Shown: piece by piece, positions 1-64,000 of the stretch
Layout: the number at the start of each line of letters is the position of its first letter
Position numbering within the stretch: position 1 is the first letter of the stretch
Origin: Candidatus Wallbacteria bacterium
GTDB taxonomy: Bacteria > Muiribacteriota > JAQTZZ01
Direction: 5' to 3'
Assembly (NCBI GenBank): GCA_028687545.1
Contig: JAQTZZ010000002.1
Location: forward strand, 1-64,000
DNA: 64,000 nt
Notes under the pieces: model-generated
Database searches by the model: none
Seen by the model: only the letters and a program-made list of their open reading frames with translations
What the model was told of the DNA's origin: nothing
Translations under genes and position numbers: made by a program

Positions 1-425
1 ACGCGGTTCTGCGGAAAATCACTCCAGTCTATCGCACAGACAGGAGCGGGAATACTGAGATCATCGATTATTACGTCTGCTTCACGAGAGTTGTGGACGG
101 CTGCGAAGTGCTCGGCAAGCGCGGGGACGGCATCGGGATCCTCGTAGGCAGTGAAGGCGTAGAGTCCTGCATGAAGATCTGGAGGAAGATCGAATCCAGC
201 GGAAGCCGCGGGATACAGAAGCTCTTGCCTCCGCAGCAGGCCCTGGAAAACGCCAAAGCAGATATCATGAAGAAAGACTCAAGCAATATTTTCGCCTGGA
301 CACTGGGTTATTACTCCCCTGATTTCGACGAGAAAGCCTCAGTGGAAATGAAACCCTGCTATCATTTTTATACAGCCTCAGGCGCGATTTTCCATGTAGA
401 TGCAGTCACAGGAGTGTTGCTGTAA
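1..425 (+). CDS. C-terminal part of a secreted caspase-like/TolB-like paralog (5' truncated by window)
   Basis: The frame is open from base 3 to a TAA at 423-425, with no start of its own, so this is the last ~140 codons of a longer gene. It aligns by eye with the C-termini of the two large proteins at 40343 and 43018: the shared RVVDG motif, then GYYSP, then a KPCYHF…HVDA.TG ending. The last ~45 residues resemble the PepSY/YycI-type ending in which a protein closes with x-DAxTGxx. The sequence is clearly more diverged than the 40343/43018 pair. Function is unknown; a secreted or periplasmic location is inferred from the signal peptides of the intact paralogs. The gene converges on the deacetylase gene 41 bp away. 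Confidence 0.8.
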   Translation, partial: AVLRKITPVYRTDRSGNTEIIDYYVCFTRVVDGCEVLGKRGDGIGILVGSEGVESCMKIWRKIESSGSRGIQKLLPPQQALENAKADIMKKDSSNIFAWTLGYYSPDFDEKASVEMKPCYHFYTASGAIFHVDAVTGVLL

Positions 426-466
426 CACTATCCGGGTCAATATCCTGATGAGGAAAAACAGTTTGC

Positions 467-1672
467 TCATAAGCTTTCATCGTCATGCGTGGAAAAGGCG
501 TCCACAAGCTTCTGCGGGGAAACAACGGAGTAATTGTTGGCTTTGAGCCATTTGCAGAGGCTGGACAGCACTTCCCTGCTCTGTGGATGTATGTCGTGCA
601 TCAGCAGTATCCCCTTTTTCCGTTTTGTGATCTGCTTTGTGATGTTCGCAAAAAGTTCCTTCGGAGACTTGATGGACCAGTCCTGGCTGTCTATGGTCCA
701 GCCGACAGGGATCAGGTCCAATTCGCTTCTGATGCTGTTCAGGTCTGTATCTCTGACAATGCCGTAAGGAGGCCGGAAAAATACAGGATTCTGCCCGTTC
801 CCTTCGATCTGCGACATGGTCTTGGAGAGCTGATCTTTGATCGTTGCCCAGTCATAGGCTGTAAGAGGCCTGTCGTCAGGCGTGGCATGCCAGTAACCGT
901 GAACGCCGGCTACTGCCCCTGTATCCTTTTCGGACAGAAGCAGATTCAGGCCAGTCTGTCTCTCCAGATGCACTCCCAGGACAAAAAAAATCGAGGGAAA
1001 CGAATTTTCTTTCAATGTCTTGCAGATATCAGCAGTGTAATTTCCTACAGGAGTAGGTCCATCATCAAATGTCAGGATGATTTCCCCGCTTTTCAGGAAA
1101 TCGTCGTACTGGACAAGAAATGGCGTCTTTCCCTTGACATATTTTACTTCACAGTATTTTCCAGGCAGTTTCCCGGCAGGAGCCTGCTCCTCTGTAAAAT
1201 TGCCTTCTGTTTCCTTGATGATCCTGTCCACCTGGAGGAAAGCAATCCTGCTTCCTTTGAAATTGCCGTTTTTTTTCAGAATTTCCATGATTTCCCCAGC
1301 TGATTCTGAAGACATGGATTTGAGTACCAGGAGGTTGAGATCAATGAATTTCCGAAAGATCAGATAATTTTCACCGGCTCCTTCTTTTCCGAGCATCTCT
1401 TTGAAAAACAGGATTGTCACCTCAGGAGATGAGATGATCGTATCCTTGATTTTCAGTGAGATGGAAGTCTCACGCTGATGAAGGTAATGACCTGTAATAT
1501 ATATTTCCTGGTAAGCCCGGTTGGTATGGACTTCGGCTGTGTGCGCCTGTTCCGAGAAATATCCGAGTGTCAGATGATAATCTCTGTAATCGTGCAGCAG
1601 TCCTTCAAAATCCGGCATGGGAACAGCAAAAACAGGAAGGGAGAGAATCAAGAGCAGAAAAACAAGCTTCAT
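467..1672 (-). CDS. Secreted polysaccharide deacetylase (NodB homology, CE4)
   Basis: A 401-aa protein predicted to remove N-acetyl (or similar) groups from a cell-surface polysaccharide or peptidoglycan outside the cytoplasm. It has a signal peptide (first ~16 residues). After a ~190-residue N-terminal region of no recognised family comes a complete NodB domain: TFDDGPT with catalytic/metal Asp203-Asp204, the metal-binding H258-x3-H262 pair, RPPYG at 300-304, DW at 331-332 and LMHDIH at 357-362. All five CE4 motifs are present, so activity is likely. ATG is preceded by GAGG. It lies 13 bp downstream of the STN-domain gene and is probably cotranscribed with it. Substrate cannot be told from sequence. 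Confidence 0.9.
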   Translation of the reverse strand: MKLVFLLLILSLPVFAVPMPDFEGLLHDYRDYHLTLGYFSEQAHTAEVHTNRAYQEIYITGHYLHQRETSISLKIKDTIISSPEVTILFFKEMLGKEGAGENYLIFRKFIDLNLLVLKSMSSESAGEIMEILKKNGNFKGSRIAFLQVDRIIKETEGNFTEEQAPAGKLPGKYCEVKYVKGKTPFLVQYDDFLKSGEIILTFDDGPTPVGNYTADICKTLKENSFPSIFFVLGVHLERQTGLNLLLSEKDTGAVAGVHGYWHATPDDRPLTAYDWATIKDQLSKTMSQIEGNGQNPVFFRPPYGIVRDTDLNSIRSELDLIPVGWTIDSQDWSIKSPKELFANITKQITKRKKGILLMHDIHPQSREVLSSLCKWLKANNYSVVSPQKLVDAFSTHDDESL

Positions 1673-1685
1673 AATCGCCTCATGC

Positions 1686-2585
1686 TCATTCGAAATCAGC
1701 CCTGGCGTATAATTTCACGGTCGATTCCGAACAGCGTTTAAAGCCTTTGAATTCACCATTTGGTGGGATCAGCACAATCGAATGGCCTGAAGACTCCTGC
1801 ACAGCCACCAGCTCTCCGATCAGCGTTTCCTGGCCCTTTTTCAGGATGATCTCCGTATTTCCCATATTCTTGCTCTCTTCGGCTCCCATCATCCAGTTGA
1901 AATTCACGATCACAGAATCGTCGTGGATTCTGCCGCAACGCACCTGCATGGCATAGCCGCGCCACTCTGAGACAATGAAAGGCCAGAATTCAACGAATTC
2001 ATCCCTGCCGATCGAGATCGAGCCTAGATTGTCCTCCAAAACCATCAGAGACAGTTCTGCGCGTTCCGCGCTTGTGCGGCCGCCACCTGTAATCCGCTGA
2101 TTCATGATCAATCTGATCAGCACTGACTTTGGAGCTTTATCCAGGGACCTGGCAAGACTCTCGATCTCATCCCAGAGCTGAGCTGCAGGCACACGCACCC
2201 AGAGACTGCCCTGGTCGATTACAGTTGCAGATACTTCAGGAAAGCTTTTCTCGATCACCAGGGCCACTGAACCAGGTTCAGCATATGTCAGTTTCAGGTT
2301 CCTGGAATAATAATCAAGCGGGATCGTCGTTACTGTATAGACCTTACCGACTTGAGCCAGGTGCAATTTCTGGATTATGCAGAGCAGTTTCAAGGCAGTC
2401 AGGGGATCACTCTGATTCAGGATCAAATTGACCTTACCCTGCACATCCCCCCCGATGATCAGGTTAAGATTCCCGGAATCAGCTATTTCCTGCAGTGCGG
2501 AAGCCAGGTCATGATCCTTGAATTCGAAATCCGCTGCCATCAGGGAAACGGCAACCATTATCAACACCAACAATGTCTTTTTCAT
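1686..2585 (-). CDS. Secretin-type STN/N1 domain protein without an evident secretin barrel
   Basis: 299 aa from the ATG at 2585, chosen because GGAGG lies 5 nt upstream and a signal peptide (MKKTLLVLIMVAVSLMAA) starts there; an upstream in-frame start would add 13 residues that spoil it. Residues ~20-90 fit the STN/N0 fold of PilQ/GspD (FEFKDHDLASAL, then a beta-rich stretch ending VYTVTTIP). Residues ~95-165 resemble an N1 ring-forming domain. The rest is beta-rich, and I see no canonical secretin pore signature. It may be a shortened secretin relative or an adaptor for the secretion apparatus whose GspE/GspF lie at 57-60 kb. Followed by the deacetylase gene in the same transcript. Confidence 0.7.
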   Translation of the reverse strand: MKKTLLVLIMVAVSLMAADFEFKDHDLASALQEIADSGNLNLIIGGDVQGKVNLILNQSDPLTALKLLCIIQKLHLAQVGKVYTVTTIPLDYYSRNLKLTYAEPGSVALVIEKSFPEVSATVIDQGSLWVRVPAAQLWDEIESLARSLDKAPKSVLIRLIMNQRITGGGRTSAERAELSLMVLEDNLGSISIGRDEFVEFWPFIVSEWRGYAMQVRCGRIHDDSVIVNFNWMMGAEESKNMGNTEIILKKGQETLIGELVAVQESSGHSIVLIPPNGEFKGFKRCSESTVKLYARADFE

Positions 2586-2694
2586 AAGCCTCCATTCTGC
2601 TGACCGTGATAAAATATCTTCCAACCTACAAACATACTAACTTACAAACTTATCAACCTCTCAACGTGAGCAGGAGATTAATGGCTGTCTGACA

Positions 2695-4638
2695 CTATGG
2701 CTTACTTTTCCTCTCCAGCGGCAGAAATACCCTGAAGGCTACGCCATTTCCCAGGTTTCTGGCATCGATTCTGCCGGCATGCAGTTCGACGATTTTCCGG
2801 CTTACAGCGAGCCCCAGGCCGCTGCCCCTGGTTTTGGTAGTGAAAAAAGGCTCAAAAATTTTCGAGAGCCGTTCCTCTGGAATCTGTTCTCCATCATTCC
2901 GCACTTCGAAAAATGCCTCGGTTCCGATTCCGGTCTCCACAGTCACGCATCCACCGGCTGGGCAGGCTTCCAGGGCATTCAGCAGGATGTTCAGGAGCAC
3001 CTGTTTCACCTTTTCGCCGTCAATCTGCAGCTGCGGCATTTCCACGAACCGTTTCTGGATGGAAATGCCCTTCTGCTTGAACTCCAGGAGAAGTGTTCCA
3101 AGCACCTCCTCGACCAGTCCACGCAAGGCGAAGTATCCAAGATTCAGAGTCTCGGACCTGGAAAAATTGAGAAAATCAGTGATCAGAGTATCCACGCTTC
3201 TGACGGCATTCTTGATGTCGCCTGACATTTTCTTCTGAGAGGGATCCGAGAGACTGCCCTCAAGATAGGTAGCCAGGAGGCTGATGCCGCCCAGCGGGTT
3301 TCTGACTTCATGGGCGATGGTGGCTGCCATCTGCCCGAGTGACGCCAGCCGGTTGAGTTCCCCGATCCGGGCGGATTGAAAATGGAAAAGCACATTCTGA
3401 GTAATGATCAGAAAAACCATTTTCACAAGTTCCACATCTTCCATCGAAAATCCCAGATGCTCCGGATGCCTGGAAAACACTGCAATGCCCTGCACCTGTC
3501 CCCTGAGTGTGAGTGGAAAAAAATAAAGCCTTTTCAGCACCTGACGTTCCTCTTCTGAAAACGGGGTGTAATCCCTGATAATCGAAGACATGGTCAAAAC
3601 ATTTTTCATTCTGTCCCAGGCGATGTTGTCGGCAAGTTTCGAAAGATCAATCAGGCTCTGCCCGAAGCACTGTCCGGGATATTCTCCGGGCTGGAATAAA
3701 AAAAAGAATTCCTTGAGTGAAAGGCTTTCCCTGCAGGCTTCCACCACCTGCCGCATGGAATCCTGAAAATTTCTGGAAAATGACAGGGCATCAGCTATGT
3801 AATAGAACAGCTTGAGCAGTTCGTTTCTCTTCAGGCGGCTCAAAAGCTTGGAAAGAGATGAAAAGCAGAGCTCCAGGAGCTCCCGTTTCAATCTCAATAC
3901 TTCGTAATCGATTCCCGCTATCTCATGGTTCAGGGAAAAAACACCCTGGAAAACAAAGGGGGAAACATTTCTCAGATTTATTCCGAGCAACTGATTGTCA
4001 CTAAAATCAGCAGGGAGAAGTTCATCAAATTCATCCCTGGCAATGGGGAAAAAGGTCCTGCCTTTCATCCGCTCCACCAAGGTTTCCAGGGGTTCCTGAG
4101 CCATCCCGGGAAAATTCACGTTTTTCACCAGCGGTTCGCCTGAAAAGTTGACAAAGACAAAAAATCCCTGGTTGATTTCAGGCATTTCCGACATGAACTC
4201 GCAGGCCGTGTCCAGCAGTTGTTCCAGGATTATGATTGGGGAAAAGTTGAAGATTTTCTCGAAATCCCCGTAACGGAAGTTTTCCTGAAGTTCCTCCAGG
4301 CATTCTTCGGCCTCCCGCGCCAGCGAGAGGAACTGGAACGTCAGCAGGACAGGCCTGATTTCGATGCCTGAACCGGACTCGTTCCAGAATTCGAGCTGCT
4401 TCCCCGGTTCTCTCAGAGAGATGCAGGCCAGGCCTGCGTTGGCAGGCCCATACCCGGCAGTATTGATGCCGCGAGTCTTCAATTCATCCTGGAGGTTCCT
4501 CAGCAGTTCGTCTGACGAAAGTCCGGAATGAAAAAGGGAGAGGAGCTTCTGGGTGATCCGCAGGAAAAAAAGCTCCTGGTTGAAGGCTTCGCCTTTAAGA
4601 TGATCGGTCCGTTCTAAGGAAAAGAAGACGTCTTTCAA
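2695..4638 (-). CDS. Soluble sensor histidine kinase (GAF-like sensor, HisKA, HATPase)
   Basis: 647 aa, no membrane segment. Residues 1-420 hold sensor domains that look GAF-like (the stretch around 300-420 is the best candidate). HisKA follows with phospho-acceptor His443 in IAHEVRNPLGG, then a HATPase_c domain with a G-box GSGLGLAVSRKI. The start is a TTG 5 nt after the hflC stop and has no clear Shine-Dalgarno, so translation is probably coupled to hflC. No response regulator lies next to it. Being last in an hflK-hflC operon hints at a link to membrane-protein quality control, which is inference only. Confidence 0.85.
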   Translation of the reverse strand: MKDVFFSLERTDHLKGEAFNQELFFLRITQKLLSLFHSGLSSDELLRNLQDELKTRGINTAGYGPANAGLACISLREPGKQLEFWNESGSGIEIRPVLLTFQFLSLAREAEECLEELQENFRYGDFEKIFNFSPIIILEQLLDTACEFMSEMPEINQGFFVFVNFSGEPLVKNVNFPGMAQEPLETLVERMKGRTFFPIARDEFDELLPADFSDNQLLGINLRNVSPFVFQGVFSLNHEIAGIDYEVLRLKRELLELCFSSLSKLLSRLKRNELLKLFYYIADALSFSRNFQDSMRQVVEACRESLSLKEFFFLFQPGEYPGQCFGQSLIDLSKLADNIAWDRMKNVLTMSSIIRDYTPFSEEERQVLKRLYFFPLTLRGQVQGIAVFSRHPEHLGFSMEDVELVKMVFLIITQNVLFHFQSARIGELNRLASLGQMAATIAHEVRNPLGGISLLATYLEGSLSDPSQKKMSGDIKNAVRSVDTLITDFLNFSRSETLNLGYFALRGLVEEVLGTLLLEFKQKGISIQKRFVEMPQLQIDGEKVKQVLLNILLNALEACPAGGCVTVETGIGTEAFFEVRNDGEQIPEERLSKIFEPFFTTKTRGSGLGLAVSRKIVELHAGRIDARNLGNGVAFRVFLPLERKSKP

Positions 4639-4643
4639 GGTCG

Positions 4644-5504
4644 TTATTTTGCGTTCAGGTCTTTCAGATACTTGAAGAGCTCGCTGTCTGAGCCGAACAG
4701 CATCACATCATCAGTGGAAAAGAAATTCTCGTAAGCCTGCATGGTCCGGTAGAACCCATAAAATTCCGGATCTTTGGAAAAGGCTTCAGCGTAAATTCCC
4801 ATGGCCTGGGCTTCACCTGTTCCCCTGAGGCTCGTAGCTTCCTGCTTGGCCTTGGACAGAATGATCTGCACCTGCTTGTCGGTTTCTGCCCTGATCATGG
4901 TGGCTGCCTTCTGGCCTTCAGCGCGATATTGCTTGGCCTGCTTCTGCCGCTCGGCCTGCATCCGCTCGAAAATCGACTTTTCATTTTCCTGGGGAAGTTC
5001 AGCCCGTCTGATCCTCACGTCCACGATCCTCACACCGAACTGGGCCAGAGTTTTTTCGTTGGCGAATTTAGCTACCTCATCCATGATAGACGCCCGCTTG
5101 GGTGAAACGATCTCGTCCAGCTTGTAATTTCCAAGGCGCTCCCTCAAAGTGGAATAGATGATGTCGTCCAGTCGCAGCAGGGCCTGGTATTCGGACCCCA
5201 TCGACTGGTAAAAAAGGCTGAGATTCTCGATCTTCCACTTGGCATAATTGTCGATCACCATGGTCTTCTTATCTGCGGTGATCACCTCTTTGGGGGAGGA
5301 ATCATAATCCAGCAGCCGTTTGTCATAAAAATATGTAATGTCGATAAAAGGGATTTTGAAATAAAGACCTGGGTTCTTCAATTGCCGCACCACTTCTCCC
5401 AGCCGCGCCACAATCACCTGCTCTCTCTGGTCGACTATGTACATGCTGCCCTTGAGAAAGGCCAGGATCAGAAGCAGCGATCCATAAATGATGATCCTGT
5501 TCAT
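4644..5504 (-). CDS. hflC: HflC, SPFH/band-7 membrane protease regulator
   Basis: 286 aa. One N-terminal membrane segment (~residues 5-22), then a prohibitin-homology (SPFH) domain beginning REQVIVARLGEVV, then an Ala/Glu/Gln-rich coiled coil (ERMQAERQKQAKQYRAEGQK) and the GEAQAMGIYAEAF region typical of HflC. With HflK it forms the large membrane complex that in E. coli surrounds FtsH and limits its proteolysis. The ATG overlaps the hflK stop as ATGA, with GGGAGG just upstream inside hflK, so the two are translationally coupled. Length is a little below E. coli HflC. Confidence 0.93.
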   Translation of the reverse strand: MNRIIIYGSLLLILAFLKGSMYIVDQREQVIVARLGEVVRQLKNPGLYFKIPFIDITYFYDKRLLDYDSSPKEVITADKKTMVIDNYAKWKIENLSLFYQSMGSEYQALLRLDDIIYSTLRERLGNYKLDEIVSPKRASIMDEVAKFANEKTLAQFGVRIVDVRIRRAELPQENEKSIFERMQAERQKQAKQYRAEGQKAATMIRAETDKQVQIILSKAKQEATSLRGTGEAQAMGIYAEAFSKDPEFYGFYRTMQAYENFFSTDDVMLFGSDSELFKYLKDLNAK

Positions 5505-6502
5505 TTCTCACCTCCCAGCGGAGCATTGAGATGGAAGAGCTTCATCAGGTCATTGTTGGCCTGCCCTGTGGTGATGATCTTGCGGGTCCTGGCCAGGACT
5601 TTTTCCGCAGTTTCCAGATACAGCCTGATCCGCGTGATTTCAGCCGCCTTGCGGTATTCTTCCCTCACTTTGGTGAACTTCTCAGCTTCGCCTTTGGAGA
5701 TGTTGATTTTTTCCTGCATATATCCTTCAGCTTCCCTGACCATCTTGGCGGCGTCGCCTTCGGCCTTTGGCAGCAGTTCATTCTGATATCCCTGTGCTTC
5801 ATTGATGAAGCGCTCCTTGTCTTCCTTGGCTGAAGCCACGTCCTTGAATGCTGCAACCACAGCATCCGGAGGTACCACATCCTGCAGCTTGACTGCCTGG
5901 ACATCGGTTCCAGCTTCATAGGTGTCCAGAAATTCCTGCATCAACTTTCTGGTCTCTTCCTGGATTTCCTCTTTTTTTTCGGTGAGTATATCGTCCACAT
6001 TATGATTGGCTGCGATCTGCCTCATTGCCGCTTCAGCAGCCTTTTTCACTGTTTCATCCACCTTGTAGACATTGAACAGGTATGCGACAGGGTCTTTGAT
6101 CTTGTATTGCACGATGAAATCTGCTTTGACGATATTGATATCCCCTGTAAGCATATCCGCTTCCGCCGGGCTGTCGGAATAGCGCCCTGAAGTTCCCTCA
6201 TAGCCCTCGGTCTTGAAACCAATTTCTATTCTCTGGACCTTGGCTACTTCAGGCCTGTCCACGACTTCCACCGGATAAGGCAGATGATAGCGCAATCCAG
6301 GTTCCACTGTGCGCACCATTTTTCCGAATCTGCGCACAACTCCGAGCTGATACTGTTCGACCACGAAAAATCCGGACAACAGATAGACAACCAGCATCAT
6401 CAAAAACAACAGGATCAGATTGGTCCTGACGAATCTGCCGCCTTTCTGCTTGAATTCTTCCAGTTTCTCATTCACAATCTTTGCATCTTCGAAATCCTTC
6501 AC
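5501..6502 (-). CDS. hflK: HflK, SPFH/band-7 membrane protease regulator
   Basis: 333 aa. A short cytoplasmic N-terminus, one membrane segment (~residues 28-48, LILLFLMMLVVYLLSGFFV), then an SPFH domain (VEQYQLGVVRRFG … GLRYHLPYPVE) and a long charged coiled coil that includes EAQGYQNELLP and AEGDAAKM, hallmarks of HflK. Partner of HflC. The start is GTG with GGAGGTAA upstream, only 2 nt after the stop of the large 6505-9744 gene. It lacks the Gly-rich N-terminal tail of proteobacterial HflK. Confidence 0.93.
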   Translation of the reverse strand: MKDFEDAKIVNEKLEEFKQKGGRFVRTNLILLFLMMLVVYLLSGFFVVEQYQLGVVRRFGKMVRTVEPGLRYHLPYPVEVVDRPEVAKVQRIEIGFKTEGYEGTSGRYSDSPAEADMLTGDINIVKADFIVQYKIKDPVAYLFNVYKVDETVKKAAEAAMRQIAANHNVDDILTEKKEEIQEETRKLMQEFLDTYEAGTDVQAVKLQDVVPPDAVVAAFKDVASAKEDKERFINEAQGYQNELLPKAEGDAAKMVREAEGYMQEKINISKGEAEKFTKVREEYRKAAEITRIRLYLETAEKVLARTRKIITTGQANNDLMKLFHLNAPLGGEK

Positions 6503-6504
6503 AC

Positions 6505-9500
6505 TTACCTCCAGTTAATGTCTTCACGCCATTGCCCTAAATCGACCTGGCGGAAAATCGGAGTACCTGACAGCTCCAGGTCAAGCCTGGAACTCTGCTG
6601 GAACTGGTGGAGAGCAAGCAGAATCGTCTTATCCCTGAACTCAGGGAGAAAGGTGAAAACCGCCATTTCCAGTTTAGCCACTGACTGCAGCAGGCTGCTC
6701 TTGGGAATCTGCACGGAAACCGACAGCTCCCGTCCCTGCTTGAGTGTAATTTCGCGGAACCCCAGCGCTGTCAATTCATCCGACAGCCTGCGGCTGCGTT
6801 CATCCATAGTTCCGGGAACAGATTTTTCCTTGACCACATTCAGTTGCAGCAGATACGCGCTTTTATCGGTAGAGATCAGCATGCCGGTACCGTTGTAATT
6901 CCAGGAAATCGCTTTCACACGTTCCTTGGCCTCAAAGCCCTTGAACATGAGACCTTTTCCATTACCTTCGGAACTTGAGACCCAGATTTCAGGACCCTGA
7001 CCCTGCTTGAGGAAAGCTAGATAGCTCCCGTCAGAGGATTGGGTCGGAAAGGTTTTATCCTTGTTGTCGAAAACCAGGAGTTCAGGCTGCTGCTTTACGA
7101 TGTCCATTTTCCAGAGGGAATTACTGTGATTGGTCTCATCCCAGCAGGAATAGAAGCAATCATTATCGTTGATCCTGGAGAAGAAATAGTCTCTGCCTCC
7201 GGATCTCAGCTGCTCGAATTTCCCGCCGCTGTACAGGTAGGTGGAATCGCTCTGGCAGATGAAATTGCGTCCGTTCCTGCCGGCAGAGATGCTCAGCACG
7301 GCACCGTCAAGCTCTTCAATCTTGTTTTTTGAGCTCCTGCTTATGTCATAGTCGTAAATCAGGGATTTATCGCCTTTTTTAACAGCATAAATGATTTTAT
7401 GCCCCTCGCGCGCAGAATAAATCCCGAAGCTCAGGATCGGATCGCTCTCCTTGACCAGAATCTGAACTCCGCCTTTGTCATCCTTCAGACAGACTTTGCC
7501 GTCCTGCAGATAAATAAAACTCTCAGTCTGTGGGAAAAAGGTGCTGCCCTGCGGAAGCTCTTTTTTGAATGCCTTGATCACTGAAAGACCGCCCTTTCTG
7601 ACTGAAACCTCTCCGGTGAGATACCCGTTCAGGGTCTTGAAATAATCCGCCAGTTCCTGTGTATCAGGTTTCTGGCCCAGGAACAGTGTTTTAAGATCAG
7701 ATCCTTCGGAAGGGGCTTTCGGAGCCAGCAGGAAAGACAGTGGAGTCGGATAAAAATTATTGTGATAGAAAAGATTTCCGTTCAAAAAGAGAAAAAGTCC
7801 CAGCTGGATCCCGATCAGCGATCTGAAAAAGTTCTGCAGATTCCTGCGGAACAGAGAAACCAGGGTGTACGGGAGCAGGATCAGCAGGCAGATCGGGATG
7901 TAGACATTGACCAGTATGAAAAAAGGGTTGCAGAAATACTGAGTGATCTGTTCGAAGGCTCTGGCATTGACCAATCCTTCCAAGGGCTGATCATACTTGA
8001 GGATGTGGATGAAACTCACCAGCCCGTAAAACCCGACGATGGTCAGAAAGTATCTGGCCTTCTTGTTGATCTCGGTCAGGGCGAGCGGCAGCCAGACCAT
8101 GCAGAGTCCGATCATCAGAAACAGCAGACGTGACTGCTGGAAACCGGTCCAGAATGCCTGCAGCTTTTCCAGATCCGTCTTCCAGAAAACCCTCCAGAAC
8201 AGAAAACAGAGATTGAATACTGACAGCATGTAGAACGAAGTCGGCAACCAGCTCTGGCGTATGGCAGCCAGGAACTGGATCAGGAAAATTCCCAGCATCA
8301 CTACTGGAATCAGGACAAAATTTCCGGGCAGGTTCTTGATGAACATCATCCCGAAATACAGGAAGACCGCGAGCTGTGAAAGTATCATCAGATACATGAT
8401 CAGGCGATCCGAAAATCCGCGCTTTCTCTGTCCGGAAATCACGGATTTCTTGGTACCGTCCTTGAGTTTACTTAGCACTTTTTTGGCAGCCTGGACGCGA
8501 GGGGATTCTTTGACTTCTTCCTCTTCAGGAGCTTCATCTCCTCCAAAGGCTTTTTCAATGGACTTGACCGGCAGATCAAGGTTCTGGGCAAAGGCTGAAT
8601 ATGTGCTTGATTCCATTTCCGGCTTCTGAATCTCCGGAACTTTCTTTGGAACTTCAGTGTCGAATGCCGCGGAAATCTCTGAGAGCACATCATCAGACAG
8701 ATCCTTATCGAGTGGAGGTGTCAACGGCAGTTCGTTGGCTATTTGATCCAGGTTGAGGACAGGAATTTTTTCAGCGGAAATATCTTCGTCCTTTTCCTCC
8801 TGGAAGAACTTATTTAATTTTTCAAGTTCCGCCTCCTTCTCAACATCTGTGATGGCAGGTGGTTCGATCACAGGTTGCAGTTCAGCAGAGACAGTGAAAA
8901 CATTTGAGGCGGTCATATCTTCAAGCTTCAGGTCCTCGGGTTTGTCGTGCGATTCAGCTCCGGCTTCCACCAGCATCATCTCATCTGGTCTGTCGAATAC
9001 GCTGGATACGCTCAGGTCTTCCAGCTTCTTTTCTTCCGGTTTATCGAACACACTGGATACACTCAGGTTCTCCAGCTTACTTTCCTCCGGTTCGTCGAAT
9101 ATATTTGATTCGCCTAGATTGTCGAGCATCTTCTCTTCAAGCTCACTGGTTGAGGGTTTGATGTCTTCTATAGAAAGAGTCAAATCTACAATTGGCTCTG
9201 CCGGCTTCTTCTCCTCTTCAGGGAAAGTGAATTTATCAAACAAAGTTTCCAGCTTTTCCAGTTTGGCGACAGGCTGCGGCTGTGATCCGGAAAGCGCTTC
9301 AGTGAGTGGCGGTGATGGAGCTGTGAAATCATCCGCACTGAGTCCGAGTTCTGTTGCTTCACCGGGTTCTGTGTTTTCAGAAACCTTGGCATCTTCAGGC
9401 CGGACATTTTCGCTGACGATTTCTTCCAGCACCGGAAGGTCAATCTCCTGCGCCGGTTCCGGCACTGATGCTACTTCTGCAGCTGCAGCTTCAGTCTGCT

Positions 9501-9744
9501 CAAAACCCATGTCGCCTGCGCTGAGGTTGGAAAAATCCACCTCCTGCAGTCCTCCTTCTGCGGGTTTCTGCTCAGCAGGAATCTTGTTCTTCAATTCAGC
9601 TGAAAATTCCCCGGAACCGAGGTTTTCAAATTCTTCTTCATTGAGTTCGAATTTGGGAGAATCCGGCTCTGATGCCTCGTCTTTGATCTTTTCCTCGAAA
9701 TGGTCCAGGATATCGCTCAGATCCTTTTCGTCCAGATTAGACAT
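6505..9744 (-). CDS. Large polytopic membrane protein with acidic repeat-rich N-terminus and TolB-like C-terminal region
   Basis: 1079 aa, no family recognised. Residues 1-~420 are very acidic and low-complexity (Glu/Ser/Pro) with a degenerate ~22-residue repeat around LSVSSVFDKPEEKKLED (~residues 205-280). A basic hinge (KRGFSDR) leads into about seven membrane segments between ~435 and ~655. The C-terminal ~350 residues are beta-rich with propeller-like pieces (SSDGSYLAFLKQG, SWNYNGTGMLIS). ATG with AGAGG upstream. It directly precedes hflK (2 nt), so the disordered cytoplasmic arm could recruit partners to an HflKC/FtsH membrane domain; this is inference from gene order only. Confidence 0.75.
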   Translation of the reverse strand: MSNLDEKDLSDILDHFEEKIKDEASEPDSPKFELNEEEFENLGSGEFSAELKNKIPAEQKPAEGGLQEVDFSNLSAGDMGFEQTEAAAAEVASVPEPAQEIDLPVLEEIVSENVRPEDAKVSENTEPGEATELGLSADDFTAPSPPLTEALSGSQPQPVAKLEKLETLFDKFTFPEEEKKPAEPIVDLTLSIEDIKPSTSELEEKMLDNLGESNIFDEPEESKLENLSVSSVFDKPEEKKLEDLSVSSVFDRPDEMMLVEAGAESHDKPEDLKLEDMTASNVFTVSAELQPVIEPPAITDVEKEAELEKLNKFFQEEKDEDISAEKIPVLNLDQIANELPLTPPLDKDLSDDVLSEISAAFDTEVPKKVPEIQKPEMESSTYSAFAQNLDLPVKSIEKAFGGDEAPEEEEVKESPRVQAAKKVLSKLKDGTKKSVISGQRKRGFSDRLIMYLMILSQLAVFLYFGMMFIKNLPGNFVLIPVVMLGIFLIQFLAAIRQSWLPTSFYMLSVFNLCFLFWRVFWKTDLEKLQAFWTGFQQSRLLFLMIGLCMVWLPLALTEINKKARYFLTIVGFYGLVSFIHILKYDQPLEGLVNARAFEQITQYFCNPFFILVNVYIPICLLILLPYTLVSLFRRNLQNFFRSLIGIQLGLFLFLNGNLFYHNNFYPTPLSFLLAPKAPSEGSDLKTLFLGQKPDTQELADYFKTLNGYLTGEVSVRKGGLSVIKAFKKELPQGSTFFPQTESFIYLQDGKVCLKDDKGGVQILVKESDPILSFGIYSAREGHKIIYAVKKGDKSLIYDYDISRSSKNKIEELDGAVLSISAGRNGRNFICQSDSTYLYSGGKFEQLRSGGRDYFFSRINDNDCFYSCWDETNHSNSLWKMDIVKQQPELLVFDNKDKTFPTQSSDGSYLAFLKQGQGPEIWVSSSEGNGKGLMFKGFEAKERVKAISWNYNGTGMLISTDKSAYLLQLNVVKEKSVPGTMDERSRRLSDELTALGFREITLKQGRELSVSVQIPKSSLLQSVAKLEMAVFTFLPEFRDKTILLALHQFQQSSRLDLELSGTPIFRQVDLGQWREDINWR

Positions 9745-9771
9745 TAAAGCCTCTCAAGCTTCAGAACTTTT

Positions 9772-9972
9772 TCAGTTAACCGGAACTTCATCGCTTTTCT
9801 CTGCCTCGAAATCATCGTCAAAATAATCATCCCCGTAAAAATAATCTTCCAGAAAATCCAGAATCTTCGGCATAGCGAGCTTGAAGAAGAGGAAACCCAC
9901 TATCACGCCCTTCAGGAATCCCACGATCTGGCCGAGAATGAATCCTTTCAGAAAATCATTGTTTCCGCTCAT
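9772..9972 (-). CDS. Small membrane protein with Gly-rich segment and acidic tail
   Basis: 66 aa from the ATG at 9972, which has AAGGAG 6 nt upstream; an earlier in-frame ATG (9999) lacks a site. One hydrophobic segment with regularly spaced glycines (GFILGQIVGFLKGVIVGFLF) recalls a glycine zipper. It is followed by a very acidic tail (DYFYGDDYFDDDFE). No family recognised; it could be a small accessory subunit of the membrane protein encoded 27 bp downstream. It is the first gene after a good promoter, so the operon runs from here through hflKC to the histidine kinase. Confidence 0.7.
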   Translation of the reverse strand: MSGNNDFLKGFILGQIVGFLKGVIVGFLFFKLAMPKILDFLEDYFYGDDYFDDDFEAEKSDEVPVN

Positions 9973-10015
9973 CAGATGCTCCTTTTGATTTGAAGTCATG
10001 TATTTCCTGCACTAC

Positions 10016-10045
10016 ATTCTACATTCGGTCCGGCTTACTTGTAAA
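10016..10045 (-). promoter_or_regulatory. Sigma-70-type promoter for the hflKC operon
   Basis: On the minus strand: TTTACA (10040-10045), an 18-bp spacer, then TAGAAT (10016-10021). Each box matches consensus at 5 of 6 positions. The -35 abuts the stop codon of the upstream TPR gene. Predicted leader of ~35 nt to the ATG at 9972. Confidence 0.5.
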
Positions 10046-11560
10046 TCATTTCATGAAATCCCCAAGCTGTTCGCGGGTGATTTTCCCATCCTTGAACAGC
10101 ATGATCGTTCCAAGCTTACGGATCACTTCATCCCAGTCGTTTTTTAATTTCAAAGCCTGTCTGTAATATTCCAGCGCATGATCCAGATCCTGCAGGGAAA
10201 AATAAATCTCTCCTGCGTGATAGAAAATATACGGTTCCTCTTTTTCAAGTTCCATCGCCTGTTCGATCTGTTTTCTGGCCTGCTCCATGTCTCCCAGCTT
10301 AAAACTGGCCCAGGCCAGGCTGTCCAGATAGGCTCCATTCTGCGGTGAAAGCTGCAGGGCTTCCTGACAGAGGGACACAGCCCGTTTAAGGTCGATTCCG
10401 TTGTCTGCGAGCAGGTAGCCAAGATCATTGTAATATCTTGCGTTGGAGGGATTCAGCTTCAAGAGTATTTCATATTGCTGAAGGCTCTGATCCAGCTTGT
10501 TCCAGGAAAAATAAAGTTCAGCCAGGTGCTCGTGAGCCACGACCAGGCGATCATCCAGTGCGATCGATTTCAGAAGCCATTCTTCAGCTTCGGCGTTCAT
10601 GGATTTACGGAAGAATAAATATCCCTTGGTCTCGATGATGGAGGCGTTGCTAGGGCAGAGAGCCAGAGCTTTGTCGATCATGGTCTGGGCTTCCTCCATC
10701 CTTGTGTTGTATCGAACCAGGAGATCAGCCATGTTGTTGAAAGCCACGCCGTCTTTTTCGTCTGCCTCCATCATTTTCTGGTAGAGGGCTTCTTCCAGAT
10801 AAAACGGCGGGTCAGTATGATAGAACTTGTACAGCTCCAGAAAATCTTTGAGCAGAGTGATTTCTTTTCCCAGAAACAGCTTGAAGCTCTCAGTATTCTG
10901 CACCTTGAGGATGGCCTCGGCCTTGGAAAGTTCCAGAATGATGATTTTATGGGCATTCACATTGGTGTAGGCAAGCTGCCTGAAGATCTGGGCGATCAGA
11001 TAATGAACCTGGGGCGAGCTGGAAAGCATGATGGCTTTCTCCATGGCTGCATAAGGGTCCAGCTTGCCGGCGGGTTTGGGCTCTTCCGGCTCAGGACCTG
11101 CTTTCTGGCGGCCGGCTTCCTCCTGCAGCGAAAAAAGAAGGCAGGCTGTGATGAAATGAGCCCAGGGGTTGTCCTGATTGATCAGGCTGTAATTGACTAT
11201 CTGCCAGGAAAACTCAGCTTTCTCGCGCTCGTCCCGTGAAGGGAGAAGCTCGAATTTCAGAAGCAGAAACAGGGCAGTGTTGATCTGTTCCCCTGCTTCC
11301 ATTTTTCGCAGGAATATATCGTACAGCTGATGAATTTCCTCTGTGCCTGTCTTTTTGAAAAACTTCAGAAGATATTCGGCTTTGGGAGCTTCCTCGGGAA
11401 TCTGCAGCAGGCTTTGGTATATTTCCTCCGGATTTCTGGTTTCAGGAAGAGCCAGTTTGGGATAGAAAATTTCACTCGCGAAATCGATCTTGGTGAGGAT
11501 GTTTTCCGAGCAGAAGAGCGGCAGTGTCAAAGCGAATATGACTAGCAGAAGGAATCTCAC
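10046..11560 (-). CDS. Exported TPR-repeat protein
   Basis: 504 aa with an N-terminal signal peptide (FLLLVIFALTLPLFCSE; the Cys is not in a good lipobox). From ~residue 270 to the end there are tandem tetratricopeptide repeats, recognisable by motifs such as NDLGYLLADNG, AYLDSLAWASFKLGD and YHAGEIYFSLQD. The N-terminal half is helical and less regular. It is likely a periplasmic scaffold for protein-protein contacts; partner unknown. GTG start with AGAGG 8 nt upstream. Divergent from the helicase gene across ~180 bp. Confidence 0.85.
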   Translation of the reverse strand: MRFLLLVIFALTLPLFCSENILTKIDFASEIFYPKLALPETRNPEEIYQSLLQIPEEAPKAEYLLKFFKKTGTEEIHQLYDIFLRKMEAGEQINTALFLLLKFELLPSRDEREKAEFSWQIVNYSLINQDNPWAHFITACLLFSLQEEAGRQKAGPEPEEPKPAGKLDPYAAMEKAIMLSSSPQVHYLIAQIFRQLAYTNVNAHKIIILELSKAEAILKVQNTESFKLFLGKEITLLKDFLELYKFYHTDPPFYLEEALYQKMMEADEKDGVAFNNMADLLVRYNTRMEEAQTMIDKALALCPSNASIIETKGYLFFRKSMNAEAEEWLLKSIALDDRLVVAHEHLAELYFSWNKLDQSLQQYEILLKLNPSNARYYNDLGYLLADNGIDLKRAVSLCQEALQLSPQNGAYLDSLAWASFKLGDMEQARKQIEQAMELEKEEPYIFYHAGEIYFSLQDLDHALEYYRQALKLKNDWDEVIRKLGTIMLFKDGKITREQLGDFMK

Positions 11561-11674
11561 TTGAATACCTCTGGCAGTTTATTTTCAATATTTTATGCTA
11601 AGCTCGCTGGTTTTGCCAGAAACTTCGGAAAATCCGGGGGACCGGATTTCATTTCTGCCAGGGCCATTGCTCTC

Positions 11675-11703
11675 TTTACCTTTCCTGATTCCACTGTTAT
11701 AAT
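11675..11703 (+). promoter_or_regulatory. Sigma-70-type promoter for the Ski2-like helicase
   Basis: TTTACC (11675-11680), a 17-bp spacer, then a perfect TATAAT (11698-11703). It predicts a leader of ~30 nt to the ATG at 11739. The Shine-Dalgarno of that gene is only a distant GGAG. Confidence 0.6.
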
Positions 11704-11738
11704 GAAGAAATCGTCATTCCGTGGAGAAATTCTAACTG

Positions 11739-14087
11739 ATGCAATACAAGCAATTTCTGCTGGACCAGTTCCAGATCGATGCCATCGCAGCGATTGAGGA
11801 TGGAAAATCAGTAGTGGTTTCCGCTCCTACAGGAGCCGGCAAGACCCTGATCGCTGAATACCTGATCGAGAAATTCCTGAAGGAAGACAAGCGCATCATC
11901 TACACTGCGCCGATCAAAGCGCTCAGCAATCAGAAATACCGCGATTTCAAAGGCGCGTGGGGACAGAAGGTGGGCATACTCACCGGCGACGTAGCCATCA
12001 ACGAACGGGCTCCGGTCCTGATCATGACCACTGAAATCTTCCGCAACATGCTGATGAACGACCTGGAAGCCCTGGAAGGCGTCATGTACGTGATTTTCGA
12101 TGAAATCCACTATATCAACGACATCGAGCGGGGAGTGATCTGGGAGGAGAGCATCATCTTCGCCCCCCCGGAAATGAGATTTCTGGCTCTCTCAGCCACC
12201 ATCCCCAATGCAGCCAGCCTGGGAGGCTGGATTTCGCATATAAAGAAGCAGGAAGTGCAGGTGATCAGCTATCATCAGCGCCCTGTGCCGCTCAGACAGT
12301 ATGTCTATGACGACAAGAACGGTTTGTTTCCGCTGGTGGAATTTAAAAAAACCCTTTCCAGGCAGCAGCAACCCCAGAAACGGGGGGGTTATCACCCTTT
12401 TCCTTTTTCCTTTTACAGGGACCTGATCAAGAAACTGCAGCAGGACAGACTGCTGCCGGCCCTCTTTTTCATCTTTTCCAGGGAAGCCACCTATAATTTC
12501 GGCTGGGAAGCTTACCGCAGCTTCAGCTTCAGCACACCTGAAGAACGCGAGAAGATCGGGCGTATTTTCGACACTGTGATCGGAGACCCGGAGCTTCTGC
12601 AGGTGGACAGCATCAGGCGCATGAAGAAGCTGGTGCTGGAGGGGATCGGCGTACACAACGCAGGCCTGCTCCCGATTCTGAAGGAAGCAGTGGAAGTTCT
12701 GTTCACTGAAAAACTCCTCAAGCTCCTGTTTGTAACCGAAACTTTTGCCCTGGGTGTGAATATGCCGGCCAAGACCGTGGTCTTCCATTCGCTGGAAAAA
12801 TATGACGGACTCAGTTTCCGCTACCTGATGTCCCGCGAATTCTTCCAGATGGGGGGCAGAGCCGGGCGGAGAGGCATTGACGAGTTCGGTGTCAACATCT
12901 CCATCATCCCCCAGAACCTCGACACAGGCGAATTTCAGCGCATCACAGACGAGCAGCTGGAACCGCTGGAATCCCAGTTCAAGCTCTCCTACAACACTAT
13001 CCTCAACCTGATCAAGAAGCACAGCGAGGATGAAATCATCCACATCATCAACATGAGCTTCCACCAGTTCCAGTCTAATTATGAGCGCATCCGCACAGAA
13101 GAACAGGTTGGAAAAATCCGGGGGTCGCTCAAAAACCATGGGGAAAATCTTTTCCACGACTGCAGGGATTGGGGCAACATCAGAAAATACCTTAAGTCCA
13201 AGGAACAGGTGGACTATCTGCGTAAATATCTCTGGGAAATCGAGAGACAGGTGCAAAAAATCAGAATCAAGCGCCTGAAACGCAAGAAGCTCTCCGAACG
13301 CGACTGGGCAGCTGCCCATTTTGACCAGCAGATGACCCACCACACCAAACTCTCCTGCACTTCCTGCCCGCATCTGCAGGACTGCCTCGGGTCATACAAA
13401 AAAATCCGCCAGGATCTGCGCGACCTTAGTTATTTCGAGAAGCAGCTCAAGAACATCAGCCAGATCGATCAGGTGGAGATATTCCACAAGAAACGGAAGC
13501 TTCTTTCAGAACTCGGCTACCTCTCCCTCGGGAAAATCACTGCCCGCGGCGAGACCGGATCTCTTGTTTACGGATATGAACTGATCATTACTGAACTGCT
13601 GTATGAAGCTGTGTTCGAAATTTCGCCTGAACCATTGATCAATATGCTGCTCGGTGCCATCCTCTTCGAACGCCCCAAAAAGGGTGAACTGCCCAAATTC
13701 AGGCACCAGGACCCAGAGACGCGCAGGACGATCCAGCGGGCCCGTAAAATCGCACATCGCATCCGCTCCATGGAACAGTCCTTTCTCGGTGAAAAAACAT
13801 CTCCGATCATCAACAACGAGATCATGCCGCTGATCGAGATGTGGTGCGCAGGCAGGGATTTCTCAGAATTGACATCCTCATTCCCGATGGAGGAAGGCGA
13901 CATCATCCGCCTGTTCAGGGCGATCATCGACCTCCTGCGCCAGCTGGTGCGGGTGACGCGGGAATACGAAGCTCTCCGCAATAAGTTCAAGCGCTGCATA
14001 GACCTGATGGACCGCGACATAGTCAGTCTGTCATATTATCTCAAGGAAGAAAAGCCGGTTAAACCGGAACCTCAACCGGCTGTCTGA
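11739..14087 (+). CDS. Ski2-like DExH RNA helicase
   Basis: 782 aa. Motif I APTGAGKT at 29-36, motif II DEIH, motif III SATIPN, and motif VI QMGGRAGRRG place it in the Ski2/Mtr4/HelY group of superfamily 2, with a winged-helix and helical C-terminal part and no long DSHCT extension. A Cys cluster (CTSCPHLQDC, ~residues 535-545) matches the region where HelY-like proteins also carry clustered Cys. Predicted ATP-dependent 3'-5' unwinding of structured RNA, perhaps with exonucleases in RNA turnover. Monocistronic, with its own promoter. The last codons contain an 8-bp inverted repeat (14053-14081) without a T-run. Confidence 0.9.
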   Translation: MQYKQFLLDQFQIDAIAAIEDGKSVVVSAPTGAGKTLIAEYLIEKFLKEDKRIIYTAPIKALSNQKYRDFKGAWGQKVGILTGDVAINERAPVLIMTTEIFRNMLMNDLEALEGVMYVIFDEIHYINDIERGVIWEESIIFAPPEMRFLALSATIPNAASLGGWISHIKKQEVQVISYHQRPVPLRQYVYDDKNGLFPLVEFKKTLSRQQQPQKRGGYHPFPFSFYRDLIKKLQQDRLLPALFFIFSREATYNFGWEAYRSFSFSTPEEREKIGRIFDTVIGDPELLQVDSIRRMKKLVLEGIGVHNAGLLPILKEAVEVLFTEKLLKLLFVTETFALGVNMPAKTVVFHSLEKYDGLSFRYLMSREFFQMGGRAGRRGIDEFGVNISIIPQNLDTGEFQRITDEQLEPLESQFKLSYNTILNLIKKHSEDEIIHIINMSFHQFQSNYERIRTEEQVGKIRGSLKNHGENLFHDCRDWGNIRKYLKSKEQVDYLRKYLWEIERQVQKIRIKRLKRKKLSERDWAAAHFDQQMTHHTKLSCTSCPHLQDCLGSYKKIRQDLRDLSYFEKQLKNISQIDQVEIFHKKRKLLSELGYLSLGKITARGETGSLVYGYELIITELLYEAVFEISPEPLINMLLGAILFERPKKGELPKFRHQDPETRRTIQRARKIAHRIRSMEQSFLGEKTSPIINNEIMPLIEMWCAGRDFSELTSSFPMEEGDIIRLFRAIIDLLRQLVRVTREYEALRNKFKRCIDLMDRDIVSLSYYLKEEKPVKPEPQPAV

Positions 14088-14190
14088 AGCTTCCTCTCAA
14101 ATGTTCCCTTAATTGCAGTTAATTGTAACTGGAAACACTCCCCTTGAAAAGATATAAAGGGATCAGGAATTATTTTAGCTGGAGGAGTGT

Positions 14191-15234
14191 ATGAAAAAAG
14201 TAATCTTTCTGGTGTTGGCTTTCATGGCCATCACTACCGCGTTTTCAGCCCAGGCAGGCTATCTGGGAGCCCTGGATGTCACAGTGGCACTGAAATCAGC
14301 CTGGGAAACGATCGGAAATGACCCGTCAGCAATCGATAATCTTCCTGAAGATGTGAAGCTGACAGTTACGGAATACGGGATTAAGCTCTGTCCTGACCAG
14401 GAAAAGGCGCTGGCAGACGTCGACGGATGGATGGAAACTGTGATCCAGAGGACTCTGAAGCAGGCAGCCCTGACTTTCAGTGCAGCTGAAACCGGACTGG
14501 TGGTCTGTGACGTCAGGATGTACTCAGTGTCTGCCCCGGTAGTCGAAGAGACGGCAGATGCGAAAAGAGTTACGCCACCCACGCCGAAAGAATACTATGG
14601 AGTGGCAAAGGCGATCGTGACCTTCCACCCGACCATCGGCTCCACCACCAGGAAAGTTGAGTACGATCAATTTACAGACTCGACCTACACTGTCGAAGCT
14701 GAAGCTTTAGAAGCAGCCAAAACCGGAGCTGACCTTGCTGTCAAAAACGGGATCGCACTCGCCAAGCGCAACTTCAATAACCCGCCTGACAAGCAGCTTA
14801 CCTGGACCGTGGAATACAGGAGCGAGCTGAAAACTTACTGCTATGCCTACCTCAATGTCACGATCTATCCGCGACAGAATAATTATCCCTATCCGCAGAA
14901 CGGCCCCAACTATCCTAATCCTGGATACTACAATCCCCAGACCCACACTTATGAATATGACTGGCTTTCAGACCCACAGGTGACAGGACAGCCATATCCG
15001 CAGTATTACTCAGGCTATGGAAGTCTCAGCTACACTTTCCTGATCGACGCTTATTACAGCAATGCATCGGATGCCTTCGCAGCAGCGAATCAGCATAAGA
15101 AGCAGGCTGTGGACCTGGCCATTGCCAAAGCCAAACAGCAGGGATATCACATAGTTTACCCCTGCTACTGGATCGATGTGACCCCGAACGTGCTCTCCTC
15201 AATCGTCCAGAATGACGGAGTGATCAAGAACTAA
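14191..15234 (+). CDS. Secreted protein of unknown function, Tyr/Pro/Asn-rich insert
   Basis: 347 aa with a signal peptide cut near AFSAQA/G. ATG follows GGAGGAG at 3 nt. Two stretches (~residues 30-120 and 160-200) have regularly spaced Ala, and the end (AANQHKKQAVDLAIAKAKQQGY) echoes the earlier LEAAKTGADLAVKNGIALAK, so the protein may hold two copies of an alpha/beta unit reminiscent of SIMPL-type periplasmic domains. Between them is a Tyr-Pro-Asn-rich linker (~225-275). No catalytic motif seen. I do not recognise the family. Confidence 0.65.
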   Translation: MKKVIFLVLAFMAITTAFSAQAGYLGALDVTVALKSAWETIGNDPSAIDNLPEDVKLTVTEYGIKLCPDQEKALADVDGWMETVIQRTLKQAALTFSAAETGLVVCDVRMYSVSAPVVEETADAKRVTPPTPKEYYGVAKAIVTFHPTIGSTTRKVEYDQFTDSTYTVEAEALEAAKTGADLAVKNGIALAKRNFNNPPDKQLTWTVEYRSELKTYCYAYLNVTIYPRQNNYPYPQNGPNYPNPGYYNPQTHTYEYDWLSDPQVTGQPYPQYYSGYGSLSYTFLIDAYYSNASDAFAAANQHKKQAVDLAIAKAKQQGYHIVYPCYWIDVTPNVLSSIVQNDGVIKN

Positions 15235-15247
15235 GAGTCATATATAA

Positions 15248-15411
15248 GGTTGCTCAAAAATGCTGATATGTTAGGCGGACCGAGCCTTCGGAGCGGAGTG
15301 TGCTTAAAGGCTGTTAAGAGCCCTTAACAAAATGGATTCTTCATTTTGCAAAGGGCTCTAAAAAACCGTTCGGATGCTAGGCGCATTCGCCCAAGGAGTG
15401 TTGTATTTAAA
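15248..15411. repeat. Degenerate partial copies of the 15412-15533 extragenic repeat
   Basis: Two diverged half-units precede the intact palindrome. One starts GGTTGCTCAAAAATGCTG (15248); the other starts GGCTGTTAAG (15309) and resumes after an insertion as AACCGTTCGGATGCTAGG. Both run into an …AAGGAGTGTTGTATTTAAA-like or GGAGTGTGCTTAAA tail. The second unit is interrupted by the AGAGCC hairpin element at 15317-15359. No coding potential seen. Confidence 0.55.
15317..15359. repeat. AGAGCC/AACAAA palindromic element, copy 1
   Basis: Left arm AGAGCCCTTAACAAAATG, 7-nt loop, right arm CATTTTGCAAAGGGCTCT. The arms pair except for two central bases (AA opposite TG). The same layout recurs at 47300-47333 and 56317-56378. 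It is followed by TAAAAAA, so it could also terminate transcripts between the convergent genes here. Confidence 0.65.
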
Positions 15412-15533
15412 AGGCTGTTCAAAACCGGTCAAATGCTAGAAGCGCAAAATCCGGCGAAGTGAGCCGTACTGAAACGTACGGTGATCGAGACGGATTGAGC
15501 GCGACAACGCAGATGACCGGTTTTCAACAGCCT
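15412..15533. repeat. 122-bp extragenic palindrome (AGGCTGTT…AACAGCCT)
   Basis: The outer 20 bp (AGGCTGTTCAAAACCGGTCA) are repeated inverted at the right end with one mismatch. The centre is a second hairpin, CCGTAC-TGAAAC-GTACGG. The right end overlaps the stop codon of the minus-strand gene by 2 bp. Layout and sequence resemble a repeat class common in intergenic DNA of Deltaproteobacteria and some candidate phyla (GGCTGTT…GTACG…AACAGCC); this comparison is from memory. Confidence 0.7.
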
Positions 15534-16182
15534 AGTTCTTAAATTTATGGATCCATTCCGGTTCCCACCACTGCTTCACATCCCCGGTTGCATCGAAATG
15601 GGTAAGGCAGCGGATGAGGACATTGTGATAATTTTGATGTACGGAATCGTAGATCAGCAGAAAAGGTTCCTTGCTCTGAGGACAGATCAGGGGCATGAGC
15701 TGGCCATCTGCTCCAAGCTTTTCCTTGATTTCAGTAAAATGCACTTCATAGAGATCGCGATGATTTTCCATGATGTATTTCTGAGCGATCGGAATCAACT
15801 TCCTGCGTTCAGCGAAACACTTCTGTCCGAGCATATAGGAAGAATTGTCCCGGCCGTGTTCGAATGTTTCAAGATGGCTGGTTTTCACTGTTCCGTGAAT
15901 CGAGCACATGAGTTCGGAAACTCCGCTGTGCAGGACAGTGTATTCGCCGAGTGACGGACATTTCAGTTCACGCTTGTCGTCCAGATATTCGGTCAGATCC
16001 TTGATCGTAGAGGAAGCATTGTCGCTGTGCCTGGCAATTTCATTATATGCTTCCATGTTCTTCACGCATTCCCTCAGATGCTGCTTGCGTTCCTTATTGA
16101 TGGCAGTTTCCGTCTCGCCGGCCGCGAAAAAGCGGAAGTAAACCCCAACCGCGAGAAGCAGGACCAAAGCATATCCGCGCAT
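15532..16182 (-). CDS. Pseudopilin-like membrane-anchored protein with Cys-Pro motifs
   Basis: 216 aa with one N-terminal hydrophobic segment (ALVLLLAVGVYFRFFAA). Around residues 74-100 the pattern KCPSLGEY … LMCSIHG matches the CPxxGxY…CsxHG signature of many type II secretion pseudopilin/prepilin-like proteins; a second ICPQSKEPF element comes later (~170). The prepilin peptidase motif (G/FxxxE) is not clear, so it may be anchored rather than processed. ATG with AAGGAG. A possible accessory to the GspE/GspF system at 57-60 kb. Its stop codon touches the 122-bp palindrome. Confidence 0.6.
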   Translation of the reverse strand: MRGYALVLLLAVGVYFRFFAAGETETAINKERKQHLRECVKNMEAYNEIARHSDNASSTIKDLTEYLDDKRELKCPSLGEYTVLHSGVSELMCSIHGTVKTSHLETFEHGRDNSSYMLGQKCFAERRKLIPIAQKYIMENHRDLYEVHFTEIKEKLGADGQLMPLICPQSKEPFLLIYDSVHQNYHNVLIRCLTHFDATGDVKQWWEPEWIHKFKN

Positions 16183-16226
16183 ATTATCTCCTTAACATAG
16201 ATCTTGATTTAGATATTGTTTCACAC

Positions 16227-16682
16227 TTAAAACAACTTTTCCACTTCCCGGCATACGGATTCCAGAAACCTGCGGTCATCGTCGCTGAAGCAGTTGAGAT
16301 AATGGGAATCGATGTCCAGTTCCCCGGCGATTCTGCCGCTGGAAAAAAATGGCAGTACAATTTCTGCCTTTACAGAGAGGCTGCAGGAGAGATAGTTACT
16401 TTCCCTGCTCACGTCCTGACTCACGAATGTTTCTTCCAGTTCAGCTGCCTGGCCGCAAATGCCATGTCCAAAATGGATCCTGGTATGTTCAGTGGGTGTT
16501 CCGGCAAACGGGCCCAGCACAAGTTCCCTCTCATTGCTTGGATCAACCAGGTAGAAACCGACCCAGTTATAGTGTTTGACTTCTTGTTTTAATAATTCGC
16601 AGATACTCTGAAGTTTGCAGTTCCTGTCGCCTTTTCCTGCCAGGATCTCCTGAATTTTTCCTGATATTTTTCTGAAATCCAC
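16227..16682 (-). CDS. GAF-domain protein of the free methionine-(R)-sulfoxide reductase family
   Basis: 151 aa, essentially one GAF domain. Diagnostic blocks: NWVGFYLV, LVLGPFAGTP, IHFGHGICGQAA, and IVLPFFSSGRIAGELDIDS. fRMsr reduces free methionine-R-sulfoxide using conserved cysteines. Here the GICG and LSC cysteines are present, but the first conserved Cys (usually in AC-x-RI) is replaced (EHTRI), so activity is uncertain. I prefer the GTG at 16682 because GGGAG lies 5 nt upstream; a TTG at 16694 in frame lacks a site. Probably a stand-alone gene. Confidence 0.75.
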   Translation of the reverse strand: MDFRKISGKIQEILAGKGDRNCKLQSICELLKQEVKHYNWVGFYLVDPSNERELVLGPFAGTPTEHTRIHFGHGICGQAAELEETFVSQDVSRESNYLSCSLSVKAEIVLPFFSSGRIAGELDIDSHYLNCFSDDDRRFLESVCREVEKLF

Positions 16683-16768
16683 TGCCACTCCCAAACTTCA
16701 AAAAGAGCTTATTTTTATTTAATCAGCCTGAAACAATTTTGTCAACAGGACTAGTGGAAGATAAAATC

Positions 16769-17896
16769 TTATTGATTGTAACTCGGTCTGAGCTGAATTT
16801 TTTTGGGGATCGAGTTCTGATAGATTGTGAATGTGGCGTTATCCCTGGAAGAAGCAGCTGGCACCTTGGCCAGCGCAGATTCCTGTGCAGGTGCCTTGGC
16901 CACTGCTGTTCCCTGCCTGGTTATGGGCTTGCTCTGAGCGGCGGCAAGCGGTTTCACAACTTTTTTCTGGACAGGATTCTCACGCACGATCTGGTCGAAC
17001 TGGCTGACGAACTTTTTCATCAATTGATTGAAGCGGATCAGGTCGACATTTTTCTTTTCGCTGTTCATGGTGACTGAAAGAGTGTAAATATCTCCATTCT
17101 GATCTTTCTGAAGCAGGAAGGTGTTGTTGACAACCCCGGCTTCGTAACCGCTCTTGAAACCGATCTTGTTCCAGGCTTTGGAGGCGACTTTGCCGTGATT
17201 CACATAAACCGCAGAAGCGTTCCTGAGATCATACATCAGCCTGGCCAGTTCAGCGGTGGTGCAGTGCCATTCCACCTTGTCGATCAGGGTCGGTTTATTG
17301 GGAAAACGGATTTTCTTGCGGCTGATCGGAGCGATTTCAGCCAGCACCTGCCGTTTGACTTCCTGGTTGCCGCTTAAGTATTTCGCCTGCAGGTCCTTGG
17401 GGATGCCGTATTTTATCTTGAACATTTCCACTGTGGAGAGCAGCGGTCTCATCCTGGCTGGAGCGTATTTTTCTATGTTTTCCCTGCCCACCAGGTGCAG
17501 AAGGTGGTCTGTGGCTGTATTGTCGGATTTTCCGATCATCAGATCACAGAGCTGGCGTACCGAAAACTGCGTTCCTTCAGGGCACTGCTTCAGGTAACCC
17601 CAGGATACCGATTTTTTTTCATTCTCTATGCAGACTTTCTGATCATAGGAAAGTGTCCCGGCTTTGACTTCAGCTTCCAGAGCTTTGAGAATGTAAAGTT
17701 TGAAGGCTGAAGCAACAGCCATCGGCTTGTCGCTGTTTTTCGAAACGACCAGATCTGTTCCGTTTTTCATGAGAGTCACAGAAAGATTTCCCGGCAGCAG
17801 TTCGAACTGGTGAATCAGGGTCTGAGTTTTGCTTGTCTTAGCACTATAAACATTGATGGTTATAAGCAGCAGCGTGAAAAACACCAATTTATTCAT
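16769..17896 (-). CDS. Exported class-A beta-lactamase-like serine hydrolase
   Basis: 375 aa with a signal peptide (first ~19 residues). The penicilloyl-serine transferase motifs are in order: S63-A-F-K66, S124-D-N126 and K248-S-G250. The ExxLN loop with the deacylating Glu166 of true class A beta-lactamases is not visible, so a carboxypeptidase-like or other hydrolytic role is as likely as beta-lactam resistance. An Ala/Pro/Lys-rich tail (~300-350) follows the domain and may be a wall or peptidoglycan-spanning linker. ATG with GAGGG; an extended -10 promoter lies upstream. Confidence 0.82.
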   Translation of the reverse strand: MNKLVFFTLLLITINVYSAKTSKTQTLIHQFELLPGNLSVTLMKNGTDLVVSKNSDKPMAVASAFKLYILKALEAEVKAGTLSYDQKVCIENEKKSVSWGYLKQCPEGTQFSVRQLCDLMIGKSDNTATDHLLHLVGRENIEKYAPARMRPLLSTVEMFKIKYGIPKDLQAKYLSGNQEVKRQVLAEIAPISRKKIRFPNKPTLIDKVEWHCTTAELARLMYDLRNASAVYVNHGKVASKAWNKIGFKSGYEAGVVNNTFLLQKDQNGDIYTLSVTMNSEKKNVDLIRFNQLMKKFVSQFDQIVRENPVQKKVVKPLAAAQSKPITRQGTAVAKAPAQESALAKVPAASSRDNATFTIYQNSIPKKIQLRPSYNQ

Positions 17897-17914
17897 TTTT
17901 TAACCCTCGTCTTA

Positions 17915-17923
17915 ATTATAGCA
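17915..17923 (-). promoter_or_regulatory. Extended -10 promoter (TGCTATAAT) for the beta-lactamase-like gene
   Basis: Minus strand TGC-TATAAT with a perfect -10 and the TGn extension; no convincing -35 at 16-18 bp. Predicted leader ~12 nt, which just holds the GAGGG ribosome site. Confidence 0.5.
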
Positions 17924-17960
17924 GGTACATCATCCCATCGGCAGAAGAAGGGGGTAAAGT

Positions 17961-20060
17961 TTAATCTGGAGTGATTTCAACCACCTCAATTTCATTTTTC
18001 TTCCCTTTTACGCTGATGCTTTTCTCGCTGACAGTAAGTTTTTCCAGCAGGACAGGGTCAATCTTCAGATATGTTTTTTTGGAGACCAGGATTTTTCCAG
18101 GGGTGCAGGAGGATTCCAGTCTGGCAGCGAGGTTCACCGCATCACCGATCATTGTGTTGTCGCGGCGTTCTTCGTTGCCTACATTACCCGAAACCACCCG
18201 GCCGGAATTGATGCCGATCCTGACCTGGAATGGAGCTGAAGTGAAATTCCGTTTCATTTTTATCTGGATCTGGAGCGCGGCTTTCAGGGCGGCATTCTCG
18301 GAATCAAAAACAGAAAAAATACAGTCTCCGATGAACTTGTCTACATCTCCACCGCTTTCATAGATTATCCTGGTGAAAGGGGCAAAAATACCGTTGATCG
18401 CTTCGATCACCTCCTCTGAGGAATGGGCTTCGGCAAAATTCGTGAAACCTTTGATATCAAGAAACATCAGCGTGGACTGCTGTTCTTCATCAGGTATTTC
18501 GTAGAGCCCCTTGTCTACTGAGAGATGGGCTTTTCTGAACACTTTGTGCGGAGTGTAGCGTCTGATGATCTCCTTCAGTTTTTCATTTTTATCGTTGGCG
18601 ATCGTCAGCGCCTGATTTTTCCTCTGCAGTTCAAGCCCCAGTTCATAGTGAGACTGGTTGATCTTCTTGAGGATCCTCTCGGTCTCAAAGAGAGCGGTTT
18701 CCGACAATTCCATCCTCTGCCTGAGTTTCTCCATATAATCCCGTTCGCTCTCTGATTTGCCCATTTTGTCGTATTCATTGAACTGAGTCAGAAGCTTGTG
18801 GTAGTCGATTCGCGGTGTACCCGGAGTTTTCGAGCCGAGCACCATGATCGTAATCGAGGTTGAGAATTGCCTGGACCCGTTCAGGAGCTTCCCTGTATCA
18901 ACGATCTCGCTGTATTGGCCATATAAAGGCCCATATTCACCGGCGCAGTACATGCCTATCACCGGGATCCCGTCGCCGAAGACTTCTCTGACCATATCTG
19001 CTTCTTCGTTTACTCTTGACAGCAGTAGTCTGTACCTGAGACCGCAGCTGAATACGAACACCAGTTCCGGCCGCAGCCCGTTCAGGTTTTCAAGAGCTGC
19101 CAGGGCGGCTTTTTTCGTTCCCTGAAGCATTTCATCGCGATTCAGATGAATCAGCTGGATGCTCACTCCCTGCATATCAACTGCCGGAAAAAAGCGGATG
19201 CCATCCCCGCCGTCGTCCGAGATCGGAGAAATCACCAGATTTTTTTCACCTTCCCGGTCTTTGAGATTGGTCACGAATGCGTAACGGAAATTTCCTTCAG
19301 TAACGAGTCCTTTATATTCCAGGCCCAGGTAGTTTTGCAGATATTCCTTGAGCGGTTTTCCGTCTACAGCATGAACATAGTTCCGCTCTGTATCTGTGCA
19401 GATCACAGAGTGCGCGACCGGAGTGAAACTGCTTTCAAAGGAGAAGGAAAAGGAAGTTTTGCTGGAATCGGCTGCTCTGATGAAAAGGAGACTCAAATTG
19501 TCTTCAGTGACTCTATCATTGAAATACTGATGCCCGAGAGCCACGTCCAGGCCGTTGTTTTCAAAGAGTTTTCCGGGAGATCCGGACCCGATCACAGGGA
19601 TCGGAAAACCGAGTCCTGCGCTAAGCCCGTCCAGGTAGTCAGTACCCAGATTGTGTTTCTGGTCTCCGAACAGGATGCAGGCTATCGTCTGCCCCGGCTT
19701 CGCCCCACTGTCAGAACGGAACATTTCCGCGATTTTCTTCCCTGCCTCAAACGGCGCTCCGCAGTGGGGCTCGGAATAGGGATAAAATTCCAGCTCATCA
19801 CCGGAGAACAGCAGGATTGTGACCGAGGATTCCTTGAGACCCAGATTGGAGATTTCATAAAAAGTGGAAGTGCCGAAAATTCTGGTCTCACCCAGTATGC
19901 TTTTAGCGCCAGAGAGCACCTGCTCCTGTTCGAAAAAGCTGGAGGCGAAAATCAGGGCTATCTCAGGATCCGGACATTGTGAGAGCGCTCTCTTCGCCGC
20001 GATTTCCCCTGTCTTGAACGAATTGTATCCTGAAGCGATTCCAAGGCCTTTTTTGATCAT
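17961..20060 (-). CDS. FIST sensor fused to class III adenylyl/guanylyl cyclase
   Basis: 699 aa, no membrane segment, so cytosolic. Residues ~25-240 are FIST_N and ~245-410 FIST_C (motif VIGMYCAGEYGPL near 375), a fold thought to sense small ligands such as amino acids. A coiled coil (~430-510) leads to a class III cyclase catalytic domain (~525-695): metal Asp in FLDIKGFT, DKFIGDCIFSVF, and NTMIGDAVNLAARLE with the transition-state Asn and Arg. It should make a cyclic nucleotide in response to a ligand. ATG with AGGTG upstream; divergent from the polysaccharide operon. Compare the split cyclase/FIST-kinase operon at 49-53 kb. Confidence 0.9.
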   Translation of the reverse strand: MIKKGLGIASGYNSFKTGEIAAKRALSQCPDPEIALIFASSFFEQEQVLSGAKSILGETRIFGTSTFYEISNLGLKESSVTILLFSGDELEFYPYSEPHCGAPFEAGKKIAEMFRSDSGAKPGQTIACILFGDQKHNLGTDYLDGLSAGLGFPIPVIGSGSPGKLFENNGLDVALGHQYFNDRVTEDNLSLLFIRAADSSKTSFSFSFESSFTPVAHSVICTDTERNYVHAVDGKPLKEYLQNYLGLEYKGLVTEGNFRYAFVTNLKDREGEKNLVISPISDDGGDGIRFFPAVDMQGVSIQLIHLNRDEMLQGTKKAALAALENLNGLRPELVFVFSCGLRYRLLLSRVNEEADMVREVFGDGIPVIGMYCAGEYGPLYGQYSEIVDTGKLLNGSRQFSTSITIMVLGSKTPGTPRIDYHKLLTQFNEYDKMGKSESERDYMEKLRQRMELSETALFETERILKKINQSHYELGLELQRKNQALTIANDKNEKLKEIIRRYTPHKVFRKAHLSVDKGLYEIPDEEQQSTLMFLDIKGFTNFAEAHSSEEVIEAINGIFAPFTRIIYESGGDVDKFIGDCIFSVFDSENAALKAALQIQIKMKRNFTSAPFQVRIGINSGRVVSGNVGNEERRDNTMIGDAVNLAARLESSCTPGKILVSKKTYLKIDPVLLEKLTVSEKSISVKGKKNEIEVVEITPD

Positions 20061-20132
20061 CCGTCACCTATTTTCTAACTGAATCTCAAGACATCCTTCA
20101 TAAGATTTTAACAGTTACTGGAGATAAATAAA

Positions 20133-21353
20133 ATGAGAATGACAAGGATTCAACGAATTGACATTTTCAACGGAAAATGTGACCCTTTTTTCAGGATGGA
20201 AGACTATTACCTGTCGTTTGTTCTGACTGTCGCACTGTTTTTTCTGAGCCTGTTCGGCTCGTTCCTATACCTTTTCCTGCTCAGTTTGTTCAGGAAAGAA
20301 CCGATTTTCACTGATTCAGGCGCAATCCCCTCAGTCTCAGTGATCATCCCGGCGCACAATGAGGAAAACCAGATCGCGGAAAAGATCAGGAACACCTTGG
20401 ATCTGGACTGGCCTCTCCTGGAAGTGATTGTAGTATCCGACGGCTCCACAGACCGGACCAATGAGATAATTCTGGAATTCGGTGCTGACATCAAAACAAT
20501 CTTTCTGGAAAAAAGAGCTGGAAAACCTACAGCATTGAATGCAGGAGCGGCTGCTGCGGGCTGCGACATTCTCCTGTTTACGGACGCTTCAGTGCTCCTG
20601 CGCAGGGACGCAATCAGGAAAATGCTGGTCCCGCTGCAGAGCGGCGAGATCGGCATTGTGTTCGGAAGAGTGGAATACGACAAACTGAAATATTCCTCGC
20701 TCACTGAAGGCGAAATGTTCTACTGGAATTATGAAAACATTCTGCGGGAATTCCAGAACCGTACCGGCCATATTTTTTCAGTGATCGGGGGACTATGCGC
20801 AATGCGGCGTGGATCATACAGTGAGATTCCGCAGGGCGTGATCTCAGACGACCTGCATCTGGCTTTTCAATCATACAGCCGGGGAAAACGAGGGTATTAC
20901 ATTTCCGAAATTCTGGGTTTCGAGGAAAATCCAAAGTCCACCCAGGGGGAATTCCAGCGCAAGGTGCGGGTGATCGCAGGCGGCTGGCAGTTCCTATTTA
21001 AATATCTCAGGGATTTCAAAAATTGTCCCGGCCTGCTCCAGTTTTACCTGCAGAAACCTCTGCGCTGGTGCGCTGTGTTCTTCCTGATCCTGCATCTTGG
21101 CTTCCTGCTGTCCACTCTGGAAAACCCGTTGAGCTTCAATCTCTGCCTGATCTATCTGCTGCTCTGCGACCTGCCGCTGATGGAGTGGGCTGTCAGGTTT
21201 CTGCAGCAGGCTTATACCGGCAGCATTGACATCAAAATCAAATGGTTTTTTCTTCCGTTTTATTTTATAATGATTAATCTGGCCGCGCTGGTCGGTTTTT
21301 TCAAAGGCCTCGCCAGATCCGAATCAGTCACCTGGAAAATGGAAGCACGATGA
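20133..21353 (+). CDS. Membrane family-2 glycosyltransferase
   Basis: 406 aa. An N-terminal membrane segment (~residues 28-52), a GT-A catalytic domain (VSVIIPAHNEE; DGSTDRT; FTDAS metal site; SDDLHLAF with the likely catalytic acid; QRKVR, a QxxR-type motif of processive enzymes), and two to three membrane segments at the C-terminus. This layout fits synthases that extend and may translocate a polysaccharide. ATG with GGAG 8-9 nt upstream. Followed with a 4-bp overlap by ABC export genes, so the operon probably makes and exports a surface glycan. Confidence 0.9.
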   Translation: MRMTRIQRIDIFNGKCDPFFRMEDYYLSFVLTVALFFLSLFGSFLYLFLLSLFRKEPIFTDSGAIPSVSVIIPAHNEENQIAEKIRNTLDLDWPLLEVIVVSDGSTDRTNEIILEFGADIKTIFLEKRAGKPTALNAGAAAAGCDILLFTDASVLLRRDAIRKMLVPLQSGEIGIVFGRVEYDKLKYSSLTEGEMFYWNYENILREFQNRTGHIFSVIGGLCAMRRGSYSEIPQGVISDDLHLAFQSYSRGKRGYYISEILGFEENPKSTQGEFQRKVRVIAGGWQFLFKYLRDFKNCPGLLQFYLQKPLRWCAVFFLILHLGFLLSTLENPLSFNLCLIYLLLCDLPLMEWAVRFLQQAYTGSIDIKIKWFFLPFYFIMINLAALVGFFKGLARSESVTWKMEAR

Positions 21354-22105
21354 GCCTCTTGCAAGTCGATAAACTCGATAAGACATTCAGAATCAGGAAT
21401 CGGGATAAAAGCCTCAAACGCAGGCTCTGCAACATTTTCCGGAGATATCCTGAGAACACCAGGCTGATCAAGGCTCTGTCAGGAGTTTCATTTTCCCTGG
21501 AACGGGGGGAAGTGCTGGGCGTGATCGGGCCGAATGGAGCCGGGAAAACCACTCTGCTCAAGCTTCTCTCAGGCATTTTTGCGCCGAGTTCAGGCTCCAT
21601 CGAAACTGAAGGCAGGATTTTCTCCCTGCTGGAACTGGGCTTGGGTTTTTACCCTGACCTCTCAGGCCTGGAAAACATTTACACATTTGCAGCGATTCAC
21701 GGCATCAGCGAAAAAACGACCGCTGAAAAACTGCCTGAAATCATCCGCTTTTCAGGGATCTCGGAATTCATCGATCTGCCGATCAAATTCTATTCCTCAG
21801 GCATGAACACCAGACTCAGTTTTTCGATTCTTTCCCTGATCGAACCGGAAATTCTGCTGGTGGACGAGATCTACCAGTCCGGGGACATCGATTTCCAGCA
21901 GCAGAGCATTCAAAAAATCAACGAACTGATGGCCAAGAGCCTGGGCGTGATCTTCGTCTCACACAATCTGCATCTGATCAAATCACTCTGCCAGCGTGCC
22001 ATCCTGTTGATCAAGGGTGAACTCGTCTTTGAAGGTCCTGCTGTGGACACTGTCAACCACTATCTCAGGCTTTCCGGAGAAAGGCTGCATGGCACAACGG
22101 ATTAA
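21350..22105 (+). CDS. Polysaccharide ABC exporter, ATP-binding subunit (Wzt/TagH type)
   Basis: 251 aa. Walker A GPNGAGKTT, signature YSSGM, Walker B LLVDEIYQSGD and the switch His in FVSHN. The long lead before Walker A and the YSSGM variant are usual for O-antigen/teichoic-acid exporters. No C-terminal carbohydrate-binding extension, unlike longer Wzt proteins. The start overlaps the GT2 stop (ATGA). Couples ATP hydrolysis to export with the permease that follows. Confidence 0.92.
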   Translation: MSLLQVDKLDKTFRIRNRDKSLKRRLCNIFRRYPENTRLIKALSGVSFSLERGEVLGVIGPNGAGKTTLLKLLSGIFAPSSGSIETEGRIFSLLELGLGFYPDLSGLENIYTFAAIHGISEKTTAEKLPEIIRFSGISEFIDLPIKFYSSGMNTRLSFSILSLIEPEILLVDEIYQSGDIDFQQQSIQKINELMAKSLGVIFVSHNLHLIKSLCQRAILLIKGELVFEGPAVDTVNHYLRLSGERLHGTTD

Positions 22106-22868
22106 ACTGTTACTTTCGCATCTTCAGTTTCTCCGCCATCTGGTGAAGATTGACATTCAATTGAGATATCACGGCACCTTTTTCGGATTCTTCTGGACAA
22201 TGCTGAACGCCTTTGCCATGATCACGATTTTCACCTTCGTGTTCGGATATGTCCTGAAGGTCCCGCTTCCCCGTTTTCCGGTCTTCCTTTTCTGCGGTTA
22301 CCTGCCCTGGCTCTTTTTCTCATCCTGCATGATCAATTCCTGTTTTTCCATTTTAAAAAGCGCGACTCTGGTGCGGAAAATTTATTTCCCGCGGGAAACC
22401 CTGGTGATCGCGGAGATAGTATCACAGTTTCTGGTCTACCTCAGCTCGTTCGCAGTCTTTCTGCTCTGTTTCAGCCTGACAGGCTGGCTCAATGTTTCCT
22501 GGGAACTGCTGCCCCTGCTGCCGCTTCTGTTCATCTGCCTGTTCCTGCTCTCGCTAGGATTCGGATTCCTTCTGTCACTGATCAATGTCTTCTTCAGGGA
22601 TGTGGCATATTTTGTGGAAGTGCTGATCACGATCTGGTTCTATATGTCCCCGATCTTCTATCCGCTGGAATGGGTACCGGAACGGGTACAGTTCCTGGTC
22701 AGGACAAATCCCATTACCTCGATCATCGAGGCTTTTCGCGCGATTTTCTACGGAGGCACTTACAACCTCTGGCATCTCTGGTATCCGGGAATTCTCAGTG
22801 TGGTGATCTTCCTGCTCGGCTACAGGATTTTCCTTTTATACGAACAGCAAATAGTCGAGGAACTGTAG
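22089..22868 (+). CDS. Polysaccharide ABC exporter, permease subunit (Wzm/TagG type)
   Basis: 259 aa from the ATG at 22089, supported by AAAGG 4 nt upstream inside the ATPase gene; a longer frame from 22017 would overlap that gene by ~90 bp. Six membrane segments and the ABC-2 features YHGTFFGFFWTMLNA, NVFFRDVAYFVEV and WFYMSPIFYP. Forms the channel for the glycan made by the upstream glycosyltransferase. Overlaps the ATPase gene by 17 bp. Confidence 0.92.
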   Translation: MAQRIKLLLSHLQFLRHLVKIDIQLRYHGTFFGFFWTMLNAFAMITIFTFVFGYVLKVPLPRFPVFLFCGYLPWLFFSSCMINSCFSILKSATLVRKIYFPRETLVIAEIVSQFLVYLSSFAVFLLCFSLTGWLNVSWELLPLLPLLFICLFLLSLGFGFLLSLINVFFRDVAYFVEVLITIWFYMSPIFYPLEWVPERVQFLVRTNPITSIIEAFRAIFYGGTYNLWHLWYPGILSVVIFLLGYRIFLLYEQQIVEEL

Positions 22869-22878
22869 GGAGAGTAAA

Positions 22879-23289
22879 TTGCCAGACAACATGCATTTCA
22901 CGCAGAGCCAGTCCCGCCTGATCTCAGAATGGCTTTCAGACCTCGAAATCCATGAAAAAAAGACGCAAACTGCGATCAGAAACGAACTGCTGGCAGACGA
23001 TTTTTTTGCTATGCCTAAAAACAAACGCGAACTGGGGGAACGTTTTTTCGAACTGCTGCGCAGGCGGCGTTACCCGGAAATGACCGCAGCTGAAGATAAA
23101 TTCCAGCAGGCTGTGGAAGACTTTTTCCGCAGAAATCCGTCCCTGAAGCAATCAATCAGGATCAGTCATTCAGAATATTTCGAAGCAGACAGCATCCGCC
23201 TGACTCTGGACCTGACTCCGGAAAATATGGAAAATATCATTGATTACTTGAAAGCTAACAGCGAAAAGCTCCGGAAAACCATTTTATAA
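22879..23289 (+). CDS. Small charged protein of unknown function in the glycan export operon
   Basis: 136 aa from TTG 22879 (GGAGAG 4 nt upstream); the ATG at 22891 is an alternative. Soluble, mainly helical, rich in Glu, Arg and Phe (FFELLRRRRYPEM, FQQAVEDFFRRNP). The last third is likely a beta-alpha unit (RLTLDLTPENMENIIDYLKAN). It begins 10 bp after the permease stop, so it belongs to the operon. No family recognised. Confidence 0.65.
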   Translation: MPDNMHFTQSQSRLISEWLSDLEIHEKKTQTAIRNELLADDFFAMPKNKRELGERFFELLRRRRYPEMTAAEDKFQQAVEDFFRRNPSLKQSIRISHSEYFEADSIRLTLDLTPENMENIIDYLKANSEKLRKTIL

Positions 23290-23290
23290 T

Positions 23291-23485
23291 TCAGTAAATC
23301 CCTGAGATGTGAGATTCTTTTGATTTTTTCTTCTTCGAAATCTGCTCTTTCCCTTCAATTATCCTTGTGACTGCCCTGGCTTTGCCGGAATAGAATTTTT
23401 TAATTTCATCAAAAGATTTACCCTTCAGAAATTCATGATGATTGTCTCTTGTCTTACGGACAAATTCAACTGTTTTAAAAGCCAT
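23291..23485 (-). CDS. Putative antitoxin of a PIN toxin pair
   Basis: 64 aa from ATG 23485, preceded by GGGAGG at 9 nt. Basic and helical, beginning KTVEFVRKTRDNHHEFLKG, a pattern I associate with small proteins found next to PIN-domain genes in many bacteria (KTVxxVRxIRDxxYExxKG). It overlaps the 3' end of the toxin gene by 11 bp, so here the toxin is first and the antitoxin second, the reverse of classic VapBC order. Expected to bind and block the toxin. Confidence 0.65.
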   Translation of the reverse strand: MAFKTVEFVRKTRDNHHEFLKGKSFDEIKKFYSGKARAVTRIIEGKEQISKKKKSKESHISGIY

Positions 23486-23939
23486 GGCGTGTAACCTCCC
23501 TTGGAGAAAATATCTGCAGATTTTTATAACCAAGCAATAAATTGACGGCATTGAAAAGACGGATTTTATCCATGTGTACGATGTGCTTGAAATTCCAGCT
23601 TACCAGCGCATCAACTTCAGCAACCGTAGCCAAGGCAATATGCAAAGCATCAGCAGAAAATTTTGCAGTAAGCACTTTTTTTTGAATGTAAGCCTCAGAC
23701 AGAGCGAGTACTTCTGGAGTAAGTTCGATGCGCTCAGGTGAGCATTTTAGAAAACATGAGAACATTTCAATTACTTCAAGTGGCGCTTTCTCAATTTCAG
23801 ACGCTACAACATCTGATAAAACCATCTGAAAATGGTCTTTTTCAAAGTCTCTCAGCAGGCCGTTGGACCATTCTGCAAATTCCTGGTCGCAACAACCACC
23901 GACAACTGAAGTATCAACATAAATCCGCAATTTTTTCAT
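23475..23939 (-). CDS. PIN-domain ribonuclease toxin (VapC-like)
   Basis: 154 aa forming one PIN domain. Metal-site acids: Asp9 in RIYVDTSVVGG, Glu48 in VASEIEKA, Asp97 in ADALHIALA, and the SWN (Asn116) position that usually carries an acid or Asn. Such proteins cleave RNA when freed from their antitoxin. ATG with GGAG ~10 nt upstream. Composition here begins to be richer in A and T than the glycan operon that precedes it. Confidence 0.82.
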   Translation of the reverse strand: MKKLRIYVDTSVVGGCCDQEFAEWSNGLLRDFEKDHFQMVLSDVVASEIEKAPLEVIEMFSCFLKCSPERIELTPEVLALSEAYIQKKVLTAKFSADALHIALATVAEVDALVSWNFKHIVHMDKIRLFNAVNLLLGYKNLQIFSPREVTRHGF

Positions 23940-24188
23940 AAGTTATTTACTCCTAAAATGTCGAGTTCAGAATATTTTCCCGGTGATTTTCCTTCTCCTG
24001 AAAATATTCCATCCGTAATAAAGCAGTCATATCTCCATGCCCAAGCTTCGTCTCTTCGAATTGCCGGACTCAATTATACCCGAATTTCCCGCAAACCGTT
24101 TCAATCATCCACTCTTTTATACTTAACCCCGCTGATTTAATTCTCTGAATGTTAATGCTGAGATACGGTCTCGTTTTCCTTACTTTGA

Positions 24189-24602
24189 TTATGGTCTGTT
24201 TGCAATTGATTCTATGCTGTCAAGCAGTCTTCTCATAAAATCAATATTAATAACAACTTCTTTTTCTTGTTCATGTATATAGCGCCATTCGACAAATCCA
24301 TTTGAATGTTTGCTAAACAGATCATCGAAGTCAGAATTTGAATATTTCGTTAGGTTTATTATTTCTTGCCTCATCGATGAATCAAGCATGGTAAATAGTT
24401 TGATCAACTCGTGCCCTTTAGAAGATTGATTATTTTTCACAAGCAAATACTTGAGATAAAGTTCGATAGAAAATGCATAATTAACGACACCAGGGACCAT
24501 TAACATTCCAAACATACCATTTGCTAGCGGCCTTTTTTCCTGACATCTTTCTGCAGCTTTTTTAAACAGCGATGCGTTAGTTTTCAGAAATTCTATATTC
24601 AT
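24189..24602 (-). CDS. HEPN-like helical protein
   Basis: 137 aa from ATG 24602 (AGGGG 5 nt upstream). All-helical, with the pattern FSIELYLKYLL … GHELIKLF … FVEWRYIHE that is typical of HEPN-superfamily proteins of the AbiU2/abortive-infection kind. The strict Rx4-6H ribonuclease motif is absent (R-Y-I-H instead), so it may be a non-catalytic or divergent member. AT-rich, separated by 78 bp from the membrane-protein gene upstream on the same strand. Confidence 0.55.
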   Translation of the reverse strand: MNIEFLKTNASLFKKAAERCQEKRPLANGMFGMLMVPGVVNYAFSIELYLKYLLVKNNQSSKGHELIKLFTMLDSSMRQEIINLTKYSNSDFDDLFSKHSNGFVEWRYIHEQEKEVVINIDFMRRLLDSIESIANRP

Positions 24603-24680
24603 CACATCCCCTTAAAATTTATTCTGTGACATACAGCATCCTTGAGTCTCAACCAATTTTAAACTCGCATGAAATTTTAT

Positions 24681-26315
24681 TCACACTTCTTTGATTGCCT
24701 TATCAATCAACTCGTTTAATTTTAATTCACTCAATTTATCAGAAGTAACTTTCACTACATACATAATCATAGCCGGGTTTGCATCGTGATCTGCTAATTG
24801 AGAGATATTCATTCCTAATCTGAAATGAAGACCATCAGACAATTTTCTTCCTTCACCCGGTTTAACAATCAATTCTGTGCATTTGGAGTAATCCAGTTCG
24901 GCTGTATTCATCCCTTTATAAAAATAATCCTTGCACTCATTGACACTGTAACGAGAAGTTCCTGTTTTTTCATCAAAATAAAATGCCATTAGTGAAAGTA
25001 TTGGGGCTAAGGTATTCTGCAATTCAATCCTTTTTTCATTACCATATTTTCCAAATGAAATTCGCATGGTTAAATGAAGAAACCAATACAAAATCTCATC
25101 TCTAATTTCTAGTAATTTGGATGATTCGTCTTTTGAATTGGAAGAAGTTTTATTCCTTATACTATTTATATCCTGTGCACATTGATAAGACGCCTCAACA
25201 ATTGAAGCTGCCAAGTTAATAATGTTGGGCTGTTTGGCCGTTGGAGATTTCTCCGTAGTTACAGAGTTGTTCCCTGAATGGAACTTAACCTTTTGGTCCC
25301 AATTGGCAGGCTTATCAGCTGATTTAGTCTCAATAAACAGATTAATGCTTTTATTTTCAGGTAAATTTTCAAAAGTTAATGTTCCCTCAGATGATTTCCA
25401 TATATATCGATCTGTATGAAGGGATGGTATTTCATCAGGGATGCCCAATTCGTCAAATAAATATTTTAGAGTAATCTTGAAAACTTCATTTTTCTGTTCA
25501 AAATCCGATTCATTCATTGTTAAAAACAATTTAATCATATAGATTATGTCATACATTGAGAAGATAGCAGTATTCCATTTGATGCCATTGAATTCAGTTA
25601 AAGGTCCATTTGATCTATACCCGCGTAAATTGAATTTTTTTAAATCTTCAGGAGTGCATTTTAAATCATCAGGAGTGCATTCGATCAATTCAGGCGACTC
25701 TATAAAAGGTTGATTTAAACAGTAATTTCCTATCTTAGTTAAAATATGATTTTTAGTTTTGGAACCCGGAACATCATTTGCAGTTGTTTTTAAATAAAAA
25801 TCCAAGCTTCTGTAAATATTTGTCCCATACTTACGGTCAAGATCTGCAGCAAACAGCTTCTGAATATAGCCGACCATAGTGCTTGGAGGGATCAAAGTCA
25901 TCAGCATGACGATAATAGGATAAAACAAGCAAAATGCTGCATACGAATTCTGATGATGGTTGAAAAAATAAATCGCCATTCCGATGCTTAAGGGCCATTT
26001 TGAATAGCATACTATTGAAGAGCAAGCATCTGCAATGAATATTGCAGGCCAGAGTTTAGCAGCTTTGTATCTGACGAATGGCCAGAGAAGGTTATTCCAT
26101 GCAATGACGCCAATTAGAATACTTCCAATGCTATTATTATCAAGCAAACTAAAGGGGACAATCAGCTGGGAAACATACAATGGTAACTTGCCCCATTCAA
26201 CAGCCCTCAGCCAGCACCATTGAATATTATCATCAAGAGTATGATTCTTTGGGTACCATCTAAAAATGAAAACTACTGCGAAAAAATAGAGTGTGATGAT
26301 TAATGTCCAGGGCAT
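24681..26315 (-). CDS. Unknown protein with N-terminal membrane domain and long soluble C-terminus
   Basis: 544 aa; I do not recognise the family. About four to five hydrophobic segments lie in residues 1-155 (LIITLYFFAVVFIFRW at the start, IIVMLMTLIPPS near the end). The remaining ~390 residues are soluble, with a helical part near 370-420. It contains a near-perfect 7-residue repeat (CTPDDLK/CTPEDLK). Its start overlaps the HNH gene by 16 bp, so the two are almost certainly made together. Codons are A/T-rich compared with the flanking operons, suggesting transfer. A membrane effector or anchor partnered with a nuclease is one reading. Confidence 0.7.
   Translation of the reverse strand: MPWTLIITLYFFAVVFIFRWYPKNHTLDDNIQWCWLRAVEWGKLPLYVSQLIVPFSLLDNNSIGSILIGVIAWNNLLWPFVRYKAAKLWPAIFIADACSSIVCYSKWPLSIGMAIYFFNHHQNSYAAFCLFYPIIVMLMTLIPPSTMVGYIQKLFAADLDRKYGTNIYRSLDFYLKTTANDVPGSKTKNHILTKIGNYCLNQPFIESPELIECTPDDLKCTPEDLKKFNLRGYRSNGPLTEFNGIKWNTAIFSMYDIIYMIKLFLTMNESDFEQKNEVFKITLKYLFDELGIPDEIPSLHTDRYIWKSSEGTLTFENLPENKSINLFIETKSADKPANWDQKVKFHSGNNSVTTEKSPTAKQPNIINLAASIVEASYQCAQDINSIRNKTSSNSKDESSKLLEIRDEILYWFLHLTMRISFGKYGNEKRIELQNTLAPILSLMAFYFDEKTGTSRYSVNECKDYFYKGMNTAELDYSKCTELIVKPGEGRKLSDGLHFRLGMNISQLADHDANPAMIMYVVKVTSDKLSELKLNELIDKAIKEV
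25639..25680. repeat. In-frame 21-bp tandem duplication inside the 544-aa membrane-protein gene
   Basis: Two copies of TTTAAATC-T/A-TCAGGAGTGCAT side by side, differing at one base. Being 21 bp long it adds seven codons without a frameshift, which points to a recent slippage or duplication event. Confidence 0.85.
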
Positions 26316-27070
26316 TGAACAACCGCCAAATTTGATAACAATTTACCGATACGACTAGCTCTTTCATTCAACTTGCTTTCTTTACTGCCAGTCAAAACAA
26401 AGATTTTGTCCGACATCTGTGCTGGGGTATTTCTGTTGGTAAATACTAATCCCCCGGCCACTTTAAATTTCCATACTGAAACATTATTGTTTACGTTATC
26501 TTGTATTCCCTCATATGAAAGCATCCCCAAATCAATTTTTAGATGGTTAGTCATTTTCCGTTTGAAAAAGGAATCCAAAATATTGTCTCCAAGTTTTGTA
26601 GGAAAACAAACATCAATGAAACATACGGGGTTTAGTAGAACATTCCAATGGAAGTATACAAGGCCTTTTACAATAAATATAAAGAGCTGCTCACCTTCTT
26701 CTTGCACGAAAGGAATCGCTATGTGCTGTGAATAAATTCCGTTCTCAACAGCCCAGTAAAATTGATAGCCCTCTTCAAGTGATTTTTTTAGCTTTTTATT
26801 CCTATTAAGACGTTTTGCTCCATCTTCTTCTAAAATTTTCAAAGAATTTTCTTGTCGGCCACCAAAAGGAAAAATTGTAAGACAATAATTCTCAAGCTTG
26901 GATTTTTCATTGTTGCATTTTCTACAAGCAGGAACTTTAGGTAGATTATTTCTCTCGTCAATATTGGAAAACCATTTTTTTGCAAAAACATGATCTGCTG
27001 TCATATTGTTAGAATCATCTGGATATGACCCGCAGTATACACATGGTTGATTTTTAAATTTCTTGCTCAT
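26300..27070 (-). CDS. HNH-family nuclease
   Basis: 256 aa. The N-terminal ~60 residues form a compact zinc-supported HNH (His-Me finger) motif: C10-x2-C13, D26-H27 (ADHVFAKKWF), C49-x2-C52-N53 (CRKCNNEKS). This fold cuts DNA, less often RNA. The C-terminal ~190 residues are not recognised and could give specificity. First gene of the AT-rich set on this strand; its last 16 bp overlap the membrane-protein start. Weak Shine-Dalgarno (GAGA). Pairing with a membrane protein and a HEPN-like gene suggests phage defence or a mobile-element role. Confidence 0.78.
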   Translation of the reverse strand: MSKKFKNQPCVYCGSYPDDSNNMTADHVFAKKWFSNIDERNNLPKVPACRKCNNEKSKLENYCLTIFPFGGRQENSLKILEEDGAKRLNRNKKLKKSLEEGYQFYWAVENGIYSQHIAIPFVQEEGEQLFIFIVKGLVYFHWNVLLNPVCFIDVCFPTKLGDNILDSFFKRKMTNHLKIDLGMLSYEGIQDNVNNNVSVWKFKVAGGLVFTNRNTPAQMSDKIFVLTGSKESKLNERASRIGKLLSNLAVVQCPGH

Positions 27071-27222
27071 TTACTATTTCTCGAAACTATCGTTAATCAT
27101 GCATTTAATTTTACTCCTTCACCTTTATGTTTACAAAAAAGCTCAGGTAAAATACAATGTTGACAAGAAAGATCATTGTCGTTTGAGTCGAGCTCTGTCA
27201 TTCAACAGGTATGAATTAATCA

Positions 27223-27254
27223 GCAACGGCAAGGCCTTGGAACCTTGCCGTTGC
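27223..27254. repeat. Perfect 12-bp inverted repeat
   Basis: GCAACGGCAAGG, an 8-nt loop (CCTTGGAA), then CCTTGCCGTTGC. No T-run on either side, so a simple rho-independent terminator is unlikely; an operator, a structured RNA or a repeat remnant are options. Confidence 0.75.
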
Positions 27255-27375
27255 CTAATGCATAGCTTACTGCTGCGGCTTTTTCTTGGCTTAGCTTCTG
27301 CCTTTGAGCGGCTTCATGCCAAAATTGCCCAATGCATTGTTCTTTTTCCAGTGCCATAGAACTCATAAATAGGCA

Positions 27376-27402
27376 TGGATTCCTGCTTCCGCAGGAATGA
27401 CG
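27376..27402. repeat. ATTCCTGC-GCAGGAAT dispersed repeat (dRS3-like)
   Basis: The core is ATTCCTGC-TTCC-GCAGGAAT, flanked TGG…GACG. This form (TGGATTCC-GC…GC-GGAATGACG) is a widespread extragenic repeat in many bacteria and resembles the Neisseria dRS3 sequence; the comparison is from memory. Confidence 0.6.
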
Positions 27403-27458
27403 AAAGAAACGCAGTTTAAAGGTTGCGTTTTAATAACTGCTCAGGCTTTCAGTCCTTT

Positions 27459-30053
27459 TCAATTCTCCTCAGCCAGCAGTTCTTCCTCAGACTCCTTTTT
27501 CTTGAAGCAGTTCCCGTTCTTCTCCATGTCGAACTTCACAGCCTTCACATGCCAGATCTCGCGGGCATAGTCGGCGATGGTGCGGTCTGAGCTGAATTTT
27601 GCCATGTTGAGTGTGTTGAGGATCGCCTTTCTGAACCAGACGTCAGGATTCTTGTAATCCCGGTCGATTTTCTCCTGGGTCAGGCAGTAATCCTGGAAAT
27701 CAGCCAGAATGAAATAGCGGTCTTCGTTGAGAAGTGCCGAAATCAGGGGTTCGAACAGGTTGTTCTGGCCCAGCGAGAAAAATCCGCTGGAAATCAGGTT
27801 GAAGATCCTGCGGAGATTCTGGTCAGCTTCAAATACGGCTCTCGGGTTGTAGCTGTGGTTGCGCTTCATTGCCTCGATTTCCTCAGCGCGTTTTCCGAAG
27901 ATGTAAATATTCTCTTCCCCTACTTCTTCCATGATTTCGACGTTTGCGCCGTCCAGCGTTCCGATGGTCAGGGCTCCGTTGAGTGCGAATTTCATGTTCC
28001 CTGTGCCTGAAGCTTCCAATCCGGCTGTGGAAATCTGTTCAGACACGTCGGCGGCAGGTATGATCACCTCAGCCAGCGAAACCCGGTAGTCTGCCAGAAA
28101 CACCACTTTGAGCTTGCCCTTGATGGAGAGGTCGCTGTTGATGATGTCAGCCACATTATTGATCAGCTTGATGATCAGCTTGGCAGTGTAATACCCTGGA
28201 GCAGCTTTGGCGGCATAGATGAATGTCCTGGGATGGATGTCCAGACTCGGGTCATCCTTAAGCTTGAGGTAAAGATGGATCACGTGCAGGATGTTCATCA
28301 GCTGCCGCTTATATTCATGCAGTCTTTTTGCCTGCACGTCAAAGATGGAATCCGGATCGACCTCGATCTGGTTGTTTTCCAGGATATATTGAGCCAGATT
28401 CAACTTGTTCTGACGCTTGATGCCCGAAAATTTCCTGCGGAACGTCTTGTCCTTGGCTTGCGGAATCATTTTTTTCAGCTCATTCAGATTGGTGACCCAG
28501 CCGTCACCGATACAGGATGTCAGGAGGCCGGCCAGTGCGCTGTTGCACTTTAAAAGCCAGCGCCTGGGAGTGATGCCGTTGGTCTTGTTGTTGAACCGCT
28601 CAGGCCACATCTGATAAAAATCCGGAGCCAGGTTTTCCTTGATCAGGCGGGAATGAAGCTCTGACACGCCGTTCGTGGAATGGCTGCCCACCATGCAGAG
28701 ATAGGCCATCCGCACCCTCTGGTCCTGGCCTTCCGCAAAAATCGACATCCTGGTCAGTTTGTCCATGTCGCCAGGGTACTTGATCATCACTTCTTTCAGA
28801 AATCTGTGGTTTATCTCAAACAGGATCTGCAGATGCCTGGGCAGGAATTTCTTGAAAAGAGCCACACTCCAGGTTTCCAGGGCTTCCGGAAGCAGGGTGT
28901 GATTGGTGTATCCGAAAACAGCTACCGTGATGTCCCAGGCTTTTTCCCAGGGAAGTTTTTCGATGTCCACAAGTATTCTCATCAACTCGGGGATGGCCAG
29001 GGTCGGATGCGTATCGTTCAGCTGGATCGCCACCTTGTCGGTAAAATTCGAAAAATCAGGGTGGGCTTTCTTGTAGCGCCGGATAATGTCTTTGACAGTG
29101 CAGGAGACAAAGAAATACTGCTGTTTCAGCCTGAGTTCCTTGCCCTGTGTCAGATCATCGTTCGGATAAAGCACCTTGCTGATATTTTCCTGGATATTTT
29201 TCTCTTCTACTGCCTTTATGTAATCTCCGTGGTTGAAAAGCTGGAAATCGAATTCCTCATGTGCGCGGGCGGACCAGAGCCTGAGTGTGTTCACATTGTC
29301 AGTACCATACCCGATCACAGGAGTGTCGTAAGGAAGGCCGGTCACTTTTTTGGTGTCCACCCAGCGCATCCTCTGCATTCCCTGATCGTCCAGATAGTTT
29401 TCGATCCGGCCTTCGAATTCTACAGTCTGTGAGTATTCCGGCCGCACGATTTCCCATGGGTTGCCATGTTTCAGCCATTCGTCCGGCTCTTCCACCTGCC
29501 AGCCGTCCACGATCCGCTGGCGGAAAATTCCGAATTCATAGCGGATGCCGTAGCCGTATGCAGGGAGCCCCATGGTGGCCATGGAATCCATGAAGCAGGC
29601 TGCCAGGCGTCCCAGGCCGCCGTTTCCAAGGCCGGCGTCTTTTTCCAGATCCCTCAAGCGCTCGATGTCAAAGCCGAGTCCTTTCAATGCCTGTGCATAG
29701 CGGTCATAGACTTCCAGGTTGTACAGATTATTTCCCATCAGCTGGCCGATTAGAAACTCAAGGGAGAGATAGTAGACCCGCTTGGCATCAGTATAGTAAT
29801 AATGATTCTGGGTGAGTGACCAGCGCTCCACAACGCGGTTGCGGATCGAATAGGCGCAGGACATGTACCAGTCGTAATCCGTGGCGCTGTATTCATCCTT
29901 GCCGAGCCAGTATTTAAGGGCATTGATAATGGAGTGCTTAATGGCTTCATCTGTCATGCTGCAGAAATATTCCCTGAAATGATCAATTTTTTTCCCGCTG
30001 TCATTCAAAGAGGGATCTGTAACCTGCTTTTTTTTCGCGTTCTTTTCCTTCAT
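27459..30053 (-). CDS. glgP: Glycogen/alpha-glucan phosphorylase
   Basis: 864 aa from ATG 30053, chosen because AAGGAG lies 6 nt upstream; the frame stays open to 30110. It releases glucose-1-phosphate from the ends of alpha-1,4-glucans using pyridoxal phosphate. The cofactor motif EASGTGNMKFALNG is intact with PLP Lys688, and the family signature YLSLEFLIGQ and nearby GLGNGGLGRLAACF are present. Close to the usual GT35 length (~800-850). A 57-nt leader holds an earlier ATG in frame. No other glycogen gene is adjacent. Confidence 0.95.
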   Translation of the reverse strand: MKEKNAKKKQVTDPSLNDSGKKIDHFREYFCSMTDEAIKHSIINALKYWLGKDEYSATDYDWYMSCAYSIRNRVVERWSLTQNHYYYTDAKRVYYLSLEFLIGQLMGNNLYNLEVYDRYAQALKGLGFDIERLRDLEKDAGLGNGGLGRLAACFMDSMATMGLPAYGYGIRYEFGIFRQRIVDGWQVEEPDEWLKHGNPWEIVRPEYSQTVEFEGRIENYLDDQGMQRMRWVDTKKVTGLPYDTPVIGYGTDNVNTLRLWSARAHEEFDFQLFNHGDYIKAVEEKNIQENISKVLYPNDDLTQGKELRLKQQYFFVSCTVKDIIRRYKKAHPDFSNFTDKVAIQLNDTHPTLAIPELMRILVDIEKLPWEKAWDITVAVFGYTNHTLLPEALETWSVALFKKFLPRHLQILFEINHRFLKEVMIKYPGDMDKLTRMSIFAEGQDQRVRMAYLCMVGSHSTNGVSELHSRLIKENLAPDFYQMWPERFNNKTNGITPRRWLLKCNSALAGLLTSCIGDGWVTNLNELKKMIPQAKDKTFRRKFSGIKRQNKLNLAQYILENNQIEVDPDSIFDVQAKRLHEYKRQLMNILHVIHLYLKLKDDPSLDIHPRTFIYAAKAAPGYYTAKLIIKLINNVADIINSDLSIKGKLKVVFLADYRVSLAEVIIPAADVSEQISTAGLEASGTGNMKFALNGALTIGTLDGANVEIMEEVGEENIYIFGKRAEEIEAMKRNHSYNPRAVFEADQNLRRIFNLISSGFFSLGQNNLFEPLISALLNEDRYFILADFQDYCLTQEKIDRDYKNPDVWFRKAILNTLNMAKFSSDRTIADYAREIWHVKAVKFDMEKNGNCFKKKESEEELLAEEN

Positions 30054-30081
30054 GCTGCGCTCCTTGAGATTGATTTCATCC

Positions 30082-30110
30082 ATGTTACAGCAAACATCAG
30101 GGGCTTTCAA
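30082..30110 (-). promoter_or_regulatory. Possible promoter of glgP
   Basis: Minus strand TTGAAA (30105-30110), 17-bp spacer, TAACAT (30082-30087). The -35 is 5/6 and the -10 is 4/6. Predicted leader ~20-25 nt to ATG 30053, which includes the AAGGAG site. Confidence 0.4.
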
Positions 30111-30142
30111 GGATCTGGCGGCTCAGGACGCGCAGAGTTCAA

Positions 30143-30172
30143 CCAAAAAAAAGTCCTGCCTAAGCAGGACTT
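30143..30172 (-). terminator. Rho-independent terminator after the 30200-31195 gene
   Basis: On the minus strand: 9-bp stem AAGTCCTGC-TTAG-GCAGGACTT running straight into a run of eight T. 27 bp beyond the stop codon of the secreted-protein gene. The clearest intrinsic terminator in the window. Confidence 0.88.
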
Positions 30173-30199
30173 GCTATTGAATAAGAATTACAACCTGTC

Positions 30200-31195
30200 T
30201 CAGTGATGCGGAAGCGGCAGAGTCGTGTTGTTGTTGCTGGGACCGATCTGCGGGCCGGACGGATTGATCACATGCTCAGTGGTGGTGGTGGGCACAGTCG
30301 GGCCTACCGGAGTAGTCGGAGGCACATTGTTGGACGGAATTATCGGTGTAATGGGTGTCGGTGCCGGTACGGAAGGCGGGACAGGGACAGTGGGGATCTG
30401 ATATCCGCCACCCGGACCGTTGAAATAGACAGGATACTGCCCTGGACCGTAATAAGGATAAGGATTGTATGGATTATATGGATTGTATGGATCATAGTAA
30501 TCAGCATAAAAATAGAGAATGTTGGTATAGGCTCCGGCGTTCCCTGATACGATTGTGATCGTGGCACTGTAGCCTTGGGCATAGTTGAGATTCCAGGTCG
30601 CCATCACACCCTGACCGGTAGTGCTCCAAGGTACAGCCATGTCCCCGCATGCATAGCTGCCGCTGACACTGTTGAAGGTAAGCCGGCCGATCATGGAGTT
30701 ATCAGAGGCATACCAGATAACATGGATCGCAATCACCCTCAGCGAGGAATTGAGGTTGAGTGTTTGAGCCCAGTTCAGATAGAGCACGTCTCGGCTGGGA
30801 GGATCTGCGGCTTTAGCCGGGGAGGAAGCCTTGACAACCACCTTAGAGCTGTCTTTCTTCACATCGTCGGCAGCATAGAGAACTATCTCGATCCTGGTGT
30901 CAGCTTCTTCCACCAGCGCTTTCTTGATTTTATATGTAAAGGTGAACATATGGTCGCTCAGATTGAAGTTTTCAGCTGAGGCTTTATCGAATGGGGTCAT
31001 CTCATAACTGGTGAAAACGAAACCGGCCATAGCCATTTCTGAAGGCATCACCACTTTCTCTTCCCAGGATTTGTTCTGATCGAATTTGGCGAGATAATGT
31101 TGAATCGAAGTGGTGTAAGTCTTCTCGGCGGCATAGGAAGCGGCAGCCAGCGAGACTATGGCTACAATCACGGCAATGTACTTCAAGTTATTCAT
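30200..31195 (-). CDS. Secreted protein of unknown function with Tyr-Asn-Pro and Pro-Thr-rich tail
   Basis: 331 aa. Signal peptide cut near AASYA/AE. Residues ~25-225 form a beta-rich domain (jelly-roll-like by pattern). Then a YDPYNPYNPYNPYPYYGPG tract, then a Pro/Thr/Ser/Asn tail ending in His-His. ATG with GGGAGG; strong own promoter; own terminator, so a monocistronic and probably well-expressed gene. The YNP tract recalls the one in the 14191 protein, suggesting both are envelope or extracellular. No family recognised. Confidence 0.75.
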   Translation of the reverse strand: MNNLKYIAVIVAIVSLAAASYAAEKTYTTSIQHYLAKFDQNKSWEEKVVMPSEMAMAGFVFTSYEMTPFDKASAENFNLSDHMFTFTYKIKKALVEEADTRIEIVLYAADDVKKDSSKVVVKASSPAKAADPPSRDVLYLNWAQTLNLNSSLRVIAIHVIWYASDNSMIGRLTFNSVSGSYACGDMAVPWSTTGQGVMATWNLNYAQGYSATITIVSGNAGAYTNILYFYADYYDPYNPYNPYNPYPYYGPGQYPVYFNGPGGGYQIPTVPVPPSVPAPTPITPIIPSNNVPPTTPVGPTVPTTTTEHVINPSGPQIGPSNNNTTLPLPHH

Positions 31196-31252
31196 GTTTC
31201 CTCCCGCCGGGGTTGAGATCCGGGAAAACCTCTTCAGATTAAGGCCTAATTA

Positions 31253-31281
31253 ATTATAACACGGATCAAGGGGAAAGTCAA
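31253..31281 (-). promoter_or_regulatory. Near-consensus sigma-70 promoter for the 30200-31195 gene
   Basis: Minus strand TTGACT (31276-31281), 17-bp spacer ending TGT, then TATAAT (31253-31258). 5/6 and 6/6 matches plus an extended -10 TG. The -35 overlaps the last codon/stop of the lipid kinase gene. Confidence 0.82.
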
Positions 31282-32207
31282 ACTTCACTAGGCCTGAACA
31301 GGCATGGTTGAGAGAATACACCCTTCTTTTCCCGTGCGAGCAGAATCTCGCTTCCCAGGAAAAAATGCAGGGCTTGAGGAATCACTTCGACCTCGATAGG
31401 AGTAACTGGGCCGGAGTCGCCGTCAATCTGGGTGCGGACCTGTTGATCTGAATCGATTCTGGCATTTACGACTGGAATGATCCTGATCCATTTCGACTGT
31501 CCGAAGATAATCTGGAAAAGCGGAGACAGCCTGAATATGCCCCAGTGCGGTTTCAAAAAAAGCACCAGATTCAGAAGCCCGTCATGAGGAGATACTTTGT
31601 TGCTGAAGTGAAACGGTCCGGCATAATTCCTGAAATTCTGGACGATCAGGCTGTATGCGTGGTAAGTTTTTCCGCCGGTATTGATCCTCAGCACCGGTTC
31701 CCTGTAACACAAAAAAGTTTTCAGAAAACTATGCAGATAGGCGGCCCTGCCGGAAAGTTTCTTCAACCTCACGGAGACAGAACCGACGGATTCAGCGTCC
31801 ATTCCTATGCCAAGGCTCATCAGGAAATAACTCTGGTTAACTCTTGCAAGGTCCAGCCCGATCGGGGATGGGTTTTTCAGGCTCAGAAAAGCCTTTTTGA
31901 TGTCAGTGGGGATTCCCAGTTCTCCTGCCACCACATTGGCGGTTCCAACAGGGATCAGGGAATAATTCCGACAATAGGGATAAAAACTGTTAACCAGGAG
32001 GTTAAGGGTGCCGTCACCCCCGATCGCAGTCAGAATTGTGTTGCCGGTTACCAGCTTCTGATACTTGTCAAAAAAAATCCTGGGGTCAGGATCTGTCTCA
32101 AGAAGCTGCGCCTGGAAATCTTTCACCAGATAATTTATCTGGTCAAGCTTACCGGCGATCCCTCCGGAACAGGGGTTATAAAAAAAGAGGTGATTCAGTC
32201 CCATCAT
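31278..32207 (-). CDS. Diacylglycerol/sphingosine-kinase-type lipid kinase (YegS/DgkB-like)
   Basis: 309 aa. DAGK catalytic motif AIGGDGTLN (~residues 61-69), nucleotide-site PVGTANVVAGELG, and the long beta-sandwich C-terminal domain of YegS/DgkB. It should phosphorylate a diacylglycerol-like or other lipid at the inner membrane face. Starts as ATGATG overlapping the stop of the sigma-54 regulator by 4 bp. Part of an operon that also carries the two-component pair, next to phospholipid-repair genes. Confidence 0.88.
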   Translation of the reverse strand: MMGLNHLFFYNPCSGGIAGKLDQINYLVKDFQAQLLETDPDPRIFFDKYQKLVTGNTILTAIGGDGTLNLLVNSFYPYCRNYSLIPVGTANVVAGELGIPTDIKKAFLSLKNPSPIGLDLARVNQSYFLMSLGIGMDAESVGSVSVRLKKLSGRAAYLHSFLKTFLCYREPVLRINTGGKTYHAYSLIVQNFRNYAGPFHFSNKVSPHDGLLNLVLFLKPHWGIFRLSPLFQIIFGQSKWIRIIPVVNARIDSDQQVRTQIDGDSGPVTPIEVEVIPQALHFFLGSEILLAREKKGVFSQPCLFRPSEV

Positions 32208-33505
32208 TCCAGCTGGTATTTTTTGATCAGACGATACAATGTGGAACGCTCAATGCCAAGAATTGCGGCTGCTTTCAGTTTATTGCCTTCAGTATATGAC
32301 ATGACCCTTCGGATATGCTCACGTTCCAGGTCGTCGAGGCTGCTGGGAATTTCGCCGTTTTCAGCTTTCAACCAGAGGTGTTCAGGCATGATGATTTCAT
32401 CCGAGAGTATCAGGGCACGTTCCAGCACATTGTAAAGTTCGCGTACATTGCCCGGCCAGCCGTTGGACAGCAGCAGATCAATGGCTTTCTGGCTCAACGA
32501 CTTCGGGCCGGCATTATTTTCCTCGCAGAATCTGCGGATAAAATGCTCGCAGTGCAGCATGATGTCCGGCCTGCGCTCACGGAGCGGAGGAATCGGGATC
32601 GGGAACACATTCAGCCGGTAATAAAGATCCTGCCGGAAGATTTTCCGTTCGATCAGTTCCTCGAGATTGCGGTTGGTGGCTGAGATGATCCTCACATCTA
32701 TGCTGATGGGGGTAACTCCACCGACACGCTCGAATACCCGCTCCTGCAGAAGCCGCATGATTTTCGGCTGCGTTTCAAGAGGCAGGTCGCCAATTTCATC
32801 CAGAAAAAGAGTGCCCCCGTCTGCTGACTCAATTTTACCGATCTTCCGTTCCGTTGCTCCGGTGAAGGATCCTTTCTCATGCCCGAAAAGTTCAGACTCG
32901 AAGAGTGCTGCCGGGATTGACCCCATGTCGACTGTGACAAACGGTTTAGTCCTGCGCTGACTTTTATCCAAAATACTTTTGGCAGCCAGGCTCTTACCCA
33001 CACCGGATTCCCCTGTGATCAGCACGCTGGAATTGGTTGGAGCCACTTTCAGGATCTTCTCGAACACTTGGATCATCTGAGAACTTACTCCGATCAAGTC
33101 CATCCCGTATTTTACCTTCACTTCCTCATAACTTGCCGCGGTTTCAGGATTTGCAGTTTTTAGACATTTTTCGATGGCATCCAGCAGTTGCTGCCTGGAA
33201 AAAGGTTTGATCAGATAGTCGGCTGCACCATCCTTCAAAGCTTTGATCGCTGTCTCAACCGTGGCATATGCAGTCATGATGATGACAGGAATCCGGAGGG
33301 TACTTCTGATAATTTTCAGCACTTCCAGGCCATCCGGTCCTTCCATTTTGAGATCAGTGATCACTAGATCCGGGTGGCAGAGAGCCAGCTGTTTTTCCAG
33401 ATCCACGGCTGTTGTGAGCTTGACCACATCCGCCTTTTTCCGGAGAATGATCTCGAGCGTGTCCACCATCTCCTGTTCATCGTCAATCACCAGGATTTTG
33501 GGCAT
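32204..33505 (-). CDS. Sigma-54-dependent response regulator (NtrC family)
   Basis: 433 aa: REC domain with phospho-acceptor Asp51 (VITDLKM), AAA+ domain with Walker A GESGVGKS and Walker B DEIGDLP, and a Fis-type helix-turn-helix at the end (ERSTLYRLIKKY). The sigma-54 contact loop reads GSFTGA rather than GAFTGA, a conservative change. It activates sigma-54 promoters when phosphorylated by the kinase encoded just upstream (19-bp overlap). ATG with GGGAGG. Confidence 0.95.
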   Translation of the reverse strand: MPKILVIDDEQEMVDTLEIILRKKADVVKLTTAVDLEKQLALCHPDLVITDLKMEGPDGLEVLKIIRSTLRIPVIIMTAYATVETAIKALKDGAADYLIKPFSRQQLLDAIEKCLKTANPETAASYEEVKVKYGMDLIGVSSQMIQVFEKILKVAPTNSSVLITGESGVGKSLAAKSILDKSQRRTKPFVTVDMGSIPAALFESELFGHEKGSFTGATERKIGKIESADGGTLFLDEIGDLPLETQPKIMRLLQERVFERVGGVTPISIDVRIISATNRNLEELIERKIFRQDLYYRLNVFPIPIPPLRERRPDIMLHCEHFIRRFCEENNAGPKSLSQKAIDLLLSNGWPGNVRELYNVLERALILSDEIIMPEHLWLKAENGEIPSSLDDLEREHIRRVMSYTEGNKLKAAAILGIERSTLYRLIKKYQLE

Positions 33506-35517
33506 GGTTCGCCTCCCGGAAATTTTAGCGAGAATGTGGTAAGGGTTGCAGAACTCTCAATTGAAATCAGAGCATTTCCCTTTCCAAGTATCTGCTTTAC
33601 GATGGCAAGCCCCAGTCCGCCTCCTTTGATCTTGGTGGTAAAAAAAGGCCGGAAAATCTGATCCCTGATCCCGGCTGGAATCTCAGGTCCGTCGTTGGAT
33701 ATTTCCAGCAGCACAAATCCCTGCTCAGTGCGGGTGTGGATAAAGATATTGCCCTTTGAAAACATGGCTTCAGTGGCATTAATAACCAAGTTTGAAACAA
33801 CAGTTTTGAGTTTTTCAGGATCAAAGAAAATATGACTGTCTGCGAGGTCCAGGTGAAGAGTGATCCCTGGATACAGGGCCTGAGGCATTATCTGCTCCAA
33901 GAGCGTCTTCAGAAAACTGGGCAGTTCGATTTTCTGTGGATTCAACACCTTATCCGCTGTGAAAAAAAGCAAGTTGTTCATGAATTTGGTAAGTTTTTCT
34001 GTTTCATGGTGGATGTAGGTAACCAGTTTTTTGGCTTCAGGTTGAAGTTTCTGCTCATTGAGCTCATCTGCTGAGAGCCTGATGATTCCTAAAGGATTTT
34101 TGATTTCATGGGCGATCTGGGTGGTCATCCGGCCTATGGCTACCATGCGGTCGGCTTCCTGAAGCTTTTTTTCCTTGTCTGCAAGTTCACCGGAAGCTGC
34201 CATCAGTTTCTGGTTGGTCTCTTCCAGATTTTTAAAAAGCAGCGAATTATGCAGGGCGATGTTGGTATTAAGAGAGAGCTGCCGGAGAAGAGTGAGGTCC
34301 TGTTCGTTATAAGAATTCCCGTTCTTCTTGAGGCCGAGTGCGATGTATCCATGCAGTGTTTCTCCTTTTTTCAGCGGAATCAGGTAGGGTAAATCAATTC
34401 CTAAAGCAGAATTTCGATCTGCTTCAGAGCGCAAATCAATAAAGTCGTGCCGCATCAGAAAATCATACAGCCCGGGATTATTTTCTTCCAGCACTCCGTC
34501 CGGGTCGAGCACAATTTCCACCCGTTCAGGCTTCAGGACATGCACAAGCTTGCCCCGCAGAAGATCCACCAGCATTTCGGGTTCCAGGATTTCCAGACAT
34601 TCCTTGGAAAAACTCAGTATCTCTTCTTCATACCTGGCCCAGTCTCTGGAAAAGAATTTTCCGGTCAGCTGGTAGATCGTGTTCCGGAACGGCTGAAAGG
34701 CGATGAAGATCGAAAGCAGCAGCAGGATGTCCAGCAGATAGCCATATTTAACCCGTTCGCCTAAATGCACGATTACCTGCTCATACATGAACAGGAAAAA
34801 AACCAGGAGCAGGACCATCACTACCACATAAGTGAAACTGCGCCTGATCAGAAAATTGAAATTGTCCCAGTTGAACTCGAGGATAGGCGGAGAGAGCAGG
34901 AAAAACAGGAGCACCGGAGAAACCAGGTTTTCCAGGTAAAACTGCAGGTTGGTGAAGGACTCCAGAAAATTCAGAACAGACATCAGGATGAAATTGAAAG
35001 AAAAGGCTAAAATCACCCAGGTCAACTGCTGACGCTTGAGTTCGAACTTTGACAATTCGAGCTTTCTGCCAAGGACCCAGAGCGCGCTGAACATGAATAT
35101 AAGCTGATACACTGCGACTGCCTGGTGAAAAACTTCAGTCCTGCAGCAGGAATAGAAAAAGGTAAGATAGCAGATCGGCAGAAAGTAGCAGAGAGGTATC
35201 AGGGTAGTCCTGATCCTTTCAGAGACCACTCGGCTGTCCGGCGAAGGGAATGCCATGGAAAAATGAAGATACAGGATCGGGCATGCCAGCTGCCCGAGAT
35301 TCCCGATCCCGCTGAGAGTATAGTTGAGGCCGGGAGTCTGCAGGATTTCGGCCAGAAAACCGATCAGGTTGTTGATGGACGAGGACAGCATCAGGATGAT
35401 GAAAAGCCGGTTTACAGTAGAACGGCGGTCAGAGTTGAAAATGGAGACTGAGAAGGAGTAGATGGCAAGAAAAAAAAGCAGAAACAGCAATTTGACATTG
35501 AAAATCTCGGAAAACAT
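33487..35517 (-). CDS. Membrane sensor histidine kinase, partner of the NtrC-type regulator
   Basis: 676 aa. About eight membrane segments in residues 1-275 (HisKA_7TM-like), a GAF-like domain (~300-420), a coiled coil, HisKA with His470 (IAHEIKNPLG), and HATPase_c with GGGLGLAIVKQI. It overlaps the regulator gene by 19 bp, so they form one two-component system. No strong Shine-Dalgarno at ATG 35517; it begins 55 bp after the acyltransferase-ligase stop, so it may be in that operon and respond to membrane lipid state (inference). Confidence 0.92.
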   Translation of the reverse strand: MFSEIFNVKLLFLLFFLAIYSFSVSIFNSDRRSTVNRLFIILMLSSSINNLIGFLAEILQTPGLNYTLSGIGNLGQLACPILYLHFSMAFPSPDSRVVSERIRTTLIPLCYFLPICYLTFFYSCCRTEVFHQAVAVYQLIFMFSALWVLGRKLELSKFELKRQQLTWVILAFSFNFILMSVLNFLESFTNLQFYLENLVSPVLLFFLLSPPILEFNWDNFNFLIRRSFTYVVVMVLLLVFFLFMYEQVIVHLGERVKYGYLLDILLLLSIFIAFQPFRNTIYQLTGKFFSRDWARYEEEILSFSKECLEILEPEMLVDLLRGKLVHVLKPERVEIVLDPDGVLEENNPGLYDFLMRHDFIDLRSEADRNSALGIDLPYLIPLKKGETLHGYIALGLKKNGNSYNEQDLTLLRQLSLNTNIALHNSLLFKNLEETNQKLMAASGELADKEKKLQEADRMVAIGRMTTQIAHEIKNPLGIIRLSADELNEQKLQPEAKKLVTYIHHETEKLTKFMNNLLFFTADKVLNPQKIELPSFLKTLLEQIMPQALYPGITLHLDLADSHIFFDPEKLKTVVSNLVINATEAMFSKGNIFIHTRTEQGFVLLEISNDGPEIPAGIRDQIFRPFFTTKIKGGGLGLAIVKQILGKGNALISIESSATLTTFSLKFPGGEPCPKSW

Positions 35518-35572
35518 ATCCCAATGGTAGCTGAAAAAAGAGCACTTTTCAACCTCAGCGGTCAGCTGAAAT

Positions 35573-38191
35573 TCAGGACTGCGTCAACATTTCCCGCAAA
35601 GCCCGGTAATCGGCTTTGCCGGTTCCCAGCACCGGGATTTTGTCCACTTTCACAACTCTCCTGACATTGTGCAGGCCGGAAAGCCCGCCTTCTCGTAACA
35701 GGCGGTTGGCTGTTTCACGGTCTGTATCGCGGATCGTGAAAAGAACGATCTCAGGCGGATCGCCGGAAGCTTCCACTGCGATTCCCGGCCCGTCGTCCTC
35801 TTCGCGGGTGAAATGCGGCGCCAGTACATATTCGATGGCTGGAAGAGAAACCATTTCTCCGCCCAGCTTCACAAATCTCTTGAGCCTTCCTTTGAAAGTG
35901 AGCACTCTGTCCTGATCTTCACTCACCAGATCCCCGGTTTTGTACCATGTCTTTCCGAGCGCTTTTACAAACGCTGATTCTCCACCGAAATATCCCGAAA
36001 AAATACTGATCCCGGAAACGAGCAGCATCCCTGTTCCGCCCGGTTGAACCTGTTCCAGAGTTTCAGGATGGACTATGGCATATGACAATGAAGGCAGAAC
36101 CCGGCCGATGGTATAAGGTACTGGTTTTTCCTGATCATTGATCGAAATCACGGGGGAGCACTCGGTGATACCATATCCTTCAAGCAGCGCGAGCCTGGGG
36201 CACAGGGCAGTGAGCTTTTCGTACACACGCTCCGGGCATTTCTCAGCCCCGACAAAGGCGAGCCTCAGGCTGGAAAGCTGCTCAGCTGTCGCAATGCGCA
36301 GAATCCCAGCCAGAAATGTAGGGGTCCCGACCAGGATGCCGACGCTGTAGGACTCGATCAGTCTTGCCAGAGTCAACGCTTCCGTGGGATTGGGATGATA
36401 GACAGTGCGTATGCCAAGGCAGAGGGGCAGGAGGATTGTGCCAGTTAGTCCGAAGGAGTGGAAGGGAGGCAGAAAACCGATCAGGCAGTCATTCTGATGA
36501 AGGGTGATCGCACCGGAAATGTCCCGCAGATTCGCGAGCAGATTCCCGTGCGTGAGCGGTACTGCCTTGGGCAGATTTTCCGAACCACTGGTGAAAAGTA
36601 TCACAGCCGTCTCAGACACTTTTACTTTAGCAAGGGACTGTGCGTGGAAAGCCCTGATGATCGCCCATATTTTCCCGAAAAATCCGAATTTTTCGGCCAG
36701 ATCCTCGAGAAACACCAGCCCCTGAAGCCATGAAAGGTCATTCCCCTGGCTCTTCAGCCTGGCGATCAGGGTTCTGGATGTGACTATCCGGCTGACCCCT
36801 GTTTTATTCAGAGATTCTGTCAGACTGCGCTGCCCGACAGTCCAGTTGATCATCACCGGGGTCTTTCCTGAAAAAAGCAGGGCAAAATAAGCAGTGGCCG
36901 CTGAAACGGATGCCGGCAGCAGGAGTCCGATCCTCTCCCCTGGCAGCATCTCGAACTCAGGTTTCAGGAGAAAAACAGCGGCGACCAGATCCCTGTATGA
37001 TTTAACGCCTGACATCTGGTCCGCAATGGCAACCTTGTTTTTCCGGGCCTGTTTCAGAAACACTTCCGTCAGTGTGTTCCCCTCAGGAATGGAAACTGCC
37101 TGATCTGTTTCCGTGAACCAGCTTCCAGGCACAGGAGAAATTTCAACCGGCCTCGCAGAAACTGCCTGACCGCATGAAGCCAGCATCACATCCGCCACGG
37201 ATTGCAGGGCATCGGGATTTCCCTGCGGAAAGCCATATGTTTCCTCGACCCAGGAAGCGATCTGCACTCTGGCCAGGCTGTCCAGGCCAAGGTCCCCGGC
37301 CAGAGACATGCTTTCACTGATGCCGCTGCTGCCTGTAAGTTCGCAGAGAAAGCTCTGCACGGCGCTCCGGACAGGATCAGGAACTTCAGAGACATCTACG
37401 TCGAGTTTCTGCTCAACCGGCTCCGGTTTGATCCTTCTTCCACCCGATTCCCAGCAGGTATAAGGAACATACAGATTGGGAACCGGATTGAAGTTGTAAA
37501 AATTTTCCAGATAACGGTTTATCACCAGCCTGTCCGTTTTTCCGGGAAAATCAGAGGGTTCAATCAATTCGATCGTAATTTCCCGCTTAGGCACAAAGAA
37601 AATCAGGCTTTTAAGAAGAGCAGACAGTCCTTTGGAAAGGGCAACCGCCGCAAACGGTGCATGTCCGTCAGTACGGCTGAAAGAACTTCCCCACAACCCT
37701 CTTGTCCTGACCAGAACCACTCTGGTATCAGGGTGCTGCCTGAGAATCGTCTCCACTGCGCTGTTTCCGCCGATACTCTCGTATTTCCCCCGGGCGAGTC
37801 TTCCGGCCGGATAGAAAAGCAGATTGTCGCCGCCTGCGAGGATTTCCCCGCATTCTCTGATCTTTTTATCTATCTCTGCTGCGCAATCACCGCCAAGCTT
37901 TGTGATGTCAGGCAGCGTGATCACGCCGAACCGCTTCCCCAGCCAGCTGATCAGGGGACGGTCAATCTGATCGTGGTCTGCCAGAGTGCGCTGCTTGAAA
38001 TGCGGATAAAACCAGGTATTGAGTATGATAGGATCGATCAAGGCTGGATGGTTGGGAAGGAGCAGTATGCTCCTGACTCCCCTGCTTTCAATTTTTCTGA
38101 GCCCTGTGATCCTGACCTGGTATCGCAGGCGGAGAATCGCCCTGGCCAAAAATGCAATCAATTTATTGAATCTGATCTGCACCTTTATCAT
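35573..38191 (-). CDS. Acyltransferase-acyl carrier-acyl-ACP synthetase fusion (Aas-like)
   Basis: 872 aa from ATG 38191 (GGGGAGG 5 nt upstream; overlaps the lplT-like stop as ATGA). Domain 1 (~25-230): PlsC acyltransferase, NHPALID with H48 and D53. Domain 2 (~275-355): an acyl carrier domain with LGLDSL and phosphopantetheine Ser305. Domain 3 (~380-870): AMP-forming acyl ligase (LFTSGSENLPKAV, GYGITECSP, WYKTGDL, GTGKADY). E. coli Aas joins the first and third to re-acylate lysophospholipids at the inner membrane; here a carrier is built in. The LplT-like gene upstream supports the role. Confidence 0.9.
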   Translation of the reverse strand: MIKVQIRFNKLIAFLARAILRLRYQVRITGLRKIESRGVRSILLLPNHPALIDPIILNTWFYPHFKQRTLADHDQIDRPLISWLGKRFGVITLPDITKLGGDCAAEIDKKIRECGEILAGGDNLLFYPAGRLARGKYESIGGNSAVETILRQHPDTRVVLVRTRGLWGSSFSRTDGHAPFAAVALSKGLSALLKSLIFFVPKREITIELIEPSDFPGKTDRLVINRYLENFYNFNPVPNLYVPYTCWESGGRRIKPEPVEQKLDVDVSEVPDPVRSAVQSFLCELTGSSGISESMSLAGDLGLDSLARVQIASWVEETYGFPQGNPDALQSVADVMLASCGQAVSARPVEISPVPGSWFTETDQAVSIPEGNTLTEVFLKQARKNKVAIADQMSGVKSYRDLVAAVFLLKPEFEMLPGERIGLLLPASVSAATAYFALLFSGKTPVMINWTVGQRSLTESLNKTGVSRIVTSRTLIARLKSQGNDLSWLQGLVFLEDLAEKFGFFGKIWAIIRAFHAQSLAKVKVSETAVILFTSGSENLPKAVPLTHGNLLANLRDISGAITLHQNDCLIGFLPPFHSFGLTGTILLPLCLGIRTVYHPNPTEALTLARLIESYSVGILVGTPTFLAGILRIATAEQLSSLRLAFVGAEKCPERVYEKLTALCPRLALLEGYGITECSPVISINDQEKPVPYTIGRVLPSLSYAIVHPETLEQVQPGGTGMLLVSGISIFSGYFGGESAFVKALGKTWYKTGDLVSEDQDRVLTFKGRLKRFVKLGGEMVSLPAIEYVLAPHFTREEDDGPGIAVEASGDPPEIVLFTIRDTDRETANRLLREGGLSGLHNVRRVVKVDKIPVLGTGKADYRALREMLTQS

Positions 38192-39450
38192 TTCAACCTC
38201 CCCTTGTTCAGAACAAAGTACTGCCAGATGGAAACGGAAAGCGACATTATGCTCATTACGGCAAAGCTCTGGGTCGGCAGCAGCCATGCGTTAAGAAAAT
38301 TTGCCACCAGACCTGAAACAAGAATGCCAGAAAAAACCGAGAAATTCGCGGCAGAAATCACTGAGCCTTTTCTGTCCGCAGCCGGACGCACCTGGACAAA
38401 GCTTTCCAGGGGGATCAGGAAAACCCCTCCGCACAGTCCGATACCGGCCAGATTGATAAAAATCGCCATCACCTGAAGATCATGGCCGACCGGCAGGTGC
38501 GGAACCAGCACCATCAAACCCATCATTACAGACATGATCAGTGCAGCCGGCGAGAGAACCCTGTACCAGCGCTCTCCAACCGCCAGGCGGCTGCTGATGA
38601 ATCCCCCGGCTGCGATTCCTGTCAGGAAAACCACATTCATGAAGCTGGTGACTGCTTCTCCGGCGCAATACTGCTTCAAACCGAGAGGATTGACGATCAT
38701 TGTCATCATCGAGCCGCAAAACCAGAGGAACATGTTGGACATGACCGCGATGTTGAGCAAAGGGTCTTTCTGTATTTCCTGAATCGTCCGAAAAGTTTCC
38801 AGCGGTCCGCTGCGCGGGAATTTTTTCTCGGGTGCCGCAGCTGGCCGGCTGGGAGCACCGAAGCTGACAATCAACCCCAGAATCGACACTGACACCACCG
38901 AAAGCGCTACCAGAAACTGTCCCCATGGAATCGAACTCACTTCCGCACCCCTGCGGCTCAGAACAAGCCCGGCCATGGCGATGCCTCCGAAAATTGCAGT
39001 GGTGCTGATCATCTTCACGATGGCATTGGCTTTTATCACATACCAGGCAGGATATAGTTCAGGAATGGATCCGTTAAGCGCAGGGCTGAAAACAGCAGCC
39101 TGAATCCCCATAATCCCAAGCATTGTGAAAATCAGCACCCAGCTTCCAGTACAGATTCCTGCAGCACCTGCAAGCATTGCGATCAGTTCAAGCACTTTGG
39201 AGCCTATCATCACAGACCTTTTGGAAAACCTGTCTGACAGCCAGCCTGCATAGGACGCAAATATCAGAAAAGGCAGAGTGAAAATAACTGTGGCATAACC
39301 CTGAAAATCAATCAGTCCGGCGGAAATCGCCATCAGCAGCGCTGCCTGTTTGAAAAAATTATCGTTGAACACTCCTAGAAAATAGGTGGAAGCCATTGCC
39401 GCAAATTTTCTGCGTCCTGCCTGAATCAGCTTAAGCTCTTCGCTGTTCAT
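38188..39450 (-). CDS. LplT-like lysophospholipid transporter (MFS)
   Basis: 420 aa, ~12 membrane segments. The first loop has DRFSKRSVM, the MFS motif-A region. LplT flips lyso-phosphatidylethanolamine across the inner membrane for re-acylation by Aas; the same gene pair occurs here in the same order. ATG with GGAGGTGA, overlapping the CPBP gene stop by 4 bp (ATGA). Assignment rests on weak overall similarity plus strong context. Confidence 0.82.
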   Translation of the reverse strand: MNSEELKLIQAGRRKFAAMASTYFLGVFNDNFFKQAALLMAISAGLIDFQGYATVIFTLPFLIFASYAGWLSDRFSKRSVMIGSKVLELIAMLAGAAGICTGSWVLIFTMLGIMGIQAAVFSPALNGSIPELYPAWYVIKANAIVKMISTTAIFGGIAMAGLVLSRRGAEVSSIPWGQFLVALSVVSVSILGLIVSFGAPSRPAAAPEKKFPRSGPLETFRTIQEIQKDPLLNIAVMSNMFLWFCGSMMTMIVNPLGLKQYCAGEAVTSFMNVVFLTGIAAGGFISSRLAVGERWYRVLSPAALIMSVMMGLMVLVPHLPVGHDLQVMAIFINLAGIGLCGGVFLIPLESFVQVRPAADRKGSVISAANFSVFSGILVSGLVANFLNAWLLPTQSFAVMSIMSLSVSIWQYFVLNKGRLK

Positions 39451-40118
39451 TGAATCACCTCCCAGCCGACATAAAAGATCGCAAGATCAGCCAGTACGTG
39501 ACTGACATAGCAATCCAGCAGGGATTGCCCTGCAAGTCTCTGCCAGCTCCAGACAGCTGCTGCAACGCCGGTTGCAGCAGCAAATGCAAGTGTCAGATTC
39601 AATCTGAACATCGGGAGCAGAGCCGCAAAATGGTGGATGCTGAAAAATATTCCGTTCAAGATGCAAAGCGGAACGACTCCTGAAATCATTTTTTTCATCT
39701 GATCCAGAATAAAACCCCTCCAGTAATATTCTTCCATCAGACTGTTGGAAAAGGAAAGGAAAAAAGCAGTTGTAATATAATGATCCGTTAGATCCAATGC
39801 ATACAATCTGTCAATGATCGGCCCTGGATTGACCATTGACTTGAAAAAAAGATTGTATGCAAGATAAATCAAAGCTGACATCAAAGTCCCGGTTAGGAGT
39901 CCCTTGACAACAGAAATTCTGGCTAGACCAATTCTTAAGCGCAGCACTCTCAAGGAAACCCCGGATCTGTACCAGACAATCAATGGAATTGCAATCATGA
40001 TCAATTTACCAATTCCATATGTCGCAAACGGTTGAAATGAAAGATTGATCGCCAGAAAATCTACTATTGCCGGATAAAGACAGAAAAACAAAAGTGCAGC
40101 TTTAGTTTTTTTTCCCAT
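39447..40118 (-). CDS. CPBP-family intramembrane metalloprotease
   Basis: 223 aa from ATG 40118 (AGGAGGT 3 nt upstream); the longer frame to 40184 has no ribosome site. About seven membrane segments. CPBP (Rce1/Abi) motifs: EEYYWRG with E129-E130 and R134, FxxxH at ~158-163 (FFSIHHF), and a last SHVLAD. These enzymes cut or bind membrane proteins; some protect against toxins. First gene of the lplT/aas-like operon. It ends four bases into the lplT-like gene. Confidence 0.87.
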   Translation of the reverse strand: MGKKTKAALLFFCLYPAIVDFLAINLSFQPFATYGIGKLIMIAIPLIVWYRSGVSLRVLRLRIGLARISVVKGLLTGTLMSALIYLAYNLFFKSMVNPGPIIDRLYALDLTDHYITTAFFLSFSNSLMEEYYWRGFILDQMKKMISGVVPLCILNGIFFSIHHFAALLPMFRLNLTLAFAAATGVAAAVWSWQRLAGQSLLDCYVSHVLADLAIFYVGWEVIQ

Positions 40119-40167
40119 ACTACCTCCTGATTCTGGCAGTTTTTTACATTTTCTTCCATTGTTTTCG

Positions 40168-40187
40168 AATGAATGCTCACTCATTTA
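40168..40187. promoter_or_regulatory. Inverted repeat at the predicted start of the CPBP-lplT-aas transcript
   Basis: GAATGA-N8-TCATTT just downstream of the -10 and covering the expected start of transcription. Half-sites of this type (GAATGA…TCATTC) are usual for TetR-family repressors, so a repressor site is possible. No regulator gene is adjacent. Confidence 0.35.
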
Positions 40188-40189
40188 TA

Positions 40190-40218
40190 TTATTACTCAA
40201 ATTTTCATGCTTGTCAAG
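40190..40218 (-). promoter_or_regulatory. Sigma-70 promoter for the CPBP-lplT-aas operon
   Basis: Minus strand TTGACA (40213-40218, perfect), 17-bp spacer, AATAAT (40190-40195, 5/6). Predicted leader ~65 nt to ATG 40118. Confidence 0.7.
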
Positions 40219-40307
40219 TCCTCAAAGTACCATTCTATATATAAAAATTCAGCACAGGATTTATGCCGCAACTAAGCCCGACAGGTACTTATTATGTCAA
40301 GTCGCGC

Positions 40308-40336
40308 TTGATTTTAAGACGGATTTGGACTATAAT
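40308..40336 (+). promoter_or_regulatory. Leaderless promoter of the first caspase-like paralog
   Basis: TTGATT (40308-40313), 17-bp spacer, TATAAT (40331-40336). The -10 ends 6 nt before ATG 40343, so the predicted +1 is the A of the start codon. There is no room for, and no sign of, a Shine-Dalgarno. Confidence 0.75.
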
Positions 40337-40342
40337 GTATGT

Positions 40343-42910
40343 ATGAAATTGATTCAATTGGTTTTAGCTGTTCTGATGATAATGAATTGTTCCATTGTTT
40401 CTGCTCATGATATAGTTTTTCTTCCTGGACAAGGTGTATTGCCTACGCCAACCCCGCATCCTACCCCGACGCCCACGCCAACTCCGACGCCTACGCCAAC
40501 GCCGACCCCCACGCCGACTCCCACGCCCACGCCAACTCCGACCCCATCTACGGAATTAAAAATTATTTTCAGCAGTTACCGTGGAGACTATACCGGCATT
40601 TACATGATGGGTGCGAACGGCAGTGACCAGAAAAGGATCACACCAGTCAATGCCCCCACTTTCAGCCATGCAGTCTCACCGGTTGGAAACAAATTTGCCT
40701 TTGTGACAGATTATATTGACAATCAGCGCGAACTGTATGTGATGGGTACTGACGGGTCTGGCCGTAAAAAAGTCACTGACGACAAAATCTCTGAGATGCA
40801 TATCAGTTATTCAGCAGACGGCAGCTCTCTGGTTTATTCTCTGTTAAATGGTACAGGCAGCGGGCTGTTGGACAAAGCCTACGACATAGTGACAGTGAAA
40901 ATCGATGGCACAGGATGGAAAAACATTACCAATACTCCTGACAGTGAGGATTATGCTTCCTTTGTCCCTGATGGAACAAAAGTAATTTTCGAAGTCACAG
41001 ACAGTACAAAAGCCACAAATATTGGAATAGTGAAAGCTGACGGCACTGGATATACCAAACTCACCACAGACGGAGTCAGCTATTCTCCCTCGATTTCCGG
41101 GGACGGCACCAAGGTCGTATTCAGTTCCAGCCGCGAAGCGGACCTGCAAAGCATTTACATTGGAGATGCCAGCGGGACCAAACCCAAGAAAATCGCCTCT
41201 GTAAAAGAGAAAAACTGCCTGCGTCCGAAGATTTCCGCTGATGGAGCAAAAGTGTATTTTCTGGTGGAAACCGTTTCCGGGATGCAGAAAACTTACGATA
41301 TAGGAATGGTAGGTTCAGACGGCAGCTCGCAGACATTGATCACGACAAAATCCGATGTTACTGATTTCGACGTTGCACCAGACGGCGTCAGTGTGGTCTA
41401 TGCTTCCCAGCATGAGGGGAACCTTCAGATTTATGTGATCAACTCCCAGGCTGGAGGGCCTACCAAGCTGACCACCAATGACGGAGCCGATGCAGAACCC
41501 AGGTGGATCACCTACAAAAATTCCAAAGCGCTGATAAAAATGAGAGTGATTGCAGCCGGGCAGTATCCTGCAGAGGCTCAATCTCTCGACTGCACTGACG
41601 CGGACGATTTCATCGATATCCTGAAATCCCAGAATTATAACCTGGAAGCAGACATCAGGGACAAAGAGATCCTCAAATCCTCTTTTGAACCGCCATCTCT
41701 GATCGATATTATGATGTATACAGGTCGTGGCAGTGCTGATATGGCGACCTTCCAGAACGGCACTTTTTCTTATAGAGACTTCAAATGCAATAATGTCAGG
41801 CACTTGCTGCTCTCCTGCAGCGAATCGCTGACAAACCACTGGGTCAATACTCAAAGAAATAATTCCAGGCTGCTCACAATACTTGGATACCGCATGGCTT
41901 CATTCGACAAACCTGCAGATAACGGCATAATCAAAATCTTCTGCACTGGCATCAACGGCAAATCCACTGATGATGCCCAGGCTTTTTTTGATGCCTGGAA
42001 ACTGGCCAACTGCTCCTATGATCAGGAAACGGCCAGGTGCTGGAGCGGAATCATTAACAATTCCTATTACATGAGCCAGAGCAAATTCGATTTAGTCGAC
42101 ATGGGTGACCCTGGTAACAGTATGTTTTCCAGAGAGGACAACATGGAATCTTCCAAAATTTCGTCGGCTGGATTTAAAGCACATCCGCTGGAAGTCCCAG
42201 TCCCTCTTAAAGAGAATCTCAGCTATGCTTTTACTGTGGAAAAGGCTGTTGACGAGGAATTTCCAGTGATAATGGCTAATCCGATCGAGATACAGCGCCA
42301 GCTTGACTTGAATTCTTTCTTGAACTCAGGCTATGATTGTGAAATTTCCCCATCAGGCGGTCTGCGGATTTTCCGGACCCCTTCAAACCTGAACACTTCC
42401 AAAGGCTTCAGGGAAGCGTATAACGCCACTGTAACTTTCATCGATTCCTATCTGGGCGGCCTCCCGCCTGACGCCGAACTTAAAGAGATCGTTCCTATTG
42501 TCCGTACCAGTTCAGGTACAGATGTATCCATCAATTACTTTCTCTCCTTCGGCAGAGTGGTCGACGGCAAGGAGTTGTCAGGATTCAGCGGAGATTGCCT
42601 GAATTTCCTTGTGGACCGGTTCGGAATTGCTTCGTGCACTGTCCTCTGGCGGCAGCTCGAACAGTCTCCACCACAAAAAGACCTTCGGCTCCTCGATCCC
42701 ATAGAAGCTCTGACCAGGGCGGCTTCTCAGATCTCCTCACTGATCAAAACCGGGGGGAATCTCACTTTCATCAACTTCACTGTGGGATATTATTCACCGT
42801 CTTTCCTGAAATCAGGTCCAGTGCAGTGCAGACCCTGCTATCATTTTATCACTCGCGATGGAAGCAGGATCCATGTCGACGCATGCAACGGCAACCTGTT
42901 CAATGACTAA
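40343..42910 (+). CDS. Secreted Pro-Thr-linker/TolB-propeller/caspase-like protein, copy 1 (catalytic His lost)
   Basis: 855 aa from ATG 40343, where a signal peptide begins (MKLIQLVLAVLMIMN…SAHD); the longer frame from 40169 would bury it. After the signal come ~35 residues of Pro-Thr repeats, a TolB/PD40-like propeller (~75-395; LYVMGTDGSGRKKV, SPSISGDGTKVVF), and a clan CD (caspase/gingipain-like) fold (~400-600). In copy 2 the catalytic pair is GHG…ACC; here it is GRG with Arg462 while Cys492 remains, so peptidase activity is probably lost. The end has a PepSY-like tail (CRPCYHF…HVDACNG). Likely an extracellular or periplasmic binding protein. Confidence 0.85.
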   Translation: MKLIQLVLAVLMIMNCSIVSAHDIVFLPGQGVLPTPTPHPTPTPTPTPTPTPTPTPTPTPTPTPTPTPSTELKIIFSSYRGDYTGIYMMGANGSDQKRITPVNAPTFSHAVSPVGNKFAFVTDYIDNQRELYVMGTDGSGRKKVTDDKISEMHISYSADGSSLVYSLLNGTGSGLLDKAYDIVTVKIDGTGWKNITNTPDSEDYASFVPDGTKVIFEVTDSTKATNIGIVKADGTGYTKLTTDGVSYSPSISGDGTKVVFSSSREADLQSIYIGDASGTKPKKIASVKEKNCLRPKISADGAKVYFLVETVSGMQKTYDIGMVGSDGSSQTLITTKSDVTDFDVAPDGVSVVYASQHEGNLQIYVINSQAGGPTKLTTNDGADAEPRWITYKNSKALIKMRVIAAGQYPAEAQSLDCTDADDFIDILKSQNYNLEADIRDKEILKSSFEPPSLIDIMMYTGRGSADMATFQNGTFSYRDFKCNNVRHLLLSCSESLTNHWVNTQRNNSRLLTILGYRMASFDKPADNGIIKIFCTGINGKSTDDAQAFFDAWKLANCSYDQETARCWSGIINNSYYMSQSKFDLVDMGDPGNSMFSREDNMESSKISSAGFKAHPLEVPVPLKENLSYAFTVEKAVDEEFPVIMANPIEIQRQLDLNSFLNSGYDCEISPSGGLRIFRTPSNLNTSKGFREAYNATVTFIDSYLGGLPPDAELKEIVPIVRTSSGTDVSINYFLSFGRVVDGKELSGFSGDCLNFLVDRFGIASCTVLWRQLEQSPPQKDLRLLDPIEALTRAASQISSLIKTGGNLTFINFTVGYYSPSFLKSGPVQCRPCYHFITRDGSRIHVDACNGNLFND
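40442..40546 (+). repeat. Hexanucleotide Pro-Thr coding tract, copy 1
   Basis: 35 codons of nearly pure Pro-Thr (with one His) written with mixed CCx/ACx codons, mostly CCG/CCC and ACG/ACC. Low complexity; forms an extended linker between the signal peptide and the propeller. Confidence 0.9.
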
Positions 42911-42982
42911 AGCTCAAGAACAGATTTCACCAACTCTTTCAAAATGAAGCTTCCTGTTTAGTCAACATATGTCAAGCCCCAC

Positions 42983-43011
42983 TTGCCTAAAAGACATTTT
43001 TAGACTATAAT
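42983..43011 (+). promoter_or_regulatory. Leaderless promoter of the second caspase-like paralog
   Basis: TTGCCT (42983-42988), 17-bp spacer, TATAAT (43006-43011), then 6 nt and ATG 43018. Same geometry as the promoter of copy 1, and the bases around it (GACTATAATGTA-GTATG) are shared. Confidence 0.75.
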
Positions 43012-43017
43012 GTAAGT

Positions 43018-45648
43018 ATGAAAATATTTCTGTTGATTTTGACGATTTTCCTGATCGTGAATTGTCCTGACATTTCTGCACATGATATAGTTTTTCTTCC
43101 AGGACAGGGTGTATTGCCTAATCCTACCCCACATCCTACTCCGACCCCCACTCCTACTCCAACACCGACTCCTACTCCTACACCTACTCCAACACCGACA
43201 CCGACTCCTACTCCTACACCTACTCCAACACCGACCCCCACTCCTACTCCAACACCGACTCCTACCCCCACTCCAATTTCAGATTTAAAAATCCTGTACA
43301 GCAGTTATCAAAATAATTACACCAGTGTTTTTATGATGGATTCCAACGGAGCCAATCAGAAGAGAATCACACCCGATGCTGCCCCCACTTTTAGCCATGC
43401 AGTCTCTCCTCTTGGAAAAACCTTTGCCTTTGTGACCGATACCCTGGAAGCAGCTCAGCGTGACATGTATGTGATGGGAATTGACGGCTCTGCACGTAAA
43501 AAAGTCACAGATGATAAAACGACTGAAATTCACATTAATTATTCTGCGGACGGCAATTGGCTGGTTTACTCCCTGCAGAACGGATCAGCCAGCCCCAGCG
43601 GGTTGCTTACCAAAATCTACGACCTGGTGGTTGTAAAAACAGACGGCACAGGCTGGAAGAATGTCACCAATACTCATGACAGCGAAGACTTTGCCAGCTT
43701 TTTCCCTGACGGGAAAAAAATAATTTTCCAGGTTACCAACGATTCCAATGAAACATATGTGGCAGTGGTTGGAGTTGACGGCACAGGTTATACCAAACTC
43801 ACCACAGACAAAATGAGTTTCAACCCCTGCGTTTCGGCTGACGGAACTAAGATCGCATTCAATTCCAAGCAGGGCGGGACACAGGAGTGCATCTACATTG
43901 CAGATGCAGACGGCAATAACCCCAAGAAGATAGCTTCTTTAAACGGCCTGAACTGCACCCGCCCTAAAATTTCCGCTGACGGGACCAGAGTCTATTACAT
44001 GGTGGAATCAGTTCCAGGGGTCATGAAAAGTTATGATGTGGGAGAAGTCGCTTCAGACGGCAATGCGCCGCAGCTGGTCACTACCAAATCCAGTGTGCTG
44101 GATTTCGACGTGGCCCCTGACGGGGTAAATGTGGTTTATTCCTCCAAGCACGAAGGTAATCTGGAGATCTATACAGCCAACATCACGCTGGGAGGATTCA
44201 CAAAGCTGACCACCAACCCTGGAGCTGACGCAGAGCCCAGGTGGCTGAACGCCAAATCCGATGTGACTGTAGTCAAAAAAATGAGAGTGCTAGCAGCAGG
44301 TGCTTACTCTCCCCCGAACAAGCCACTCGACAACACGGACGCCGACGATTTCATCGCCGCCTTGAGCGCACAGGGTTATACTCTGGAAGCCGACATCCGC
44401 GATGCAGCGATCAACCAAGCTTCATTCGAGCCGTCCACGCCGATAGACATCCTGATGTACACAGGACACGGCACAGACGACATGGCCTGCCCGCCTAGCG
44501 GAGATACCTATTCATTCAGTGACTGCAAATCCAACAAAGTCAAACACATCATGCTTGCCTGTTGCCTGTCTGTCACAGATAAATGGGTAGACGCCCAGAA
44601 AAACAATTCGAATCTGCTCACTGTACTCGGTTATTACATGATCTCATGGGACAAACCTGCAGACAACGAAATCGCCAAGGCGTTCTGCTCAGGGATCAAC
44701 GGCAAATCCACAGACGATGCCCAGGCCTTTTTCGACTCCTGGAAACTGGCCAACTGCAACTATGATCCGGAAATGGCTAAACGCTGGAGCGGTGTGATCA
44801 ATAAAACTTATTACAAAGGTCAGAGCAAATTTGCTTTTTTCAACCAGGACGATCCCAATGACAACACTTGTTTCAGAGAGGGAACAGAGAGTTTAACCAA
44901 AATCTCAGTCTCAGGACTCAAAGCCAGATCATTGGAAACTCCGATCCAGCTCAGCGACAATCTCAGCTATGCTTTCGCAGTTGAAAAGGCCATTGACGAT
45001 GAATTTCCGGCGATAGTTGCCAATCCTGTCGATGTAAAGCGCCACGTTGATTTGAAATCATTCCGCCGCTTTGGTTATGATTACGAAATTTCCCAGGCAG
45101 GCGGTCTGCGGATTTTCCGGACCCCTTCAAATCTGAACACTTCCAAAGGTTTCTGGCAAGCGTATGCCACTGCTGTAAATTTCATCGAGGCCAATGGCGG
45201 GCTCCCTGCTGACGCCGAACTTAAAGAGATCATACCCATCGTCCGTACCTCATCCGGCATGGATGTGACCATTAATTACTTCCTCTCCTTCGGCAGAGTT
45301 GTAGACGGCAAAGAACTTTCAGGAATCAATGGAGACTGCATAAATCTCCTAGTGGACCGGTTTGGAGTAGCCTCTTACACTGTCCTCTGGCGGCAGCTGG
45401 AAAAATCTCCGCCTCAGAAAGAGTTGATTCTCGATCCAATCGAAGCTCTGAACAGGGCGGCTCCCCAGATATCCTCCCTGATCAAAGCAGGAGCACAAAT
45501 CACTTTCATCAACTTTACAATGGGATATTATTCTCCGTCCTTCAGGCAATCCGGCCCAGTAGAGTGCAGACCCTGCTATCATTTCATCACCAGCGATGGA
45601 AGCAGGATCCACGTTGATGCAGAGAGCGGTAACCTGCTCACTGATTAG
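43018..45648 (+). CDS. Secreted Pro-Thr-linker/TolB-propeller/caspase-like protein, copy 2 (catalytic dyad intact)
   Basis: 876 aa, the same domain order as copy 1 and highly similar along its length. Signal peptide ([15 protein letters not shown]…SAHD), ~53-residue Pro-Thr linker, propeller (~95-415), caspase-like domain (~420-620), PepSY-like end. The hydrophobic strand plus YTGHG gives His484, and HIMLACC gives Cys515 (or 516); this H-G…A-C spacing is the clan CD signature also used by DUF6345-type proteins, so a cysteine peptidase is predicted. Substrate unknown. Begins 107 bp after copy 1 with its own leaderless promoter. Confidence 0.85.
43117..43275 (+). repeat. Hexanucleotide Pro-Thr coding tract, copy 2, with a 36-bp tandem duplication
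   Basis: 53 codons of Pro-Thr repeats, longer than copy 1 and with different codon choice (CCT, CCA, ACT, ACA). Two 36-bp blocks (43165-43200 and 43201-43236) are identical but for the last base. Changes by multiples of 6 bp keep the frame, so length may vary between strains. Confidence 0.9.
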
Positions 45649-45677
45649 TACCCATTTCCTACTGACTTGTTTTCAGG

Positions 45678-45683
45678 TAAAAT
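45678..45683 (+). promoter_or_regulatory. Leaderless -10 box of the ABC substrate-binding lipoprotein gene
   Basis: TAAAAT, then 6 nt (TACTTA), then ATG 45690. -35 is poor (TTTCCT at 17 bp). No Shine-Dalgarno before the ATG. Confidence 0.5.
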
Positions 45684-45689
45684 TACTTA

Positions 45690-47171
45690 ATGCTGAGAAA
45701 TATTTTTCTGATTTTGCTTTTCGCCATTACTTCCGGCTGCGGAAAAAACACCATAACTCCGGTTCAGGACAAAGAACACCTGGGCAGCGGAAATAAATCC
45801 GTGTCAGGGGACTCAGCTGTTGTAGCGCTCAGAAATTCACCTCTGAGCTTCAATCCACTGCTTCCTCAAAACGAAACCTCCCAGCTGATTAACCCTCTGC
45901 TATATGCCAGTGTGGTAAAAGAGGAACCTGATGGTTCGTTTACCGGTGATATTGCCAGAAAATGGGAAATCTCCACAGACGGAAAAATCATCACTTTTTA
46001 TCTGAAAAACATTATCTGGTGGCAGGATGCGATCGAACTCACTGTCGCAGACATCAAATTCACCTGTGCTGCGATCAGATCCGGCAACAGCAATCTGCGA
46101 GAAGCTTTTTCCCGCTGCAGCCTGGAAGTAGTGGATGCATACTGTTTCCGAGCCGTATATGATGAGCCTTTCGCCCCTGCTCTCTGCAGCTGGACTGTTC
46201 CAATTCTTCCTTCACACCTGCTGCTTCGTGAAAATCTGCCTGATTCAGCCTTTAATTATCAGCCGATCGGAGCCGGCCCTTTCAGTTTTACCTCCTATTC
46301 ACAGGATGACACACTGATCCTCAGCGCCAGTCAGAGCTATTTTCTCGGCAGACCGTTGCTTGACAAACTCGTATTCAAGATCATTCCCGACACTGGGAAT
46401 GCCATCAATCTGCTGCTTCAGGGGAAGATCGACATTCTGGAACTCGAACCATATCAGTTTCAGAAATACTCCGGCTCAAGCGAGTTTCTGAACCGATTTA
46501 CAGTGTTAAAAAAACCTTGCACAGACTATATCTCAATCAGATTTTCCAAGGGGACTCCTTTAACCGACCGGAATCTTAGAAATGCTCTCTCACTAGCCAT
46601 CGACAGGGAACGCTTTGAAGGACGCCCCATCTCAAGCCCGTTCCCGCCGGATCGCTTTGAAAACCCTGCTGTCAAACCGATGGAATTTTCCCCGGAAAAA
46701 GCCCGCAAACTGTTGGAATCCCGCGGCAGCGGAGCCGGAGGCAATTCAATCTGCCTGAATTATCCGGCTGAGCTTTCGAATCAGGCAGCGATAATCAAGG
46801 ACTCCTGGGAAAAAATCGGAGTTACAGTTACCCTGAAATCAGGGATCACAACAGAAATCACCGGAGAAACAAACGTGTTTCTGGAGCGGAAAGCTTATGG
46901 GTCTGACCCTGAGTTCTGCGACCTGCCTGACGGAGTCCCGGAAATTGCGCGGCTGATGGCTGAAGGCAGGAGAACTTTGAACATGGATCAAAGAAAAGAA
47001 ATATATGGTCAGGTTCAAAAGATCCTGGCCGAAAGTCAGATCATCATCTTTCTCAGCGCGGAATCAGGTTTTTACGCTGCTGACAAGCGCTTTGCCGGGC
47101 TTAAGTTCGTGCCAGGCAGAGGATTCAATTTTCAGGAATGCAGCGTCCCGCAGGAATTGCAAAAGTATTAG
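45690..47171 (+). CDS. Peptide-type ABC transporter substrate-binding lipoprotein (SBP family 5)
   Basis: 493 aa with a lipoprotein signal (lipobox ITSGC, Cys near residue 18). SBP_bac_5 features: SFNPLLPQNETSQLINPLLYASVVKEEPDG, the WWQDAIELTVADIKFT element, and a C-terminal region listing YGQVQKILAESQIIIFL. It would bind oligopeptides, nickel chelates or similar at the outer face of the inner membrane, but no permease or ATPase gene is next to it, so it may be an orphan that shares a transporter or acts as a sensor. Starts 41 bp after the second caspase-like gene, with its own -10. Confidence 0.88.
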   Translation: MLRNIFLILLFAITSGCGKNTITPVQDKEHLGSGNKSVSGDSAVVALRNSPLSFNPLLPQNETSQLINPLLYASVVKEEPDGSFTGDIARKWEISTDGKIITFYLKNIIWWQDAIELTVADIKFTCAAIRSGNSNLREAFSRCSLEVVDAYCFRAVYDEPFAPALCSWTVPILPSHLLLRENLPDSAFNYQPIGAGPFSFTSYSQDDTLILSASQSYFLGRPLLDKLVFKIIPDTGNAINLLLQGKIDILELEPYQFQKYSGSSEFLNRFTVLKKPCTDYISIRFSKGTPLTDRNLRNALSLAIDRERFEGRPISSPFPPDRFENPAVKPMEFSPEKARKLLESRGSGAGGNSICLNYPAELSNQAAIIKDSWEKIGVTVTLKSGITTEITGETNVFLERKAYGSDPEFCDLPDGVPEIARLMAEGRRTLNMDQRKEIYGQVQKILAESQIIIFLSAESGFYAADKRFAGLKFVPGRGFNFQECSVPQELQKY

Positions 47172-47333
47172 AAGTTGTTCCAAGAACTGAGCTTCGCGAA
47201 GTTCTTGGTTACAACTTCTTATCCCCGGAGCGTCCTGAGCATAGCTCGGGACGCGGAGTGGGACTAATAAAATCATCCCAAGCCTCCGGCTTCGGGATGA
47301 GAGCCACTAACAAACAAGTTTGAAAGTGGCTCT
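47171..47333. repeat. Four consecutive stem-loops between convergent genes
   Basis: Stem 1, 47171-47218 (GAAGTTGT…ACAACTTC with an inner AAGAACT/AGTTCTT). Stem 2, 47230-47254 (GCGTCC…GGACGC with GAGC/GCTC). Stem 3, 47274-47299 (CATCCC…GGGATG with AAGCC/GGCTT). Stem 4, 47300-47333, the AGAGCC element. Together they fill the gap exactly, from the last base of one stop codon to the base before the next gene's stop. No long T-run. Confidence 0.7.
47300..47333. repeat. AGAGCC/AACAAA palindromic element, copy 2
   Basis: AGAGCCACTAACAAAC, 2-nt loop, GTTTGAAAGTGGCTCT. The arms pair except the central AA (opposite TT), as in the copies at 15317 and 56317. Ends one base before the stop codon of the minus-strand FGE-like gene. 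Confidence 0.65.
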
Positions 47334-48095
47334 TCACTTCTCCATCACTACCCTGAGTCCGTTCAGAAGATACCATTGCTCTTTGGGGCTTTTATCCCTG
47401 GCTTCCAGATGGCAGAAGTATGAATAATTCCAGAAACACCCGCCCCGCAGAACTTTGAGATTTCCGTTCGTGCACTGCGGATCATTGACAGGGCTGCTGC
47501 CGTAATATTTATCATAATAACTGTCATTGCACCATTCCCGGACATTTCCCAGCATATCGAACAAACCCCATGGATTCGGCTTCTTCAGCCCGACATCGTG
47601 TGTCATGTTTCCGCTGTTGTCGCCATACCAGAGATAATCAGTTTCAATGGAATCGCCCCAGTAAAAATGAGTGATTGTGCCGGCCCGGCAGGCATATTCC
47701 CATTCAGCTTCGGATGGAAGGCGGAACTTGCCGATCCCGCGCAGGTTCAAACGGCCGACAAAGTCCTGGCAGTCGTTCCAGCTTACTTGCTCCACAGGCC
47801 TGTTCGGACCGGAAAAACAGCTGGGATTGAATCCAGTCACTTCTTCCCACTGCCTTTGAGTGACTTCATATCTGCCGAGATAGAAATCCCTGGTGATCCT
47901 GACCAGGTGAGCAGGACAGGCATCTGCCGAATCGGATTCCACCCTGCCCATCGTGAATTCACCAGCTGAGATCAGCACTAATTCCATAGTCACTGAATGC
48001 CCGATATCAATGGTTTTTTCAGTGGCGTCCACAGCTGAGGCTGAAAAGCAAGTGGCAGAGGCCAGAAAAATAAAAATCAGACAAACTATCCGCAT
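47334..48095 (-). CDS. Exported FGE/SUMF1-fold protein
   Basis: 253 aa with a signal peptide (cut near SASA/VD). Formylglycine-generating-enzyme (FGE-sulfatase) fold: GEFTMGRVESD, DFYLGRYEVTQRQWEEVTG, PVEQVSWNDCQDF, FRLPSEAEWEYACRAGT, GNVREWCNDSYY, and VLRGGCFW at the end. Members include sulfatase-activating enzymes but also many proteins that only bind peptides or metals. The paired cysteines of active enzymes cannot be assigned with certainty here. No sulfatase gene is in the window. Transcribed divergently from the haem-binding-like gene with only 42 bp between starts. Confidence 0.88.
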   Translation of the reverse strand: MRIVCLIFIFLASATCFSASAVDATEKTIDIGHSVTMELVLISAGEFTMGRVESDSADACPAHLVRITRDFYLGRYEVTQRQWEEVTGFNPSCFSGPNRPVEQVSWNDCQDFVGRLNLRGIGKFRLPSEAEWEYACRAGTITHFYWGDSIETDYLWYGDNSGNMTHDVGLKKPNPWGLFDMLGNVREWCNDSYYDKYYGSSPVNDPQCTNGNLKVLRGGCFWNYSYFCHLEARDKSPKEQWYLLNGLRVVMEK

Positions 48096-48137
48096 AGATT
48101 AGTTAGATAATAACCAAAATTCTGATAAAATGGAAAC
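48096..48137. promoter_or_regulatory. 42-bp shared divergent promoter region with two near-leaderless start sites
   Basis: Plus strand: TAAAAT (48126-48131), then 6 nt, then ATG 48138. Minus strand: TATTAT (plus-strand 48107-48112), then 11 nt, then ATG 48095, with TTTCCA 18 bp upstream as a possible -35. Neither gene has a Shine-Dalgarno; the two promoters must overlap. Confidence 0.55.
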
Positions 48138-49286
48138 ATGGCTGCTTTTTGGATGCTGGTCTTTTTCCTGACTGCCACTCATCTTTCTGCCGCTGAAACT
48201 GGAAACTCAACGCATTCAGCGCGATCCGAACTCTCAGAGCGGCACGGCCAGATCTTGCAGAGGCTCTTCCCCGTGCTGGAACTGCCCTTTGATTATCCCC
48301 CGGAAACAAAGACAGTGAAAATTCCTCGGAATCTGTCCCTTTGCCCCCCTGTCCCCGTAAATTCAGGCACAATCGTATCTTCCCACAGGATCACATCTGC
48401 TCCAGTGCTGGACGGGATTCAGGACAGCTGCTTCAATCGCCCGGTCAGCATCGACAATCCATTTTTTGAAAACACTCTGATCGCATCCTGTTACGATTCG
48501 GAAAGCGTCTATTTTTTAATCAGATTCGAGAACAGGATTTCTACGGAAGTCTTTCTCCTGAACCTGGAATGGGACAGGGATAAAAAGTCGTATTCAGCTT
48601 CAGATTATGAAGAAGCTGATTATAAATATTATTTACCGCGCAAGAACCTTTTCCTGGATCTTTTCTGGGAAACCGGACCTGGCCTGGAAAAAAGTCTCGG
48701 CAGTCGGAAAAAATGCCTGCTTGATCTGTGGGAATGGGCACCAGGAACCTGCAGCGGATTCCTGGACGACCGTTCAGTCAGGATCCAGTTCTCTGTCTCG
48801 CCCGGTGAGCTGAGGTTCCACCATGGAGAACTGCTGGGCCCTCTGCCTTTCTTTCTCAATCCGAGCTTCCTGGTTTTCGGGCTTGAGGATTCAGACATCG
48901 GCATCCCTCCATACACTGCGATAGATACAATCCCTTCTGAATTCAAGGGGGAAAAGCTGAACTGGTTCAGGGATCAATTACCCTCAGGTTCTGCCGGAGA
49001 TCTCCGGGCAGTCTGGGCGTTCAACGGAAAGCAGGGAGATCTCTCAGGTGCGGCAGCAGCATCAGGAGTGGGAAAATGGTCTCTGGAAATCAGCAGGAAG
49101 CTGCGCACAGGCCATAGCGATGACGTGCAGTTCGAGCCTGGAAAGAAAAGCTCTTACCGTTTCTATTTCCAGTACATGATCCCGGTCTACAGCAAAGACT
49201 TGAAGGGCAGGCAAATCTATGACCCGCTATTGGAGCGCAATCTCGGCAAATTCTTCCCGTACTATACCCTGAAATTTGTGGATTGA
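48138..49286 (+). CDS. Exported protein with ethylbenzene-dehydrogenase-type haem-binding-like domain
   Basis: 382 aa with a signal peptide (first ~19 residues). From ~85 on it follows the EB_dh/CBM9-like pattern: APVLDGIQDSCF, SVYFLIRFENR, DLWEWAPGT, and the near-C-terminal WSLEISRKLRTGHSDDVQF block, which is the typical W-x-E-x-x-R-x-L-x-TG-x-x-DD signature of haem-b-binding subunits of DMSO-reductase-family dehydrogenases. The axial ligands cannot be named with confidence. No molybdenum enzyme gene is nearby, so it may be a stand-alone haem or sugar binder. Confidence 0.62.
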   Translation: MAAFWMLVFFLTATHLSAAETGNSTHSARSELSERHGQILQRLFPVLELPFDYPPETKTVKIPRNLSLCPPVPVNSGTIVSSHRITSAPVLDGIQDSCFNRPVSIDNPFFENTLIASCYDSESVYFLIRFENRISTEVFLLNLEWDRDKKSYSASDYEEADYKYYLPRKNLFLDLFWETGPGLEKSLGSRKKCLLDLWEWAPGTCSGFLDDRSVRIQFSVSPGELRFHHGELLGPLPFFLNPSFLVFGLEDSDIGIPPYTAIDTIPSEFKGEKLNWFRDQLPSGSAGDLRAVWAFNGKQGDLSGAAAASGVGKWSLEISRKLRTGHSDDVQFEPGKKSSYRFYFQYMIPVYSKDLKGRQIYDPLLERNLGKFFPYYTLKFVD

Positions 49287-49297
49287 ATAAACTGTAA

Positions 49298-52200
49298 TTA
49301 CTGCCCGATCGGCAGGGTCACAATGAATGTGCTTCCCTGGCCATGCACTGATTCCACCCGGATCGTACCTTTATGCATTTCCACAAGTTTCTTTGTGATG
49401 GACAGCCCGAGGCCTGTGCCCTTGACTTTCTTGGTCCTTGATTCAACGATCTGCATGTATTGATCAAAGATCCTGTCCAGCTGCTGCTCAGGAATTCCGA
49501 CGCCCTGATCGGAAACAGCCAGGGTCGCGTAAAGCCCGTTCCTGTCGGCAGAACCATGGAAACCGCTCCGGAATAACCTGATTTTGATCTCACCCTGTTC
49601 GGAATACTTGATGGCATTGCTTAGAAGATTCAAAAGAATCTGGCGCACCCGCTTTTCGTCAGCCCGGATTTCAGGGAGATTTTCTTCGATTTCAGTCAGG
49701 AAGTGATATTTCCCTTTCTTTTCAACTGTTTCAAGCATGGCCTGGACTTCCTGGCCGACTGAGACGATGGTTTCGTCCAGCCTGACTTTTTCGATAGTCA
49801 GCTGAAATTTGCCTGCTTCGATCTTTGACAGATCAAGGATATCGTTGATCAAACCGAGCAGGTGCCTGCCGCTTCTAAGAATCATCTCCAGAGTCTCCCG
49901 CTGCTCCTGATCAAGTTGTGTTTCTCCGACCAGGCCGTCCAGAAACTGCTCGGTAAAGCCGATGATCGAATTCAACGGGGTCCGCAATTCGTGACTCATG
50001 GAAGCGAAGAATTCGTCCTTGATTTTACTGACCCGCTGCAGGTCTTCCAGGGTTGCAGCCAGTTCCATCGTGCGGGCTCTGACCTGTTCCTCCATGCCGT
50101 TGGAATATTTCTCCAGTTCCTCCATCATGCGGTTGAAAGCCTGTCCCAGGCGTTCAAACTCGTCTCCTGTGTTGACCTGGACCTTTCTGGAATAATCCCG
50201 CATGCTCAAGCCGGCAATTCCATCGGACAAAGCCCTGATCGGATTCAGAATCGATTTCCGGATTCCTTTTAAAAGGAGATAAATTACTGCGATAGTGACC
50301 AGAAAATACAAAATGATGTTCTGCCAGAACCACTGGTCCAGCAATTCCCTGACTTTGCCTGCAACAATGAAGATCTTCAAGGTACCTAGATATTCCTTTT
50401 TCTCGGTGAACAGGCAATCGTAAAACTCATACCAGCCTTTGCGGGTCAGAAATACGTGTCCGCCTTCTCCTGTCTGTCTGAGCCGTTCGTATTTTCGCCT
50501 GACAGAGGCAGGTAATTTGATTGATGACAGCTCCTCTGCCTTTACCCTCCCAGGCAGAACGCTGTAATGGTAAATCAGCTGTCCATAAGAATCATAGAAA
50601 GTGAATTCCAGGATCGTGGGGTCGTTTTTCACGATGTCCCTGCAGCTGCTGGCCACCTGATCGTAATTTCTGGCCAAAAGATAAAGCATTGTGGTCCTGT
50701 TGACAGTGCTGATCAGATACCTTCCTGTCCTGTCCACAAAGCTTTTTTCCAGATCCTGAACCAGTCTGTTCGCTCTGACAAAGCCGGTGAGGAAAGCCAG
50801 GGAACAGATCAGAAAAAGGATGCACAGGCGCACGATCAGCTTACTGATCAGCTTGCCGCTCAAAGTCTTCCATTGCAAAAGCATCCGCTTCATGATAAAA
50901 AGGACTGCTAAAACCGCGAAAATCTCCAGAAACAGGGCACTCCACGGGATGCCGCTTTCTTCCGGCTTGTCTGGCAGTGCTTCAGCTGGCCCGGCCGGAA
51001 TTCCAGGTTCTGGTTTCTCTCCAGGGCCGGAAAACAATATGGTGTCAAGCATCAGGTTGGCGTGAAAGGAGTCGCTGCCAGGGCAGCAGCCATACTCTCC
51101 TTCTGTGAACAAGGCAAGGAATGGTTTTCCGAAGGCCTTCTTATACTCCATGCCGAGCTGATTAACCTGTTTTTTCTGCTCGAGCAGTATCTGCGAGCCT
51201 GCGCAATAAAAGGAAAGTCCGCCGGAAAAGTCACCGCCGATCATGGCCCTGGCGCTGAGCAGGCTTACTCCAGGCCGTTTGACCAGTGCCTGGTCATCAA
51301 CAGCCATCAGAACCAGCCGTTCACCGACCCGTACAGGGGAGTAAGTATTAAGACTCCCGTCTTTTTCAGGATTTACGGCCAGAACAAAATGCCTGTCAAT
51401 CCCGTCAGATCCCTTTTTCACCCTGGCCAGCGGGTAATACAACAGATTGTTGAAAATATCTTCCCCATTCCTGATCCGCTCGCTGAATCGGTTATCTGTC
51501 CAGAGATTGTAAACATCCACTGCAGGTTTGCCGTCAATTTCACGGATTCTCTGCAGATCAGCTGCAGTGATCAGTCCTTCCGGCCCAGCTACCCTGAAGC
51601 CGCTCTGAAAATTAAGACCGATCCGCCTGTCTGTATATACTGCCAGCAAAGCAAGTCCGTCTTTTTCCAGCACGTTTCCATTGAAAAATAAGGCCCCCTG
51701 GTTTAGATGAGTGTCACCGCCGAATACAGGCACAGGCCCGAATCTGTCCTTGATCGATTCCAGGATTTCGTTGACATGTTCGTTGTAAAACGAGGCGAGC
51801 AGAAACAGCGCCGGTTTTTTATCTGCAGGCAGCTGTTTGAAAGCCTCCGAAGCAGCCAGCAGGGGATCTCCCCTGACAGCCGGAGCTCCGGCAGCGATGA
51901 ATTCGTGATCATTGCTGCAGAGAGCCAGTAATCCTACCGAATGATCGTTGAAAATCTCCAGAGTGGAATTCATGAAAAATCCTTTTCCAGTAGTAAGACC
52001 CCAGACAGGCACACCTGGAAAAACCCTTGAAACTTCTTCGATAATCGGCTTTTTGACGGAAAAATCATTGGTGGCTGCTATAAAGATCACTGCAGTTTTT
52101 TTCCCGCCAAGCTCCCTAAGCAATGATTCCGCTGCGATCCGACCGGCTTCGGCCGGATCCTTCACAGCAGATGTCCATCCTTGAAAGAAAGAGTTTTCAT

Positions 52201-52300
52201 TCCCCAGGGAGGTCCCGGAATCAGGAGAAGATCTGCGGTCGACCTGACCGTAAACAGACAGCGTCATGACAAGCAATGAGCAGATCAATAACCTGATCAT
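49298..52300 (-). CDS. Exported-FIST sensor histidine kinase
   Basis: 1000 aa from ATG 52300, chosen because it overlaps the cyclase stop as ATGA and begins the signal/anchor segment. FIST_N (~25-220) and FIST_C (~225-425) lie outside the cytoplasm, then a first membrane segment (~455), another (~490), a second extracytoplasmic domain (~510-650), a membrane segment (~655), HAMP (~685-735), a coiled coil, HisKA with His770 (SMSHELRTPLNS) and HATPase_c with GTGLGLSITKKL. A ligand bound by FIST outside should set autophosphorylation. Last gene of REC-cyclase-kinase operon. Confidence 0.92.
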   Translation of the reverse strand: MIRLLICSLLVMTLSVYGQVDRRSSPDSGTSLGNENSFFQGWTSAVKDPAEAGRIAAESLLRELGGKKTAVIFIAATNDFSVKKPIIEEVSRVFPGVPVWGLTTGKGFFMNSTLEIFNDHSVGLLALCSNDHEFIAAGAPAVRGDPLLAASEAFKQLPADKKPALFLLASFYNEHVNEILESIKDRFGPVPVFGGDTHLNQGALFFNGNVLEKDGLALLAVYTDRRIGLNFQSGFRVAGPEGLITAADLQRIREIDGKPAVDVYNLWTDNRFSERIRNGEDIFNNLLYYPLARVKKGSDGIDRHFVLAVNPEKDGSLNTYSPVRVGERLVLMAVDDQALVKRPGVSLLSARAMIGGDFSGGLSFYCAGSQILLEQKKQVNQLGMEYKKAFGKPFLALFTEGEYGCCPGSDSFHANLMLDTILFSGPGEKPEPGIPAGPAEALPDKPEESGIPWSALFLEIFAVLAVLFIMKRMLLQWKTLSGKLISKLIVRLCILFLICSLAFLTGFVRANRLVQDLEKSFVDRTGRYLISTVNRTTMLYLLARNYDQVASSCRDIVKNDPTILEFTFYDSYGQLIYHYSVLPGRVKAEELSSIKLPASVRRKYERLRQTGEGGHVFLTRKGWYEFYDCLFTEKKEYLGTLKIFIVAGKVRELLDQWFWQNIILYFLVTIAVIYLLLKGIRKSILNPIRALSDGIAGLSMRDYSRKVQVNTGDEFERLGQAFNRMMEELEKYSNGMEEQVRARTMELAATLEDLQRVSKIKDEFFASMSHELRTPLNSIIGFTEQFLDGLVGETQLDQEQRETLEMILRSGRHLLGLINDILDLSKIEAGKFQLTIEKVRLDETIVSVGQEVQAMLETVEKKGKYHFLTEIEENLPEIRADEKRVRQILLNLLSNAIKYSEQGEIKIRLFRSGFHGSADRNGLYATLAVSDQGVGIPEQQLDRIFDQYMQIVESRTKKVKGTGLGLSITKKLVEMHKGTIRVESVHGQGSTFIVTLPIGQ

Positions 52301-53253
52301 ATCTTTTTTTTCTCGTTTAAAACGAACCACATTTCAATGGGAGAGCGATTTTTAATCTCAACAATCCCTCGTGATTCGCAGTTGAAAGTGTTTTTGACAA
52401 GGTCATGGGTGGCTCTGGAAATGTTCACCCTGCCGGGGGAACCGTTACTTTCGCACCTGGATGCGATATTGACCGTATCTCCCCAGATGTCATAGGCAAA
52501 TTTCGTCTTGCCGATCACGCCTGCCACGACCGGTCCGGTATGGATGCCGATCCTGGCCTCCCAGTAATCACGTCCGGCTCTGGTTTTTTCCTCTTTGGCC
52601 AATTTCATGAACTGCTGAAACTCCAGGCCGGCTCTTACGCAGTTTTTCACTTTTTCCAGGCCGTCGCTCTGCAATCCACCGGCGCACATGTATGAGTCGC
52701 CGATGGTCTTGATCCGCTCCAATCCGTACCTTGCGCTGATGTTGTCAAACTCCTCGAAGCAGGATTCCAGTTCCCTCACCAGTTCTTCCGGAGACATCCT
52801 TTCAGCCATTTTCGTGAAACCCTTCATGTCTGTAAAAAGAACTGTCACCAGATCGTGATATCTGGGAATAGTGGTGTTCGTGGCCTTAAGCTCTTCCGCG
52901 ACATATTCAGGAAGGATGTTGAGTAATAACCTGTCGGATTTCCGGCGCTCCTCGTCGACCTGCCTGAGCAGCAGTTCCAGCGCGAGGTTACGCTTGACAG
53001 CTCCTTCCTCAATCAGATCGAACATCTTATGGATCATGGGAATCACTGTCTGCAGGGATGTTCCGATCTCCTCGGTATACCCCCTTCTGATAAATTCATC
53101 CAAAGCGCCGGATTCGCCGAAATACCCTTCTGTCATTTGTTCCAGCGTCAGAAGGATGGTATTGAGATCTGACCTCAATTTTTTATCGATCTCTTTCATG
53201 GAGGAGGTTTCGATCTCACCGGGAATCGCAGTATTGAGAATCTTCAGTTCCAT
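52297..53253 (-). CDS. Cytosolic class III adenylyl cyclase
   Basis: 318 aa. A helical N-terminal half (~1-125) ends in RRKSDRLLLNILPEYVAEEL, a usual lead-in to the cyclase domain. Catalytic domain: FTDMKGFTKMAE and a second metal Asp; RIKTIGDSYMCAGG with the adenine-selecting Lys; YDIWGDTVNIASR with the Asp, Asn and Arg. The Lys/Asp pair predicts ATP as substrate. Starts inside the REC gene's stop (TGATG) and ends inside the kinase start (ATGA), so all three are translationally coupled; phosphorelay and cAMP may be linked. Confidence 0.93.
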   Translation of the reverse strand: MELKILNTAIPGEIETSSMKEIDKKLRSDLNTILLTLEQMTEGYFGESGALDEFIRRGYTEEIGTSLQTVIPMIHKMFDLIEEGAVKRNLALELLLRQVDEERRKSDRLLLNILPEYVAEELKATNTTIPRYHDLVTVLFTDMKGFTKMAERMSPEELVRELESCFEEFDNISARYGLERIKTIGDSYMCAGGLQSDGLEKVKNCVRAGLEFQQFMKLAKEEKTRAGRDYWEARIGIHTGPVVAGVIGKTKFAYDIWGDTVNIASRCESNGSPGRVNISRATHDLVKNTFNCESRGIVEIKNRSPIEMWFVLNEKKKI

Positions 53254-53660
53254 CAGACCAGACCCAGCCTCTTCCCGATCAATTCCTTCAATCTCTTGCG
53301 GTCAATCGGTTTGGAAATATACTCATCGCAGCCGGCAGCGCGGCATTTTTCCTCGTCCCCTTTCATGGCCTGCGCGGTAATAGCGAGAACAGGAATCGCC
53401 TTGAAGTTCGGATCAGCCTTGATCTTTTCAGTGGCAGTCAGTCCGTCCATCACCGGCATATCTACGTCCATCAGCACCAGATCGAACTCATGCAGCAAAA
53501 GCAGATCCAGAGCCAGCTGCCCGTTTTCCGCTGAAAGAGTCTTGAAACTCAATCCGGGATAAACAAGCGGCAGCCCCTTCTGCACTTCCCTCTGCAAAAC
53601 CAGCCTGTTCTGTTCATTATCGTCAACGATCATGATCAGGAATTCCTTTTTCTCGTTCAT
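53253..53660 (-). CDS. Single-domain response regulator (REC)
   Basis: 135 aa from ATG 53660, with GGAAGGTGA just upstream; an earlier in-frame start (53693) lacks a site. One CheY-like receiver: acidic pair DD (13-14), phospho-Asp65 in LVLMDVDMP, and the SKPID Lys. No output domain, so it likely works by protein contact, perhaps on the cyclase encoded next or as the target of the FIST kinase two genes on. First gene of the operon, divergent from murB. Confidence 0.92.
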   Translation of the reverse strand: MNEKKEFLIMIVDDNEQNRLVLQREVQKGLPLVYPGLSFKTLSAENGQLALDLLLLHEFDLVLMDVDMPVMDGLTATEKIKADPNFKAIPVLAITAQAMKGDEEKCRAAGCDEYISKPIDRKRLKELIGKRLGLV

Positions 53661-53741
53661 TTTCACCTTCCAGGTTGTTGATGGCAGAATCATGCCATGC
53701 TTTCAGTAAAATTATCTCATTTTTCCTTGAAAAAATCACTA

Positions 53742-53770
53742 GTGACTCACCACTAATTCTCTGTTAGAAT
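53742..53770 (+). promoter_or_regulatory. Leaderless promoter of murB
   Basis: GTGACT (53742-53747; 4/6 to TTGACA), 17-bp spacer, TAGAAT (53765-53770), 6 nt (GTCGCC), ATG 53777. No Shine-Dalgarno. Same -10-to-ATG spacing as the other leaderless genes in the window. Confidence 0.65.
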
Positions 53771-53776
53771 GTCGCC

Positions 53777-54667
53777 ATGAAAGTTTATCAGAATTACCCT
53801 GTCGCTCAGCTTACCACCTTCGGACTCGGCGGGAATGCTGAAAAAGTCGTTTTCCCGGAATCTCCGGAAGAACTGGCAGCCTGCGTGGAAAAACTTTCCA
53901 GGTCAGGGGAAAATTATTTTCTGCTGGGTAACGGCAGCAACCTGATTTTTCAGGACTGCAGGATCGAAGGCACATTAGTCGTGAACCGCAGCCCTGGCCT
54001 GATCAGCGAAGAAGACGACTGCATCAGAGCGGACAGTTCAGTGTCTCTCTCCAATCTGCTGGAATTCTGCCTTGGAAACGGCATTGGCGGGTATGAGTTC
54101 CTCTCAGGAATCCCAGGAACAGTAGGCGGAGCGGTGTCCGGCAATGCCGGAGCTTATGGCGATTCAATCGGGAACTTCGTCAGGACGGCAGAACTATACA
54201 GCCCTGAGAAAGGCATCTTCCAGGCCGGACAGGGTGATTTCAATTTTGACTACCGGGAAAGCGAAGTCAAGCGGAAAAAGCTCGTGATCACCCGCGTGGC
54301 TCTCTCAAAGCCTTCCAGGTCTTCCTCCTGGTGCATCAAGAGCAGAACCGGGGAAATCCTGGCACAGAGGGATTCCAAGCTCCCGCCCCGGGGAACACCC
54401 TGCGCAGGCAGCTTCTTCAAGAATGTGCTGCTCCCCGGAGCTGACAGAAGGACTGCCGCAGCCTGGTTTATCGATCAGGCCGGTTGTAAAGGCCTGAGGG
54501 TCGGGGGCATTGAAGTCTCGCCTTATCACGCCAATTTCATTGTCAATAAAGGCAACTCCTCTTTTTCAGAGCTTCAGGAACTGGTGCAAATAGTGAAAGA
54601 AAGGGTGAGAGATAAATTCAGGATCGAATTGCAGGAAGAAGTGATCTATTACCCGCAGTTACGATAA
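53777..54667 (+). CDS. murB: UDP-N-acetylenolpyruvoylglucosamine reductase
   Basis: 296 aa. NADPH-dependent, FAD-containing enzyme that makes UDP-N-acetylmuramate in the cytoplasm, an early step of peptidoglycan synthesis. FAD-domain motifs LLGNGSNLIFQD and GIPGTVGGAVSGNAGAYG; active-site Arg in FDYRES; proton-donor Ser in AGSFFKN; closing Glu in LQEEVIYY. Fits the shorter type II MurB. It stands alone rather than inside a mur cluster, divergent from the signalling operon, with a predicted leaderless mRNA. Confidence 0.95.
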   Translation: MKVYQNYPVAQLTTFGLGGNAEKVVFPESPEELAACVEKLSRSGENYFLLGNGSNLIFQDCRIEGTLVVNRSPGLISEEDDCIRADSSVSLSNLLEFCLGNGIGGYEFLSGIPGTVGGAVSGNAGAYGDSIGNFVRTAELYSPEKGIFQAGQGDFNFDYRESEVKRKKLVITRVALSKPSRSSSWCIKSRTGEILAQRDSKLPPRGTPCAGSFFKNVLLPGADRRTAAAWFIDQAGCKGLRVGGIEVSPYHANFIVNKGNSSFSELQELVQIVKERVRDKFRIELQEEVIYYPQLR

Positions 54668-54695
54668 TTTCACGGGCAGGCACAGGGATCTGCCC

Positions 54696-55154
54696 CTACA
54701 TCTTTTGTATCTCCACGATCATTGAAATTTCCACAGGGGAATTCTTCGGCAGGCTTGCTACACCTACTGCCACTCGACTATGCTTGCCCGATTCACCGAA
54801 GATCCTCTCAAGCAGTTCTGAAGCCGAATTCAATAGATGGCTGTGATCAGTGAAGGAATCGATACAGTTGAAATATCCGCACAAGTGCACCACTCTCTTC
54901 ACCTGTTCCAGGGCAACTACAGATTTGACGGCAGCCAGGGCGTTCATGAGGCAGATCTCTGCTGCCCGGGAAGCATCTTCTGCCGAACAATCCCTGCCGA
55001 TCTTACCCTGGCAACCCAATTTTCCCTCAATCATGGGCAGCTGTCCGGAAACAAAAACCAGGTCAGCGGTCCTGACAGCAGGTATGTATGATGCAATCGG
55101 TTTGGGTGCTTCAGGAAGCTTAAGTCCCAGCTCCAGAATGCGTTTTTCGATCAT
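54696..55154 (-). CDS. RidA/YjgF family protein
   Basis: 152 aa, one chorismate-mutase-like RidA domain: DLVFVSGQLP, NALAAVKSV, RVVHLCGYFN, HSRVAVGVASLPKNSPVEISMIVE. The Arg that in active RidA binds the substrate carboxylate appears as the R in SRVAVGV. Probable role in clearing reactive imine/enamine intermediates, or an unassigned group of this family. ATG with GGAG 7-8 nt upstream. 50 bp downstream of surE on the same strand. Confidence 0.9.
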   Translation of the reverse strand: MIEKRILELGLKLPEAPKPIASYIPAVRTADLVFVSGQLPMIEGKLGCQGKIGRDCSAEDASRAAEICLMNALAAVKSVVALEQVKRVVHLCGYFNCIDSFTDHSHLLNSASELLERIFGESGKHSRVAVGVASLPKNSPVEISMIVEIQKM

Positions 55155-55203
55155 GAGATTGCTCCATCAGCTGTCCGGATGATGCTTCCTATCCGGACCA
55201 GCA

Positions 55204-55980
55204 CTATTCCTTGAAGTTTGAAGACAGTTTCTCGATCATCCGGTAATCCGTGAAATCCCAGGTTAACGGAGTCAGGGCAACGTATCCGGCCATCACTGCG
55301 ATGATGTCTGAATTAGGGTCAGGGTCCAGTTTCACCCTCTCCCCTTTCAAATTAAATATTTTTCGTCCTGATTTGTCGATCCCGGATTCATAATTCTCCC
55401 GGTAAGTGAAGTTGTTGAGCCTGGTCAGGCGGACTCCCTTGATCTTCTGATCAGGGCAATAGGGAATGTTTATATTGTAGATGTAGCGTTCGACCTTCCA
55501 TTCTCTGATGATGTCGAGCATTCTGAGGCACCAGTCGACAGCGACTGAATAATCCGCCTTGCGGTCCTCGGTGTCCAGGGAAAAAGCCAGGGCATTGTAA
55601 CCCATCATATAGGCTTCCATGGCTGCGCCGACTGTTCCTGAATAATGCACGTCAATCCCGGTGTTGATTCCTCTGTTGATACCGGAGATCACAAGGTCGA
55701 TCGGATCACGGATCAGGGAATCGATGCCCAGTTTAACGCAGTCCACAGGCAGTCCGCCTACACCGTGGCAGGAGGCATGAGGTATTCCAAGATCTTTGCT
55801 GTCTGCATGCAGCGGGGAATTCAGGGTCATTCCCCTGGAACAGGCGCTTTTTTCGTCCATCGGGGCTACGATATGAACATGGAAAATCCCGCACAAAGCT
55901 TCCGCCAGCTTGCGGATACCCGGAGATCCGATACCGTCGTCATTGGTCAGCAGGATATGCTTTTTCTTTTTTATGGGCAC
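55204..55980 (-). CDS. surE: 5'/3'-nucleotidase SurE
   Basis: 258 aa. Metal site N13-D14-D15 in LLTNDDGIGSPGI; then VVAP-type APMDEKSACSRG, and SGINRGINTGIDVHYSGTVGAA, the family signature. It removes phosphate from nucleoside monophosphates, a housekeeping and stress-survival function. GTG start with GGAG 8 nt upstream. A pcm (L-isoaspartyl methyltransferase) gene, often next to surE, is not seen here. Confidence 0.95.
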   Translation of the reverse strand: MPIKKKKHILLTNDDGIGSPGIRKLAEALCGIFHVHIVAPMDEKSACSRGMTLNSPLHADSKDLGIPHASCHGVGGLPVDCVKLGIDSLIRDPIDLVISGINRGINTGIDVHYSGTVGAAMEAYMMGYNALAFSLDTEDRKADYSVAVDWCLRMLDIIREWKVERYIYNINIPYCPDQKIKGVRLTRLNNFTYRENYESGIDKSGRKIFNLKGERVKLDPDPNSDIIAVMAGYVALTPLTWDFTDYRMIEKLSSNFKE

Positions 55981-56026
55981 TTAAAAAACTCCAGTTAGCC
56001 ACGAAGATAGACTTGCAGTCTCTACT

Positions 56027-56254
56027 TTATTCATGTAAAGATATTTTCATGCGGTAGCGCTTACCCTTGCCTTCCTCCACCAGATTCAACTTTCCTTCCC
56101 TGGCAAGCCAGCCCAGCCCCATGGCCACGATCACTCGTTTCATGGGAACAGAATCATCCATCAGCGTATCTTCCAGCTGCTTGAAAGTGACCTCGCCCCG
56201 TTCGTGAAGAAATTTCCAGATCTGTCCGGCAACCGGTCCGATAAATGTTTCCAT
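56027..56254 (-). CDS. Small winged-helix protein (DUF2582-like)
   Basis: 75 aa from ATG 56254 (GGGAGG 5 nt upstream; a start 12 bp earlier lacks such a site). Pattern GQIWKFLHERGEVTFKQLED…MAMGLGWLAREGKL followed by a beta wing (KGKRYRM) is that of the winged-helix DUF2582 family, small putative DNA-binding proteins. Target unknown. Own short gene between surE and the phosphodiesterase. Confidence 0.8.
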   Translation of the reverse strand: METFIGPVAGQIWKFLHERGEVTFKQLEDTLMDDSVPMKRVIVAMGLGWLAREGKLNLVEEGKGKRYRMKISLHE

Positions 56255-56316
56255 AGAGCCTCCCATATCCCCTCAATTGGTCCGTAATTCTTTAAGATAA
56301 AGGCATTAGTGCCCCT

Positions 56317-56378
56317 TGAGTCTCTAACAAAATGTCAACCCAAGATACAGTGAAAAAAAACATTTTGCAAGAGGCTCA
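56317..56378. repeat. AGAGCC/AACAAA palindromic element, copy 3 (diverged, long loop)
   Basis: Left arm TGAGTCTCTAACAAAATGT, 24-nt loop, right arm ACATTTTGCAAGAGGCTCA. 16 of 19 positions pair; the unpaired AA/TG is at the same place as in the copy at 15317. Confidence 0.6.
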
Positions 56379-56403
56379 TAGCACAAAATCCCGCAATAGT
56401 CTT

Positions 56404-56883
56404 TCAGATGCTGAATCTGTTCGCATAGAATCCCTGGGGTGTAAGTTCCAGAATACCGTATGTCCTGGATGACCACATGGCTGCTCTCCCCAATGATCCC
56501 GGATTGAAAAACACGGGATGTGAGGAGTCATCGAACAGATATCTGTGAGTATGGCCGAACAGGCAGATTTCGACTCCCAGCTCCCTTGCCCGCGCTGAAA
56601 GTCTGGCGAACCCGAAATGGGTATCCAGATGGTCTGAATGGGTCAATAAAATATTCCTGTCAGCGACGGTGATGACGAGTTCCAGGTCTGAAGCTTGCCG
56701 TTTCACTCCATCCATGTTCCCTGGGATGGCATGGGAAGGGATCGGCAGCGAAAAATTCTCAGTCAGGTCATGGGCAAAATCGCCGAGATGGATCACAAGT
56801 TCCACCTCTGATTGATGCTTCTCCAGGACCTCTCCCAGAGTCGCGATGTCGCCGTGAGTATCGCTTACAACCAGGATCTTCAT
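56404..56883 (-). CDS. YfcE/MJ0936-type phosphodiesterase
   Basis: 159 aa, a compact metallophosphoesterase: D8-x-H10 (VVSDTHGD), HLGDF, IPGNMD, LTHSD and GHTH near 125, which together build the two-metal site. Family members cut phosphodiesters in vitro; the natural substrate is usually unknown. Begins 1 nt after the EIIA stop, so it is the last gene of the gspE-gspF-EIIA operon. Confidence 0.93.
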   Translation of the reverse strand: MKILVVSDTHGDIATLGEVLEKHQSEVELVIHLGDFAHDLTENFSLPIPSHAIPGNMDGVKRQASDLELVITVADRNILLTHSDHLDTHFGFARLSARARELGVEICLFGHTHRYLFDDSSHPVFFNPGSLGRAAMWSSRTYGILELTPQGFYANRFSI

Positions 56884-56884
56884 C

Positions 56885-57340
56885 TTAACCCGTGTTCTTT
56901 AAAATAAAATAGGCTGTATCGGGATTCTCGGCCATGATCAGGCTTTCACGGACCGCATCGTCTCTCAGCGATGCGGAAAGTTCCCTGATCACCTTGAGAT
57001 ATTTCGTGTCATTATCCGGGGGAGCACTCATCAGGAAGATAAGGTGGACTGGAAGGTTATCGAGTGCCTGAAAATCCCGGCCTTCAGCCGAAATACCGAG
57101 AACCATCAGAAAATCACGTGTTTCGAAAGTGCGGCCATGTGGAATCGCTATCCCCATTCCGATACCAGTAGAGGCTTTCCTTTCTCGCTCAAGGATGGCA
57201 CGGAACAATTTTTTCTGATTGCGGATGAGATTTGTCTTGGGCAAGATAAAATCGATCAGTTCCTGAATCATCCCTTCTTTGGTATCGCTCTCTATTCCGA
57301 TTTTTATGTGTTCTTTAGGCAGGAATTTCGAAATGTTCAT
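56885..57340 (-). CDS. PTS EIIA type-2 (PtsN/fructose-type) protein
   Basis: 151 aa, one EIIA domain with the phospho-accepting His68 in GIAIPHGRT and the usual LIFLMSAPPDN and LRELSASLRDD-type ends. No EIIB or EIIC is near, as for PtsN, which is regulatory rather than for sugar uptake. The ATG overlaps the gspF stop (TAATG), so it is translated with the secretion genes; a regulatory link to the secretion apparatus is possible but unproven. Confidence 0.92.
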   Translation of the reverse strand: MNISKFLPKEHIKIGIESDTKEGMIQELIDFILPKTNLIRNQKKLFRAILERERKASTGIGMGIAIPHGRTFETRDFLMVLGISAEGRDFQALDNLPVHLIFLMSAPPDNDTKYLKVIRELSASLRDDAVRESLIMAENPDTAYFILKNTG

Positions 57341-58551
57341 TATTTCACCGTCTTTGTCATATCAAATATCGGCATGAACATGGCCAGGGCGATGAAACCG
57401 ACCATGCCACCCATCATCACGATCAGGAGCGGTTCGAGCAGCGAGATCATGGTTTCCACTGTCATTTCAACTTCGGATTCGTAGAAATCGGAAGATTTTA
57501 TCAGCATCTTGGAAAGGCCACCGGTTTTTTCTCCGACCTGGATCATCTTGATGATCATCGGAGGAAATATTTTACAGGGCGCAAGCGAACTGGCCAGCGG
57601 GTTTCCTTCCTTGACATCCTGGGCTGCTCTCCGGATATACCCGGCTAAGATCACATTGTCCAGGGTATCTTCGACAATGTCCAGCGCAGTCATGATCGGC
57701 ACGCCGTTTTCTAAAAGCGTCCCCAGCGTGCGGCAGAATCTGGTGATGGACGTCTTGATGATCAGATCGCCGAACACGGGCATGAACATCTTGAGGCGGG
57801 TGAAGAAAAGGTTGCCCGGCTTGGTACGGTTGACGATTTTGTAGCCGATGAAAGTTACGACCAGTATCACAATCAGGCTTTGCCAATGGTTTTGAAGATA
57901 TCCGGACATTTTGATCAGCATCACAGTCGGCAGAGGCAGATTCGCACCGGCACGTTCGAAGATCTTCACGAACTTCGGGAACACGAAAGTCAACAGGAAA
58001 ATGACGACTGAAACCGCTACTATCACCATCACTATCGGATAGGCGATCGCGGACTGGATCTGTCCGCGCAGTCTGTGTTCCTTTTCAGTGAAAGCGGCGA
58101 TCTTTTCCAGGATTTTGTCGAGCATTCCTCCTGTCTCACCGGCCTTGATCAGGCTGATGAACAGCCTGGGGAAAGCTCTGGGATGCTTTTTCATGGCTTC
58201 AGACAGCGACTTGCCTGCCAGAACATCCTTGCGGATCTCAGCCAGAATTTTTTTCAGTTTCGGGTTTGTGGACTGGTCTTCGAGCACCTCGAGGCTCTCC
58301 AGCAGGGTCACGCCGGAATTAATCAGGTTGGACATCTGCATGTATAGGAATACCAAGTCCTTGGCTCTGATCCTGGCGAGCAACTGTCCGAAATCCATTT
58401 TCCAGACATTTTCCTTTTCCTCGCCTACAGCCACAACCAGGTATTTCTTTTCCATCAGCTTGCTGACCACGGAATCCATGTCTGTTCCTTCCATGAATCC
58501 GGTAATCAGCTTGCCGCTGGGATCCCTCACTTTATACTGGAACCTTGCCAT
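57340..58551 (-). CDS. gspF: Type II secretion/type IV pilus platform protein GspF/PilC
   Basis: 403 aa with two T2SSF domains (~70-190 and ~270-395), three membrane segments, and family landmarks (FLYMQMSNLINSGVTLLESLEVL, FPRLFISLIKAGETGGMLD, FPPMIIKMIQVGEKTGGLSKML). The repeated GEKTGG/GETGG motif marks each domain. It is the inner-membrane platform on which the GspE motor acts. Starts 2 nt after gspE. I cannot tell secretion from pilus use. Confidence 0.93.
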   Translation of the reverse strand: MARFQYKVRDPSGKLITGFMEGTDMDSVVSKLMEKKYLVVAVGEEKENVWKMDFGQLLARIRAKDLVFLYMQMSNLINSGVTLLESLEVLEDQSTNPKLKKILAEIRKDVLAGKSLSEAMKKHPRAFPRLFISLIKAGETGGMLDKILEKIAAFTEKEHRLRGQIQSAIAYPIVMVIVAVSVVIFLLTFVFPKFVKIFERAGANLPLPTVMLIKMSGYLQNHWQSLIVILVVTFIGYKIVNRTKPGNLFFTRLKMFMPVFGDLIIKTSITRFCRTLGTLLENGVPIMTALDIVEDTLDNVILAGYIRRAAQDVKEGNPLASSLAPCKIFPPMIIKMIQVGEKTGGLSKMLIKSSDFYESEVEMTVETMISLLEPLLIVMMGGMVGFIALAMFMPIFDMTKTVK

Positions 58552-58553
58552 CT

Positions 58554-60239
58554 TTATTCCCTCTTGGTGACCCTGAGGACTTCTTCAGCCGTAGTGATCC
58601 CCATCAGCATCTTCTTGATTGCAGAAACTCTCAATGTGTCCATCCCGCAACGGACTGCGACTTTCTTGATCTCAGAGGCCGATTCCTTGGCGATGATCAT
58701 TTTACGGATATCGTCGTTCAGGATCAGCGATTCATGGATACCGGCGCGCCCGGAGTAACCTGTTTTGTTACAGTAAGAGCAGCCTTTGCCCCGGAAAAAT
58801 TTCCATTCCTTTTCAGGTTTCAGCCCGATCTCCAGTAAAAGTTCCTTGTCAGGCACGAATTCTTCCTTGCAGCGGGTACAGATGCGCCGGGCAAGTCTCT
58901 GGGCGATTACAAGGAGCAGGGTCGGAGTGAGCAGATAAGGTTCGATTCCCATCTCGTTGAGACGGACGATCGCCTGTGGGGCGTCGTTGGTGTGGAGAGT
59001 GGATAAGACAAGATGTCCGGTCAGAGCTGATTCGATCGCAATCTCTGCTGTCTCCACGTCGCGGATTTCTCCGATCATGATCACGTTCGGGTCCTGTCGG
59101 AGTATGGCGCGCAGGGCATTGGCAAAAGTCATCCCGATCTCGGTCTTGGTCTGTACCTGATTTATCAGCGAAATTTTATATTCGATCGGGTTTTCAACTG
59201 TGGTGATATTGATGTTTGGCGACTTGATATAGTTCAGTCCCGCATAAAGGGTGGAAGTCTTTCCTGATCCAGTGGGGCCGGTGAGCAGGATGATGCCGTT
59301 TGGTTCCTTCAGGCAGCGCTGGAACTGTTTCTGCTGCTCCTCCAGAAATCCCAGCTGGTCGATGCCGATCATGACTGAAGATGTATCCAGAAGCCTCATC
59401 ACGATCTTTTCCCCCCACGCGGTCGGCAGGGAACTTACGCGGATGTCGATTTCCTTGCCTTCGAATTTGAGGTGCATTCTGCCGTCCTGGGGGAGGCGCT
59501 TCTCTGCGATGTCCATGCCAGAGATGATCTTGATGCGCGACAGGATGGCGTTTTTGACATTGTTGGGAACATTTTTCACCTGCTGCAGCACACCGTCGAT
59601 ACGATAGCGGATGCGCAGGTTTTTTTCCTCGGGTTCGACATGGATGTCGCTGGCTTTCTCCTTGACCGCTTCCTTGATTGTCAATTCCACAAACTTGACG
59701 ATCGGGTTGTCCTGCTCCACATCGTTGACTCCGACGCTTTCTTCCATCTCGGCGGATTTCCCATCATCCTTGGTATCGAATTCATCCACAACCGCGTCCA
59801 TATCCCTGACCGTGCCATAGTATTTCTGGATAGCTCCCAGGATCTGCTCACGGGTGGAAATCACCATGTCGATCGTATAACCGGTCATATACTGGAGCTG
59901 GTCGATCACAAATACGTCCAGAGGGTCGGACATGGCTACAGTAAGATGATTGCCTTCAATGAAGAGTGGGATTATCTCGTGCTTCTGGGCGATCTTGGCA
60001 GGCACAAGCTCCAGAACCTTCAAAGTGACCTGATATTCGGTAAGGTTGACTTTGGGCACACCAAGCTGTTTGGACAGTACGGTGAGGATGTCTTCTTCGC
60101 TGCAGAACCCCAGATCGGACAGCACAAGGCCCAGGCGCATCTTTTTCACTTTCTGGACCTTGAGGGCCTCTGAAAGCTGTTCCTGGGTGATCAGTCCCTG
60201 TTCGATCAGGGCGTCTCCGAGTCTTTTTTTCGGGGGCAT
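58554..60239 (-). CDS. gspE: Type II secretion/type IV pilus assembly ATPase GspE/PilB
   Basis: 561 aa. N-terminal MshEN-type domain (~1-140), then the hexameric ATPase: Walker A GPTGSGKT at 321-328, Asp and His boxes around GEIRDVETA and HLVLSTLHTNDA, and a zinc knot C-x2-C…C-x2-C (CTRC…CSYC) late in the protein. It powers pseudopilus or pilus assembly at the inner membrane. The ATG directly follows the TPR stop. The operon is TPR - gspE - gspF - EIIA - phosphodiesterase. Confidence 0.95.
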   Translation of the reverse strand: MPPKKRLGDALIEQGLITQEQLSEALKVQKVKKMRLGLVLSDLGFCSEEDILTVLSKQLGVPKVNLTEYQVTLKVLELVPAKIAQKHEIIPLFIEGNHLTVAMSDPLDVFVIDQLQYMTGYTIDMVISTREQILGAIQKYYGTVRDMDAVVDEFDTKDDGKSAEMEESVGVNDVEQDNPIVKFVELTIKEAVKEKASDIHVEPEEKNLRIRYRIDGVLQQVKNVPNNVKNAILSRIKIISGMDIAEKRLPQDGRMHLKFEGKEIDIRVSSLPTAWGEKIVMRLLDTSSVMIGIDQLGFLEEQQKQFQRCLKEPNGIILLTGPTGSGKTSTLYAGLNYIKSPNINITTVENPIEYKISLINQVQTKTEIGMTFANALRAILRQDPNVIMIGEIRDVETAEIAIESALTGHLVLSTLHTNDAPQAIVRLNEMGIEPYLLTPTLLLVIAQRLARRICTRCKEEFVPDKELLLEIGLKPEKEWKFFRGKGCSYCNKTGYSGRAGIHESLILNDDIRKMIIAKESASEIKKVAVRCGMDTLRVSAIKKMLMGITTAEEVLRVTKRE

Positions 60240-61019
60240 TTACTTGGCCTCTTTCACGCAGCTCCAGTATTCTTTCTGAGCTTCGCGATAATTCGGATTT
60301 ATCCTCAACGCGCTTTCCAGCTCATCGATTGCCTGATCGATCATTCCCAGGTGGTGATAGAGCTTTCCCAGCTGGTAATGGGCATCGGCATGGTGGGGGA
60401 ACAGATCGGTAACACGCCTGAGATGCCTGATGGCCTCTTTAGCCAATTCCTGATTGCGGTAAATCTGGGCGAGATCGTAATGAACTGAGGAGAGGAAAAG
60501 TTCTTCTCTGCGGTTTTTCAGGAAAGACTCAGCTACTACCTTGAAATATGTCATGGCTTTCTTGTAGTCCTCGACTTTCGAGAACAATTCTCCCAGAGCG
60601 AAAATAGCGTCAAAATATCGGGGGTTAAGTTTGATGGCCTGTTCGTATTCCGCGAGAGCCCTCTCCAGATCTCCCAGTTGGATAAAAATATCCCCCAGGC
60701 TCTTATGCACGTCAGGATAATCCTTACCCTTCTGAAGCAGCTCCTCGAAAATCTCTTTGGCCCTGCTGATCTCGTTGATTTCCAGGTAGGTGTTGGCGAG
60801 ATTGATTCTGGCCTTAGTGGATTCGGTGTTGTATTTCAGAGATTCCAGAAAATGTTCCAGTGCCAGATTGTATTTCTGGATATTATAAAAACAGTTGGCA
60901 ATGGTCAGATGCATCTCGTGGTTTTCAGGATTGGATTTCAGCAAAACCTTCAGTTCCTCGATCAGTTCCTCAACCAGACCAGGTGAACAATATGAATCAC
61001 GCAACAACTTCTCAGGCAT
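60240..61019 (-). CDS. TPR-repeat protein of the secretion operon
   Basis: 259 aa from ATG 61019 (AGGAGAGG 3 nt upstream); the frame stays open to 61175 but that overlaps the upstream TPR gene. Six or so tetratricopeptide repeats (for example LHKSLGDIFIQLGDLERALAEYEQAIKLNPR-type units, HYQLGKLYHHLGMIDQAIDELESALRINPN-type units, cited here by their start and end patterns only in part). No signal peptide, so cytosolic. The stop touches the gspE start, as for a PilF/assembly helper, though PilF is a lipoprotein and this is not. Confidence 0.88.
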   Translation of the reverse strand: MPEKLLRDSYCSPGLVEELIEELKVLLKSNPENHEMHLTIANCFYNIQKYNLALEHFLESLKYNTESTKARINLANTYLEINEISRAKEIFEELLQKGKDYPDVHKSLGDIFIQLGDLERALAEYEQAIKLNPRYFDAIFALGELFSKVEDYKKAMTYFKVVAESFLKNRREELFLSSVHYDLAQIYRNQELAKEAIRHLRRVTDLFPHHADAHYQLGKLYHHLGMIDQAIDELESALRINPNYREAQKEYWSCVKEAK

Positions 61020-61059
61020 GACCTCTCCTAACGTTCTCAAACTATTATCGGTAAATCCA

Positions 61060-61857
61060 TCAATTAAAAAAAAGCCTCTCTTCCTGGAGAATTTTTTCGA
61101 AATCACCGGCCCGCTGCTGATTCTGGTTTTCCAGTACCCTGACCTTGGCGATTTTTTCCAGTGATTCCTTTGCAATTCCGGTTTCGTATTCGTACTTCCC
61201 GAATTTGTCGATAATCTCCCTGTAGATCAGTTCTGCGAGCGGATAAGCGTGCAGATTCTGCTGGCTGTAACCTTCTTCGAGCATGATGGAAACGAGCATC
61301 CGTTCGTCGTCAGACCTCAATCTCCGGGACTGCTGCAGGCTGATCAGAGCGTCCTGGAATTTTTTCAGTCTGTTTTCCAGTACGCCTTTCTGGTAGTAAA
61401 GATAGCATAAATCATCAATGTTCTTGACGATCTGCAGGTCCCTGCCCGTAAATTCCAGTGCTTTCTGGTAATCCTTCTGCTTGATGTATTCGAGTGACAG
61501 CCTGAAATACACCTGGCTTTTCCGCTCAACCTGAATGCTCTTTGATTCAAGGGCTGTGCTGAAATTCGCGATTGCGTTCTTTGAGTTGTTTTTAGCGCTG
61601 TAATAGTTGCCGAGACCGAGGTAGGCAAGATAGAGGTTGTCGTTTCCGGGATAGGTATCGATGAATTCGCGGCAGGTCTTGAAAAGTGAATAATAAGCGC
61701 CTATTCCCATGTTTTCCTCAATCCTGGAAACGAATTCCTCAGGCGTCATTTTTCCCCTGGCAGGCTGCTGCCAGAAAAAAACTGAGATGCAGAGAAGCAG
61801 AATCACTGCAATTTTGAACATGCTCCGAAGTCTGCGGACTTTTCTTCGCCTTGGCAT
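61060..61857 (-). CDS. Membrane-anchored TPR-like protein
   Basis: 265 aa. A very basic N-terminus (MPRRRKVRRLR), one membrane or signal segment (~13-30), then TPR-like helices (YLAYLGLGNYYSAKNN, YYQKGVLENRLKKFQDAL). No ribosome site; a TATAAT lies 9 nt before the ATG, giving a leader of ~3 nt. The next gene starts 40 bp on, so it may be the first gene of the secretion operon. Function otherwise unknown. Confidence 0.8.
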   Translation of the reverse strand: MPRRRKVRRLRSMFKIAVILLLCISVFFWQQPARGKMTPEEFVSRIEENMGIGAYYSLFKTCREFIDTYPGNDNLYLAYLGLGNYYSAKNNSKNAIANFSTALESKSIQVERKSQVYFRLSLEYIKQKDYQKALEFTGRDLQIVKNIDDLCYLYYQKGVLENRLKKFQDALISLQQSRRLRSDDERMLVSIMLEEGYSQQNLHAYPLAELIYREIIDKFGKYEYETGIAKESLEKIAKVRVLENQNQQRAGDFEKILQEERLFFN

Positions 61858-61866
61858 AATGAGACA

Positions 61867-61875
61867 ATTATAGCA
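61867..61875 (-). promoter_or_regulatory. Extended -10 promoter (TGCTATAAT) giving a near-leaderless mRNA
   Basis: Minus strand TGC-TATAAT, perfect -10, 9 nt before ATG 61857. No good -35. Predicted leader ~3 nt; no Shine-Dalgarno. Confidence 0.6.
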
Positions 61876-61916
61876 TGGAGGAGAGCAATTTGGCAGTTTT
61901 TGCTGATTGGGCTTAT

Positions 61917-63710
61917 CTATGGTAAACGATAGCTGTAATTAAGAATCCCGTTGTTTTCCATATAGATCCAGTATCCATGGCCAGGATCAAGTTTACCCAA
62001 TGTGGAAAAACCGATCGAAGTGCTGTTCATGAATGTCCGGAATCCTTCGCTGCCTCCATCGCCGGTGGTTCGATAGAAGCCCATGATATACTTCACAGAT
62101 CCGGCAAGCTGGTCAGGGTTGGAATTAAAAATACTGTCAATCACGGTATTTTTATCTGTCATCAATTTAGGAAGGCTGTTCCCGGCAGACAGCCAGTAGC
62201 CTGAAAGGTTCCAGCCAGCAGCAACAGTTCTCTGGCTGTATTTCTCTGGAGGAACCCCGGTGACTTCAAGTGTGCTGTCTGAAATCAGATAGACCCAGTA
62301 GCCGTGCCAGGTATCCATGGTGAGCAGTGTCGAATAATCTCTCAGATTCTCGATGTTCATGAAGGTTCTGAAACCTTCAGCACCGTCGTCTGCAGGAGTT
62401 CGGAAAAAACCCATCACATATTTCAATCCGGAAATTGAATTGAAAATTGTTTCAATGGAATCCGAATCAGGTGTCACACCAAGCGAAATCAGATTCCAGC
62501 CGGCTTTCAGGGGAATCGTATTCTTTATCTTCTCAGTGAATACAGTGTATTTCACGCTGCAGTTGAACGAATCGGCAGAATCAGAATAGACGATGTGCCG
62601 ATTGCCCAGGCCGTCGATTTTCAGGATCCCGTCCCCCCCGTAATAAGTGCGCGGCTGACTTTCCAGAACTTGTGTTTCCCAGGTATCACAGCTCTTTCTG
62701 AAAAACTTCAGGTTGTCCGGTGAGGTCGTATAACAAATAAAGCAGGGGATGTCTCCTGGAGCTAGCGCCAGTGAGGGAAATTGTCCGCCGGTAGTGCTGG
62801 CTACTTCGATCGACCAGGACCAGCTATCCTCAAAATGTCCAAGCCCGTATTTCAGGCAGTGATTCGTGCTGTCCAGAAATACGACTGCCGGATTCTGCTG
62901 GGAATCCAGGGCCAGGGATGAAAATTCACCGACATCATCGCTGGAACTTATTGTGGAACTCAGCCAGGAGGAACCATTGTAAACCGCCAGTTTGAGATCC
63001 TTATTTTGAGTGTCATAATAACTGAGATAAGCCTTGGTCCCGGATTGCAGTCTGAATGAGAAATTCAAGCCTGCAGCATCCGCTCCCGTGGCCGTATAAA
63101 TGCTGCTCCAGGAACCGCCTGTTTTGTTGGCATAAATAACCGAATGCTGAATCGGATCGTAAAAGGCGATGTGCGGCACGTCGTTTTCGTCAAAATCCAG
63201 ACAGATCCTGGTAGCGCTGTTTACAGATGATTGAGGAATGGTTTCAATGTTGTCCCAGTTCCCGTTGTATTTGACGTATTTCAGATAGTTTTTATTGGAG
63301 TCGAAATAAGCTATCCCGGGGTTTCCTTGCGAATCCAGAGCAAGAGCAGTGTTCTTCAATGTGCCTGTCGCCACAAGTGCTACTTCCCATGTGCCGTTGT
63401 GATAAGCGGCATAATTAAGAGCAAATTCATTGAGATAGTCAGAAAAAGCGATTCTGGGGTTGCCTGATGCATCCAGGACAAGTGCAGCAAAACTGCCGCT
63501 TTCAATGGTTTCGCAGTCCCAGTCCATACCCGGGGACAGACTTCTGGCCAGGGCAGGTATGGTTTTTTGCCGATTCTGAGCGGTTGCAATCGAATGATCA
63601 GGAACTGAGGTCTTTGCGGCCTGCAATCGCTTCAAAGGTATTCTGCCGCTGCCTGCCTGGCTCAAGTTTAATAAAATGAAAATCGAAATTATGCTGAAAA
63701 ATTTTTTCAT
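61917..63710 (-). CDS. Secreted propeller-like protein with two C-terminal GWN…GYW modules
   Basis: 597 aa. Signal peptide (SIISIFILLNLSQAGS), then ~340 residues of short repeats such as LALDSQGNPGIAYFDSNK and SYLSYYDTQNKDLKLAVYNGSSW, likely a beta-propeller. The end holds two copies of a ~95-residue module: AGWNLISLG…MGFFRTPADDGAEGFRTF…GYWVY and AGWNLSGYW…MGFYRTTGDGGSEGFRTF…GYWIY. No enzyme motif seen; a surface or extracellular adhesion-like protein is possible. Near-leaderless start (TAATAT or CATAAT 6-8 nt before ATG). Confidence 0.8.
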   Translation of the reverse strand: MKKFFSIISIFILLNLSQAGSGRIPLKRLQAAKTSVPDHSIATAQNRQKTIPALARSLSPGMDWDCETIESGSFAALVLDASGNPRIAFSDYLNEFALNYAAYHNGTWEVALVATGTLKNTALALDSQGNPGIAYFDSNKNYLKYVKYNGNWDNIETIPQSSVNSATRICLDFDENDVPHIAFYDPIQHSVIYANKTGGSWSSIYTATGADAAGLNFSFRLQSGTKAYLSYYDTQNKDLKLAVYNGSSWLSSTISSSDDVGEFSSLALDSQQNPAVVFLDSTNHCLKYGLGHFEDSWSWSIEVASTTGGQFPSLALAPGDIPCFICYTTSPDNLKFFRKSCDTWETQVLESQPRTYYGGDGILKIDGLGNRHIVYSDSADSFNCSVKYTVFTEKIKNTIPLKAGWNLISLGVTPDSDSIETIFNSISGLKYVMGFFRTPADDGAEGFRTFMNIENLRDYSTLLTMDTWHGYWVYLISDSTLEVTGVPPEKYSQRTVAAGWNLSGYWLSAGNSLPKLMTDKNTVIDSIFNSNPDQLAGSVKYIMGFYRTTGDGGSEGFRTFMNSTSIGFSTLGKLDPGHGYWIYMENNGILNYSYRLP

Positions 63711-63762
63711 ATCAAAATATTATGCTGCTTACTCGAGTTTGGCAAATTCGGGTTCCGGATTC

Positions 63763-63832
63763 GGGGCTGACAGTTATTCCTTTTGCTCCCGAACGCTGCG
63801 CTTAGGTCGCCAAAGAAATAACCGTCAGCCCC
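63763..63832. repeat. 70-bp extragenic palindrome (GGGGCTGAC…GTCAGCCCC)
   Basis: Outer arms GGGGCTGACAGTTATT and AATAACCGTCAGCCCC pair with one mismatch, then pairing goes on through CTTT/AAAG. It sits between two minus-strand genes. Likely a dispersed repeat; also a possible RNA structure or barrier after the 63858 gene. Confidence 0.65.
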
Positions 63833-63857
63833 ATTTTGAGTGATGGGATCAGGTCAG

Positions 63858-64000
63858 TTAAAACCAGTATTTGACAGCCAGTTCCATCACTGTCCCGCCC
63901 TGCTGTTTCCGCTTCTCGTGAGTTGCCACCTGGCCAGGCTGGGGTTGGGGCTGGGATGGAACTTCAGGCTCTTCGATCTTCACCTGCCTGTAAGGGAGAT
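63858..64000 (-). CDS. C-terminal end of a putative outer-membrane beta-barrel protein (partial)
   Basis: Read on the minus strand from the right window edge to TAA at 63858-63860. The last ~46 codons give a Pro/Gln linker (PEVPSQPQPQPGQ) and an end …GTVMELAVKYWF. Alternating hydrophobic residues closing in a terminal Phe are the C-terminal signal strand of barrels recognised by BamA. Too short for an open-reading-frame search; the rest lies outside the window. Confidence 0.55.
   Translation of the reverse strand, partial: LPYRQVKIEEPEVPSQPQPQPGQVATHEKRKQQGGTVMELAVKYWF

Follow-up and report, generated by a model that had tools for sequence, protein, structure and literature searches.

How does translation begin on a gene whose −10 box ends so close to the start codon that the expected transcription start is the A of the ATG itself? 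The question is raised by a stretch of 64,000 nucleotides from the draft genome of a Candidatus Wallbacteria bacterium (the window in the following, analysed at its full length), in which an earlier note, made from the letters alone, had pointed to a class of such genes without a Shine-Dalgarno site (SD). Judging from the sequence of the window and of a larger genome sample, we consider it very probable that a promoter-proximal subset of the genes of this organism has leaderless mRNAs made from sigma-70-type promoters. Ordinary promoters of this type would be placed so that the first transcribed base is the A of the start codon, and the resulting mRNA would begin with AUG, free of a 5' leader and of an SD. 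Ribosomes, probably 70S particles with fMet-tRNA, would presumably bind this 5'-terminal AUG, the 70S route being a part that we infer, while the majority of the remaining genes, among them almost every operon-internal one, would rely on SD-led initiation.

Leaderless candidates in the window

At each of the five plus-strand genes singled out in the earlier note, the hexamer indeed ends exactly 6 nt upstream of the ATG. The genes at 40343 (promoter and start at 40308..40345) and 43018 (42983..43020) are tandem paralogues, the former encoding a secreted PD40/WD40-like protein, and have the arrangements TTGATT-17 nt-TATAAT-6 nt-ATG with the spacer gtatgt and TTGCCT-17 nt-TATAAT-6 nt-ATG with the spacer gtaagt (leaderless posteriors 0.92 and 0.98, respectively). 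TAAAAT stands before both the SBP_bac_5 lipoprotein-like gene at 45690 (45678..45692; weak −35 TTTCCT, spacer tactta, posterior 0.99) and the gene at 48138 (48126..48140; without a good −35, spacer ggaaac, posterior 0.93), and murB at 53777 (53742..53779) is preceded by GTGACT-17 nt-TAGAAT-6 nt-ATG with the spacer gtcgcc (posterior 0.93). The absence of an SD is borne out as well, our mixture model giving SD posteriors no higher than 0.05 at all five genes and of 0.9–1.0 at many operon neighbours. Given ~46 genes in the window and the background rate, the chance of five or more strict matches at 6 nt is ~5e-6, although 40343 and 43018 are not independent, because they are tandem paralogues with similar promoters.

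For three minus-strand genes, leaders of ~1–5 nt had been proposed, which applies to two of them. The TPR protein gene at 61857 shows TATAAT-9 nt-ATG (61855..61872) with a predicted leader of ~2–3 nt; its start is uncertain, as the mixture model favoured an alternative start at 61749. The gene of an FGE-sulfatase-domain protein at 48095 shows TATTAT-11 nt-ATG (48093..48112) with a predicted leader of ~5 nt; at a posterior of 0.53, it is an equivocal case. The third, at 63710, is instead a true 6-nt case, TTGCCA-17 nt-TAATAT-6 nt-ATG (63708..63745; posterior 0.88), and thereby the sixth putative leaderless gene of the window.

Two further features of the window may be mentioned. Positions 40343–45648 hold the tandem paralogous secreted PD40 proteins, which have long PT-repeat linkers and near-identical leaderless promoters. 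Positions 24001–28000 have a GC content of 37.5%, compared with ~48% for the genome, and are possibly a foreign island.

Spacing, promoter features and start codons

For a genome-wide view, we sampled 2.41 Mb (53%) of the 4.54-Mb host genome, with 1660 genes called from coding potential alone, that is, without any upstream signal, and counted strict −10 hexamers (TA...T with at most one inner mismatch). Before these coding-only starts there are 52 such hexamers at 6 nt, 19 at 7 nt and ~7 at neighbouring distances. Likewise, in-frame start ATGs have a strict hexamer in 60 cases at 6 nt, in 20 at 7 nt and in ~9 at other distances, whereas out-of-frame ATGs show no peak, with four matches each at 6 and 7 nt. 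The scan proposed in the earlier note is therefore positive, the peak at 6 nt rising above both the other distances and the out-of-frame ATGs, and a genome-wide class of apparently leaderless genes with a fixed spacing between −10 box and ATG, in a diderm that otherwise uses SD sites, is supported. SD words show their usual peak 4–8 nt before starts in the same sample.

An unsupervised EM mixture, started from a TATAAT-like motif with a flat spacing prior over 0–30 nt, converged on a TAtaaT matrix at 6 nt (40% of the weight) and 7 nt (15%), and on an AGGAGG-type SD for ~71% of the genes. After background subtraction, the leaderless share suggested by these analyses ranges from ~4% of genes in the strict count to ~10% in the model. 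A promoter profile trained on contigs C1–C8 shows the same peak on the held-out contigs C9–C22; the choice of starts in this check had used the −10 matrix, a dependence of which the coding-only hexamer count is free. The first, coding-only gene calling also missed several of the leaderless starts.

Sequence statistics show promoter identity, fixed spacing, SD absence, correct starts and an intact anti-SD for the class, and the actual RNA 5' ends are expected, by inference, to lie at the start codon. A TTGnnn −35 box at a 17-nt spacer is found in 38 of the 127 SD-less candidates, some of which are chance matches (131 at the threshold versus ~30–90 at other offsets); other spacers yield ~1–2 (range 0–5), and SD genes have a TTG at 17 nt in only 9 of 995 cases, with no peak. 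C occupies position −1 in 46% of the candidates. Downstream of −35/−10 pairs in general, the sixth position is enriched in A, and we therefore place +1 there. Complete promoters fall into two groups by their distance to coding-only starts, one at 6–7 nt and the other, that of the leadered genes, at 25 nt or more, with few cases at 8–24 nt between them. An SD score of at least 4 is reached by 3% of the strong candidates and by 65% of the rest, a difference that is partly built into the classification.

These data bear on several other readings. AT-rich upstream DNA yields TATAAT-like hexamers at any distance, and background matches do occur at all distances (~7–9 per position), so that individual genes without a good −35, such as 48138 and 45690, could still be chance matches. 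As the source of the whole class, however, chance is refuted by the 6-nt peak (52 versus ~7 expected, Poisson ~3e-28) together with the out-of-frame control, and we regard it as barely conceivable. The hexamer might also serve translation rather than transcription, as an AT-rich, unstructured or S1-binding signal, given that AT-rich upstream signals have been discussed for Bacteroidetes and Cyanobacteria (PMC5397173). Yet the fixed spacing, the TANNNT consensus, the TTG at exactly 17 nt and the C at −1 are promoter features, and a translation signal would have no need for a −35 box, which makes this reading very improbable.

Start miscalling is a familiar fault of automatic annotation, and the promoters could be real while the true starts lie downstream, behind a normal leader and an SD. 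Indeed, an in-frame start with an SD in front of it lies within 60 codons in 8.7% of the candidates; this is less than the 12.6% seen for SD genes, and within 25 codons the figure falls to 2.4%. An upstream SD start exists in 2 of the 127. Moreover, in most of the candidate proteins tested, conserved Pfam domains begin at residues 1–13 (residue 1 in an RsmD-like protein, 5 in Aminotran_5, 7 in Maf, the RibD deaminase and the Ogt N-domain, 10 in CTP_transf_3 and 13 in A24_N), all but the last within the first 10 residues, which leaves little space for an in-frame leader. As the ATG also coincides exactly with the predicted +1, we consider miscalled starts quite improbable. Very short leaders of 1–5 nt, rather than none, would be a closer variant: the 7-nt spacing makes up about a quarter of the class, and for 61857 and 48095 leaders of 2–5 nt are predicted. 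The most frequent spacing is nevertheless 6 nt, +1 is A and −1 is C, and such leaders are unlikely to be the rule. Within a class of predominantly leaderless genes, the 7-nt members and the two near cases may have leaders of 1–5 nt, and extra upstream promoters may yield leadered transcripts of these genes.

Gene context and protein families

The leaderless genes lead transcription units: 48% are in divergent orientation compared with 24% of SD genes, and 9% lie at most 30 nt behind a same-strand upstream gene, compared with 40% of SD genes. The 3' end of the 16S rRNA keeps ...GGATCACCTCCTTTC and the anti-SD CCTCC is present, so SD initiation should be intact and the two modes appear to coexist in the host. 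Omp85 is found in the genome, in support of a diderm envelope.

Regarding the proteins encoded, the earlier note had counted several of the products as secreted, with murB as the exception. Across the genome a bias to secreted proteins is not supported, since signal-peptide-like N-termini occur, by a crude hydropathy test, in 29% of leaderless and 39% of transcription-unit-leading SD genes, and murB is joined by MurI-like, MurJ, RibD, Maf and RsmD-like proteins. Further leaderless genes encode a CMP-sugar (KdsB-like) transferase, Ogt and a cysteine-desulfurase-like protein.

Among the sampled paralogue families, the STAND regulators stand out. These large ATPases combine NB-ARC and TPR with C-terminal Trans_reg_C or kinase domains, and, unexpectedly, seven of nine are leaderless (C8:28281, C15:42211, C10:102419, C1:90880, C1:88080, C16:50605 and C1:118651 of the host; loci L088, L117, L103, L005, L120 and L006/L007). 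For the linked members the count is 7 of 8 (p ~1e-7, uncorrected for the number of families); many pairs of members are less than 30% identical. In the ninth member (C10, 59695), TAAAAT precedes the likely start by 8 nt, with TTGTAT at 17 nt. The one exception (C14, 7403) begins 1 nt behind an upstream gene, as expected if a gene must be promoter-proximal to be leaderless. Two of the STAND genes are divergently oriented and separated by 136 nt. A separate family with the common start M(S/T)SKVLTIMxTDIK (C5:135082, C17:11488 and C19:57459) has two leaderless genes among three; its Guanylate_cyc domain was assigned by Pfam on C5:135082 only. The leaderless set might thus be non-random, comprising the STAND family with its DNA-binding or kinase outputs and some guanylate-cyclase-domain proteins, and such signalling genes could switch as a group when 70S leaderless initiation is favoured, which we offer as speculation of rather low probability. 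The STAND bias offers a way to test whether leaderless mRNA and signalling are connected.

Distribution and known systems

For the relatives of the host we relied on pattern counts rather than on gene-based tests. The exact TATAAT stands before ATG at 6 versus 14 nt in 72 and 33 cases in the host (G000), 41 and 21 in G001 of the same family, 60 and 15 in G003 and 41 and 14 in G016, with a ratio of ~1 in most other genomes; a 151-kb sample of G003 has seven strict hexamers at 6 nt and three at 7 nt, versus ~1. The −35/−10 pattern gives a wider excess across the phylum (485 at 6 nt versus 185 at 14 nt), part of which, as the ATH control shows, arises because promoters in general favour A at +1. 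Measured against ATH, an excess is left in f1, f2, f3/g4 and a few f5 genomes but is lost in other genomes. By the distance and ATH controls combined, −35/−10/6 nt/ATG is in excess in G000, G001, G002, G003, G016 and some others, and shows no excess in G004, G009, G021, G026, G030 and G032. The relatives thus carry the signature patchily, and we claim no more than this, because the 6-nt excess is in part the preference for A at +1; from either pattern alone we do not infer a phylum-wide trait. Conservation of murB leaderlessness is not supported either, as several other families have a GGAGG-type site before murB. Beyond the phylum, the signal is very strong in the 1.6-Mb Clostridia MAG G036, the L041 genome (27 versus 5 at 14 nt; ATH 14/3), and several Spirochaetales MAGs also show it, while pattern counts did not find it in Brachyspira.

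The earlier note held such genes to be notable in another diderm lineage, which overstates the case: leaderless genes have been predicted in Acidobacteria, Aquificae, Bacteroidetes/Chlorobi, Proteobacteria and Spirochaetes (PMC3160421), and GeneMarkS-2 assigns them to 21.6% of bacterial species (Lomsadze et al. 2018, as quoted in PMC9581028). Their translation by 70S ribosomes has been reviewed (PMC9031893). Our literature search, which did not go by lineage name, found no report of leaderless genes for the host lineage. The reading of the host genes as leaderless is well supported; the anatomy was already described in 2011 from many phyla, diderms among them, and the novelty is modest. With the host, a further diderm lineage, an uncultured one, joins those that combine SD and leaderless initiation, and start-codon annotation in this lineage is improved; related families with and without the trait in one phylum help to date its gain and loss.

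The closest match are the TA-led genes of Zheng et al. (2011, PMC3160421), which have TANNNT/TATAAT ~12 bp before the start, lack an SD, are mixed with SD genes and are operon-proximal, as in the host; the medium-GC genomes there show the same TAtaaT. That survey covered the 953 genomes available in 2011, whereas our host is an uncultured lineage with a draft genome; the functional bias seen in the survey, towards information processing including transcription, loosely matches the STAND regulators. Deinococcus-Thermus likewise has the −10 box at a strict spacing of a few bp from the ORF, with promoter function established by experiment, but does so for ~30% of ORFs compared with ~4–10% in the host, which often has a −35 at 17 nt (PMC12340547). 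In Mycobacterium and Streptomyces, leaderless and SD mRNAs coexist and AUG is preferred at leaderless starts, as predicted for the host; in the actinobacterium S. avermitilis, ~22% of mRNAs are leaderless by mapped 5' ends, whereas the class in the host is predicted from sequence (PMC3898074, PMC8780764). Finally, the leaderless class of GeneMarkS-2, as quoted in PMC9581028, resembles the host in being a two-model genome, with promoter-type and SD-type upstream signals side by side.

Follow-up and report, generated by a model that had tools for sequence, protein, structure and literature searches.

Why would a bacterium keep, next to a predicted secreted caspase-like protein with an intact His-Cys dyad, a second copy from which the dyad is gone? 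The question is raised by two adjacent genes in a 64,000-nucleotide stretch of DNA from a Candidatus Wallbacteria bacterium (hereafter, the window, meaning the whole stretch analysed). The window forms the first part of contig C2 in genome G000 (4.54 Mb, 108 contigs), and the genome holds about 10 paralogs of these genes. A further dyad-intact paralog is cut in two by the break between contigs C28 and C2 (L033:5733-7145 and window 1-425), and an exact match to bases 1-126 of the window lies close to the end of C28.

Organization of the locus

The two genes lie on the + strand, with 107 bp between them.

40343..42910, +: copy 1, predicted secreted pseudo-copy with R462/S493 at the dyad positions, 855 aa
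43018..45648, +: copy 2, predicted secreted, dyad-intact caspase-like protein, 876 aa

The first-pass annotation of this DNA had described tandem secreted paralogs with a shared layout, and this description held. The two open reading frames, starting at 40343 and 43018, are intact, and the proteins are 64% identical over the full length. The domain order is common to both: signal peptide, Pro-Thr tract, TolB/PD40-type propeller, caspase-like domain and PepSY end. The N-terminal elements are as follows.

40343..40405, +: copy 1, Sec signal peptide predicted by eye, cleavage at ...SIVSA/HD
40460..40543, +: copy 1, (Pro-Thr)14 tract
40547..41524, +: copy 1, TolB/PD40-type beta-propeller (profile matches)
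43018..43080, +: copy 2, Sec signal peptide predicted by eye, cleavage at ...DISA/HD
43135..43272, +: copy 2, (Pro-Thr)23 tract
43279..44256, +: copy 2, TolB/PD40-type beta-propeller (profile matches)

Both copies are thus predicted to be secreted. The Pro-Thr tracts have 14 and 23 repeats and only 14% identical codons; because the lengths differ and few codons are common to both, the tracts seem to have expanded independently. The profile search bore out the TolB-like propeller of the earlier annotation, with PD40 repeats above the cut-off, partial matches to TolB profiles and sequence matches to TolB structures. At 126.8 and 121.6 bits, the window copies scored below the Tol-Pal TolB equivalog cut-off of 343.

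Directly 3' of copy 2, at 45690-47171, we observed a lipoprotein-like gene of the SBP_bac_5 (oligopeptide-binding) type. No permease genes were evident beside it, and on reading the gene starts near the other paralogs we saw no shared neighbour, such as this SBP_bac_5 gene.

Fold of the middle domain

The first-pass annotation had called the middle domain clan CD-like. We predicted structures with AlphaFold2, from models built on 6 sequences, and compared them with the PDB by Foldseek.

41537..42088, +: copy 1, caspase-like (DUF6345-type) domain (AlphaFold2 pLDDT 82, pTM 0.82; Foldseek matches to caspases)
44278..44832, +: copy 2, caspase-like (DUF6345-type) domain (AlphaFold2 and Foldseek)

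For residues 421-876 of copy 2, pLDDT in the catalytic-domain block was mostly 83-93, and the model had the caspase order of elements, with His484 at the end of strand 3 and Cys516 just after strand 4. Its matches included CHAT (8tl0, E 3.4e-6), caspase-11 and other caspases, CED-3, gingipain RgpB, legumain and separase. The same search also returned YpeB, the vibriolysin propeptide and YycI; we split the matches by domain type, assigning the caspase group to the middle domain and the YpeB group to the end of the protein. The copy 1 domain, searched alone, matched almost exclusively caspases, MALT1, legumain and gingipain (CED-3 at 2.4e-5, caspases, MALT1, legumain, RgpB), with TM of about 0.5-0.58. 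The predicted models therefore have the caspase-hemoglobinase fold of clan CD, and fold comparison confirms the middle domain as caspase/CHAT/gingipain/legumain-like.

By sequence, a PDB profile search with the domain gave only sub-threshold matches, the window proteins had no match to the Peptidase_C14 profile, and none was found to the PADLOC anti-phage defence models.

The fold admits chemistry other than hydrolysis. Some legumains as well as GPI transamidase act as transpeptidases or ligases, and a domain with this fold and dyad could likewise work as a transpeptidase or ligase, for example in anchoring surface proteins. The fold matches include legumain/asparaginyl endopeptidases and GPI transamidase, and the weak PDB sequence match of the profile was to the HG segment of GPI transamidase (E 0.12). 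On the other hand, caspases, gingipain and CHAT score equally well or better, and we regard a ligase as improbable.

The PepSY-like end

42230..42907, +: copy 1, PepSY-like C-terminal domain (alignment to copy 2)
44968..45645, +: copy 2, PepSY/YpeB-like C-terminal domain (AlphaFold2 and Foldseek)

The C-terminal domain had been labelled PepSY-like at first pass, and Foldseek assigned to it the YpeB/vibriolysin-propeptide fold: YpeB (5boi, 1.6e-5), the vibriolysin propeptide (3nqz, 7.4e-5) and YycI (2o3o). In this part of the model pLDDT was only about 60-86, and the sequence match to PepSY is weak.

The match is to the C-terminal domain of YpeB and to the vibriolysin propeptide; in contrast to YpeB and the PepSY/FTP propeptides, the PepSY domain of the window proteins is C-terminal and fused to a caspase-like domain. 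The N-terminal region of YpeB inhibits SleB in vitro (PMC6660665), and YpeB has been proposed to hold SleB inactive (PMC13393411). YpeB exemplifies the regulation or stabilisation of partner enzymes by PepSY-containing proteins (PMC6660665, PMC13393411).

Catalytic residues

41726..41728, +: copy 1, Arg462 (CGT) at the catalytic His position
41816..41821, +: copy 1, Ser493 (AGC) at the catalytic Cys position, preceded by Cys492 at a non-catalytic one
44467..44469, +: copy 2, His484
44560..44565, +: copy 2, Cys516, conserved in the family, preceded by Cys515 at a variable position

All the residues named in the first-pass annotation are present, namely His484, Cys515 and Cys516 in copy 2 and Arg462 and Cys492 in copy 1. 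The role given to Cys492, which had been taken as the catalytic Cys retained in copy 1, has to be corrected. In the family alignment, which is ungapped here, LLSCSES of copy 1 stands opposite MLACCLS of copy 2. Ser493 aligns with the conserved Cys516, while Cys492 aligns with the variable residue preceding the conserved Cys (A, S, T or C in most of the family). Since the conserved Cys is Cys516 of copy 2 and copy 1 has Ser493 there, copy 1 by this alignment lacks both dyad residues, His and Cys, and not His alone; the dyad codons are CGT and AGC in copy 1 compared to CAC and TGC in copy 2. Thus, of the active/inactive tandem pair proposed earlier, the pairing of an active-type with an inactive-type copy is supported, while a catalytic Cys in copy 1 is not. 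The clan CD pattern of a His-Gly after strand 3 and a Cys after strand 4 is present in copy 2 (His484, Cys516), whereas copy 1 departs from it at both positions (Arg462, Ser493).

Conservation of the dyad and spread of the family

We found both His and Cys in 56 of 58 DUF6345-type domains from Wallbacteria, Bacillota and several other phyla (33 of 35, then 17 more and 6 more read by eye). Weak family matches that could not be aligned (L087, L088) and one very weak match (L044, in G022) were excluded from the count. Conservation of these positions among homologs, on which the first-pass reading depended, is therefore high. The sole exceptions were copy 1 (R/S) and a protein of the related genome G001 (L034:1200-3683, Lys/Ser, or K/S).

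The link to DUF6345 (Pfam PF19872, cut-off 26.9 bits) comes through relatives such as the close paralog L028 (27.9 bits) and the Anoxybacillus protein L061 (51.7 bits); half of the aligned rows match the Pfam family. Neither window copy reached E 1 against DUF6345, though the family is alignable throughout. The Anoxybacillus and Paenibacillus proteins, the latter just under the cut-off, have the same DUF6345 plus PepSY-like layout, and the HG...C motifs are the same across the sampled DUF6345 members.

The family is sparse. Members occurred in 7 of 287 genomes and, as a control, in Methanosarcina acetivorans, and strong relatives in only 3 of 40 genomes of the phylum. A scan of viral contigs and a phage search gave no relatives; one plasmid match, annotated as DUF6345, was found in Deinococcus peraridilitoris. 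Our literature search found no paper mentioning DUF6345 and no function for it. The present analysis assigns a likely fold and likely catalytic residues to a family of no described function scattered over several phyla.

The N-termini of the paralogs vary freely, being papain, B-repeats, a propeller or none. In the papain case, L028:1427-4186 (contig C18 of the window genome), an N-terminal Peptidase_C1 domain (E 3e-53) precedes the DUF6345-type domain, and the PepSY end comes after a long Pro-Ala-Asn tract; two different cysteine-peptidase folds are combined in one predicted secreted protein. Another protein, L031:4757-6043 (contig C46), has a signal peptide, a proline-rich tract and the PepSY end without a caspase-like domain, i.e. 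a free-standing PepSY protein.

A second pair and the independence of the losses

The first-pass annotation had also proposed surveying homologs for a paired loss of His, and a second pair with a dyad loss of its own turned up in G001, the one genome covered that belongs to the same GTDB family as the window genome. Only 6 bp separate the K/S copy (L034:1200-3683) from the intact paralog upstream of it (L034:3690-6722), which has B-repeats and the same propeller-DUF6345-PepSY order. Each of the two tandem pairs found, the only two known, has an intact member and a dead one, and the gene order differs between the pairs, being opposite. No propeller was detected in the G001 dead copy, so the members of a pair need not share a ligand.

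A tree of the catalytic and PepSY columns paired copy 1 with copy 2 (100/100) and placed both in one clade with the G001 pair (99/99). A single origin of the dyad losses was rejected: when the two dead copies were forced into a clade, p-AU was 0.0002 for the two domains combined and 0.007 for the catalytic domain by itself, where L034a and L034b were sisters at 87/84. The PepSY-only tree did not reject the dead-copy clade (p-AU 0.08). As the first two tests reject a common origin, the dyad appears to have been lost twice, separately. If the tandem copies exchanged sequence by gene conversion, an older single loss could in principle go unseen; dS was lower in the PepSY part than in the catalytic domain (0.65 vs 1.7), which leaves room for some conversion in the former and less in the latter. 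Two independent losses beside an intact copy make a natural experiment on why pseudoproteases persist.

The G001 pair also bears on whether the dyad substitutions in copy 1 are an assembly or sequencing artefact of a metagenome-assembled genome. The assembly is fragmented (108 contigs), and one paralog is indeed split between C28 and C2. Still, an artefact would have to account for two separate codon changes (CGT and AGC) in one copy, the copies are about 70% identical at the DNA level and so could hardly be cross-assembled, and the same kind of pair is seen in another MAG; we consider an artefact extremely improbable.

Promoter-like elements

40308..40336, +: promoter-like TTGATT-17-TATAAT, 6 nt before the copy 1 ATG
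42983..43011, +: promoter-like TTGCCT-17-TATAAT, 6 nt before the copy 2 ATG

The -10-like TATAAT ends exactly 6 nt before each ATG, preceded by -35-like TTGATT or TTGCCT, and both sites are compatible with leaderless mRNAs. The leaderless promoter that had been ascribed to each copy is thus represented by a promoter-like element, but other genes have it too. An identical distance from the -10 element to the start precedes five other window genes (45690, 48138, 53777, 63710 and 35517), which suggests that leaderless transcripts are common in this Wallbacterium and makes the spacing look like a genome habit; it does not argue for a special circuit. Nor does a promoter-like site before each gene demonstrate that the two are co-expressed.

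Constraint on copy 1

Is copy 1 merely a duplicate on its way to loss? Its branch in the joint likelihood tree is longer than that of copy 2 (0.34 vs 0.14), possibly reflecting mild relaxation or adaptation. Against decay stand the 855-aa open frame, the promoter-like element that has been kept and the caspase fold predicted for the domain with pTM 0.82. Between copy 1 and copy 2, the catalytic domain had dN 0.26 and dS 1.7, and pairwise dN/dS was below 1 both in the folded domains, by a wide margin, and in the short variable linker. With L034a as outgroup, the changes unique to copy 1 and to copy 2 were balanced in all three domains (18/21 in the propeller, 12/9 in the catalytic domain and 10/8 in the PepSY domain). 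By these comparisons, copy 1 has no sign of decay and is not a pseudogene, and a duplicate bound for loss is very unlikely.

Proposed roles of the two copies

We propose that copy 2 is a PepSY-restrained secreted cysteine peptidase and copy 1 a pseudopeptidase that tunes it, a tentative reading to which we give close to even chances. Copy 2 would act as a DUF6345-type cysteine peptidase of the clan CD fold through His484 and Cys516; the propeller at its N-terminus would bind the substrate or a ligand on the cell surface, and the PepSY domain at its C-terminus would serve as a built-in chaperone or restraint. Copy 1, with signal peptide, propeller, caspase fold and PepSY domain kept and Arg462/Ser493 in place of the dyad, may have been retained for tuning copy 2, either as a heteromeric partner or as a decoy competing with it for substrate or ligand. 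Secretion, peptidase activity, restraint by the PepSY domain and a physical or functional partnership are what we infer here. A relative carries a similar pair with a separate residue loss, which points to some benefit for these bacteria in having a dead protease copy next to a live one.

A serious rival, if a rather unlikely one, is that copy 1, as a pseudoenzyme, has a separate binding function on the cell surface, carried out by the propeller and PepSY domains and with no tie to copy 2, adjacency being the result of tandem duplication only. Copy 1 retains all non-catalytic domains, the N-termini of the paralogs vary freely, a PepSY-only paralog (L031:4757-6043) exists, and recent duplicates are often adjacent anyway. 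However, the dyad was lost in 2 of 4 tandem members compared to none of the remaining 11 Wallbacteria copies in which both positions could be read (one-sided Fisher p about 0.06, computed by hand), and the losses arose twice.

Extending the tuning of copy 2 by copy 1 to the family, DUF6345-PepSY proteins may be undescribed secreted caspase-like peptidases with a built-in restraint, and Wallbacteria may repeatedly have paired an active member with a dedicated extracellular pseudo-caspase regulator. This broader claim we find doubtful; if true, it would be a bacterial parallel, outside the cell, to caspase/pseudo-caspase control.

Relation to known systems

In S9-type propeller peptidases (DPP/POP), the propeller is N-terminal to an alpha/beta hydrolase catalytic domain. 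The window proteins have the propeller in the same place, and here the catalytic domain is caspase-like.

A precedent comes from the orthocaspases and pseudo-orthocaspases of cyanobacteria, which have the caspase fold. As in the window pair, true (HC) and pseudo (YS, YN, YG and others) forms co-occur in most strains, and fusions to propeller-type (WD40) domains are common (PMC8283722, PMC7889975). Pseudo-variants make up 28% of the orthocaspases (PMC8283722), and deletion of one changes stress survival (PMC7889975). The window proteins differ in having signal peptides, a PepSY end and a tandem arrangement and in lacking a Peptidase_C14 match; also, most pseudo-orthocaspases have no accessory domains (PMC8283722), whereas copy 1 keeps all of them. 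Active and pseudo caspase homologs are thus known in cyanobacteria, and the secreted, PepSY-bearing, tandem version appears to be new. Regulation of caspase-like proteins by dead paralogs has been studied in eukaryotes and cyanobacteria, and biochemical tests would be easy to run on a secreted, tandem pair from bacteria.

Other features of the window

The stretch 24001-28000 has a G+C content of 37.5%, compared to about 49% around it. It contains an HNH endonuclease gene (26303-27070) and a gene for a 544-aa protein without a Pfam match, and is possibly a mobile island. Further downstream, at 49301-53253, a FIST-sensor histidine kinase gene adjoins one for a class III guanylate/adenylate cyclase.
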